This document shows, one piece after another, positions 1-37,362 of a DNA stretch of 37,362 bases. The notes below the pieces were generated by a model. The model was not told where the DNA came from, did not search any database, and saw only the letters and a list, made by a program, of their open reading frames with translations. The translations under genes were made by a program, and so were the position numbers. Every line of letters starts with the position of its first letter. Positions within the stretch are counted from its first letter, which is position 1. Source of the stretch: Porticoccaceae bacterium UBA2002 (GTDB taxonomy: Bacteria > Pseudomonadota > Gammaproteobacteria > Pseudomonadales > Porticoccaceae); the NCBI GenBank assembly GCA_002334915.1, contig DDCQ01000067.1, forward strand, positions 1,482 to 38,843, read 5' to 3'.

Positions 1-639
1 AATCTGCAGTATCTTTGAACCCTGGCTGGCCATTTCCAACATTTCGTCAAAGGTAATTTTATCTAGTCGTTGCGCTCGACTCACGACTCTGGGATCGGTG
101 GTATAGACCCCGTCAACATCTGTGTAAATCTGGCATTCGTCGGCGTTTAAAGCGGCTGCCAGCGCCACTGCTGTGGTATCTGAGCCGCCTCGACCCAAGG
201 TGGTAATATTGCCGTCTTCGTCAGAGCCCTGAAAACCAGCCACCACTACAACCCGACCAGCATCGAGATCCCCTTCAATGCGATGGCCATCAATTTCTTT
301 AATGCGTGCTTTGCCATGGGCGTTGTCGGTCAGTATGCGCACCTGGCCACCAGTGTAAGAGCGAGCCTCAATGCCCAGTTTATTTAACGCCATGCACAGC
401 AGGGCTATGGTCACCTGCTCACCGGTACTGACCAACACATCCATCTCTCGCATAGAGGGCTGTGCATCAATTTCTCTGGCTAAGCCAATCAGTCGGTTGG
501 TCTCCCCGCTCATAGCAGAGACTGCAACCACCAATTTATCGCCGAGACGATGGCCTCTGGCAACTTTTTCGGCGACCGCCTGAATACGCTCTACGGTCCC
601 TACCGAGGTGCCGCCATATTTTTGAACAATTAAACTCAT
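1..639 (-). CDS. lysC: Aspartate kinase, 3' end cut by window edge
   Basis: Aspartate kinase phosphorylates aspartate in the first step of lysine, threonine and methionine synthesis. The reading frame is open from an ATG at 639 to the left edge (213 codons). It therefore covers about the first half of a roughly 400-residue enzyme: the amino-acid kinase domain without the C-terminal ACT domains. The N-terminus reads [14 protein letters not shown], containing the KYGGTS nucleotide-binding signature, and further on there is a [19 protein letters not shown] motif typical of the family. It lies 18 bp downstream of alaS on the same strand, as in many gammaproteobacteria where alaS-lysC-csrA are neighbours. 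The regulatory domain and the true C-terminus are outside the window. Confidence 0.95.
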
Positions 640-657
640 CTATCCTCAACTCAAGCG

Positions 658-3255
658 TTAACTAATATTTTGCTCTACCCAACTATAGACCGATTGCATA
701 GCCTCTGGGAGTGCGCTGATATCTGCAGCTGCACCCTGAGCCATATCCGGTCGACCGCCTCCTTTGCCACCTACCTGAGCAGTCACATGCTTGAGCAGAT
801 CACCTGCCTTGAGACTGTCAGTCAGATTACTGGTAACACCGGCCACCAACGCGGCTTTATCTCCCTCTACCGCAGCCAGGAAGAATACACCCTTATCCAG
901 CTTGGAGCGCACCTGGTCGGCCACTCCGCGCAGGCTCTTGGCATCTGCCCCCTCAACTACAGTAGATAGTACATTGATGCCATTGATCTGTTTAAGGCCT
1001 GACATCAAATCAGAACCAGAGGCATTGGCAAGTTTGCTCTTGAGCGCCTCGATCTCTTTCTGCAGCCTGCGATTATCATCCACCAGCTGCTGCACTTTGT
1101 CGGCCACATTGCCGCCAGATGCACGCACCAGGCTGGACACATCTGCAATGGTATCCTGCAACTGGTCGCAGAGCTCCACCGCTTTATCACCGGTGACCGC
1201 TTCGATGCGACGCACGCCGGCTGCCACGCTGGACTCGCCGGAGATACGCAGCAGGCCTATATCACCCGTTCGCGAAACATGGGTACCACCGCACAGCTCG
1301 ACTGAAAAGTCTCCGCCCATGCTCAGCACACGCACTTCATCGCCATATTTCTCGCCAAATAATGCCATGGCACCTTTGTCCCGAGCATCATCCATAGACA
1401 TGACTTCGGTATCCACATTGCTATTGCGCAGTATCTCCCGATTGACTATGTGCTCAATCTGACGAATCTGCTTCGGGGTTACGGCTTCATTGTGAGAGAA
1501 ATCAAATCGCAGTCTTTCACTATCAACCAGAGAGCCTTTCTGAACCACGTGATCGCCCAACACCTGCTGCAGTGCCGCATGCATTAAATGGGTCGCCGAA
1601 TGGTTGAGGGCTGTGCTCTGTCGCACAGTACTATCGACTCTGGCTGTGACCTGCTGCCCCGCTTTAATTGCACCTGAGAGCACTCGCCCTATATGCAGAT
1701 GATGATCACCGGACTTGCGGCAATCAATAATTTCAATTTTGCCTGAGTCGGTCTGCAGATAACCTGAGTCGCCTACCTGGCCACCGGATTCAGCATAGAA
1801 AGCGGTTTTATCCAACACCAACACCACCTCTGCATCCTGTGTGGCGCTATCCACTGGTTCGCCAGCGGCATAAAGAGCCAGAATATTGGCGTCATTTTCC
1901 AAAGTTTCATAGCCACAGAACTGGGTGCTGCCATCAACGCGGATATTATCGCTGTAATCCAAGCCAAACTGGCTGGCGGAGCGGGCCCTGCTGCGCTGCT
2001 CTTCCATGCATGTCTCATAGCCATCCATATCTAGGCTGTAACCCTTTTCACGGGCCACATCATTGGTTAAATCAGTTGGAAAACCAAAGGTATCGTAAAG
2101 CTGGAAGATCAGCTCGCCGGGCAATACTGTGCCTGACAACTCGGCAAGGCCAGCTTCAAGCACACCCATGCCTTTATCCAGGGTACGCGCAAACTGCTGC
2201 TCTTCTTTTTTAAGTACTGAGGCAATCTCGTCGGCCATGCTAATCAGCTCGGGATAGGCTTCGCCCATGACTTCAGCTAATGGCCCCACCAGCTTGTAGA
2301 AGAAGCTACCGCTGGCACCTAAATTATGGCCGTGGCGCAATGCCCGTCGAATAATGCGCCGCAGCACATAGCCGCGACCCTCATTTGAGGGCTGTACGCC
2401 GTCTACCACCAAAAATGCACAGGAGCGAATATGGTCGGCCACCACTTTTAAGGAGTTTTCCTGAAGATCAGTGCAGCCAATGACCTCAGCCGCAGACTTG
2501 ATCAGATGCTGGAATAGATCAATATCATAATTATTGTGCACACCCTGCATCACCGCGGCGATGCGCTCAAGCCCCATGCCGGTATCAATTGACGGCTTGG
2601 GTAGTGGCGTCATCTTGCCACTGCTGTCGCGCTCAAACTGCATAAATACCAGATTCCAAATCTCGATATAGCGATCGAGGTCGTCGTCTTCGCTGCCGGG
2701 AGGCCCACCAGGAATGTCTTCGCCATGATCCCAGAAAATCTCTGTGCAGGGGCCACAGGGCCCTGTATCTCCCATCTGCCAGAAGTTGTCCTCATCCAGA
2801 CGGGAAAGGCGTGCGGGATCAACACCAATTTCATTGACCCAGATTTCCGCAGCCTCGTCGTCACTGATATGCACAGTGACCCAGAGTCGCTCTTTGGGCA
2901 GTTCCAGCACTTCGGTAAGAAACTGCCAGGCAAAGCTAATGGCATCGCGTTTAAAGTAATCGCCAAAGCTGAAGTTACCCAGCATTTCAAAGAACGTGTG
3001 GTGCCGAGCGGTATAGCCTACGTTTTCCAAATCATTGTGCTTGCCACCGGCACGCACGCAGCGCTGAGAGGATACAGCCCGATTGTAGTCACGTTTATCC
3101 TCACCCAAAAAGACATCTTTAAATTGCACCATCCCTGCATTGGTAAATAACAGCGTGGGGTCATTGCCCGGCACCAGGCTGCTGCTGGGCATAATCTTAT
3201 GCTGCTTGCTGGCAAAATAGTTTAGGAAGGCGTCACGTATTTCGGCGCTTTTCAT
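658..3255 (-). CDS. alaS: Alanyl-tRNA synthetase
   Basis: This enzyme charges tRNA-Ala with alanine in the cytoplasm. The 865-residue length is normal for bacterial AlaRS. The N-terminal catalytic core starts [19 protein letters not shown] and contains the [18 protein letters not shown] segment. The editing domain has the HSATHLMH zinc-binding motif (HxxxH) and the matching LCGGTH cysteine-histidine motif. The C-terminal domain ends in the glycine-rich [13 protein letters not shown] typical of the family. It is followed closely by lysC and preceded by a HIT-family gene on the same strand with a 46-bp gap. Between them a 6-bp hairpin (3280-3296) without a T-run is visible, which is not a convincing terminator. 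Confidence 0.98.
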
Positions 3256-3301
3256 GATGGTTTGTTTCCAGTTGAGGGCTCAGCGTCTAGCGCTGAACCA
3301 C

Positions 3302-3658
3302 TTATAAATTTGCTTCCGAGAACGTTTTCTCGCTGCCTTTATTGGCCAGAATATGCAGGTGCAGATGGAACACGGTCTGTCCTGCATCTGCACCATTGTT
3401 AACCACCAGACGGAAAGCGTCGTCAACACCAAACTGGCGGGCGACCTCTCCTGCCACCCACATCAGATGCCCCAGCATATCGCGATCTGCCTGACTGGCA
3501 TCTGCCAGCCTGGGCAGTGGTTGGCGCGGAATAACCAGCATATGCACTGGCGCCTGTGGCGCAATATCATTGATAACAATGCACTGATCGTCCTCGTAGA
3601 GGATATCTGCCGGTATCTCGCGATTAATAATCCGCGCAAATAGAGTCTCTGTTGTCAT
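3302..3658 (-). CDS. hinT: HIT-family (HinT-like) purine nucleoside phosphoramidase
   Basis: This is a small histidine-triad hydrolase. Family members split AMP-lysine or AMP-NH2 type phosphoramidates. The HIT signature His-x-His-x-His is present as FHLHLHILA near the C-terminus, and the N-terminal half carries the usual IINREIPADILYEDD and APVHMLVIPR segments. I place the start at the ATG at 3658 (118 residues, the usual HinT size) because the homologous region begins with MTTETLFARI. A 9-residue upstream extension from 3685 is also open but does not look like part of the fold. The gene sits between a Trm112-like gene and alaS on the same strand. Confidence 0.92.
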   Translation of the reverse strand: MTTETLFARIINREIPADILYEDDQCIVINDIAPQAPVHMLVIPRQPLPRLADASQADRDMLGHLMWVAGEVARQFGVDDAFRLVVNNGADAGQTVFHLHLHILANKGSEKTFSEANL

Positions 3659-3713
3659 GATTAGGTGCTCGCAACCTGTTGGCAAAGGGCCTGTAAAATG
3701 CCCACAGCATCAG

Positions 3714-3896
3714 TTATTTAAGTTTTTCGTCACTATCTAACTGTCGTGCTTCGGTCTCCAGCATAACCGGAATACCATCACGAATCGGGTAGGCCAGACC
3801 GCTGGCTCGACACACCAGCTCTTGTGCCTCTGGGTCGTATGTCAAAGGAGCTTTGCTGACGGGGCAAACCAAGATGCTTAGGAGTTCTTTATCCAC
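3714..3896 (-). CDS. Trm112-like / UPF0434 (YcaR family) small protein
   Basis: This 60-residue protein matches the YcaR/UPF0434 family, related to the Trm112 zinc-ribbon-like fold. Visible hallmarks are [13 protein letters not shown] near the N-terminus and the strongly conserved [12 protein letters not shown] towards the C-terminus. The first CxxC pair of many relatives is reduced to CPVS here, so zinc binding is doubtful. The start codon is GTG at 3896; no in-frame ATG lies nearby. A tiny out-of-frame ATG ORF of six codons (3909 down to 3889) overlaps this start. In many proteobacteria the gene sits between lpxK and kdsB, but not here. The molecular function is not established. Confidence 0.88.
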
Positions 3897-3998
3897 TGTA
3901 TTTGTCCATTAAAAAACCGCGTTAGTTTACGCAAAATACAGCCAAATCGCCATGCCCACAGCGAATTATCCGGTTTTTGCGTGCATCAGGGGGCCTGG

Positions 3999-4823
3999 CT
4001 ATTGAACAGGTAATGTCTTCATAACCAACTGCGGGTCGACACGTTCTCTGTGCCAGTTCATGCGCCAGTCCAGATGAGGGCCGGTAGCTCGACCTGTGGC
4101 ACCCACCTTGGCGATAGGCTGCCCACGGATAACTCTGCTGCCTTCAGCCACCAAAATATCACTCAGATGCAAAAAGCTGGAGCTGAGGCCATGGCCATGG
4201 TCAACAATCAGTGTTCCCCCTGAGTAGAACATATCGCGGTGGGCCAGGCGCACAACGCCCGCCGCCGGTGCCAGTACTTCTGTGCCTGTGGGGGCTGCAT
4301 AATCAACACCGTAATGGGGGCTTTTCGGCACGCCGTTATAGACCCGCTGACTGCCATAGACCCCAGTGACTGGACCCACCAAGGGTATTTGGAAACCATC
4401 GAGAAAATCTTCTCTAGCCGTGATCTCTTTGCGTGCAGATTTAACAAGCGCGGAGTCATTGCGGATTCGCGCCAGATCAGACTCGGGCGGGGTAACGGTT
4501 TTCGAGGGCACGCCATTAACCCGCTGAATAGGATACTCGCGCCTGGCCACGGCAAACTTTTGCACGGTCTGCAGTCCATCAAGATCAACAATACGTAGCT
4601 CAATACTTGACGGAGCATCTCTACCTAAACCCAAAAGAAACTGACCCTCTGCGGTCAATGGCAATGACTGGCCGCGATAAAAGGCACTGGATCCAGCCTC
4701 AACGGTACCTAATAACAGACTACCTTGCTGCAAACTGCCCTGTAGGGTCATGGGATTTGCCTGCAACTCCCCGGCCGTCAGGCAGGCTACCAGTAAAGCA
4801 ATAAGATTCCGCAACCCGGTCAT
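3999..4823 (-). CDS. Secreted M23-family (LytM-type) metallopeptidase
   Basis: This is a probable periplasmic peptidoglycan endopeptidase or its non-catalytic relative. The 274-residue product starts with a signal peptide (MTGLRNLIALLVACLTAGELQA). The C-terminal half is an M23 domain: HYGVDYAAPTGTEVLAPAAG provides the HxxxD metal ligands, followed by LIVDHGHGLSSSFLHLS. In the final motif GPHLDWR the second histidine of the usual HxH is aspartate, so a metal ligand is altered. Some family members share this variant, and Asp may still coordinate zinc. Its ATG overlaps the stop of the upstream secreted protein gene in an ATGA arrangement (4820-4823), which implies translational coupling. Confidence 0.9.
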   Translation of the reverse strand: MTGLRNLIALLVACLTAGELQANPMTLQGSLQQGSLLLGTVEAGSSAFYRGQSLPLTAEGQFLLGLGRDAPSSIELRIVDLDGLQTVQKFAVARREYPIQRVNGVPSKTVTPPESDLARIRNDSALVKSARKEITAREDFLDGFQIPLVGPVTGVYGSQRVYNGVPKSPHYGVDYAAPTGTEVLAPAAGVVRLAHRDMFYSGGTLIVDHGHGLSSSFLHLSDILVAEGSRVIRGQPIAKVGATGRATGPHLDWRMNWHRERVDPQLVMKTLPVQ

Positions 4824-5254
4824 TTACTATCTTCCTTCGGCTCTTCAACGGTCAAATAGGGTTCAAACGATTCAATATGGCATATGCGTTTGGTTCTGAG
4901 CAACTCCAGATAGTCATGGCGGGCACAGATAGTCATGCCTCGTGGCTGATATTTAAAGCCTTCAGTTTTAATGCCATTGCACTCGCGCTTCAGCCGCATA
5001 AGAACCTCTTTGCCGCGGCCGACATCCACAACGGCGGACTGATCATCTCTAAAGTTGATTCCGCGAATTCTTGATAGGCTAATACAGTTGTTGCGAATGC
5101 CCCAACTCTTGGGATTGACTTCGTCAATCGCCTTCATACGATCAATCACTGAAGTCGACTCGGACTCTTCCCCGGGCAGGCTCTCCTCAGAATAGGCCTG
5201 ACCGAATGCCGCTGTGCATAGCAGCAGAGACACACAGAACCTTACTAATTTCAT
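4820..5254 (-). CDS. Small secreted protein, DUF6491-like, paralog 1
   Basis: The function is unknown. The 144-residue product has an N-terminal signal peptide (MKLVRFCVSLLLCTAAFGQAYS) and an exported domain with four cysteines (residues around NNC, REC, TIC and RIC). Its body aligns by eye with the next upstream gene: DRMKAIDEVNPKSWGIRNNC against ERMKAITPVNYKKWSIRGGC, both ending in EPYL/DPYL followed by acidic residues. The spacing resembles the DUF6491 group of small periplasmic proteins, but I am not certain of that assignment. It is translationally coupled to the M23 peptidase gene downstream, which suggests a shared cell-envelope role. Confidence 0.75.
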   Translation of the reverse strand: MKLVRFCVSLLLCTAAFGQAYSEESLPGEESESTSVIDRMKAIDEVNPKSWGIRNNCISLSRIRGINFRDDQSAVVDVGRGKEVLMRLKRECNGIKTEGFKYQPRGMTICARHDYLELLRTKRICHIESFEPYLTVEEPKEDSK

Positions 5255-5330
5255 CTATAGCCTCAGAGTAAACATGGGGGCTACTATGAAAAGCTAAAAC
5301 CTCAGGCAGAAGCAAGTAAAACCAATCAAT

Positions 5331-5801
5331 TTACTCAAATTCTTTCAGCTCAGGCGGGTCTTCAAGTTCCAGATAGGGGTCTATTGATGCAACCTTGCAG
5401 GCATAGCTTCCACCCAGCACCGAAAAACGGCTATATCTGGTGCAGATTCTCTGCCCATCACTGGCATGGGAGAAACCATGTCTCTTAATTCCAGGGCAGT
5501 TGGACGCTAACCTGAGAACGGCTTTTTTCTTGCCCACCAGACTGAGAAGTGCGGTGCGGTCATCGAGAAACTTGATCCGCTTGATGCGACTGGAGTTGAT
5601 GCAACCGCCGCGAATACTCCATTTTTTATAATTAACCGGCGTTATGGCTTTCATTCGCTCAACCAGAGATAGCTGTGGTTTTTCGATCTCGGTGTTAATG
5701 GAGGTATCTATTGTGGGGCTGGTGGTTGCGGCGGCTGAGGTAAATGTTGACGCACATGCTGTGACTATTATTATTGCAGATAACTGCAGTATCTTAATCA
5801 T
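5331..5801 (-). CDS. Small secreted protein, DUF6491-like, paralog 2
   Basis: This 156-residue product is the tandem paralog of the gene at 4820-5254. It has a signal peptide (MIKILQLSAIIIVTACAST) whose TACAST could be read as a weak lipobox. A Thr/Ser/Ala-rich linker follows, then the shared domain with cysteines in GGC, SNC, RIC and YACK contexts. Many charged residues are conserved between the copies, for example SRIKRIKF against SRIRGINF. It is probably the first gene of the unit leading to paralog 1 and the M23 peptidase (76-bp gap). No function can be assigned from the sequence. Confidence 0.75.
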   Translation of the reverse strand: MIKILQLSAIIIVTACASTFTSAAATTSPTIDTSINTEIEKPQLSLVERMKAITPVNYKKWSIRGGCINSSRIKRIKFLDDRTALLSLVGKKKAVLRLASNCPGIKRHGFSHASDGQRICTRYSRFSVLGGSYACKVASIDPYLELEDPPELKEFE

Positions 5802-5869
5802 CCTGATCTCCTTGATACTATACCTTCCTGAATAACCAAATTCCTTGGTCTTAAACTTCGACCCCAGTT

Positions 5870-6928
5870 ATGATGAGCAGTTCAAGAAATACTGATAATC
5901 CCAAAAGTACGCTGCTGACCTTATATATGACTGTAAAACGCCCATTTACCCCACCTTTTTATTTGCGTCATCCGCATATTCAGAGCGCACTCAACAGTGT
6001 GGGACCACGCAAACGCCGCGCTAACCGGCTGGCTGAAAGGCTAAATTCAGAAGCATTGATACTAACCACGAACGATGGTGTCAGGCTTGCTGCGGAGTTC
6101 GACCTAAGCACTCAGAAAAAGGCTGCTTCAAAAGGGGCTCTAGTCGTCATGATTCATGGCTGGGAGGGCTCCAGCAAGTCGGCTTATCAGGTGACCACCG
6201 CAAAATATCTGCTCGACCATGGCTATGATGTGCTGCGCCTCAATATGCGCGACCATGGCGACACCCAACATCTCAACAGAGAGCTGTTTAATTCCACTAT
6301 GGTCGGCGAGGTCGGGGATGCAGTAGAGATTTTTTTGAATCAACGGCCCTATCAATCGGTATTTCTAGCCGGTTTTTCTCTGGGTGGTAATTTCACGCTG
6401 CGCATTGCCGCTGATCGAGGCTCGGCGCTGGGGCTGAGCGCAGCTGTGGCTATTTGCCCACCGGTAGATCCGGTCAATGCAATGGCTGCGCTAAACCAAG
6501 GGTCTTTTATCTATCGCAAATACTTTATGTATCGCTGGACCAAATCCCTGCGCAAGAAATTGGTGCATTTTCCAGAGTATGATTTTGGCCCCGAGCTAGA
6601 GGGTGCCAAAACCTTTGCTGAGCTCAATGCGTTTTTTGTTCCCAGACACACTGAGTTTAAGGATGCAGACAGCTACTTCAGATCCTATGCCCTGACCGGC
6701 GACAGACTCAGCTCACTAAGCATACCTGCGCATCTTATCGCCGCGTCCGATGATCCCATTATTCCGGTATCAGATCTGGACAAGATTAACTGTCCAGAAA
6801 AACTCAACCTGGAAGTCTACGATTATGGTGGCCACTGCGGGTTTATATTGAATATGCAGGCCCATAGCTATATGGAACCCAGACTGGTGGAGCTATTTGA
6901 TGGCTATCTGGCCGCAAGCTCTGACTAG
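5870..6928 (+). CDS. Alpha/beta hydrolase, YheT-like
   Basis: This is a predicted cytoplasmic serine hydrolase of the YheT/ABHD family (352 residues). The entry segment PFTPPFYLRHPHIQSALNS is typical of YheT relatives. The oxyanion region is MIHGWEGSSKS, the nucleophile elbow GFSLGG supplies the catalytic serine, DDPIIP the acid and YGGHCGF the histidine. The substrate is unknown; relatives act on esters of medium-chain or lipid type. The start is the first of two adjacent ATGs at 5870. It is the only plus-strand gene between recX and the peptidase cluster. Its TAG stop shares the palindrome CTAG with the recX stop, so the two genes converge with a 4-bp overlap. Confidence 0.9.
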   Translation: MMSSSRNTDNPKSTLLTLYMTVKRPFTPPFYLRHPHIQSALNSVGPRKRRANRLAERLNSEALILTTNDGVRLAAEFDLSTQKKAASKGALVVMIHGWEGSSKSAYQVTTAKYLLDHGYDVLRLNMRDHGDTQHLNRELFNSTMVGEVGDAVEIFLNQRPYQSVFLAGFSLGGNFTLRIAADRGSALGLSAAVAICPPVDPVNAMAALNQGSFIYRKYFMYRWTKSLRKKLVHFPEYDFGPELEGAKTFAELNAFFVPRHTEFKDADSYFRSYALTGDRLSSLSIPAHLIAASDDPIIPVSDLDKINCPEKLNLEVYDYGGHCGFILNMQAHSYMEPRLVELFDGYLAASSD

Positions 6929-7401
6929 AACTCTTCGGCATCAGTGGCGGACAATGCATATTTGATTTGATCAAAATTAAAGCCGCGGTACTGTAAAAAC
7001 CGCATACGCTTGGCTCTGTCTTTTTGGTCTGCAGCCGGGTGGCGGCCAAACTTGCGCTCAGCCACTTCTCGCGCCAGAGAAAACCAGTCGGTCTCTGACG
7101 CCTCCACCGCGGCATTGAATAAATCGTCTGCAATCCCTTTCTGACGGATATCCATGCGTATTCTAGCCAATCCATGACCGCGGTATATTCTCGCGCGCAG
7201 AAACGCCTCAGTAAAGCGCCCATCAGACTGGAGGCCCTCCTCTTGAAGGCGGTCCAGTTGTGCGCTGATAGCTGGGTCAGCGTCAAAACGCTTATCCAGC
7301 TTCTTGGCCAGCTCAGCTCGGGAAAATTCGCGCCCGGTCAGTAAATCCATAGCTGCAGAGCGAATTTTAGCTGGGGTAATTACCTCATCCTGTCTCTTCA
7401 T
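6925..7401 (-). CDS. recX: Regulatory protein RecX
   Basis: RecX binds RecA filaments and limits recombinase activity. The 158-residue length is normal. The sequence shows the repeated three-helix RecX modules, for example SRAELAKKLDKRF followed by LDRLQEEGLQSDGRFTEAFLRARIYRGHGLARIRMDIRQKGI, and a final module ending FLQYRGFNFDQIKYAL. It lies 49 bp downstream of recA on the same strand, as expected. Upstream of the ATG the nonamer CAGGACAAT occurs twice; the second copy provides an AGGA very close to the start codon. Read-through from the SOS-regulated recA promoter is likely, since I see no terminator between the two genes. Confidence 0.96.
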   Translation of the reverse strand: MKRQDEVITPAKIRSAAMDLLTGREFSRAELAKKLDKRFDADPAISAQLDRLQEEGLQSDGRFTEAFLRARIYRGHGLARIRMDIRQKGIADDLFNAAVEASETDWFSLAREVAERKFGRHPAADQKDRAKRMRFLQYRGFNFDQIKYALSATDAEEF

Positions 7402-7450
7402 TGTCCTGAATTAATTGTCCTGCCTTATTTGTCCCTGCTTCAGCGCCAGC

Positions 7451-8494
7451 TTACTCCTCGGTAAAATCCTGTTCTGGAACCTCGGGAGTTTCCTGTACCG
7501 GAGTCAAATCACCCAGCTCTTTGGCTCTGATATGGGATTCAATCTCAGCAGCAATCTCTGGATTCTCGGTAAGAAATACGCCGACATTGGCTTTACCCTG
7601 ACCAATTTTATTGCCCTTGTAGGCATACCAGGCACCGGACTTATCAACCAGACCATGTTTGACTCCCAGATCCACCAACTCGCCATTGCGGTTAATGCCG
7701 CGACCATAGAGAATCTGGAACTCTGTCTGCTTAAAGGGCGGCGCTACCTTGTTCTTGACCACCTTGACGCGGGTTTCATTGCCGACAATCTCGTCACCAT
7801 CTTTTACCGCACCGATACGGCGAATATCCAGGCGCACTGAAGAATAAAACTTCAGTGCGTTACCACCAGTGGTGGTCTCCGGGTTACCAAACATAACGCC
7901 AATTTTCATACGAATCTGGTTAATAAAGATAACCAGACAGTTGGCAGTTTTGATATTGCCCGTTAGCTTGCGCAGTGCCTGAGACATCAGTCTAGCCTGA
8001 AGACCAACATGATGGTCGCCCATCTCGCCTTCAATCTCCGCTCGTGGAGTCAATGCAGCTACCGAGTCGACCACCAGCACATCACAGGCGCCAGAACGAA
8101 CCAGCATATCCGTGACTTCGAGGGCCTGCTCACCCGTATCTGGCTGGGAAACAATCAGATCATCGACCTTAACGCCCAGCTTTTCGGCATATACCGGGTC
8201 CAGCGCATGCTCGGCATCAATAAAGGCACAGGTGCCGCCGGCTTTTTGTGCCTCGGCAATCACCTGCAGTGTCAATGTTGTTTTACCTGAGGACTCCGGG
8301 CCATAAATCTCAACGACTCGACCCTTGGGAAGACCGCCAATACCCAGTGCAATATCCAAACCCAGAGAACCGGTTGATATAGCCGGGATTGCCTGACGGC
8401 CGCCCTCGCCCATACGCATTACCGTGCCCTTTCCAAACTGGCGTTCGATCTGACCCAGCGCTGCTTCTAATGCTTTTGATTTATTGGCATCCAT
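7451..8494 (-). CDS. recA: Recombinase RecA
   Basis: RecA is the ATP-dependent strand-exchange protein and LexA coprotease of the SOS response. The 347-residue product has the Walker A box [10 protein letters not shown], the Walker B region [12 protein letters not shown], the L1/L2 region around [27 protein letters not shown], and an acidic C-terminal tail ending QDFTEE. The start is the ATG at 8494, preceded by GAGGAT at a good distance. A perfect LexA-type operator lies 56-71 bp upstream of the start, so SOS control is expected. Order and orientation with pncC and recX match other gammaproteobacteria. Confidence 0.99.
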
Positions 8495-8527
8495 ATTTGT
8501 ATCCTCAAAATTGTGCGGTGTTTTTAA

Positions 8528-8580
8528 TTACTGGTTACTTAATCAGTACCTGTATGGTTATACAGTATAATAACCAGTAA
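8528..8580. repeat. 10-bp inverted repeat framing the recA LexA box
   Basis: TTACTGGTTA at 8528-8537 is perfectly repeated in inverse orientation as TAACCAGTAA at 8571-8580. The 33-bp interval contains the LexA box roughly in the middle. The right arm lies inside the 3' end of pncC. The arrangement could be an additional operator, a hairpin in the recA leader or pncC 3' end, or chance; no T-run follows either arm. Confidence 0.6.
8550..8565 (-). promoter_or_regulatory. LexA box (SOS operator) of recA
   Basis: The 16-mer CTGTATGGTTATACAG fits the gammaproteobacterial LexA consensus CTGT-N8-ACAG exactly and is nearly palindromic. It lies just upstream of recA and overlaps the last codons and the TAA stop of pncC (8558-8560). 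The recA control region therefore reaches into the pncC coding sequence. It is flanked by a perfect 10-bp inverted repeat described separately. Confidence 0.92.
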
Positions 8581-9055
8581 CCTGTTGCAACAGTTGTTTT
8601 AAACAAATTGTGATTGCCTGCTCACGAACTTCGGCACGATCACCCAAAAAGCAATGCTTCTGAGTAAGGCTGCCCTGGGGTCCGGTCCAGCAGAACCAGA
8701 CAGTGCCAACAGGTTTTTCTGCAGTGCCACCACCGGGTCCGGCGATACCACTGATGGCCACGCCAAAGTCTGCTCCCGCCGCGGCAACTGCACCCTCGGC
8801 CATCTGCACTACCACGGGTTCGCTGACCGCGCCCTGCGCATCAAGAAGCTCTGAGGAAACCCCCAAAATTTTATGTTTGGCACTGTTGGCATAGGTGACA
8901 AAGCCTGAGCCGAACCAGGCTGAACTGCCCGGCACTGCGGTAATGGCATGAGCCACGCCGCCGCCGGTACAGGACTCTGCAAAGGTCACGGTGGCATTGT
9001 GGGCACCCAGGGTTTTGCCGATTTCGGCTGATAGTTGAGAGATAGTAGAATTCAT
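8558..9055 (-). CDS. pncC: Nicotinamide-nucleotide amidase (CinA C-terminal domain)
   Basis: PncC deamidates nicotinamide mononucleotide to nicotinate mononucleotide in the pyridine nucleotide cycle. The 165-residue stand-alone domain has the family landmarks TFAESCTGGGVAHAIT near the N-terminus, FGSGFVTYANSAKHKILGV, and VAISGIAGPGGGTAEKPVGTVWF. The N-terminal CinA domain is absent, as in E. coli YgaD/PncC. The gene precedes recA in the common gammaproteobacterial order, and its end overlaps the recA operator. Confidence 0.95.
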   Translation of the reverse strand: MNSTISQLSAEIGKTLGAHNATVTFAESCTGGGVAHAITAVPGSSAWFGSGFVTYANSAKHKILGVSSELLDAQGAVSEPVVVQMAEGAVAAAGADFGVAISGIAGPGGGTAEKPVGTVWFCWTGPQGSLTQKHCFLGDRAEVREQAITICLKQLLQQVTGYYTV

Positions 9056-9179
9056 TGCAAAAGTGTATCTCGCTTTGCAGGCTGCCGATAGCTGTTTCGA
9101 GCCAAATTCACAGCAATCGCTTAAACCTGGTGCGGACAGTTAAAATTTCAGCTCTGGCTCTGGCTCGGGTTCTGTCTCT

Positions 9180-9212
9180 AAAAGGCCCCTGGGTCGGTTA
9201 GCTGCCAGGGGC
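9180..9212 (-). terminator. Rho-independent terminator overlapping the end of the hydratase gene
   Basis: Read on the minus strand, GCCCCTGG (9212-9205) pairs perfectly with CCAGGGGC (9192-9185) across a 12-nt loop, then C and TTTT (9183-9180). The upstream arm consists of the last sense codons of the enoyl-CoA hydratase gene, and its TAA stop (9200-9198) lies in the loop. The terminator is thus embedded in the coding end. Confidence 0.75.
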
Positions 9213-9890
9213 TACCAGATCTATTTCTATACAGCGATCCAGTAACGCCAGTAAATCTTTGCGAGATTTGTTTTTGGTACCATTAAAGGCAGTCATATTC
9301 AGATTGCCAAACATCTCGGCCGCCATAGCAGCTGCAGCCGCAAGTTGCTCCGCCGGCGCCGTGCGGTCATAGAACCCTGCAGACACAGCATCTTGCGGAT
9401 TCCATATCTCCGCATTGATTACTGCGCGACTAAAGTAGTGCAGCGGGATTCTGTAGCGAGCCAATTCGATACCAAAGTTATGCATAGTCATGCCAATCAT
9501 GGTTTCGTTCAGCCCTGTCTTAAAGTCACCGGCCGCGCCTATTCTATAGTCGCAGGCCAGCATTAAAAATGCCCCCATGGCAATGCAGTGTCCAGTTGAC
9601 ACCCCAATCACCGGTGTGGGGAATGACAGTATGCGACGCGCCATCTTTGAACCCCTGGATGTTAGCTCCACAGCATTCTGCGGTCCTTTACTCATTTCCT
9701 TGAGGTCAAACCCCCCAGAGAAAATACCATCGCGCCCCTGCAGAATAACCACTGCGCCCGCCTCTTCGGCTTGGTCAAAGGCAGCCTCCAGGGAGTCCCA
9801 CATGGCATAGCCCAGAACATTGACCTTGCCATCGTCCATTGCAATACGGGCCACGCCATCTTCAATAGTTACTGTAACTGAATCGCTCAT
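9198..9890 (-). CDS. Enoyl-CoA hydratase/isomerase family protein
   Basis: This is a crotonase-fold protein of 230 residues, somewhat shorter than the usual 255-265. The segments VVILQGRDGIFSGGFDLKEM and PVIGVSTGHCIAMGAFLMLACDYRIGA match the crotonase oxyanion-hole and CoA-binding regions. The acid pair typical of true enoyl-CoA hydratases is not obvious: the second region reads LNETMIGMTMHNFGIELARYR. Its exact reaction is therefore open. The start ATG at 9890 has a strong upstream GGGGAAG. It stands alone, divergent from mutS across about 250 bp, and ends in its own terminator. No fatty-acid oxidation partner is adjacent. Confidence 0.88.
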   Translation of the reverse strand: MSDSVTVTIEDGVARIAMDDGKVNVLGYAMWDSLEAAFDQAEEAGAVVILQGRDGIFSGGFDLKEMSKGPQNAVELTSRGSKMARRILSFPTPVIGVSTGHCIAMGAFLMLACDYRIGAAGDFKTGLNETMIGMTMHNFGIELARYRIPLHYFSRAVINAEIWNPQDAVSAGFYDRTAPAEQLAAAAAMAAEMFGNLNMTAFNGTKNKSRKDLLALLDRCIEIDLVAPGS

Positions 9891-10140
9891 CTATCTTCCC
9901 CCAAGTATCTGTGAATATATTCATATTTGGCACCCATAGCGTTCCCAGTGCCGGCATCGCAGGGCAGCAATTTAGCATTACTACCCAACTTTAACAATCG
10001 ACAGAACTTATGCCTTAAGTTAAATATTATTGCCAGATTTACCGGTCAATACTGCCTATTTCAATAGGCTATAGCCATCAGTTTGGTCTAAACTAAGACA
10101 CTTATTTTCGTCGACAGATAACTTGCCCGGTTGTGGCCCT

Positions 10141-12717
10141 ATGACAGCATCCGCAGAATCCAGTCCCCATACCCCAATGATGCAGCAGTATCTGCGCATC
10201 AAGGCCGAGCATGCCAACGATATTGTCTTCTACCGCATGGGGGATTTTTACGAGCTATTTTTTGACGATGCCAAACAGGCCAGTCAGCTACTGGATATCA
10301 CCCTAACGGCCAGAGGCAAAACCAATGGCAACCCCATTCCAATGTGCGGTGTGCCCTACCATGCGGCAGAGAACTATATAGCCAAGCTGGTAAAACAGGG
10401 TCTGTCGGTGGCTATCTGCGAGCAGATTGGCGACCCGGAAACCAGCAAAGGTCCAGTGGAGCGCGCGGTTATGCGCGTGCTCACCCCGGGCACCCTGACC
10501 GATGAGGCCCTGCTAGATGACCGCACTGATAATTTGCTTGCCGCTATTAATCAGCGCGACAATCAGTTTGGTATGGCCACATTGAATATGAGCAGCGGTC
10601 GCTTTCAACTGCTGCAGCTTGACAGCCTGGATGAATTACATGCTGAACTGAAGCGGCTAACTCCGGTTGAGCTATTGGTCTCTGAAGACCTGACCACTGG
10701 CGAATTTTTACAGCAGACTCCGGGCGTTCGCTACCGCGCTCCCTGGGAGTTCGATCTGGACAGTGCCCAACGACTACTCAACAAGCAATTTGCCACCAAA
10801 GATTTAGCTGGGTTTGGTTGCGATCACCTGCCTGTGGGCATCAGCGCCGCTGGTTGCCTGCTGCAGTATGCGCTGGACACTCAGCGCAATAACCTGCCTC
10901 ATATACGCAGTATCAGCGCCGAAAACCGCGAGGACCGAGTTGCTCTGGATGCGGCCAGTCGGCGCAATCTGGAGCTGGATATCAATTTGACCGGCGGTGA
11001 GGAAAACACCCTGTTTGATGTGCTGGACAACAGCTCGACCAGTATGGCCAGCAGAATGCTGCGTCGCTGGTTGAATCGACCACTGCAGGACCTGGGCACA
11101 TTACAGGCGCGACAGGACAGTATCTCTGCTGTGCAGGATAACTATCTCTACGAGACGCTTCACGGCCATCTAAAACAGGTGGGCGATATGGAGCGAATTC
11201 TTACCAGAGTGGCCCTGAGATCAGCCAGACCCAGAGATTTAACCCGGCTGCTGGACTCCCTGGCGGTGCTGCCGCAGATTGCTAGCGCACTGGATAGCGC
11301 CGAGGTCGTCCATTTACAGCATCTCGCCACAGGTGCCAAACCACTGCCCCATTTAGTGGAACTACTCGCCAGTGCAATTCAGGAAAATCCGCCTGTGGTT
11401 ATTCGCGATGGTGGGGTTATTGCCGATGGCTATGATTCTGAGCTGGATGAACTCAGAGCATTAAATACCAACGCCGGCGAGTTTTTGCTGGCAATGGAAG
11501 AGCGCGAAAAAGCCACCACAGGTATCTCCACTCTTAAAGTCGGCTTTAATCGCGTGCATGGCTACTATATAGAAATCTCGCGCGGCCAGAGCGATCAGGC
11601 GCCAGTGGAATATATTCGTCGCCAGACTTTAAAAAATGCCGAGCGCTTTATCACCCCGGAGCTTAAAGAATTCGAAGACAAAGCTCTGAGCGCCAAGAGC
11701 CGATCGCTCAGTCGAGAGAAGCATCTCTACGAGCAGCTTCTTGAAACATTGAACCAGGATTTAGCTCAGCTACAGACCTGCGCCGCCGCCATAGCAGAAC
11801 TGGATGTGCTGGCCACTCTGGCCGAGCGCGCCCACAGCCTAAGTTTCTGCAAACCCCGGTTACAGATGGAGCCGGGCATTACTATAGAAGGAGGCCGCCA
11901 CCCAGTGGTAGAACAGGTTTCCAGCGACCCCTTTGTCGCCAATGATCTGCTGATGAATCATGACCGCAAAATGCTGGTCATCACCGGCCCCAATATGGGC
12001 GGTAAATCTACCTATATGCGCCAGGCAGCGCTAATAGTTCTGCTGGCTCAAATCGGCAGCTTTGTGCCCGCGACCTCGGCCAGCATTGGCCTGGTCGATC
12101 GCATCTTCACCAGAATAGGCTCTTCCGATGACCTGGCAGGTGGCCGCTCTACCTTTATGGTGGAGATGACAGAAACCGCCAATATTCTGCACAACGCAAC
12201 TGACCGCAGTCTGGTGCTGATGGATGAAGTAGGCCGCGGCACCAGCACCTTCGACGGCCTTTCTCTGGCCTGGGCCTGTGCCTTTTATCTGGCCGAGCAG
12301 GTCAAAGCATTTACATTGTTCGCGACCCATTACTTCGAGCTAACCGCCCTGCCAGAAAAGGTAGCTGGCACTATTAATGTGCATCTGGATGCCACCGAAT
12401 ATAACGACAGCATTGTGTTTCTCCATTCGGTGCAAGATGGCCCTGCCAGCCAGAGCTATGGTATTCAAGTGGCTAAATTGGCCGGCATCCCGGCAGATGT
12501 CATTAATCTGGCTCGTCAGGAACTGGCGCTGCTAGAAGCAGGGAGCTCCGGAGTGATAAGCCCCTCAGTAAATGCTGTATCCCAACCCAGTCAGGCAGAA
12601 TTATTTCTGCCCCCGGTCAATCCCGAACTGCAGAAGCGACTGGAATCATTGAGCCCCGATGAGTTGTCGCCAAAGCAGGCACTGGATCTGGTGTATGAAC
12701 TAAAGAAACTGCTCTGA
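10141..12717 (+). CDS. mutS: DNA mismatch repair protein MutS
   Basis: MutS recognises mismatches and starts methyl-directed repair. The product is 858 residues from the ATG at 10141, close to E. coli MutS. Landmarks are the N-terminal mismatch-binding [11 protein letters not shown], the Walker A box [15 protein letters not shown], the Walker B region [16 protein letters not shown] and the FATHYFEL H-loop. A TTG at 10123 would add six residues, but the E. coli-like start [18 protein letters not shown] favours the ATG. Neither candidate has a clear Shine-Dalgarno sequence. The gene is divergent from the hydratase gene and is followed after about 120 bp by fdxA. Confidence 0.98.
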
Positions 12718-12769
12718 CGTAAGCGGTAACCTAATGTATAAGATAGAACCAAATAACCTGAACCAGGCA

Positions 12770-12797
12770 TTCACAGCAGAAATCTTCCTGCTATAAT
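12770..12797 (+). promoter_or_regulatory. Predicted sigma-70 promoter of fdxA
   Basis: TTCACA (12770-12775), a 16-bp spacer and a consensus TATAAT (12792-12797) preceded by TGC (an extended -10) lie 43 bp upstream of the fdxA ATG. No stronger candidate is visible between mutS and fdxA. Confidence 0.65.
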
Positions 12798-12839
12798 GCC
12801 GCGCCTAAAGCGACCCCAAACAGACAAGAGACCCAGTAG

Positions 12840-13163
12840 ATGACCTTTATTGTTGGCGACAACTGCATCAAGTGCAAACATACAGACTGTGTAGAAGTGT
12901 GCCCTGTAGACTGTTTTTATGAAGGCCCCAACTTCCTGGTGATTCACCCGGACGAATGTATTGACTGCGCGCTCTGTGAGCCAGAGTGCCCAGTGGATGC
13001 CATTTTTGCTGAAGATGAAATACCCGAAGGTCAGGAAGTGTTTCTGGAGCTAAATGCAGAGCTGGCTGATATATGGCCCAATATCACCGCACAGAAAGAG
13101 CCACCAGCAGATGCCGAAGAATGGGATGGTGTGCCCAACAAACTGCAGTACCTGGAACGCTAA
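12840..13163 (+). CDS. fdxA: 7Fe (3Fe-4S + 4Fe-4S) ferredoxin
   Basis: This is a cytoplasmic electron carrier of the Azotobacter FdI type (107 residues). The cysteine pattern [17 protein letters not shown] gives an incomplete first cluster site of the 3Fe-4S kind, and [17 protein letters not shown] gives a 4Fe-4S site. The C-terminal extension ending in [13 protein letters not shown] is characteristic of the proteobacterial FdxA group. It commonly sits next to mutS in gammaproteobacteria, as here. It has its own predicted promoter and is followed by tRNA-Arg after 25 bp. Confidence 0.96.
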
Positions 13164-13188
13164 ATTAGGCTACAATGCAACCAACACC

Positions 13189-13265
13189 GCACCCGTAGCT
13201 CAGCTGGATAGAGTAGGTGGCTTCGAACCACTTGGTCGGGGGTTCGAATCCCTCCGGGTGCGCCA
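13189..13265 (+). tRNA. tRNA-Arg, anticodon TCG
   Basis: A 77-nt cloverleaf can be folded. The acceptor arms are GCACCCG (13189-13195) and CGGGTGC (13255-13261), with discriminator G and an encoded CCA (13263-13265). The D arm is GCTC/GAGT. The anticodon stem GGTGG/CCACT holds the loop CTTCGAA, giving anticodon TCG (reads CGA/CGG, arginine). The T arm carries GGTTCGAATCC. A TACAAT hexamer at 13171-13176 could be its -10 element. Confidence 0.95.
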
Positions 13266-13275
13266 ATTTAGTAGA

Positions 13276-13302
13276 TAGAGCCTTGTAAAATAGAAGGCTC
13301 TA
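13276..13302. repeat. Perfect hairpin just downstream of tRNA-Arg
   Basis: TAGAGCCTT (13276-13284) and AAGGCTCTA (13294-13302) form a 9-bp perfect stem with a 9-nt loop, 11 bp after the tRNA CCA end. No T-run follows, so it may be a tRNA 3'-processing or weak termination structure rather than a classical terminator. A second, weaker stem (CACCAC 13314-13319 / GTGGTG 13330-13335) follows, with GGGGCTTTTT shortly after it. Confidence 0.55.
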
Positions 13303-13434
13303 GCCGAAAACGACACCACAGCCACTTGGGTGGTGCCTGTCTTGGGGCTTTTTAGGCGGCCTGAAAATGAGGCTCGGAAATGTTCTGGAAAGTTGCGGTA
13401 ACCCACTTATGTTTCACGTCAAGATGCAGCAAGA

Positions 13435-13926
13435 TTACTTATTAAGCTTGCGTCCTCTTTGAATACAATCGCTTGCAGGCGCCCAAAACCAGCCTTTAGG
13501 GTCCCATGCCCTGCCATGAGTAAGAAAGATACACTGCGCATATGCAATTTTAGCCTGCTCTATGTCACCCATCTTATCTAGAGATCGAGCCTTGGCCCAT
13601 AAGGCAACCGAAACATCGTTCACTGCCCAGTTATCATGAATTTTTTCCTTTGTACTTCTACTCACCCTGCCAGAGGGTGGCAATTTAGTATTTTCAGCAT
13701 TGAAGCCTTTTTGCATAACAACAGCATCAACTGAAAATATCTCAAAACAAGCATCGACAGTATTAACTGCTTGTTCATATTTATTTTTAGCAAATAAATC
13801 TAAAGATGTTGCCGCCCAATGTGCAGAGTCTCCAAGTTCAGGGTTAGTTGAATGACAATCAAAATTATCATCTGCAAAAATGTTGATCGAAAATGTTATG
13901 CAAAGAAAGAAGGTAAATCTACTCAT
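13435..13926 (-). CDS. Secreted orphan protein of unknown function
   Basis: I do not recognise this gene. From the ATG at 13926 the product is 163 residues and starts with a plausible signal peptide (MSRFTFFLCITFSINIFADD). The upstream ATG at 13983 would add 19 residues before that peptide and is less likely. The mature part has four cysteines (DCHSTNPE, DACFEIF, AQCIFLTH, SDCIQR) and helical stretches reminiscent of a TPR-like repeat (ALWAKARSLDKMGDIEQAKIAYAQC), ending in a Trp-rich WDPKGWFWAPASDCIQ segment. The DNA is clearly richer in A+T than the neighbouring genes, which hints at later acquisition next to tRNA-Arg. Confidence 0.65.
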   Translation of the reverse strand: MSRFTFFLCITFSINIFADDNFDCHSTNPELGDSAHWAATSLDLFAKNKYEQAVNTVDACFEIFSVDAVVMQKGFNAENTKLPPSGRVSRSTKEKIHDNWAVNDVSVALWAKARSLDKMGDIEQAKIAYAQCIFLTHGRAWDPKGWFWAPASDCIQRGRKLNK

Positions 13927-14249
13927 GGGCCTGCCGTAAATTTGAGTTAATGTTTTGTTACCCTTTTGAATGAGTCGAATCAAACAGCCAGCTAATGCTA
14001 CTAAGTCGCTCTCTCAATCGGTGTAATCCCGTTAGATAGCCAGACTACTATAGACATTAAATATGTTTATGCAACAGCCTAAAGACAGGTAACCGACCAG
14101 AGCTTTTCAAATCAACTTCTAAAGTATCTGGGCAGATACAGGACCTCAGCAGGCTCCCACGCCCTAACCTTTGGCTAACAAGGTCAATTGAAAAAGCCCT
14201 GCTACCGCAGGGTTTTTTTTATGCCTTGGAAGTTGAGGTACTCCTGAAG
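13927..14249. other. Intergenic stretch between orphan and rhodanese genes
   Basis: These 323 bp hold no convincing gene. The right part contains a bidirectional terminator (14191-14220). The rest is A+T-rich, with GC-poorer promoter-like sequence upstream of the orphan gene, but no clear -35/-10 pair could be fixed. No direct copy of the tRNA-Arg 3' end is visible here. Confidence 0.5.
14191..14220. terminator. Bidirectional Rho-independent terminator
   Basis: CCCTGC (14197-14202) pairs with GCAGGG (14207-14212) over a 4-nt loop. Eight T follow on the plus strand (14213-14220), and on the minus strand a G-C pair side is followed by five T (complement of 14191-14195). On minus it would end transcription of the rhodanese gene. 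On plus it could close transcripts coming from fdxA/tRNA-Arg. Confidence 0.85.
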
Positions 14250-14585
14250 CTACCGAACAACATCCTCGCCCAACAACTCACTCGCATTGCCAACACCACC
14301 AGCATTAACAACATTGCTATAACCCATAGCCTCCAATATCGCTTTTGCCTGCCCTGACCTATTGCCACTGCGGCAATACAGATAGATCCGCTGATCTTTA
14401 TCCTCAACCAGGGTTTCTATATTTTTCGCGACCAAACCTAACTCTAAATGCTGTGCTGACTCCAGATGACCAGCGGCCCATTCAGAGTCTGATCTAACAT
14501 CGATAATAATATTATTAGGTTCCGCTCCAACCCAACCAGAGGCCAGTGCAATTAGTAGTAAAAGAGAGTTTAGTTGATGTTTCAT
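14250..14585 (-). CDS. Periplasmic rhodanese-domain protein
   Basis: This single-domain sulfurtransferase-like protein (111 residues) has a signal peptide (MKHQLNSLLLLIALASGWVGA). The rhodanese fold is shown by IIDVRSDSEWAAGHLESAQH and the active-site loop YLYCRSGNRSGQA with its catalytic cysteine, followed by AILEAMGYSNVVNAGG. Periplasmic single-domain rhodaneses of the PspE type transfer sulfane sulfur to thiophilic acceptors; the physiological donor here is unknown. It lies 57 bp after the flavin monooxygenase gene on the same strand and ends just before the bidirectional terminator. Confidence 0.9.
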   Translation of the reverse strand: MKHQLNSLLLLIALASGWVGAEPNNIIIDVRSDSEWAAGHLESAQHLELGLVAKNIETLVEDKDQRIYLYCRSGNRSGQAKAILEAMGYSNVVNAGGVGNASELLGEDVVR

Positions 14586-14642
14586 ACAATGCTTCTCCTG
14601 GAGTTAAATAGGCCTCCAGCATAAAAGGTGCATTCTCAGGGC

Positions 14643-16115
14643 CTAAGTCTTGATCCTGCCATATTCCAATTCCTTGTCGCTCAGTGCACCAAAACGCAGG
14701 CTCAGTATATCCAGCAGATAATTCTGATAGAGCTTCCAGGGTGATTTAAGACCCTGCTTGGGGAAGCGATCTATTGAGCGGTCCACATAGCCGGAGGCCA
14801 GATCTAAAAATGATACGCGCTCCATGGCAGGATCGCGATTGCGCGGCACACAGTAGGCAAAGCCTTTTTTGTCCATATGGTTGAGCATACGACAGACGTA
14901 TTCACTGGTCAGGTCGCATTTCAATGTCCAGGAGGCATTGGTGTAGCCAGCTGCCAGTACAAAATTGGGAATATCGCTCAGCATCATACCCCGGTAACCC
15001 AGGGTATCTGGCAGCGCCATGATTTTGCCATCAATCTGAATCTCCATGCCACCCATAGGCAAAAGCTCCAGACCTGTGGCACTGACTACAATATCGGCCT
15101 TCAGCAAATCGCCAGATTCCAGTTTAATACCTGTCTTGGTAAAGCGCTTGATATGGTCGGTGACCACTGAGGAAGTGCCCTTGCGCAGTGACCTGAACAG
15201 ATCGCTGTCAGGCACCAGACAGAGACGCTGGTCCCAGGGATTGTATTTAGGATTAAAATGGGTATCTACATCCACAGCTCCTCTAAGCTCTCGGCGAGTC
15301 AGAGACAGCAAAAACTCTTTCATTTTTTGCGGACGGCGGCGGCTGTACTGATATAAAAGTGCCTGCATGCTGACATTTTTCCAGCGAGTCACCAGATAGG
15401 CCAGCTTCGATGGCAGCCAGCGGTTCATGCGCAGCGCAAAGGCATCTTGGCCCGGACGCGACACCACATAGGTGGGAGAGCGCTGCAACATGGTGACATG
15501 TTTGGCAGTTTTGGCCATCTCCGGCACCACAGTAATTGCTGTTGCACCACTACCTATCACCACTACATTTTTATCGGCATAATCCAAGTCTTCAGGCCAT
15601 AGCTGAGGGTGAATAACCTGGCCTTTAAACTGCTCTATATCAGGGAAATCTGGCGTGTAACCTTGGTCGTAGCGATAGTAGCCGGTGCAGCTGTAAATAA
15701 AATTGCAGCTTAAGGTGCTGGCATTGGCGCCCTCTTGCCCAATGGTGACAGTCCAGACTGCCCTGTCACTGTCCCAGGATATTTTAGTGGCTCGCTGGTT
15801 GTAGCGTATATGCTTCTCGACATCATATTCTCTTGCTGTCTCGCGAATATAATCCAGAATAGCAGGACCATCAGCGATGGCTCTCTCGTGCTTCCAGGGT
15901 TTAAAACTGTAGCCCAGAGTGTGCATATCGGAATCAGATCTAATGCCCGGATAGCGAAATAGATCCCAGGTACCTCCCATAGCGCCCCGGCTCTCTAAAA
16001 TAGCGTAGGATTTATTGGGAGCCTCACGCTCAAGGTGGCTGGCCGCACCTATGCCGGACAGGCCGGCACCGATAATCAGAACATCTACATGGTCTTCAGA
16101 CATTGGGGTTCTCAT
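14643..16115 (-). CDS. Flavin-containing monooxygenase, Baeyer-Villiger type
   Basis: This NADPH- and FAD-dependent monooxygenase is predicted to insert oxygen into ketones or to oxygenate heteroatoms. FAD binding is shown by DVLIIGAGLSGIGAASHLE near the N-terminus and NADPH binding by VVIGSGATAITVVPEMA. Between them FKGQVIHPQLWP matches the Baeyer-Villiger fingerprint FxGxxxHxxxWP. I prefer the ATG at 16115 (490 residues), with 16103 as alternative. The longer open frame to 16223 would overlap the end of the upstream gene and adds non-homologous residues. Substrate is unknown. It is probably transcribed with the lipoprotein gene upstream and the rhodanese downstream, although no functional link is evident. 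Confidence 0.9.
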   Translation of the reverse strand: MRTPMSEDHVDVLIIGAGLSGIGAASHLEREAPNKSYAILESRGAMGGTWDLFRYPGIRSDSDMHTLGYSFKPWKHERAIADGPAILDYIRETAREYDVEKHIRYNQRATKISWDSDRAVWTVTIGQEGANASTLSCNFIYSCTGYYRYDQGYTPDFPDIEQFKGQVIHPQLWPEDLDYADKNVVVIGSGATAITVVPEMAKTAKHVTMLQRSPTYVVSRPGQDAFALRMNRWLPSKLAYLVTRWKNVSMQALLYQYSRRRPQKMKEFLLSLTRRELRGAVDVDTHFNPKYNPWDQRLCLVPDSDLFRSLRKGTSSVVTDHIKRFTKTGIKLESGDLLKADIVVSATGLELLPMGGMEIQIDGKIMALPDTLGYRGMMLSDIPNFVLAAGYTNASWTLKCDLTSEYVCRMLNHMDKKGFAYCVPRNRDPAMERVSFLDLASGYVDRSIDRFPKQGLKSPWKLYQNYLLDILSLRFGALSDKELEYGRIKT

Positions 16116-16182
16116 ATTTTTTATTCTTCTCGGGTGATTGTACGGGCAAAGGAACTGTCTCGATGTCTCCGTCGCGACAATT

Positions 16183-16788
16183 TCAAAAAAACCAGCCGCG
16201 CACAGACTTATCCAGTTTGGCACTGCATTTTTTTAGCTGAGCCCCGTAGGCCTCAGCCTGGCGCTGAACTTTTTTGGCAACACTCAATAGCTGAGGCTTT
16301 TTATTAAATGACTTGCGAGAATAGCCACCCCAACCCTCATGGTAGGCAAGGTACTGGCTGTAGGGATCCCATTTGGAGATGCCCAGTCGCTTCTGGGACT
16401 TGTTGGTGTACCAGCCCACAAAGTTAATGGCATCACCAAAGTCATCCCGGTCATGACTCCAGTGTCCAGTTTCCTTGCGATAATCACTCCAGGCTGCATC
16501 CTGAGCCTGAGCATAGCCATAGGCTGAAGATCTGCGTGGCAGAGGAATAAATAAAAACTTGGGCCGATCTGGCCGCACCTTGGCCTGAAAGGCTGATTCC
16601 TGCTTGATAATAGCCATCATAACGCCAATTGGTGTACCCCAGCGTTTGCTTGAGCGACGGGCATCTTCATACCAATCTGTGTCACCCCAGAATATTCTAC
16701 ACACATCATTAACCTGAGTCGGCTGATAGGTGGAACAGCCAGATAATAGGACGGGTAAAATAAGAAATAGCAGGCGCTGGACAATCAT
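16183..16788 (-). CDS. Lytic-transglycosylase-like (SLT) lipoprotein
   Basis: The 201-residue product has a type II signal peptide with lipobox LLSGCS (cysteine near residue 18), so it is expected to be anchored in a membrane facing the periplasm. The domain has SLT-family landmarks: GTPIGVMMAIIKQESAFQ with the candidate catalytic glutamate, then SAYGYAQAQDAAWSDY and YHEGWGGYSRKSF. Such proteins cleave peptidoglycan glycan strands, forming 1,6-anhydro-MurNAc. The catalytic role is inferred from the ES motif alone. It lies 67 bp upstream of the monooxygenase start and 18 bp after the membrane protein gene, all on minus. Confidence 0.85.
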   Translation of the reverse strand: MIVQRLLFLILPVLLSGCSTYQPTQVNDVCRIFWGDTDWYEDARRSSKRWGTPIGVMMAIIKQESAFQAKVRPDRPKFLFIPLPRRSSAYGYAQAQDAAWSDYRKETGHWSHDRDDFGDAINFVGWYTNKSQKRLGISKWDPYSQYLAYHEGWGGYSRKSFNKKPQLLSVAKKVQRQAEAYGAQLKKCSAKLDKSVRGWFF

Positions 16789-16806
16789 GCCTGAATAATG
16801 CAGCTT

Positions 16807-17406
16807 CTAGCGGTGAATATCCAGATAGTTTAGAACCAAAAGCCAAACGGCGATAACGCGCATAGCAAGTAATGCGAAAGACACAGTGGTTATTTCTGTC
16901 ACCGACGAGATCATAAAGAGCTCCATATCGCTCCACAGAAATGCACTCGCGACAACCATGGCAATCAATGCCATCGGTTTATAATATCGACCAGTAATCA
17001 AAGCATAACAGTAGCACGCCAACACAGCTTCCAGAAGTACTCCTCTTATCTGGATAAATTCACTTGCCGGGTAGAAGATGAATGAGTTTATTTGAGTACT
17101 AAGCACCCTTGATTGCATAAAGAGGTCGGGATGGAAATAGGCAGTTACGGCGCGGATACAGAGAAGGACTGCGACAACAAGCAGCCGAACGCAAATGACC
17201 CTTTTAATACTAGAACCCAGATTGAGCTCTGGATGTCTATCCACAACCTTGTAAGATACTTTTTCGAGGTTACGCCCTGAATAGTTCATCGGCAGCCTGT
17301 TAAATTCTGTTGGAATCCCTAGCAAAAGGAAGCTAGCTTTTCGAATCTCAACAGTGAAATTATATTCATTATTATTGTACGAGTAAGACAAGTGTACCTG
17401 TGACAT
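16807..17406 (-). CDS. Membrane protein of unknown function
   Basis: I do not recognise this 199-residue protein. The first 60 residues are soluble (MSQVHLSYSYNNNEYNFTVE). About four hydrophobic segments follow: VICVRLLVVAVLLCIRAVTA, a central VLLEAVLACYCYALI, MALIAMVVASAFLW, and a C-terminal MRVIAVWLLVLNYL. An FHPDLF segment lies between the first two helices. The topology faintly recalls small PsiE-like inner-membrane proteins, but no signature is clear. It is the first gene of the minus-strand group and diverges from purU across 201 bp. Confidence 0.6.
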   Translation of the reverse strand: MSQVHLSYSYNNNEYNFTVEIRKASFLLLGIPTEFNRLPMNYSGRNLEKVSYKVVDRHPELNLGSSIKRVICVRLLVVAVLLCIRAVTAYFHPDLFMQSRVLSTQINSFIFYPASEFIQIRGVLLEAVLACYCYALITGRYYKPMALIAMVVASAFLWSDMELFMISSVTEITTVSFALLAMRVIAVWLLVLNYLDIHR

Positions 17407-17607
17407 CTATTTAATTCTGTATAGTCGAAGATATTTTTTAGGCTCAGATTTTCATAAGCAGATTTTCGGGTGATCAGTAAAAATACTAACTACGTACTTA
17501 ATTCATTGACCCACAAAGCATCAAGCATGCATGATCCCCGCCTGAGTGAATGGTTGGGTAATATCGGCTTATCTACTTAATATTGAACTTACAATCAGGC
17601 TAATAAC

Positions 17608-18486
17608 ATGACTACCAAACCCCAAACTGCTGACAATTACATTTTCACTGGCACCTGCCGAGCTGGGCTTGGTGTAGTTGCAGCCGTTACCAGCTTCCTT
17701 GCCGACAGAGATTGCTATATCTGCGCCCTGGAACAATTCGATGATGAATCGACCGACAAATTTTTTATGCGCGCAGTGTTTCGCCGCCAGAAGGGTTCTC
17801 CAGCGATTGATGATATACGCCGTCAGTTCGACAGTATTGCCCAACAATTTACAATGGACTGGCAGATTCACAACCCACAAGTTGCGGTTAAAACGCTGCT
17901 AATGGTATCTAAATACGACCACTGCCTGGACGACCTGCTCTATCGCCAGCGCAAAGGTGAATTAAATATGGAGATCACTGCAGTGGTCTCCAATCATCAG
18001 GATCTGCGGCCTATGGTGGAGCGCGAGGGGATTCGCTTTATCCATCTTCCGGTCACCAGGGATACCAAGAGTCAGCAGGAACAGCGCCTGATGGAGATAG
18101 TGGATGAGACTGGCGCCGAACTGGTGGTTTTGGCTCGTTACATGCAGATTCTGTCCAACGAGTTAACTCAGCAACTCTCAGGGCGTTGCATCAATATTCA
18201 CCACTCGTTTTTACCTGGATTTAAAGGTGCCAAGCCCTATCACCAGGCCTATGACCGCGGTGTAAAAGTGATTGGCGCCACCGCTCATTATGTGACATCT
18301 GATCTGGATGAAGGGCCGATTATCGAGCAGATGCTAACCAGAGTTGACCACAGCTACGGGCCCAATCATCTGGTGCAGGTGGGTCGAGATAACGAATCTA
18401 TGGCACTGGCCAAAGCGGTGAAATACCATATTGAGCGCCGCGTGTTTTTAGATGGCAATAAAACAGTGGTTTTCCTGGGCAGCTAG
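17608..18486 (+). CDS. purU: Formyltetrahydrofolate deformylase
   Basis: PurU hydrolyses 10-formyl-THF to formate and THF. The 292-residue length is normal. The N-terminal ACT domain (about residues 8-85) starts FTGTCRAGLGVVAAVTSFLA. The C-terminal formyltransferase-type domain contains INIHHSFLPGFKGAKPYHQA with the catalytic Asn/His pair and GATAHYVTSDLDEGPII with the aspartate. It is 22 bp upstream of soxB and apparently in the same operon. There it would regenerate free THF once sarcosine oxidase has loaded it with one-carbon units. No serine hydroxymethyltransferase or FolD gene is adjacent. Confidence 0.96.
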   Translation: MTTKPQTADNYIFTGTCRAGLGVVAAVTSFLADRDCYICALEQFDDESTDKFFMRAVFRRQKGSPAIDDIRRQFDSIAQQFTMDWQIHNPQVAVKTLLMVSKYDHCLDDLLYRQRKGELNMEITAVVSNHQDLRPMVEREGIRFIHLPVTRDTKSQQEQRLMEIVDETGAELVVLARYMQILSNELTQQLSGRCINIHHSFLPGFKGAKPYHQAYDRGVKVIGATAHYVTSDLDEGPIIEQMLTRVDHSYGPNHLVQVGRDNESMALAKAVKYHIERRVFLDGNKTVVFLGS

Positions 18487-18508
18487 GCGGTAAAAGGGGG
18501 AGAAAGTT

Positions 18509-19750
18509 ATGCCTTTTGGGCTTTTAAAGTATGGACTCAGTAGCGAGTATCCAGCACAGCATCATTTTACCCCTGCCACAGAGCTTAAAAAGCACTACGA
18601 CGTAGTGATTATTGGCGCTGGTGGTCATGGCACCGCCATTGCCTATAATCTGGCAAAGTATCATGGCATTACCAATGTCGCTGTATTGGAAAAAAGCTAT
18701 CTGGGTGGTGGCAATACGGCTCGCAACACTGCAGTTATTCGCTCTAACTATCTTACCGAAGAGGGCGTTAGCTTCTACCGTGAGTCAGTCAAACTCTACA
18801 ATAATCTCAGCAATGAATTTAACTATAACGTGATGATGGAAAATCGCGGGCAGCTAACACTGGCCCACAGCGATGCCGCCATTCGCAGTTTTCGCTGGCG
18901 CGCCGAGGTTAATCAGCATATGGGGGTGCGCTCAGAGCTTATCGATCGTCAGACCATTGCCGAGCTGGTTCCCAACCTCAATATGTCCGAGGACTCACGC
19001 TTCCCGATTATGGCCGGACTCTGGCATGCTGATGGCGCAACAGCCCGCCACGATGCCGTTGCCTGGGGCTATGCCAAAGGCGCCTGTGAGCGCGGCGTAG
19101 AATTACATCAGCTGACTGAAGTTGAAGATATTGAAGTGGTTAAAGGTCGCGTTAGTGCCGTAAAAACTAATCGCGGCCGGGTTGAATGTGGCGCCGTGGT
19201 TCAAGCTGTTGCCGGCGCTAGCTCGATAGTCGCAAAAAAGGCTGGTATTCCATTGCCCATACATTGCTACCCGCTGCAGGCAATGGTGACCCAGCCCTAT
19301 AAACCCATACTCACCCCCCATGTCAGCTCACCCCATGTGCATGTCTATGTGCATCAGACCTCTCGCGGCGAGTTTGTTATAGGCGGCGGTTCAGACCCCT
19401 ACCCGCTCTACCACACCAGAGCCACATTGGATCAGCGTGAGACACTAAGCGCTGCAGCCATGGAGCTATTTCCGTTTTTAGCCCAGGCAAGAATGCTGCG
19501 CCAGTGGGCGGGCACCACAGATATGACCCCGGACTACAGCCCAATCATGGGGCTGAGCCCAGTAGAAAATTATTACCTGGACGCCGGTTGGGGAACCTGG
19601 GGCTTTAAAGCTACTCCTATCTGCGGTGTCACTATGGCTGAGTTGGTGGCAACCAAAAAAGTGCCAGATATTATCAAGCCCTTTGAGCTTGAGCGCTTCT
19701 ACAACTATGAACAAATAAACGAAGCCGGCGCTACCGCCGCCAGCCACTGA
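18509..19750 (+). CDS. soxB: Sarcosine oxidase beta subunit
   Basis: This is the catalytic subunit of heterotetrameric sarcosine oxidase, which oxidises sarcosine to glycine and passes the methyl carbon to THF. The 413-residue product has the FAD-binding DVVIIGAGGHGTAIAYNL and the conserved ARNTAVIRSNYL. The histidine in TARHDAVAWGYAKGA (His181 here) is, by context, the residue that carries covalent FMN in characterised enzymes. The C-terminal GWGTWGFKATPICG is also conserved. The ATG at 18509 follows a strong GGGGGAG ribosome-binding site. Order soxB-soxD-soxA-soxG is the standard one. Confidence 0.97.
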   Translation: MPFGLLKYGLSSEYPAQHHFTPATELKKHYDVVIIGAGGHGTAIAYNLAKYHGITNVAVLEKSYLGGGNTARNTAVIRSNYLTEEGVSFYRESVKLYNNLSNEFNYNVMMENRGQLTLAHSDAAIRSFRWRAEVNQHMGVRSELIDRQTIAELVPNLNMSEDSRFPIMAGLWHADGATARHDAVAWGYAKGACERGVELHQLTEVEDIEVVKGRVSAVKTNRGRVECGAVVQAVAGASSIVAKKAGIPLPIHCYPLQAMVTQPYKPILTPHVSSPHVHVYVHQTSRGEFVIGGGSDPYPLYHTRATLDQRETLSAAAMELFPFLAQARMLRQWAGTTDMTPDYSPIMGLSPVENYYLDAGWGTWGFKATPICGVTMAELVATKKVPDIIKPFELERFYNYEQINEAGATAASH

Positions 19751-19761
19751 GGGAGACGACA

Positions 19762-20064
19762 ATGAAACTATTAACTTGCCCCCTCAATGGCCAGCGCAAT
19801 ATCTCTGAATTTACCTATGGTGGTGAGTACCACCCTATGCCAAACCCAAATTCCACCAGCCCCAGAAAGTGGGCCGAGTATGTATTCTTTCACGACAATG
19901 AGGCCGGCGTGGTTATCGAATGGTGGTGCCATACCGCCAGCTCATTTTGGTTTCTGGCAGAGCGCAACACTGTTACAGATACAGTGATTCGCACCTTTGA
20001 AGCCAGTGAAATATTTAAGCGACGAATCGACTTTGTTGAGCCGACCTCCGGAGACATAACCTGA
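19762..20064 (+). CDS. soxD: Sarcosine oxidase delta subunit, non-canonical zinc site
   Basis: This is the small subunit of heterotetrameric sarcosine oxidase (100 residues). The family signature SEFTYGGEYHPMP is present, and the C-terminal half shows EWWCHTASSFWF. In characterised delta subunits zinc is held by two cysteines of an N-terminal CPxCG plus a later His and Cys (HxxGC). Here only the first cysteine remains (TCPLNG, with Asn in place of the second) and the HxxGC cysteine is serine. A cysteine instead stands directly before the conserved histidine (Cys56-His57). The subunit may bind zinc differently or not at all. Its TGA overlaps the soxA ATG by one base. Confidence 0.93.
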   Translation: MKLLTCPLNGQRNISEFTYGGEYHPMPNPNSTSPRKWAEYVFFHDNEAGVVIEWWCHTASSFWFLAERNTVTDTVIRTFEASEIFKRRIDFVEPTSGDIT

Positions 20065-22961
20065 TGCAACGCTTACCCCTCCCCTATGGTCTGCTAATTG
20101 ATCGCGAGCAAACGATTGGATTTAGTTTTGAAAACAAGTCTTACCAGGGTTTTGCCGGCGATACTATTGCCAGTGCACTGGCTGCTAACAACCAGTGGCT
20201 GTTGAGCCGCTCATTTAAGTACCATCGACCTCGCGGCGCACTGACTATGGCGGGGCAGGATGCCAATACCATGGTGCAGTTGCCATCCAACCCCAATGCG
20301 CTGGCAGATAAGGAGCCTCTATCTGCAGACCTAAGGGTAATGGGGCAGAACTATAGCGGCAGTTTAAAGACTGATCGCGGTGCACTGCTGGGGTTGTTTT
20401 CACGGTTTTTACCGGTTGGCTTCTATTACAAAGCTTTCTTTAAACCCAGAGGCATATGGGAAAAATGGGCTCCGCTGATTCGAAAAAAAGCCGGTCTGGG
20501 CATTATTGATCAGCAGCTGGAGCCAGACTATTACGACAAGCAGTACAAATTTTATGATGTGGTGGTGGTAGGCGCAGGCCCCTCTGGCATGCAAGCGGCA
20601 CTCACTGCTGCTGTGGATGGCTGTGAGGTACTGCTGGTCGATGAAAACCCTGTGCTGGGTGGCTCATTAAACTATTCCCGTCTGGATGCAAAAGGCAGCA
20701 TGGCCAGAGAGGTCCGCGATCTGCTGGTGCATGATATTGAGGCCAATAGCAATATTACCTGTATGACCAATGCCACGGTGAATGCCTGGTTTGCCGATAA
20801 CTGGCTACCTATTATTTGCCAAAAGCGTCTTTATAAGGTGCGCGCCAAACAGACCATTCTGTGCACCGGCGCGCTGGAGCAGCAGGCAGTTTTTCATAAC
20901 AATGATCTGCCGGGCGTAATGATGTCCAGCGCCGCCCAGCGCTTGATTCACCTCTACGGTGTTCGTCCGGGCAAAACCGCGGTTATTGTCACTGGCAATG
21001 ATGATGGCTATGCCAATGCCCTGGACCTGACTGACGCTGGGGTTCAGGTTGCGGCTATTGTGGATCTGCGCGATAAACCCAAATCCAGCCCTCTGGTCAG
21101 GGCCGCGAAAAGACGCGGCATTGAAATTAAAACTGGCTATGCGGTCTATGCCGCACAAAAGCGACGCAATCATTTGGCCGGTGTGGTAATTCGCAAAATA
21201 CTCAGTCAGGGCGTTTGTGATACTCAGAGCAAGAAAATTCGCTGTGACCTGCTGTGTATGGCAATTGGCTACACTCCCACCTATCAACTGGCCTGTCAGG
21301 CTGGAGGACAGCTTAGCTACGACGATAAGTCGGCGATGTTTACCCTGAATAATCTGCCCGATGGTTTGCAGATAGCCGGCTCTGTGGATAGTTATTGGGA
21401 TCTGGGTAACTGCCTTGAGGAAGGTGCCAGGGCTGCAACCATTGCCACCAATGGGCTGGGTTTTACTCAGGCCGTTATCCCCGAGCCAATAGCTAAGGAA
21501 AAACATAGCCCCAACCATAGCTGGCCTATTTTTGCCCATCCCAAAGGCAAGGAATTTGTCGACTACGATGAGGATCTGACCATTGCCGATATTGTTAATG
21601 CCACCCGCGACGGCTATGAGCATATTCAGCTGGTCAAGCGCTATTCAACCTGTGGTATGGGGCCGTCTCAGGGTCGTCATTCGGCACTCGCCGCTGCCAG
21701 GTTAGTAGCCGCTGCCACTAATCGTACCGTGGCAGAGACCGGTGTGACCACGGCACGGCCTCCCTTTGCGCCAGAGCATTTGGGCCACAGTGCCGGACGC
21801 AGCTTTTATCCAGCCCGCCGCAGCAATATGCACTACCGGCATATCGAAGCTGGTGCCCAGATGCTGCAGGCTGGCGCCTGGTATCGCCCAGCTTTTTATG
21901 GCGAGGCCACTGATCGAGAAAATCGTATCAACAATGAAGTCAATAATGTGCGCAACAATGTGGGCCTAGTGGATGTATCTACCCTGGGTGGGCTTGAAGT
22001 GCGCGGCCCGGATGCCGGTGAATTTCTCAACCGCTTTTATACCTTTGGTTTTATCAAGCAACCTGTGGGCCGGGCCCGCTACGCTCTGCTGACCAATGAG
22101 GCGGGCGTGGTAATTGATGATGGCGTGGCCTGTAGGTTTAGCCACCAGCACTACTATGTCACTGCAACCACGGGCGGCGTAGATCGCGTGTACCAGACCA
22201 TGCTGAAGTGGAATGCTCAGTGGCGCCTGGATGTGGATATTGCCAATGTCACCTCAGCTTACTGTGGCGTCAATATTGCCGGCCCCAGAGCTCGTCAGGT
22301 ACTGGCTAAAATTTGCTCTGATATTGATCTGCGAGCAGAAGCTTTTCCCTATATGGGTGTTCGCGAAGGCACAGTTGCAGACATCCCGGCTCGATTAATT
22401 CGCGTGGGTTTTGTCGGCGAGTTGGGTTACGAGATACATGTACCCCAGCAATATGGTGAAGCACTCTGGGATGCCCTGATGGAAGCTGGTCGCGAAGAAA
22501 CTATTAAGCCCTTTGGTATTGAGGCACAGCGGATTCTGCGCCTGGAGAAAGGGCATATTATTATTGGACAGGACACAGATGCCATGTCCAACCCCATGGA
22601 AGTACAGATGGGCTGGGCTGTGTCCCACAAGAAGCCATTCTTTGTGGGTGGACGCACTATTGCTGAGTTGGAAATGAAAATGCCAATCAGAAGTCTGGTG
22701 GGTTTTGTGGTCAATGATGAAAATGCGCCCATTCCACTGGAGAGCCATCTGGTGCTGGATGGAGATCAGATGACCGGCCGGGTGACCTCCTGCAACTATT
22801 CACCCACTCTGGGCAAACCTATTGGTCTGGCCTATGTGCAGCCCCATTGTGCCGAGCCAGGCAGTCAGATCAGCATCAAATCCTCTGGAGCTGTAATGGT
22901 CGAGGCCAATGTAGTGACTCTGCCCTTCTATGATTCCAAAACACTGCGTCAGGAGCTGTAA
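20064..22961 (+). CDS. soxA: Sarcosine oxidase alpha subunit
   Basis: This large subunit (965 residues, normal) accepts electrons, binds NAD and carries the folate site. The N-terminal 100 residues form the ferredoxin-like domain (DRSQ-type start LIDREQTIGFSFENKSYQGF). The NAD-binding Rossmann motif is VVVVGAGPSGMQAALTAA at about residue 166. The C-terminal 380 residues are a GcvT-like aminomethyltransferase domain, visible as NNVGLVDVSTLGGLEVRGPD and GIEAQRILRLEKGHIIIGQD. Together with soxB it forms methylene-THF and H2O2 from sarcosine. It is tightly packed in the operon, with a 1-bp overlap upstream and 2 bp before soxG. Confidence 0.97.
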   Translation: MQRLPLPYGLLIDREQTIGFSFENKSYQGFAGDTIASALAANNQWLLSRSFKYHRPRGALTMAGQDANTMVQLPSNPNALADKEPLSADLRVMGQNYSGSLKTDRGALLGLFSRFLPVGFYYKAFFKPRGIWEKWAPLIRKKAGLGIIDQQLEPDYYDKQYKFYDVVVVGAGPSGMQAALTAAVDGCEVLLVDENPVLGGSLNYSRLDAKGSMAREVRDLLVHDIEANSNITCMTNATVNAWFADNWLPIICQKRLYKVRAKQTILCTGALEQQAVFHNNDLPGVMMSSAAQRLIHLYGVRPGKTAVIVTGNDDGYANALDLTDAGVQVAAIVDLRDKPKSSPLVRAAKRRGIEIKTGYAVYAAQKRRNHLAGVVIRKILSQGVCDTQSKKIRCDLLCMAIGYTPTYQLACQAGGQLSYDDKSAMFTLNNLPDGLQIAGSVDSYWDLGNCLEEGARAATIATNGLGFTQAVIPEPIAKEKHSPNHSWPIFAHPKGKEFVDYDEDLTIADIVNATRDGYEHIQLVKRYSTCGMGPSQGRHSALAAARLVAAATNRTVAETGVTTARPPFAPEHLGHSAGRSFYPARRSNMHYRHIEAGAQMLQAGAWYRPAFYGEATDRENRINNEVNNVRNNVGLVDVSTLGGLEVRGPDAGEFLNRFYTFGFIKQPVGRARYALLTNEAGVVIDDGVACRFSHQHYYVTATTGGVDRVYQTMLKWNAQWRLDVDIANVTSAYCGVNIAGPRARQVLAKICSDIDLRAEAFPYMGVREGTVADIPARLIRVGFVGELGYEIHVPQQYGEALWDALMEAGREETIKPFGIEAQRILRLEKGHIIIGQDTDAMSNPMEVQMGWAVSHKKPFFVGGRTIAELEMKMPIRSLVGFVVNDENAPIPLESHLVLDGDQMTGRVTSCNYSPTLGKPIGLAYVQPHCAEPGSQISIKSSGAVMVEANVVTLPFYDSKTLRQEL

Positions 22962-22963
22962 CC

Positions 22964-23665
22964 ATGAGTGAACAAAAACCTGATCAGGCCCTGAGACGCA
23001 GCCCTCTTTATCGCCGTCATCTGCAGTTAAATGCGCGGTTTGAAGAGCTTGGCGATGCTCTGGTGGTAAGTGCCTATGGCGATACAGGTATGGAACCCAG
23101 ACTGGGTGTCAGCCTGGCAGTGGCTGACCTGTGCTGTCTGCCGCGCACGGGATTTAAAGGTCCCGGGGCTCCTGACTGGGCCGCTGACCAGGGGGTAGAA
23201 CTGCCCTCAGCACCCAATACAGCGCTGGCCCAGGCCGATGGATCCTTGGTCGCTAAACTCTCCCATCAAGAACTGTTAATTTGCTCTGATATGCAGGGCC
23301 ACTCCGGCCTGATAGATAGACTTAACCATCAGGCTCCTGCTCCGGGAGTCTATTCCCTGCCCCGCGCAGATAGCCACAGCTGGCTGGCCGTTACAGGCCT
23401 GCTGGCAGCAGAGATGTTTTCAAAAATCTGCGGGGTGGATTTGCGTACCCATAAGTTCGCCCAGGGCCAGGTAGCCCAGACATCCATCGCCAAAATTAAT
23501 GGTGTAATTGTCCGTCATGACCTGGGCGCTACCCCTTGCTTCCATATTTTCAGTGATATTGCATCTACAGAGTTTCTGTGGGACTGCCTGCTGGATGCTA
23601 TGGAAGAACATCTGGGCGTCGCCATTGGTGTCGCAGCCATAAGAAGTCTTGCCGCGACTGAGTAA
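22964..23665 (+). CDS. soxG: Sarcosine oxidase gamma subunit
   Basis: This 233-residue GcvT-fold subunit completes the sarcosine oxidase heterotetramer. Visible family features are LGVSLAVADLCCLPRTGFKGPGA, the DSHSWLAVTGLLAAEMFSKICGVDLR segment and the C-terminal SDIASTEFLWDCLLDAMEE. It starts with ATG two bases after the soxA stop. A LysR-type regulator gene follows after 35 bp on the same strand, with no terminator visible between them. Confidence 0.93.
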   Translation: MSEQKPDQALRRSPLYRRHLQLNARFEELGDALVVSAYGDTGMEPRLGVSLAVADLCCLPRTGFKGPGAPDWAADQGVELPSAPNTALAQADGSLVAKLSHQELLICSDMQGHSGLIDRLNHQAPAPGVYSLPRADSHSWLAVTGLLAAEMFSKICGVDLRTHKFAQGQVAQTSIAKINGVIVRHDLGATPCFHIFSDIASTEFLWDCLLDAMEEHLGVAIGVAAIRSLAATE

Positions 23666-23700
23666 CGCCTGCGCTAATTCATAGCTTATACTTCTGAGCT

Positions 23701-24678
23701 ATGAAAAGGCACAAAAATATAGAAATGTCCGCGCTGCGTATTTTTGCTGCAGTCAGTGAGACGGAGACATTAACCCAGGCCGCCGAGCGCCTGGGTATCA
23801 CTCAGTCTGCGGTATCACAAACCATCAAACAGCTGGAGATTCAGACCCATACCCAGCTGGTGGACACTAGATCTCGCCCGGTTAGGCTCACCCCCAGTGG
23901 TCAGGTACTTAAAGATTACGCCCTGCAAATTATCGATGATACTAAACGCATGCTGGCCGACGTACGCCTGACTGCCAAAGGCGGCACACTGCCCTTAAAT
24001 ATAGGTATGGTCGATTCATTTTGCGATGTGGCGGGCCTGCAACTGATGCAACAGCTCAACCCCTATGTCTCCAAACTGACCCTGCGCACAGGTCTGGGAT
24101 CATCTCTGTCTCAGGATTTACTAAATCGCAATCTGGATATATTGATTACCAGCGACCCGATCGATGAACATCCGGAGCTGCAGCGCTATCCTATTTTGCG
24201 CGACCCCTTTGTGATGATTGTGCCAGATAACTGCAGCGAAGAGGGCTCGGTAACAGCGGCCTGGCTAGCCGAGAATGTACCCTTTATTCATTACACTAGA
24301 GAATCCCGACTGGGCAAATTGACTGATCTGATAGCCCGTCGCTTGGACATCCAGCCCCAGACTGCCTATGAGCTGGACAGCACACAAACCCTAATGCGTT
24401 TTGTGCAGTCTGGTCAGGGCTGGGCTATTACCACCGGCCTCTGTCTGGTGCGCTATCCCGAACTATTGCAGGGTTGCAGAGTATTGCAACTGGCCAGTGG
24501 TGCCAACGCGCGCCATTTAACTATGCTCTGCCGCGAGAATGAACTGGGTGTCTTACCGGAGCAAATCGCGACCGCCTGCCGCTCAATCTACAGCGACGAA
24601 ATAGTGCCCCAACTAATAAAGATAGCGCCCTGGCTTGAACAGCAGGCCTATGCCATTACCGAAATGCCGGCCATCTAA
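23701..24678 (+). CDS. LysR-type transcriptional regulator next to sox genes
   Basis: This DNA-binding regulator (325 residues) has an N-terminal winged helix-turn-helix, LTQAAERLGITQSAVSQTIKQLE at about residues 22-44, and a periplasmic-binding-protein-like effector domain. Because it directly follows soxG on the same strand it could control the sarcosine oxidase operon. It is also convergent with dddD (48-bp gap), so a role in DMSP genes cannot be excluded. The effector is unknown. LysR proteins usually act from divergently placed operators, and none is evident here, which makes the target uncertain. Confidence 0.92.
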   Translation: MKRHKNIEMSALRIFAAVSETETLTQAAERLGITQSAVSQTIKQLEIQTHTQLVDTRSRPVRLTPSGQVLKDYALQIIDDTKRMLADVRLTAKGGTLPLNIGMVDSFCDVAGLQLMQQLNPYVSKLTLRTGLGSSLSQDLLNRNLDILITSDPIDEHPELQRYPILRDPFVMIVPDNCSEEGSVTAAWLAENVPFIHYTRESRLGKLTDLIARRLDIQPQTAYELDSTQTLMRFVQSGQGWAITTGLCLVRYPELLQGCRVLQLASGANARHLTMLCRENELGVLPEQIATACRSIYSDEIVPQLIKIAPWLEQQAYAITEMPAI

Positions 24679-24725
24679 TGAACAGATCGAAGCAAGAGGA
24701 CGTTTGCGACTGCGGCTAATGCAGT

Positions 24726-27335
24726 TTATGTGATGAAGATATCTCCCTCGGTCGACTCGGTATCGACCCAACTTGCAGCCTCTGTATCCACAGCGCTGAA
24801 AAGTCCATCTAGTTCAGGCATTGGCTGCCCCGAAGAATCGGCTGGCAGGTAGGTTTTACCCCAGGCTAAACCAGCGATACCGCGCTCCAGCATGGCATCA
24901 ATCTGCACATCTGTGTAACCCACTGCCGCAAGAATTTCGCGGGTGGATTGGCCATGGGCCTCGGTTGGGCCCACTGCATCAATCCGGGCACAGGTTGGAC
25001 GAATCGCATAATGATCAATCTGAGTTAGCTGATGACCGCTGGGATGATCAGGATAAATAGAGAAAGCAAAGCTGCCACGCTCAGTACCCACTGTGCCATC
25101 GGCGACTCGGCTGTACTGCTCGCGCAGGGTCTCAATAGACAGAGGCTGCGCCGCTGCCACATCTGCGGCCAGCAAACGCTTCATCCATTTCTGCGAAGAC
25201 GCCTGCTGGAATGCTACGGTTAAAAATACCTGAATATCTGCGGTGGTGGTAATACCTTGCAGCCCCTGAATATTCTCCAGAGCAGGCAGATCGGCTGACT
25301 CGGCATCGAGGAAAATCCAGTCATCGGCTGTCTGATAAAAGTGGGATAGCTCATGGTTCCCCATCGCCTGACGACCAGAGGGTTCACTGAAGTCTTCAAG
25401 ACCTTCATAGTCGAAACAGAATGGCAGCTGGGCCAGATTAGTCACCGCGGACAGCGAGGTTCGCGCGCGGCTCGCTTCTCCGGTTTTAGCTCTGTGGTAA
25501 AGTGCTACCGCCATTGCCAGACCACCGGCAAAGCCACAGTTCACATCCAGAGTACCCAGGTGGGCATGTTCCTCTGGGGTATCAGGACCGCCGAAGCGAC
25601 TCATAATGCCGCTATTGGCCTGAATAATATCGTCGTAGCCAATATAGTTCGTCTTCTGCGCCGGTACGGGGCCACCCAGACAATCGAGCCGACAGAACAG
25701 CACACCGGGATTAATCGCCTGCAGTGCATCATGATCCAGCCCCAATGGCTTCATCTGACGCTCCGGTGCATTGATCACCACCATATCCACAGAGCGAACC
25801 AAACGGTTAAAGGCTTCTCGGCCCTCTTCTGTATTGATATCAATCAGTGCACTGCTCTTACCCATATCTGCCTGGAAGGCAAATAAGGTTCCGATCAGTG
25901 GATCGTACATGGGCACCACCGGCTCGATCTTAATCACCTCGGCCCCAAAGCGGCCAAGGAAAGCTGTGGAATGAGGACCGGCAATCACATTGGTCAAATC
26001 CAGCACCCGCAGCCCATCAAGCCAGCCCTGGGACTGCTTTGCTGGAGTCTGCTGGACAAGTACTGGTTTCGCTACCGCAACAAGCTCGGCCAGGGCCTGG
26101 TCAAAAATGACAAACCTGCGCGCAGCAGGGGCTAACATCCGGTGTGCAGATTCTTCTAACCAGGCCACCGGGCCAGGCTGCTTCATTAGCCCGTACTCCG
26201 GGTCATTTACTTCAACAATCAGTCCTGCATCATTGCAGTGTTTGCTATTGACCCATTCTTTGGTCGTTCTGTGTGGTGCGCCGGGGATCTGGCCCTCACC
26301 AAAAATTACACCCCACTGCGAAGATGTCTTAGTACGCATGACTAGCTTTATTTTTGCCGAAATAATATCCGCCCAGCGCTTGGGCAGCGGGTAAACACCC
26401 AGAGAGCTCTCACCTTCCCACTCGCTCACCGGCAGATGCAGATCGGTTATCTCTGGCATACCCTCAGCCATCACCTCTTCATAGAGACCCAGCACTTCCA
26501 GACAGCGACGAGCATGGTTGCGATGAGAGGGGCAAACAATATAGAACATGCGGCCATCAGCACATTTATAGGTGCGGTAGAAGGGGTCCAGATATTCCTG
26601 AAGCTGTTCGTAGCTCAGGTCAAAATCAATATTGCTGGCACGGCGGCGCTCGATCTCCAGCTCGCGCATGGTCTTATAGCGTTCTGGCAGATCGGCCACC
26701 TGATAGGAGTTATAGGACAGGCCTTCCATCATCGCCGCAATCACTGGCACTTCTATATGGTCACCCAAACCAGTGTTCTCACGAGCCAGCAGCGCCAGAA
26801 CCACAGAGCTCGCGGCCAGGGTAATGGTGTAAGACGACGCTAAAGGCAGTGGCGAAAAGCAGGGGTTTAAACCCATCAGCACGCGGTTAAAGCCCATATC
26901 CGTAAAGGCTCCCGCTGTCGCGGCTACCACAGCTTCGGTGGCTTTCCACTGGCTGCGCAGCTGGTCGTTGCTAGCAAAACCGGGCACTGACAATGTGATT
27001 AGCTGTGGGTACGTTTTACGCAACTCAGCAAAATCAATGCCCAGTCTCTGCATCACCCCAGGGCGAAATGATTCAATCACCACATCGGCATGATCAATCA
27101 ACTCCAACGCCTGATTCAAACCCTCAGAGGTTTTTAAATCCAGTCGGAGACAGCTTTTGTTGCGGTTCAAAATTCCATTGGCCTGATGCGTCCACTGGGG
27201 CCCTGCAGGCGGGTCAATATGCACCACAGTGGCACCCAAATCTGCCAGTACCATAGCCACCGCTGGACCCGCAATCTGCTGACCAAAGTCGACTACCCGA
27301 ACCCCTTTAAGAGGCAATTGAACCTGTTTTTCCAT
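24726..27335 (-). CDS. dddD: DMSP lyase DddD, fused class III CoA-transferase
   Basis: DddD transfers CoA from acetyl-CoA to dimethylsulfoniopropionate and releases DMS, giving 3-hydroxypropionyl-CoA. Two CaiB/BaiF domains are fused: the first opens with VRVVDFGQQIAGPAVAMVL, the second (residue about 440) with LRVLDLTNVIAGPHSTAFLG. Only the second domain keeps the catalytic aspartate, in GTLDVNCGFAGG (Asp597 here). The equivalent place in the first domain reads PLPLASSYTI. This matches characterised DddD, where the second-domain Asp is essential. I chose the ATG at 27335 (869 residues), which is preceded by AGAG; ATG 27383 and TTG 27431 are also in frame. Its neighbours are dddT, dddB and dddC, the known pathway genes. 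An unrelated double CaiB transferase is possible but unlikely in this context. Confidence 0.92.
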   Translation of the reverse strand: MEKQVQLPLKGVRVVDFGQQIAGPAVAMVLADLGATVVHIDPPAGPQWTHQANGILNRNKSCLRLDLKTSEGLNQALELIDHADVVIESFRPGVMQRLGIDFAELRKTYPQLITLSVPGFASNDQLRSQWKATEAVVAATAGAFTDMGFNRVLMGLNPCFSPLPLASSYTITLAASSVVLALLARENTGLGDHIEVPVIAAMMEGLSYNSYQVADLPERYKTMRELEIERRRASNIDFDLSYEQLQEYLDPFYRTYKCADGRMFYIVCPSHRNHARRCLEVLGLYEEVMAEGMPEITDLHLPVSEWEGESSLGVYPLPKRWADIISAKIKLVMRTKTSSQWGVIFGEGQIPGAPHRTTKEWVNSKHCNDAGLIVEVNDPEYGLMKQPGPVAWLEESAHRMLAPAARRFVIFDQALAELVAVAKPVLVQQTPAKQSQGWLDGLRVLDLTNVIAGPHSTAFLGRFGAEVIKIEPVVPMYDPLIGTLFAFQADMGKSSALIDINTEEGREAFNRLVRSVDMVVINAPERQMKPLGLDHDALQAINPGVLFCRLDCLGGPVPAQKTNYIGYDDIIQANSGIMSRFGGPDTPEEHAHLGTLDVNCGFAGGLAMAVALYHRAKTGEASRARTSLSAVTNLAQLPFCFDYEGLEDFSEPSGRQAMGNHELSHFYQTADDWIFLDAESADLPALENIQGLQGITTTADIQVFLTVAFQQASSQKWMKRLLAADVAAAQPLSIETLREQYSRVADGTVGTERGSFAFSIYPDHPSGHQLTQIDHYAIRPTCARIDAVGPTEAHGQSTREILAAVGYTDVQIDAMLERGIAGLAWGKTYLPADSSGQPMPELDGLFSAVDTEAASWVDTESTEGDIFIT

Positions 27336-27439
27336 CACTGATACTCTGTTTTTTTCTGTGGGCCCTGAATGGTCGTTTTCCATCGCTATAAGAGCCCGCC
27401 TTCTGGCCGCGATCATAGAAACCAACAGCAAGTCCCACC

Positions 27440-27481
27440 AGCAATAAAAAATACCCCTAAGGCCGTGTTTTTTTTATTGCT
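27440..27481. repeat. 12-bp perfect inverted repeat between dddD and dddT
   Basis: AGCAATAAAAAA (27440-27451) is repeated inversely as TTTTTTATTGCT (27470-27481), with an 18-bp interval that itself contains the palindrome CCTAAGG. Because of the A/T tracts it could act as a bidirectional transcription barrier, or it could be a regulator site near the dddD promoter. Confidence 0.6.
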
Positions 27482-27495
27482 AAGATTTTTTTCTC

Positions 27496-27511
27496 CGGGC
27501 TACAGAGCCCG
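27496..27511. repeat. 6-bp GC-rich inverted repeat upstream of dddT
   Basis: CGGGCT (27496-27501) and AGCCCG (27506-27511) flank a 4-bp centre. It is not followed by T on either strand, so a terminator is unlikely. It sits about 90 bp upstream of the predicted dddT -35 element and could be an operator. Confidence 0.4.
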
Positions 27512-27597
27512 CCATTACTGGATTTATCCCAAGACATAATTTTATTAATGGCAGCTGGGTGCTGCTGTGCAAAATAAATTAATAGGGGTCGAATTTG

Positions 27598-27626
27598 TTG
27601 TGCTTTTACTATAAAAACAATATGAT
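27598..27626 (+). promoter_or_regulatory. Predicted sigma-70 promoter of dddT
   Basis: TTGTGC (27598-27603), a 17-bp spacer and TATGAT (27621-27626) precede dddT, giving a leader of roughly 45 bases. It is the best -35/-10 pair in the divergent region on the plus strand. Confidence 0.5.
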
Positions 27627-27666
27627 CTGTATCGTTTTAAGACAGAAATCCATTAAAATAATAATC

Positions 27667-27670
27667 GGAG
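27667..27670 (+). promoter_or_regulatory. Shine-Dalgarno GGAG fixing a TTG start for dddT
   Basis: GGAG ends 7 bases before the TTG at 27678, ideal spacing. The next in-frame ATG (27726) has no such site, so TTG is the likely start codon of dddT. Confidence 0.65.
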
Positions 27671-27677
27671 AATAATT

Positions 27678-29243
27678 TTGATAGCAGCAGAAAAATCTGG
27701 CTTTTTGTCGGGCACTCACCCTGTTATGGCCGTAGGTTCTGCAATTTTAGTGGCGGGGTTTGTTTTATTTACGCTTATTAGCCCGACGACTGCTAGCGCG
27801 CTTTACAGTTCGGCGCGGGACTTTATCGCCGCGGAACTCAGCTGGTACTACATCAGCCTGATGAATCTGTTTTTACTGTTAGCCATAGGGCTGGTATTTA
27901 GCAAGTACGGCAAAATACGTCTGGGCCAGGATTCAGAGACGCCAGAATTTAGTTACTTTGCCTGGTTCTCCATGTTATTTGGCGCCGGCATTGGTATAGG
28001 AATCCTGTTCTGGAGTATCGCGGAACCCATGTACTATCTGCAGGCCAATCCATTTATCACTGAGTCACAGGCTATGAGCCCAGAAGCGGCTCAGGTTGCT
28101 ATGAGAATCACCATATTCCACTGGGGTCTGCACGGCTGGGCGCTCTATGGGGTGCTCGGCATGTGCTTTGCCTATTTCGCCTATCGTAAAGGGCTGCCAC
28201 TCTCTATTCGCTCAGCCCTCTACCCGATTTTTGGCGAGCGAATCTATGGGCCCATAGGTCATATCGCCGATTTGCTGGCGGTGCTAGGCACGGTATTTGG
28301 CATTGCCACATCGCTGGGAATGGGTGCCCAGCAGATGAATGCCGGAATCCACTATTTGCTGGGTATTAATATCAGCGTAGCAACGCAGATTCTGCTAATT
28401 GTTGTTATCACTGTGGTAGCCACTATCTCTGTGCTAACAGGGGTTAACCGGGGTATTCGTATTCTCAGTGAGCTCAATATGCGACTGACGGTGGTGATAC
28501 TGGCCCTGTTCTTTATCTTTGGGCCAACCCTGTATTTGCTCAGCTCTTTTGCCAGCAATACTGTTGATTATCTGATCAATGCGCCAGCTCTGGGTGTCTG
28601 GCTGGCACCACAGCAACATCTGCAATGGCAGAGCGACTGGACTATTTTCTACTGGGGCTGGTGGCTTGCCTGGTCACCGTTTACTGGTCTTTTTATTGCC
28701 CGTATTTCCCGCGGTCGCACCATCAGAGAATTTCTTGTCGGTGTACTCGGGGCGCCCACTCTACTGACTATTCTGTGGATTACCCTGTTTGGCAATACGG
28801 CTATGTTTATTGAGCTATTTGGCGATGGAGGTGTCACCGCCGCAGTCAATGCAGACCGCACAATCGCCCTGTTCAAAACCATTGAGTTGCTGGATTTGGG
28901 CATGCTGCTGACCGGTCTTATGGCCAGCATTTGCACTTTTATGTTGGTTACCTACTTCGTGACCTCGGCAGATTCTGCAACATTGGTGATCTGCACCCTG
29001 GTGGCCATGGGCAACAATAATCCCGGGGCGCGGCTGCGGATATTTTGGGGGGTAGCCATAGGTTCGGTGGCTGCCGTGCTACTTTTTGCTGGTGGTCTCA
29101 ATGCTTTGCAAACTGCCTCTATTGCCGCGGCCCTGCCCTTTTCGTTTGTTCTAATTATGGCCACCTACGGTCTGTGTAAATCTCTTTATGCCGAGGGCAA
29201 AACTCTTCAGGCAGAAACAATAATAGCTAAAACTGGAGACTGA
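27678..29243 (+). CDS. dddT: BCCT-family transporter, probable DMSP uptake
   Basis: This secondary transporter of the betaine/carnitine/choline family (521 residues) has about 12 membrane helices. The BCCT signature is clear: FYWGWWLAWSPFTGLFIARI followed by SRGRTIREFLVG, and upstream HWGLHGWALYGVLGMCFAYF. The short N- and C-terminal tails suggest a Na+-driven catabolic rather than osmosensing carrier. Its position as first gene of dddTBC opposite dddD supports DMSP as substrate; glycine betaine or related zwitterions are possible. The start is TTG, supported by a well-placed GGAG. dddB starts 2 bp after its stop. Confidence 0.93.
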   Translation: MIAAEKSGFLSGTHPVMAVGSAILVAGFVLFTLISPTTASALYSSARDFIAAELSWYYISLMNLFLLLAIGLVFSKYGKIRLGQDSETPEFSYFAWFSMLFGAGIGIGILFWSIAEPMYYLQANPFITESQAMSPEAAQVAMRITIFHWGLHGWALYGVLGMCFAYFAYRKGLPLSIRSALYPIFGERIYGPIGHIADLLAVLGTVFGIATSLGMGAQQMNAGIHYLLGINISVATQILLIVVITVVATISVLTGVNRGIRILSELNMRLTVVILALFFIFGPTLYLLSSFASNTVDYLINAPALGVWLAPQQHLQWQSDWTIFYWGWWLAWSPFTGLFIARISRGRTIREFLVGVLGAPTLLTILWITLFGNTAMFIELFGDGGVTAAVNADRTIALFKTIELLDLGMLLTGLMASICTFMLVTYFVTSADSATLVICTLVAMGNNNPGARLRIFWGVAIGSVAAVLLFAGGLNALQTASIAAALPFSFVLIMATYGLCKSLYAEGKTLQAETIIAKTGD

Positions 29244-29245
29244 TA

Positions 29246-30403
29246 ATGTCGACACAAATAGTTCTGCCGCGCATTTTGCAGGTTGGCGATGGCGCCAGCA
29301 AAGAGGCCGGCAATATTCTTAATAGCCTGGGCTGCACGCGACCTTTAATTGTTACCGATAACATGATGGTACAGCTGGGCTATGTAGCTAGTCTGCAAAA
29401 GAGCCTTGAGGCGGCATCCATTGCCTCGGATATTTTTCAGGACACTGTCCCGGAACCCACCGTCAGCTCTATTCAGGCCGGTGTAGATAAGGTGCGTGAT
29501 GGCAACTACGACAGCATTATTGCCATTGGCGGTGGCAGCCCCATCGACAGTGCCAAGGCCATTGCCATTCTGGGCAAATACGGTGGCGTTATGCGTGACT
29601 ATAAATTCCCACGAGTGGTCAATGAGCCCGGGCTGCCCATTATTGCCATTCCCACCACTGCAGGCACCGGCTCTGAATGTACCAAGGTCACCATTATTAC
29701 CGACGAGACCAATGACGAAAAAATGCTCTGTGTTGGCATTGGCTTTATGCCAACGGCGGCATTGGTAGATTACAGCCTGACCCTGAGCCTGCCCGCCAGA
29801 ACCACAGCAGATACAGGTATTGATGCTCTGACCCATGCCATGGAAGCCTATGTAAGCAAGAAAGCCAGCCTCTACAGTGACAGTCAGGCTATAGCGGCTA
29901 TGAAACTAATTGCCCCTAATCTGCGCAAAGCTTTCCATGATGGCAGTGACCAAAAAGCCCGGGAAGAAATGATGCTGGGTGCCACACTGGCAGGTGTCGC
30001 TTTCTCCAACGCTTCAGTGGCGCTGGTTCACGGCATGTCACGCCCGATTGGCGCCTTCTACCATGTGCCCCATGGTCTCTCCAATGCCATGCTTCTGCCT
30101 ATGGTCACAGAGTTTAGTATTCCAGCGGCCATAGAACGCTATGCCGACTGTGCCCGCGCAATGGGCCTGGCCACTGAAGATGATTCTAACCATATCGCCA
30201 ACAGCAAACTAATGGACGAACTCTATGCTATTAATGAAGAACTGCAGGTGCCCAGTCCCGAGCAGTTTGGTATTGATGCTGACCACTTTCTTAATAACTT
30301 ACCGGTGATGGCAGAGCAGGCTCTGGCCTCTGGCTCACCGGGAAATAATCCGCGGGTACCCAGTGCCGACGAGATTATCGAAATCTATCGCAAGCTCTGG
30401 TAA
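29246..30403 (+). CDS. dddB: Iron-containing alcohol dehydrogenase (3-hydroxypropionate oxidation)
   Basis: This group III metal-dependent dehydrogenase (385 residues) has the NAD-binding IIAIGGGSPIDSAKAIAI and the iron-ligand regions DTGIDALTHAMEAY and VHGMSRPIGAFYHVPHGLSNAMLLP. The histidines of the latter and the Asp and His of the former form the metal site. In ddd clusters DddB oxidises 3-hydroxypropionate (or its CoA form) to malonate semialdehyde, which dddC downstream consumes. It is packed 2 bp after dddT and 24 bp before dddC, clearly one operon. The substrate is inferred from the context. Confidence 0.93.
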   Translation: MSTQIVLPRILQVGDGASKEAGNILNSLGCTRPLIVTDNMMVQLGYVASLQKSLEAASIASDIFQDTVPEPTVSSIQAGVDKVRDGNYDSIIAIGGGSPIDSAKAIAILGKYGGVMRDYKFPRVVNEPGLPIIAIPTTAGTGSECTKVTIITDETNDEKMLCVGIGFMPTAALVDYSLTLSLPARTTADTGIDALTHAMEAYVSKKASLYSDSQAIAAMKLIAPNLRKAFHDGSDQKAREEMMLGATLAGVAFSNASVALVHGMSRPIGAFYHVPHGLSNAMLLPMVTEFSIPAAIERYADCARAMGLATEDDSNHIANSKLMDELYAINEELQVPSPEQFGIDADHFLNNLPVMAEQALASGSPGNNPRVPSADEIIEIYRKLW

Positions 30404-30427
30404 AACACATTTTTTGAGGATAACACC

Positions 30428-31924
30428 ATGACAGTAGTAGGACATTTAATTAATGGCCAGATAACCAATGAGGGCGAACGCACTCAGGATATCTACAACC
30501 CATCCACCGGCGAAGTGAGCAAGCAGGTTGCTCTGGCTTCAAAGGCTACAGTGGAAGAAGCGATTGCCGCGGCCCAGGCAGCTTACCCGGAATGGCGCAA
30601 TACTCCGGCCATAAAACGTGCCCGGGTGATGTTTAAATTTAAGGATTTACTGGAGCAGAATGCGGATAAAATCTGCGCGCTAATCGGCGAAGAGCATGGC
30701 AAAATCAGCCATGATGCCGCCGGTGAGTTGCAGCGCGGTATTGAGAATGTGGAATATGCCTGCTGTGCACCAGAGCTGTTAAAGGGCGAGCACAGTAAAA
30801 ATGTGGCACCTAACATTGATTCCTGGAGTGAGTTCCAACCTCTGGGGGTAGTGGCTGGTATTACGCCATTTAATTTCCCGGCCATGGTGCCTCTGTGGAT
30901 GTACCCAATGGCCATCGTCTGCGGTAACTGTTTTATTCTTAAGCCCTCTGAGCGCGACCCCAGCTCCACCTTATTTATAGCTCAACTGCTAAAAGAAGCC
31001 GGCCTGCCCGACGGCGTCATGAATGTGGTCAATGGCGATAAGCAAGCAGTTGATACATTGCTTAATGACGAGCGCATTAAAGCAGTGAGCTTTGTAGGTT
31101 CCACTCCTATTGCGGAATATATCTATAGCACCGCCAATGCCAATGGCAAGCGCTGTCAGGCACTGGGTGGCGCTAAGAACCACGCTATTGTGATGCCCGA
31201 TGCGGATATGGATAACGCCGTGGCTCAGCTTTTAGGCGCTGCCTTTGGTTCCTCTGGCGAGCGCTGCATGGCTCTGTCAGTTGCAGTAGCTGTTGGCGAT
31301 GCCGCCGCAGATGCGCTGGTCAGTAAAATGCAGGAAGCCATGAAAGGCTTAAAGATTGGCCCCTGCCATGATGCTGATAATGATTTTGGCCCAGTGATTA
31401 CCCAGCAACATCAGCAAAAGGTCTTTGCCTATATCGACAGTGCCGAAAAGCAAGGCGCTGATATTGTCGTGGATGGTCGCAACCCCAGCATTGATGGCTA
31501 TGAAAATGGCTTCTATGTGGGTGGCACATTGATCGATCGTGTGACGCCTGAGATGGATAGCTACAATGCCGAAATCTTTGGCCCTGTGCTGCAGGTAGTG
31601 CGGGTCGATACCATGCAGGGGGCCATGGATCTGATTGATAATCATGAATATGGCAATGGCACCTGTATCTTTACCAGAGACGGTGAAGCAGCGCGCTACT
31701 TCTCTGACCATATTCAGGTGGGCATGGTGGGTATTAATATTCCCCTGCCAGTGCCTGTGGCCTACCACAGCTTTGGCGGTTGGAAGCGCTCATTATTTGG
31801 CGACCTGCATGCCTATGGCCCGGATGCTGTGCGCTTTTATACCAAGCGCAAAACCATCACGCAGCGCTGGCCTTCAGCTGGTGTCCGTGAAGGTGCCCAG
31901 TTCTCTATGCCAACCATGAGCTAA
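30428..31924 (+). CDS. dddC: CoA-acylating (methyl)malonate-semialdehyde dehydrogenase
   Basis: This aldehyde dehydrogenase (498 residues) belongs to the MMSDH group that converts malonate semialdehyde to acetyl-CoA or methylmalonate semialdehyde to propionyl-CoA. The catalytic cysteine is in FGSSGERCMALSVAV, the family form of GQRCMA. GVVAGITPFNFPAMVPLWMYP and SFVGSTPIAEYIY are also typical. The C-terminal YGPDAVRFYTKRKTITQRW is conserved. In the ddd context (dddC) it would finish the conversion of the DMSP carbon chain to acetyl-CoA. The alternative name mmsA fits the family equally well; location next to dddB favours dddC. Confidence 0.94.
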   Translation: MTVVGHLINGQITNEGERTQDIYNPSTGEVSKQVALASKATVEEAIAAAQAAYPEWRNTPAIKRARVMFKFKDLLEQNADKICALIGEEHGKISHDAAGELQRGIENVEYACCAPELLKGEHSKNVAPNIDSWSEFQPLGVVAGITPFNFPAMVPLWMYPMAIVCGNCFILKPSERDPSSTLFIAQLLKEAGLPDGVMNVVNGDKQAVDTLLNDERIKAVSFVGSTPIAEYIYSTANANGKRCQALGGAKNHAIVMPDADMDNAVAQLLGAAFGSSGERCMALSVAVAVGDAAADALVSKMQEAMKGLKIGPCHDADNDFGPVITQQHQQKVFAYIDSAEKQGADIVVDGRNPSIDGYENGFYVGGTLIDRVTPEMDSYNAEIFGPVLQVVRVDTMQGAMDLIDNHEYGNGTCIFTRDGEAARYFSDHIQVGMVGINIPLPVPVAYHSFGGWKRSLFGDLHAYGPDAVRFYTKRKTITQRWPSAGVREGAQFSMPTMS

Positions 31925-31933
31925 TCTAGATTT

Positions 31934-32698
31934 ATGAGTACCAGGGAAAAAGGCTCGGCGGTTAGTCGGGTGATGGAGATTATCGAGGCAGTTGCCAAAG
32001 CTGAGCGACCACTGTCGCCAGCTGATCTAGCCTGCCAGCTGAATATTCCCAAGCCCAGTATCCATCGCCTGCTCAATCAGCTAGAAACAGGTGGTTTTGT
32101 GCAGACCAATATGCGTGGACTCATAATTCCCAGCGCAAAAATGCACAGCATCGCCTGGGGCGTGCTGCATACAGAACGCTTTAGCGCAGTGCGCCGCGCC
32201 ATATTGCAACAGCTGACCCAAGAGATAGATGAGACCTGCGGTATTGCTGTACCCAATGGCACAGAGATGAGGTATTACGATCGGGTGCAGTCTGACTGGC
32301 CTCTGCAGATCCATCTGCAAGTGGGCAGCCATACGCCCAGCTGGTGCACTGCAAGTGGCAAACTCTATCTGAGCTCACTACCCAGAGAACGGCGCCGACG
32401 TATTATCGATAAGCTGCCACTAATGCAGTACACACGCAACACCATTGTCGATGCGGAGACTTTGGAAACAGAGCTTCAGCGGATAAAAACAAGTCGCGTG
32501 GGAACAGACAACGAAGAGTTTGTGGATGGTATGGTGGCCTGCGCTGTTCCCATAACCGATAGCAGCGGTAAACTTTGCGCCTGTCTGTTTACCCATGCTC
32601 CGGTGATACGCAAGAGCTTTGAAGAACTGATGGCCTATACCCCTATTCTGCAGAGCGCCGCGGAAAATCTTGGCCAGCTAATTGATCACCCCGAATAA
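31934..32698 (+). CDS. IclR-family transcriptional regulator
   Basis: This regulator (254 residues) has an N-terminal winged helix-turn-helix (PLSPADLACQLNIPKPSIHRLLNQLE, about residues 26-51) and a C-terminal IclR effector domain with the conserved SWCTASGKLYLSSLP and FVDGMVACAVPI. It starts 9 bp after the dddC stop, so it is probably co-transcribed with the DMSP genes. It would then respond to a pathway intermediate, acting as repressor or activator. The well-known ddd regulator is of LysR type, so an IclR protein in the operon is an additional element of unknown role. Confidence 0.93.
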   Translation: MSTREKGSAVSRVMEIIEAVAKAERPLSPADLACQLNIPKPSIHRLLNQLETGGFVQTNMRGLIIPSAKMHSIAWGVLHTERFSAVRRAILQQLTQEIDETCGIAVPNGTEMRYYDRVQSDWPLQIHLQVGSHTPSWCTASGKLYLSSLPRERRRRIIDKLPLMQYTRNTIVDAETLETELQRIKTSRVGTDNEEFVDGMVACAVPITDSSGKLCACLFTHAPVIRKSFEELMAYTPILQSAAENLGQLIDHPE

Positions 32699-32725
32699 AC
32701 GGCAGTCAACCCAAAGAAGATAATC

Positions 32726-33616
32726 ATGAAAAAAAGATTACCGCCATTAAACTGGCTGCGCTCTTTCGAGGCCGCCGCCCGCCACCTCAACTTCACTCAG
32801 GCCGCTGCAGAGTTACATATGACTCAGGCTGCTATCAGTCAGCAAATTAAAGGTCTGGAGACCACGCTGGGTTGCGCACTTTTTATTCGCTTGCCCAGGG
32901 GCCTGGAACTTACCGATGCTGGTCGGGCCTATATTCCCGGCGTGCGTGAATCCATTGAAAAACTGGCGCTGGTGACCGACGAGGTATTCGGCAAAGAGCG
33001 CAGTTACACCTTAACGGTGCGGGTCAATCTGGTGTTCTTTAATACCTGGCTGGCCCCAAGGCTGGCGAATTTTCGCGCCCAGTATCCGGATATTGATCTG
33101 CGCTTTACCAGTAATATATGGGTCGCTGGTCAGGATAAGGAAGCGGATGTTGAAATTCGCTATGGCAAAGGTTTCTGGTCTGGATTTACCAGCAATCGTC
33201 TGACCTGGGATGATCTTATTCCGGTTTGTAGCCCTGAACTACTTAACGGTCAGGTACCTCCTGCGAGCCCGGAGGATCTTGATAATTACAGTTTGCTCCA
33301 TGTGATTGGCTATGAAGAAGGCTGGGGCTATTGGCTCAACCAGCTGGGCTATCACAGCATCGATGCCTCTCAGGGCATTCATTTTGATTCATTGATGACG
33401 GCAATGGAAATGGCAGCTCAGGGACATGGCCTTGCTCTGAGCAGGACATCCCTGATTGGTCCTATGCTGGACAATGGTCGTCTAATTGCGCCTTTTTCAC
33501 AGACTACCGGGACTTCTGAATCATTCTTTTTGGCAACTCCCTCCAATAAACCCGTGCGACCTCATGTGGAGCAATTTCGGCAATGGCTAATTAATCAAGC
33601 TGAAGTCGCAGGCTAG
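32726..33616 (+). CDS. LysR-type regulator, GcvA-like; candidate DMSP regulator
   Basis: This 296-residue regulator starts like GcvA proteins: LPPLNWLRSFEAAARHLNFT followed by the helix-turn-helix TQAAAELHMTQAAISQQIKGLE. A LysR substrate-binding domain follows. It lies 27 bp downstream of the IclR gene, last in the dddTBC transcription unit. In characterised clusters a LysR protein called DddR adjoins dddTBC and activates in response to DMSP, so this is the best dddR candidate. I leave the symbol empty because similarity to DddR itself cannot be checked. The gene ends just before the long inverted repeat. Confidence 0.92.
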   Translation: MKKRLPPLNWLRSFEAAARHLNFTQAAAELHMTQAAISQQIKGLETTLGCALFIRLPRGLELTDAGRAYIPGVRESIEKLALVTDEVFGKERSYTLTVRVNLVFFNTWLAPRLANFRAQYPDIDLRFTSNIWVAGQDKEADVEIRYGKGFWSGFTSNRLTWDDLIPVCSPELLNGQVPPASPEDLDNYSLLHVIGYEEGWGYWLNQLGYHSIDASQGIHFDSLMTAMEMAAQGHGLALSRTSLIGPMLDNGRLIAPFSQTTGTSESFFLATPSNKPVRPHVEQFRQWLINQAEVAG

Positions 33617-33649
33617 CAAAAAGCTATAGTGACTCTTAGTGCCGAAGCG

Positions 33650-33763
33650 TTTCTGGGAAGTCACTAGAGGCTTTATGGGCACGTCGTGAATACATCCCTG
33701 TAGACTCGATGCTGGCATCCCTGCCAGCAACGGCCCATAAAGCCTCTAGTGACTTCCCAGAAA
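33650..33763. repeat. 31-bp perfect inverted repeat with internal hairpins
   Basis: The 31 bases at 33650-33680 are repeated perfectly in inverse orientation at 33733-33763. The 52-bp centre contains two smaller palindromes with the same TCCC loop: TACA-TCCC-TGTA (33691-33702) and TGCTGGCA-TCCC-TGCCAGCA (33710-33729). Imperfect complementarity continues outwards (around 33635-33649 and 33764-33785). It fills the gap between convergent genes. No T-run follows, so it resembles a palindromic intergenic repeat element of the REP/MITE kind more than a simple terminator. I see no second copy in this window. Confidence 0.85.
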
Positions 33764-33783
33764 GATCGCACTTCGACATTAGG

Positions 33784-34515
33784 TTAGTCTCCTGCTCCTG
33801 CTCTGGAGCTTTCGGTAGATTCTACTAAGACTCGGGCGACCAAATTATCCAGCTCATGCCACAGATTATCGTCAATCTCGATGCCCTGCTCTAGCATATC
33901 GTTATAGCTATCAATCATGGTATCAGGTGAAGTGATTTCGGTTAGCGGGCCGGGGTTTATGGCGACAGAAAACTTTTCTTCGACGGAGGCTAAATCATTG
34001 CCAACAAAAATCATTAGAGACTGAACTGCGGCAATAGGAGATGGTGAGTATCTTGACACTGTGGGCTGTTTTGCACGGGGCTCAATACTAAATTTAAAGC
34101 CACTATCCCCCTCGACCCAATAAGCCACCAGAGCCGAATCCAACTGTGCGGCACTGACTAAGCGCTGGGCTATAAACCGGCGATTGTGACAATTATTAAG
34201 CTGCACCTGACCGCAGCCATGCTGGCGAGCCAGAGCACAGGCCAGTCTTACCGCCTGGCTGCCGCAAAGCAGAATGGAACTGCTCTGGCCATCAAGCACC
34301 GCATGGTTGTCACCATTGCTGATTAATTTGCAATGCAGACAGAGGCAGCTATAGAGAGAGGGTAAGGCCTCCTGCAGCTGCTGTAAGCCATTTAAACCAT
34401 GCATCTGCGACCAGATAACCATAGCCGCCGCATCCTGATAGTCGCCCACAGAGAACCCTAAACCTTCAAACGCCTTCTTCAGAGAAGCCGTCAATTCATT
34501 GCGCGAGACTCTCAT
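33784..34515 (-). CDS. DUF3726-like protein of unknown function
   Basis: From the ATG at 34515 the product is 243 residues. The start MRVSRNELTASLKKAFEGLGFSVGDYQDAA and the following AAMVIWSQMHGLNGLQQLQEALP resemble the DUF3726 family, which I know only as an uncharacterised group. The family assignment is from memory and moderately sure. No signal peptide or catalytic motif is visible; a SSILLCGSQAVRLACALA segment and a C-terminal acidic helix are present. The ATG lies 4 bp after the stop of the 589-residue gene, so the two are translationally coupled and probably act together. An upstream extension to 34605 overlaps that gene and is not favoured. Confidence 0.8.
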   Translation of the reverse strand: MRVSRNELTASLKKAFEGLGFSVGDYQDAAAMVIWSQMHGLNGLQQLQEALPSLYSCLCLHCKLISNGDNHAVLDGQSSSILLCGSQAVRLACALARQHGCGQVQLNNCHNRRFIAQRLVSAAQLDSALVAYWVEGDSGFKFSIEPRAKQPTVSRYSPSPIAAVQSLMIFVGNDLASVEEKFSVAINPGPLTEITSPDTMIDSYNDMLEQGIEIDDNLWHELDNLVARVLVESTESSRAGAGD

Positions 34516-34519
34516 GATT

Positions 34520-36289
34520 TTACGTCGAACTGGGGGCTGTGTTTTTAGACAACACTGGTTTGATGGGGAATTGCCAGTCATCAAAGAATGGCTTATCAAA
34601 ATCACTAACTAGTGGCGCGCCCTGGAACATAGTATTGCGCACCCACAGACGGGAGCGCGGGTCGAACTTACTGACACCGAAGAACGACAGCTTGCAGCGC
34701 AACAGATGGATAGGCAGAACATCGCTGTGCACCAGATTTTCACGAATATCGCCATACTGGCTCTGAGCCATGGTTTGGATGCGGCAGATAGCGCCACTTA
34801 GGTTGGGCTGCTGCAGAATAAAATGGGCAACATCCTGCAACGGGAACTGTTCAATATGCCCAGATATCTGGTCATAGCATTCACGCACCATACGACCAAT
34901 TGCCAGGGGCATTTGCTTTTCCATGCCCAGGTCGACATTGGATTGACCCAGGCGTGGTTCCATCTTTTCTTCCGAGCGATACCAGAACGAGCCCTGGGAT
35001 TCCATCTGCCCAAAGTCGATGGCCAGTGCCCAGTCATATTTATCTTCGATAAGCGCCTGCAAATCCGCCAGTGACATCTGAGGTATCAGATGTTGATCTT
35101 CCTCGACGCACATCATGTCCTCAAGGTCGTCAACGAGCTCTGGATAGAGCTCGATCAACATGGTATTGATCACTTCCTGGGTTTCAATATGCCAGCTTTG
35201 CTCGGCGTACTGCACCAGATCTGCCCAGCTGTAACGGCTGGCCACAATATTGTCTCGCTCAGCGCTCAACCATTGAGCGAGCTGCTGCAACTCGTCACGA
35301 ACCAGCCCATTAGACATATTTTGCTGGGTATCGCCGGTACTGATCTCGCCCAGATGCTGCACAACTCTGCCAGCGGCAGTTTCAAATCGTTCTAACAGGT
35401 CAGCATGGATGCCATCGGCACCAGCAACAATGGCGCGGGCCAGTGCTGTCTCGCGCTGTTCGATCCATTGATTGATCAGCAGCGGATGATTAATTAAAAA
35501 TGGCGCCATACCCAGACCTGTAGAGTTGCCAATCCCAAAGTAGCGCTTGATATCATCATCCAGCTTTACGGCGGTTTTTGGCGCGCGCTGGGCAGCGATA
35601 TAGTCAGCATGCTGGAGGCTAAAATGGCGCAGCATAAAACAGGTAAACATTTCTGCGGCGAAGGGACGGGCAAAGTCACGGTGCTTGGTGCGAACTTTTT
35701 CCCAGTCGGCCATGCCCAGCTTGCCGCTGCCATAGGCGGCGGTAGTGCGATAGAGATAGCCCACTTCGGCGATAACATCGATATCTGGCTGACGACCCTG
35801 AGCCAGCTCATCGACGACATAATCAAAGGTGCGGCCGCTGCGATTGCCCCTGGACAGCACAAAAACCCGGGAATCAACCCGCCCTGCTTCTTGCTTGGGT
35901 ACATTGCTGCGCAAAAACTCCAGCTGCTCGGCATTCACTGTGCCTTCACAGAGTGCCATGGTCAGATCCCACTGGTCGGCGATTACTCGATCATTGCGGT
36001 TTTCAGGGTCGAGGTAATGGGAGAACAGTACATAGCTATAGGTGCCATATTTGGCTTTCACTTCATAGACCGCAGTGCCATAGCCCTCTGTATCCAGATC
36101 AAAAACCGTGCTGTTGATCTGCCAGTTTTCCCGCACCATGCGGCGCACCAATGTGCGCATAAAGCTCAGACGAGACTGATGAAAACTACCCAGACGATTC
36201 AACTGCATAACCTGACTGGCAGGCCGCATGGGCAACACAGCGCTTTGGCTGTGACTATGCTTGGCAGTTGGTCGATACGGCGAATGCAC
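34520..36289 (-). CDS. Large conserved-looking protein of unknown function
   Basis: I do not recognise this 589-residue protein. It has no signal peptide or membrane segment and is expected in the cytoplasm. Noticeable features are an Arg-rich N-terminus (LSFMRTLVRRMVRENWQI), a possible beta-rich domain (GYGTAVYEVKAKYGTYSYVLFSHYL), RVFVLSRGNRSGRTFDYVVD, HRDFARPFAAEMFTCFMLRH, and YFGIGNSTGLGMAPFLINHP. A His-x-Cys-rich or P-loop motif is not evident. A GTG start at 36289 is supported by AAGGA 7 bp upstream; a TTG at 36313 would overlap that site. It is coupled to the DUF3726-like gene downstream and lies 176 bp after the dipeptidase-like gene. Confidence 0.8.
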   Translation of the reverse strand: MHSPYRPTAKHSHSQSAVLPMRPASQVMQLNRLGSFHQSRLSFMRTLVRRMVRENWQINSTVFDLDTEGYGTAVYEVKAKYGTYSYVLFSHYLDPENRNDRVIADQWDLTMALCEGTVNAEQLEFLRSNVPKQEAGRVDSRVFVLSRGNRSGRTFDYVVDELAQGRQPDIDVIAEVGYLYRTTAAYGSGKLGMADWEKVRTKHRDFARPFAAEMFTCFMLRHFSLQHADYIAAQRAPKTAVKLDDDIKRYFGIGNSTGLGMAPFLINHPLLINQWIEQRETALARAIVAGADGIHADLLERFETAAGRVVQHLGEISTGDTQQNMSNGLVRDELQQLAQWLSAERDNIVASRYSWADLVQYAEQSWHIETQEVINTMLIELYPELVDDLEDMMCVEEDQHLIPQMSLADLQALIEDKYDWALAIDFGQMESQGSFWYRSEEKMEPRLGQSNVDLGMEKQMPLAIGRMVRECYDQISGHIEQFPLQDVAHFILQQPNLSGAICRIQTMAQSQYGDIRENLVHSDVLPIHLLRCKLSFFGVSKFDPRSRLWVRNTMFQGAPLVSDFDKPFFDDWQFPIKPVLSKNTAPSST

Positions 36290-36296
36290 GGGCTGT

Positions 36297-36301
36297 TCCT
36301 T
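36297..36301 (-). promoter_or_regulatory. Shine-Dalgarno AAGGA fixing a GTG start
   Basis: On the minus strand AAGGA is separated by 7 bases from GTG at 36289-36287. This ideal spacing selects GTG as the start of the 589-residue protein over the upstream TTG. Confidence 0.7.
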
Positions 36302-36396
36302 TAATAGTCGCAAATATCAGCATCGATTTGGGGCTGATTTTTCGGCTATTGTAGGCTTAGTCCTTGACCGCGACTTAACTAAAAACGACATTGAAA

Positions 36397-36436
36397 AGAC
36401 AGTTGCGACAGCGTTATTTTGCGCCTGCAACTGTCT
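36397..36436 (-). terminator. Hairpin after the dipeptidase-like gene, possible terminator or attenuator
   Basis: AGACAGTTGC (36397-36406) and GCAACTGTCT (36427-36436) form a perfect 10-bp stem with a 20-base interior that has a small GCG/CGC stem. On the minus strand the stem ends in TCTTTTC, a short T-run. It lies 30 bp after the dipeptidase stop and about 100 bp before the unknown gene, so it could end or attenuate transcription between them. It could also be an operator. Confidence 0.55.
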
Positions 36437-36465
36437 GTTACCGGACCTGTTTCCGCGACCCTGGT

Positions 36466-37362
36466 TTAGGAATTTAGGGGCGCTCTGGGGAAGGATTTTG
36501 CAAAGAATGACAGCCAGTTTTGACCCATTATTTTCTCTATATCTGCATTGTCAAAACCCACATCCTCAAGGCCCTGAGCTACGGTCAGCATATCTTTTGA
36601 ACCCACAAACCAGCTGGGTTGACGGGGCCATGACGGGCTGGCCGCAGAGCCCTCACCATGGTCGATACCCAGGGTCCAGCGACCACTGCGCATCCATTCG
36701 AGTATTGAGTAGTCCCAGTTTTCGCAGAGGTCGGAGCCGATACCAATGCGGTCTATCCCGATCATGTCGGCGGTTTGGGCAATCATCTGACAGAATTCCT
36801 GCAAGCTGCAGTCGGAGCCATTTTTGAGATGGAAGGGGTACATGCTAAAGCCCAGCATACCCTCGGATTCACCGATGGCGCGCAGTACTGTATCGGATTT
36901 ATTGCGCAGTGCCGGGTGGAAAAAGCTTGGATTAGCATGGGTAATGGCGATGGGCCGCTCGGAAATCTCAATGGCTTCCAGCGTTGACTTTTCGGCACTG
37001 TGGGACATATCGATAATCATACCTACGCGGTTCATCTCTTTGATCACCTCGCGGCCAAATCTGGTGATACCACCATCCTGCTCTTCATAACAGCCTGTGG
37101 CCAGCAGACTCTGATTGTTGTAGCTGAGCTGCATAATGCGCACCCCCAGCTGTTGCAGAATCTGCACCATTTTGACATCGTCTTCAATGGGCGAGCAGTT
37201 CTGGAAACCAAAGATAATACCCACTTTACCCAGTCGCTTGGCTTCCAGGATATCCGCGGCCTGCTGAATTGGCATAATCAGATCGGCATGGTTGATAAAA
37301 TGCCGATTCCAGTGGCCAATATTCTCCAGAGTCTCGCGAATATTTTCCCAGTAGGCAATGGT
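36466..37362 (-). CDS. Membrane (renal) dipeptidase-like M19 hydrolase, 5' end cut by window edge
   Basis: This is a zinc-dependent dipeptidase-family (peptidase M19) protein. The frame is open to the right edge; 298 residues are seen and the N-terminal part with the first metal-binding HxD is missing. Visible landmarks are LGVRIMQLSYNNQSLLATGC, GMIIDMSHSAEKSTLEA with the family DxSH motif, PIAITHANPSFF with a metal-ligand histidine, and IDRIGIGSDLCEN with the catalytic-site aspartate. Family members cleave dipeptides; related enzymes occur in methylated-amine gene clusters, for example beside glycine betaine genes in Pseudomonas. Its true substrate is unknown. It lies upstream of the two uncharacterised genes on the same strand. 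Confidence 0.9.
   Translation of the reverse strand, partial: TIAYWENIRETLENIGHWNRHFINHADLIMPIQQAADILEAKRLGKVGIIFGFQNCSPIEDDVKMVQILQQLGVRIMQLSYNNQSLLATGCYEEQDGGITRFGREVIKEMNRVGMIIDMSHSAEKSTLEAIEISERPIAITHANPSFFHPALRNKSDTVLRAIGESEGMLGFSMYPFHLKNGSDCSLQEFCQMIAQTADMIGIDRIGIGSDLCENWDYSILEWMRSGRWTLGIDHGEGSAASPSWPRQPSWFVGSKDMLTVAQGLEDVGFDNADIEKIMGQNWLSFFAKSFPRAPLNS

What the first reader, a model, noticed from the sequence alone, without database searches (positions are those of the whole stretch)
24726..33616. Complete DddD-type DMSP cleavage and assimilation locus
A fused double CaiB transferase diverges from BCCT carrier, iron alcohol dehydrogenase and CoA-acylating semialdehyde dehydrogenase, reproducing the known dddD/dddTBC gene set. 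Visible in the sequence: only the second CaiB domain keeps the catalytic Asp (in GTLDVNCG), as in characterised DddD. This predicts DMS release from DMSP with carbon flow to acetyl-CoA.
Basis: partly seen in the sequence, partly recalled or inferred. Interest (0 to 1): 0.75.

Follow-up and report, generated by a model that had tools for sequence, protein, structure and literature searches.

The report
SAR92 bacterium's DMSP-cleavage gene cluster
This is the gene set with which a marine SAR92 bacterium most likely breaks down the algal compound DMSP and releases the climate-active gas dimethyl sulfide; it is real and complete, but the same cluster has already been described and tested in close relatives.

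Summary
The window comes from a SAR92-clade (Porticoccaceae) draft genome. dddD (24726-27335, minus strand) encodes 869 aa with two CaiB (PF02515) domains. Only the second keeps the catalytic Asp (D597 in GTLDVNCG; D in all 37 full-length sequences compared, window included); the first has Ser there. dddD diverges from dddT-dddB-dddC-iclR-lysR (27678-33616). In a maximum-likelihood tree the protein is sister (97/98) to DddD of SAR92 strain H231 (90% identity), one of four SAR92 DddD enzymes that released DMS from DMSP with acetyl-CoA in vitro (PMC10746254). That paper already reports the gene order, the C-terminal extension and induction by DMSP. The finding is right but not new.

One addition, not in the papers I searched: a 21-bp imperfect palindrome (27616-27636, consensus AACRATAC-N5-GTATYGTT) upstream of dddT or dddB, present in 25 of 25 readable ddd loci with iclR and in 0 of 12 without. 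It occurs once in the window's genome. I propose it as the operator of the unstudied IclR regulator. This rests on about two independent evolutionary changes, and published induction of dddT is weak, so it is a hypothesis.

The parts
24726..27335 (-). dddD: fused double CaiB (type III CoA-transferase) DMSP CoA-transferase/lyase, 869 aa
   Evidence: PF02515, two stretches; sister to the assayed H231 DddD; 90% identity to it
26127..27311 (-). first CaiB domain (residues about 9-403), without the catalytic Asp (Ser at that column)
   Evidence: (best stretch 8-402 in 868-aa numbering)
25545..25547 (-). codon of Asp597, the catalytic Asp of the second CaiB domain (GTLDVNCG)
   Evidence: D in all 37 full-length sequences and in 5 of 5 single-domain CaiB proteins
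24726..24839 (-). SAR92-type C-terminal extension of DddD (about 37 aa beyond the end of the alignment with Marinomonas, Endozoicomonas and rhizobial DddD), with stop codon
   Evidence: such an extension is described in PMC10746254 section 7
27616..27636 (+). imperfect 21-bp palindrome AACAATATGATCTGTATCGTT, proposed operator of the IclR regulator, 42 bp upstream of the dddT start
27678..29243 (+). dddT: BCCT transporter, TTG start after a CGGAG ribosome-site-like stretch, 521 aa
   Evidence: PF02028 605 bits; 88% identical to the H231 homologue
29246..30403 (+). dddB: iron-containing alcohol dehydrogenase, 385 aa
   Evidence: PF00465/PF25137; 93% to H231
30428..31924 (+). dddC: CoA-acylating (methyl)malonate-semialdehyde dehydrogenase, 498 aa
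   Evidence: TIGR01722 above cut-off; 97% to H231
31934..32698 (+). iclR: IclR-family regulator, 254 aa
   Evidence: PF01614/PF09339; 82% to H231
32726..33616 (+). lysR: GcvA-type LysR regulator, 296 aa; a counterpart lies in ddd loci with and without iclR
   Evidence: NF008352 299 bits against cut-off 288

Best explanation
This is a complete SAR92-type DddD DMSP import, cleavage and assimilation locus. DddT imports DMSP. DddD moves CoA from acetyl-CoA to DMSP through Asp597 of its second domain and eliminates DMS, giving 3-hydroxypropionate or its CoA ester. DddB oxidises that to malonate semialdehyde, and DddC converts it to acetyl-CoA. The IclR and LysR regulators, the last two genes of the run, couple expression to DMSP or its products. 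Shown here: gene set, order, domain architecture, catalytic-residue pattern, clade membership. Shown by others for close relatives: DMS release by recombinant DddD, growth on DMSP and 3HP, upregulation by DMSP. Inferred: activity of this particular protein, substrate of this BCCT, roles of the two regulators.
For: Domain and family hits. Catalytic column. Tree with the assayed SAR92 H231, H921 and HTCC2207 DddD, window sister to H231 with 97/98, the same in a second tree (98/99) and for each domain alone. dddB and dddC both beside dddD and pointing away from it in 31 of the 40 loci L006-L045 (dddD 66-100% identical); 7 of the other 9 are cut by a contig end. PMC10746254, sections 7-9 read: four recombinant SAR92 DddD made DMS; same gene order in H921 and H231; dddD up 15-158-fold with DMSP.
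Against: None found against the identity. The protein itself is unassayed. Its closest solved transporters by sequence are annotated for trimethylamine and choline (411 and 383 bits), while the solved DddT scores 235.5 bits, so DMSP specificity of this BCCT is not shown by sequence. The Asp pattern is not specific to DddD (L057). The full-length tree has one distant outgroup on a very long branch. Marinomonas MWYL1 DddD itself was not in the sample; other Marinomonas sequences stand in for it.
Confidence: 0.96

Rival explanations
1. The fused transferase serves mainly another onium compound (carnitine, glycine betaine or gamma-butyrobetaine derivatives), and the BCCT, Fe-ADH and ALDH degrade that compound; DMSP cleavage is a side activity.
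For: The cluster is flanked by sarcosine-oxidase-type genes (purU-soxBDAG) and by DUF3726, a 597-aa protein and an M19 dipeptidase; that such genes go with glycine betaine catabolism is recalled. The BCCT is nearer to choline and trimethylamine carriers than to the solved DddT.
Against: Tree position inside DddD next to an assayed enzyme. DddC passes the MMSDH cut-off, which fits malonate semialdehyde. Upregulation by DMSP and growth on 3HP in relatives with the same cluster. In Marinomonas, Endozoicomonas and Pseudomonas MPC6 loci the ddd genes lie without the sarcosine-oxidase genes in the stretch fetched.
Confidence: 0.03
2. The 21-bp palindrome is the site of the LysR regulator, or a promoter element, and not the IclR operator.
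For: PMC13104084 (passages) lists LysR-type motifs such as ATAC-N7-GTAT at ddd promoters; the site here has a related shape. It lies 42 bp from the dddT start, where promoter elements could also be conserved. iclR and the site change together only twice on the tree. In H921 and H231 dddT, lysR and iclR rise only one- to fourfold with DMSP, and their regulation was not obvious in HTCC2207 and H455, which is weak for a strong switch at this site.
Against: A LysR counterpart (55-62% identical) is present in all 12 iclR-lacking ddd loci, yet none has the palindrome. The LysR of Pseudomonas MPC6 is hardly closer (63%), yet that locus has iclR and the palindrome.
Confidence: 0.4
3. The gene order is a chance juxtaposition or an assembly artefact.
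For: The genome is a draft (82% complete, 111 contigs).
Against: The same order is published for the H231 and H921 isolates and is found in many other contigs.
Confidence: 0.01

Closest known systems
SAR92 clade strain H231 ddd cluster (PMC10746254; locus L041)
   Same: Same genes in the same order and orientation; DddD 90% identical, DddT 88%, DddB 93%, DddC 97%; C-terminal extension; palindrome identical in sequence
   Different: A related but different organism (proteins 82-97% identical); the window's enzyme has not been assayed
Marinomonas-type dddD | dddTBC with a LysR gene (L029, L032, L033)
   Same: dddD divergent from dddT-dddB-dddC with a LysR gene after dddC
   Different: No iclR in the locus, no palindrome, no C-terminal extension of DddD, DddD 67-68% identical
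Halomonas HTNK1/D47 ddd-acu cluster (PMC13104084, passages seen)
   Same: dddD, dddT, dddC and a LysR regulator (AcuZ, which binds 3-HP and acrylate)
   Different: There acuN, acuK, acuI and the TetR regulator AcuR belong to the cluster, and dddA is listed and dddB is not; none of the window genes scanned between 20064 and 37275 matched such acu or TetR families

Membership tests
DddD DMSP CoA-transferase/lyase | two fused type III CoA-transferase (CaiB) domains, about 830-870 aa | tested here: met
   PF02515, two stretches; 869 aa
DddD DMSP CoA-transferase/lyase | catalytic Asp in the second domain only | tested here: met
   D597; Ser in domain 1; not exclusive to DddD (L057)
DddD DMSP CoA-transferase/lyase | groups with enzymes shown to cleave DMSP | tested here: met
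   sister to assayed H231, in a supported clade with H921 and HTCC2207 (assays read)
DddD DMSP CoA-transferase/lyase | releases DMS from DMSP with acetyl-CoA | not testable with these tools
   needs the protein; shown for four SAR92 homologues
ddd cluster of the Marinomonas/SAR92 kind | dddD divergent from dddT-dddB-dddC plus regulator | tested here: met
   the published order for H231 and H921 is dddTBC-iclR-lysR
DMSP transporter DddT | transports DMSP | not testable with these tools
   BCCT family met; substrate not decided by sequence, closer to trimethylamine and choline BCCT structures than to the solved DddT
IclR operator (proposed) | site present if and only if iclR is in the locus | tested here: inconclusive
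   25 of 25 with, 0 of 12 without, but only 2 changes on the tree, 1 independent pair on supported branches

The most novel reading that the evidence does not exclude
In SAR92 and at least two other bacteria (Paraglaciecola, a Pseudomonas plasmid) the ddd genes are wired to a dedicated IclR-family sensor through a palindromic operator (AACRATAC-N5-GTATYGTT) in the dddD/dddT or dddD/dddB divergon, single-copy in four of the five SAR92 genomes checked. This would be a control circuit different from the LysR-only Marinomonas type and the LysR/TetR (AcuZ/AcuR) Halomonas type.
Probability: 0.45. Interest if true: 0.4.

Novelty: already known. Interest (0 to 1): 0.2.

Why it matters
PMC10746254 describes SAR92 bacteria as abundant in coastal seawater and their dddD as widespread in polar oceans, so a correct call adds one more genome to a known source of a climate-active gas. 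The system itself is in print. The proposed IclR operator, if real, would show how these oligotrophs control DMSP breakdown, and it can be tested with one protein and one short DNA fragment.

Tried and rejected
Chance or artefact: rejected by synteny in isolates. Carnitine, oxalate or formyl-CoA transferase: NCBIfam equivalogs hit far below their cut-offs, and four own-genome single-domain CaiB proteins and one from Mesorhizobium fall outside both DddD domain clades. Cupin-type DMSP lyase elsewhere in the genome: none (PF16867); other lyase families were not searched, and the genome is 82% complete. Palindrome as a general repeat: rejected; a stricter pattern occurs once in the own genome, and its backwards control once in 10 genomes.

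Co-occurrence of palindrome and iclR on the tree: 1 supported pair (2 on all branches), too few for significance (31 rows, 20 with and 11 without iclR). I tried to add lineages. A draw of 369 genomes of the class gave 6 with a match at E 1e-100 or better, own genome included. I fetched 3 of the other 5: 2 had dddTBC, no iclR and no site, 1 had dddD without the other ddd genes. The order of one of them gave 5 of 48 including itself; the other 4 (56-57% identity) were not followed up. A search of the window's own order did not complete four times, so the non-SAR92 loci with iclR stay at two (L022, L048).

Rows dropped before counts. 37-row set: partial or single-domain rows (L002-L005, L014, L034, L036, L038-L040, L043, L044, L046) and the own or near-own copies L001 and L006. 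Tree: also without L057. iclR tally: left out are L001, L017, L018, L021 (divergon or operon not readable), L025, L040, L044 (site present, score 15-16, but the contig ends before the iclR position), L047, L049, L050 (no dddTBC), and L039, L043, L046, L057, which the script's filter removed. The 25 include the window and the nearly identical L006. The 12 without iclR are L026-L029, L032, L033, L035, L037, L045 and L062-L064. Of these L035 has no dddTBC beside dddD, L062 is interrupted by an IS66 element, and L026 has a partial operon. The consensus was written after seeing sites of SAR92 and some held-out loci, and its shuffles keep single-base content only, so that tally is not blind. The blinder test is: a matrix from 14 SAR92-type rows, tried on 24 loci that I chose (window, 12 held-out with the site region, 11 others). 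In L030, one of the 12, the best site barely beat another place in the locus (14.7 against 14.5), and in L025 iclR is not readable.
Full report
What is there. The window lies on contig C11 of a draft genome estimated 82% complete. The nearest sequences are from SAR92-clade Porticoccaceae. ORF calls and family scans give dddD on the minus strand (24726-27335) and, divergently, BCCT, iron alcohol dehydrogenase, CoA-acylating semialdehyde dehydrogenase, IclR and LysR (27678-33616).

Catalytic residue. In 37 full-length sequences (window plus 36 loci) the GTLDVNCG Asp is D in all. In a domain alignment of 11 domain-1, 11 domain-2 and 5 single-domain CaiB sequences, all 11 domain-1 rows have S and the other 16 have D. 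Alignments to solved CaiB proteins agree: the Asp of chain 5yit (Rv3272) aligns with a Ser in the stretch SPLPLASSY of domain 1, and an Asp of chain 10uh with the GTLDVNCG Asp. That this Asp was shown to be catalytic in Marinomonas DddD (Alcolombri 2014) is recalled; I saw only that paper's citation. The pattern is also present in a 41% Shinella relative (L057), so it does not define DddD alone.

Clade. In the 37-row tree the window is sister to SAR92 H231 (97/98), in a supported group with H921 and HTCC2207. The same sister pair appears for each domain alone and in a 38-row tree without the distant outgroup (98/99). In PMC10746254 (abstract, passages and sections 7, 8 and 9 read) the recombinant DddD of H921, H231, H455 and HTCC2207 each produced DMS from DMSP with acetyl-CoA. 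The clusters of H921 and H231 are dddD divergent from dddTBC-iclR-lysR. A C-terminal extension of about 35 residues is noted there, dddD rises 15-158-fold with DMSP, and 66 of 120 SAR92 MAGs carry dddD. The finding is thus correct and already in print for this clade.

Synteny. Of the 40 loci L006-L045 (dddD 66-100% identical), 31 have both dddB and dddC beside dddD and pointing away from it; 7 of the other 9 are cut by a contig end. In 22 of the 40, soxG- and soxA-type genes lie on the other side of dddD, and in 19 a DUF3726 gene follows lysR. In the window the left neighbours are purU (above its NCBIfam cut-off) and soxB-, soxD-, soxA- and soxG-type genes (all below theirs). The right ones are DUF3726, a 597-aa protein without a Pfam match (labelled DUF5943 from memory) and an M19 dipeptidase. 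That such genes belong to glycine betaine and sarcosine breakdown is recalled. So in SAR92 the DMSP locus sits inside what looks like a betaine-catabolism island. The words betaine and sarcosine do not occur in the main text of PMC10746254.

A possible operator. Aligning the dddD/dddT intergenic region of the window and 13 relatives showed, near dddT, a block kept in all 14: AACAATA-N7-TATCGTT or one base off. Another kept stretch, around CCAGCAA, lies nearer dddD and was not analysed. A matrix from those 14 rows (8 different sites) put its best site of the whole locus 41-250 bp upstream of the dddT or dddB match in 12 of 12 held-out loci, among them Paraglaciecola (L022) and a Pseudomonas plasmid (L048). 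It did so in none of 11 other loci (Marinomonas, Endozoicomonas, other Oceanospirillales, Salinisphaera, Paraburkholderia, rhizobia). With the symmetric consensus AACRATAC-N5-GTATYGTT (16 scored positions), 25 of 25 readable loci with iclR score 14-16. Three hundred single-base shuffles of each region never reached the observed score, except once in one locus (L034). Nine iclR-lacking loci score 10-12 in the searched region, and three more have nothing above 12 anywhere in the locus.

A stricter pattern (AACRATA-N7-TATCRTT) occurs once each in the own genome, H231, H921 and MOLA455, each time at the ddd divergon. It occurs twice in HTCC2207 and three times in Paraglaciecola, once there in each. 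It occurs once each in three of four genomes whose ddd locus lacks iclR, not at that locus. That is 12 places in 10 genomes, 6 of them at ddd divergons; the pattern read backwards gave 1. Because a LysR gene is present in both groups and IclR tracks the site, I propose IclR as its reader.

Against this reading: iclR and the site change together only twice on the tree, once on well-supported branches. In H921 and H231, dddT, iclR and lysR rise only one- to fourfold with DMSP, and in HTCC2207 and H455 the regulation of iclR and lysR was not obvious. A paper search for IclR, dddD and DMSP together found only PMC10746254, whose main text does not hold the word operator.

Rest of the genome. A DmdA homologue (375 bits against a cut-off of 410) is followed by an enoyl-CoA hydratase and an acyl-CoA ligase split over two overlapping ORFs, which resembles the dmdA-acuH-dmdB-dmdC order in PMC10746254; dmdC was not looked for. 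The organism may both cleave and demethylate DMSP if the split is an assembly error. No cupin DMSP lyase was found.

Verdict. Confirmed, ordinary for its clade, low interest; the IclR operator is the only part that goes beyond the papers I saw.

Noticed in passing
17608-23665 and 33784-37362: purU and soxB-, soxD-, soxA-, soxG-type genes on one side and DUF3726, a 597-aa protein and an M19 dipeptidase on the other enclose the ddd genes: the DMSP locus sits in a betaine/sarcosine-type catabolic island. soxG/soxA lie beside dddD in 22 of the 40 loci L006-L045, but not in the Marinomonas, Endozoicomonas or Pseudomonas MPC6 stretches fetched.
   Followed up: partly
L058:7087-11155: DmdA homologue followed by an enoyl-CoA hydratase and an acyl-CoA ligase split over two overlapping ORFs (frame break or assembly error).
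   Followed up: partly
L042, L019, L024 (also L008-L010, L014, L016): HTCC2207-type loci show no orthologue of the window's dddT at the divergon; a BCCT of only about 34% identity lies near the DUF5943/M19 genes instead. H921-type loci have both. The carrier called dddT may differ between SAR92 groups.
   Followed up: no
L006 and L007: Two contigs of one MAG (AK_MB88_1) each carry the ddd genes and their flanks at 100% and 87% dddD identity to the window. PMC4620155 (passages) also reports two dddD copies in an Antarctic SAR92 genome. Real duplication or mixed strains.
   Followed up: no
L062:4692-12511: A plasmid of a Pseudomonas aeruginosa isolate carries a 68% dddD with dddB and lysR, but no close dddT, dddC or iclR in the stretch; an IS66 element lies between dddD and dddB.
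   Followed up: no
L057:7989-10469: Shinella fused CaiB protein, 41% identical, same Asp pattern, quite different neighbours: perhaps a sister family with another substrate.
   Followed up: no
23701-24678: Another LysR regulator between soxG and dddD, kept beside dddD in many SAR92 loci; its targets are unknown.
   Followed up: no
27430-27460 (intergenic, dddD side): A second conserved stretch around CCAGCAA followed by a T-rich run in the dddD/dddT intergenic alignment, possibly part of the dddD promoter or leader.
   Followed up: no
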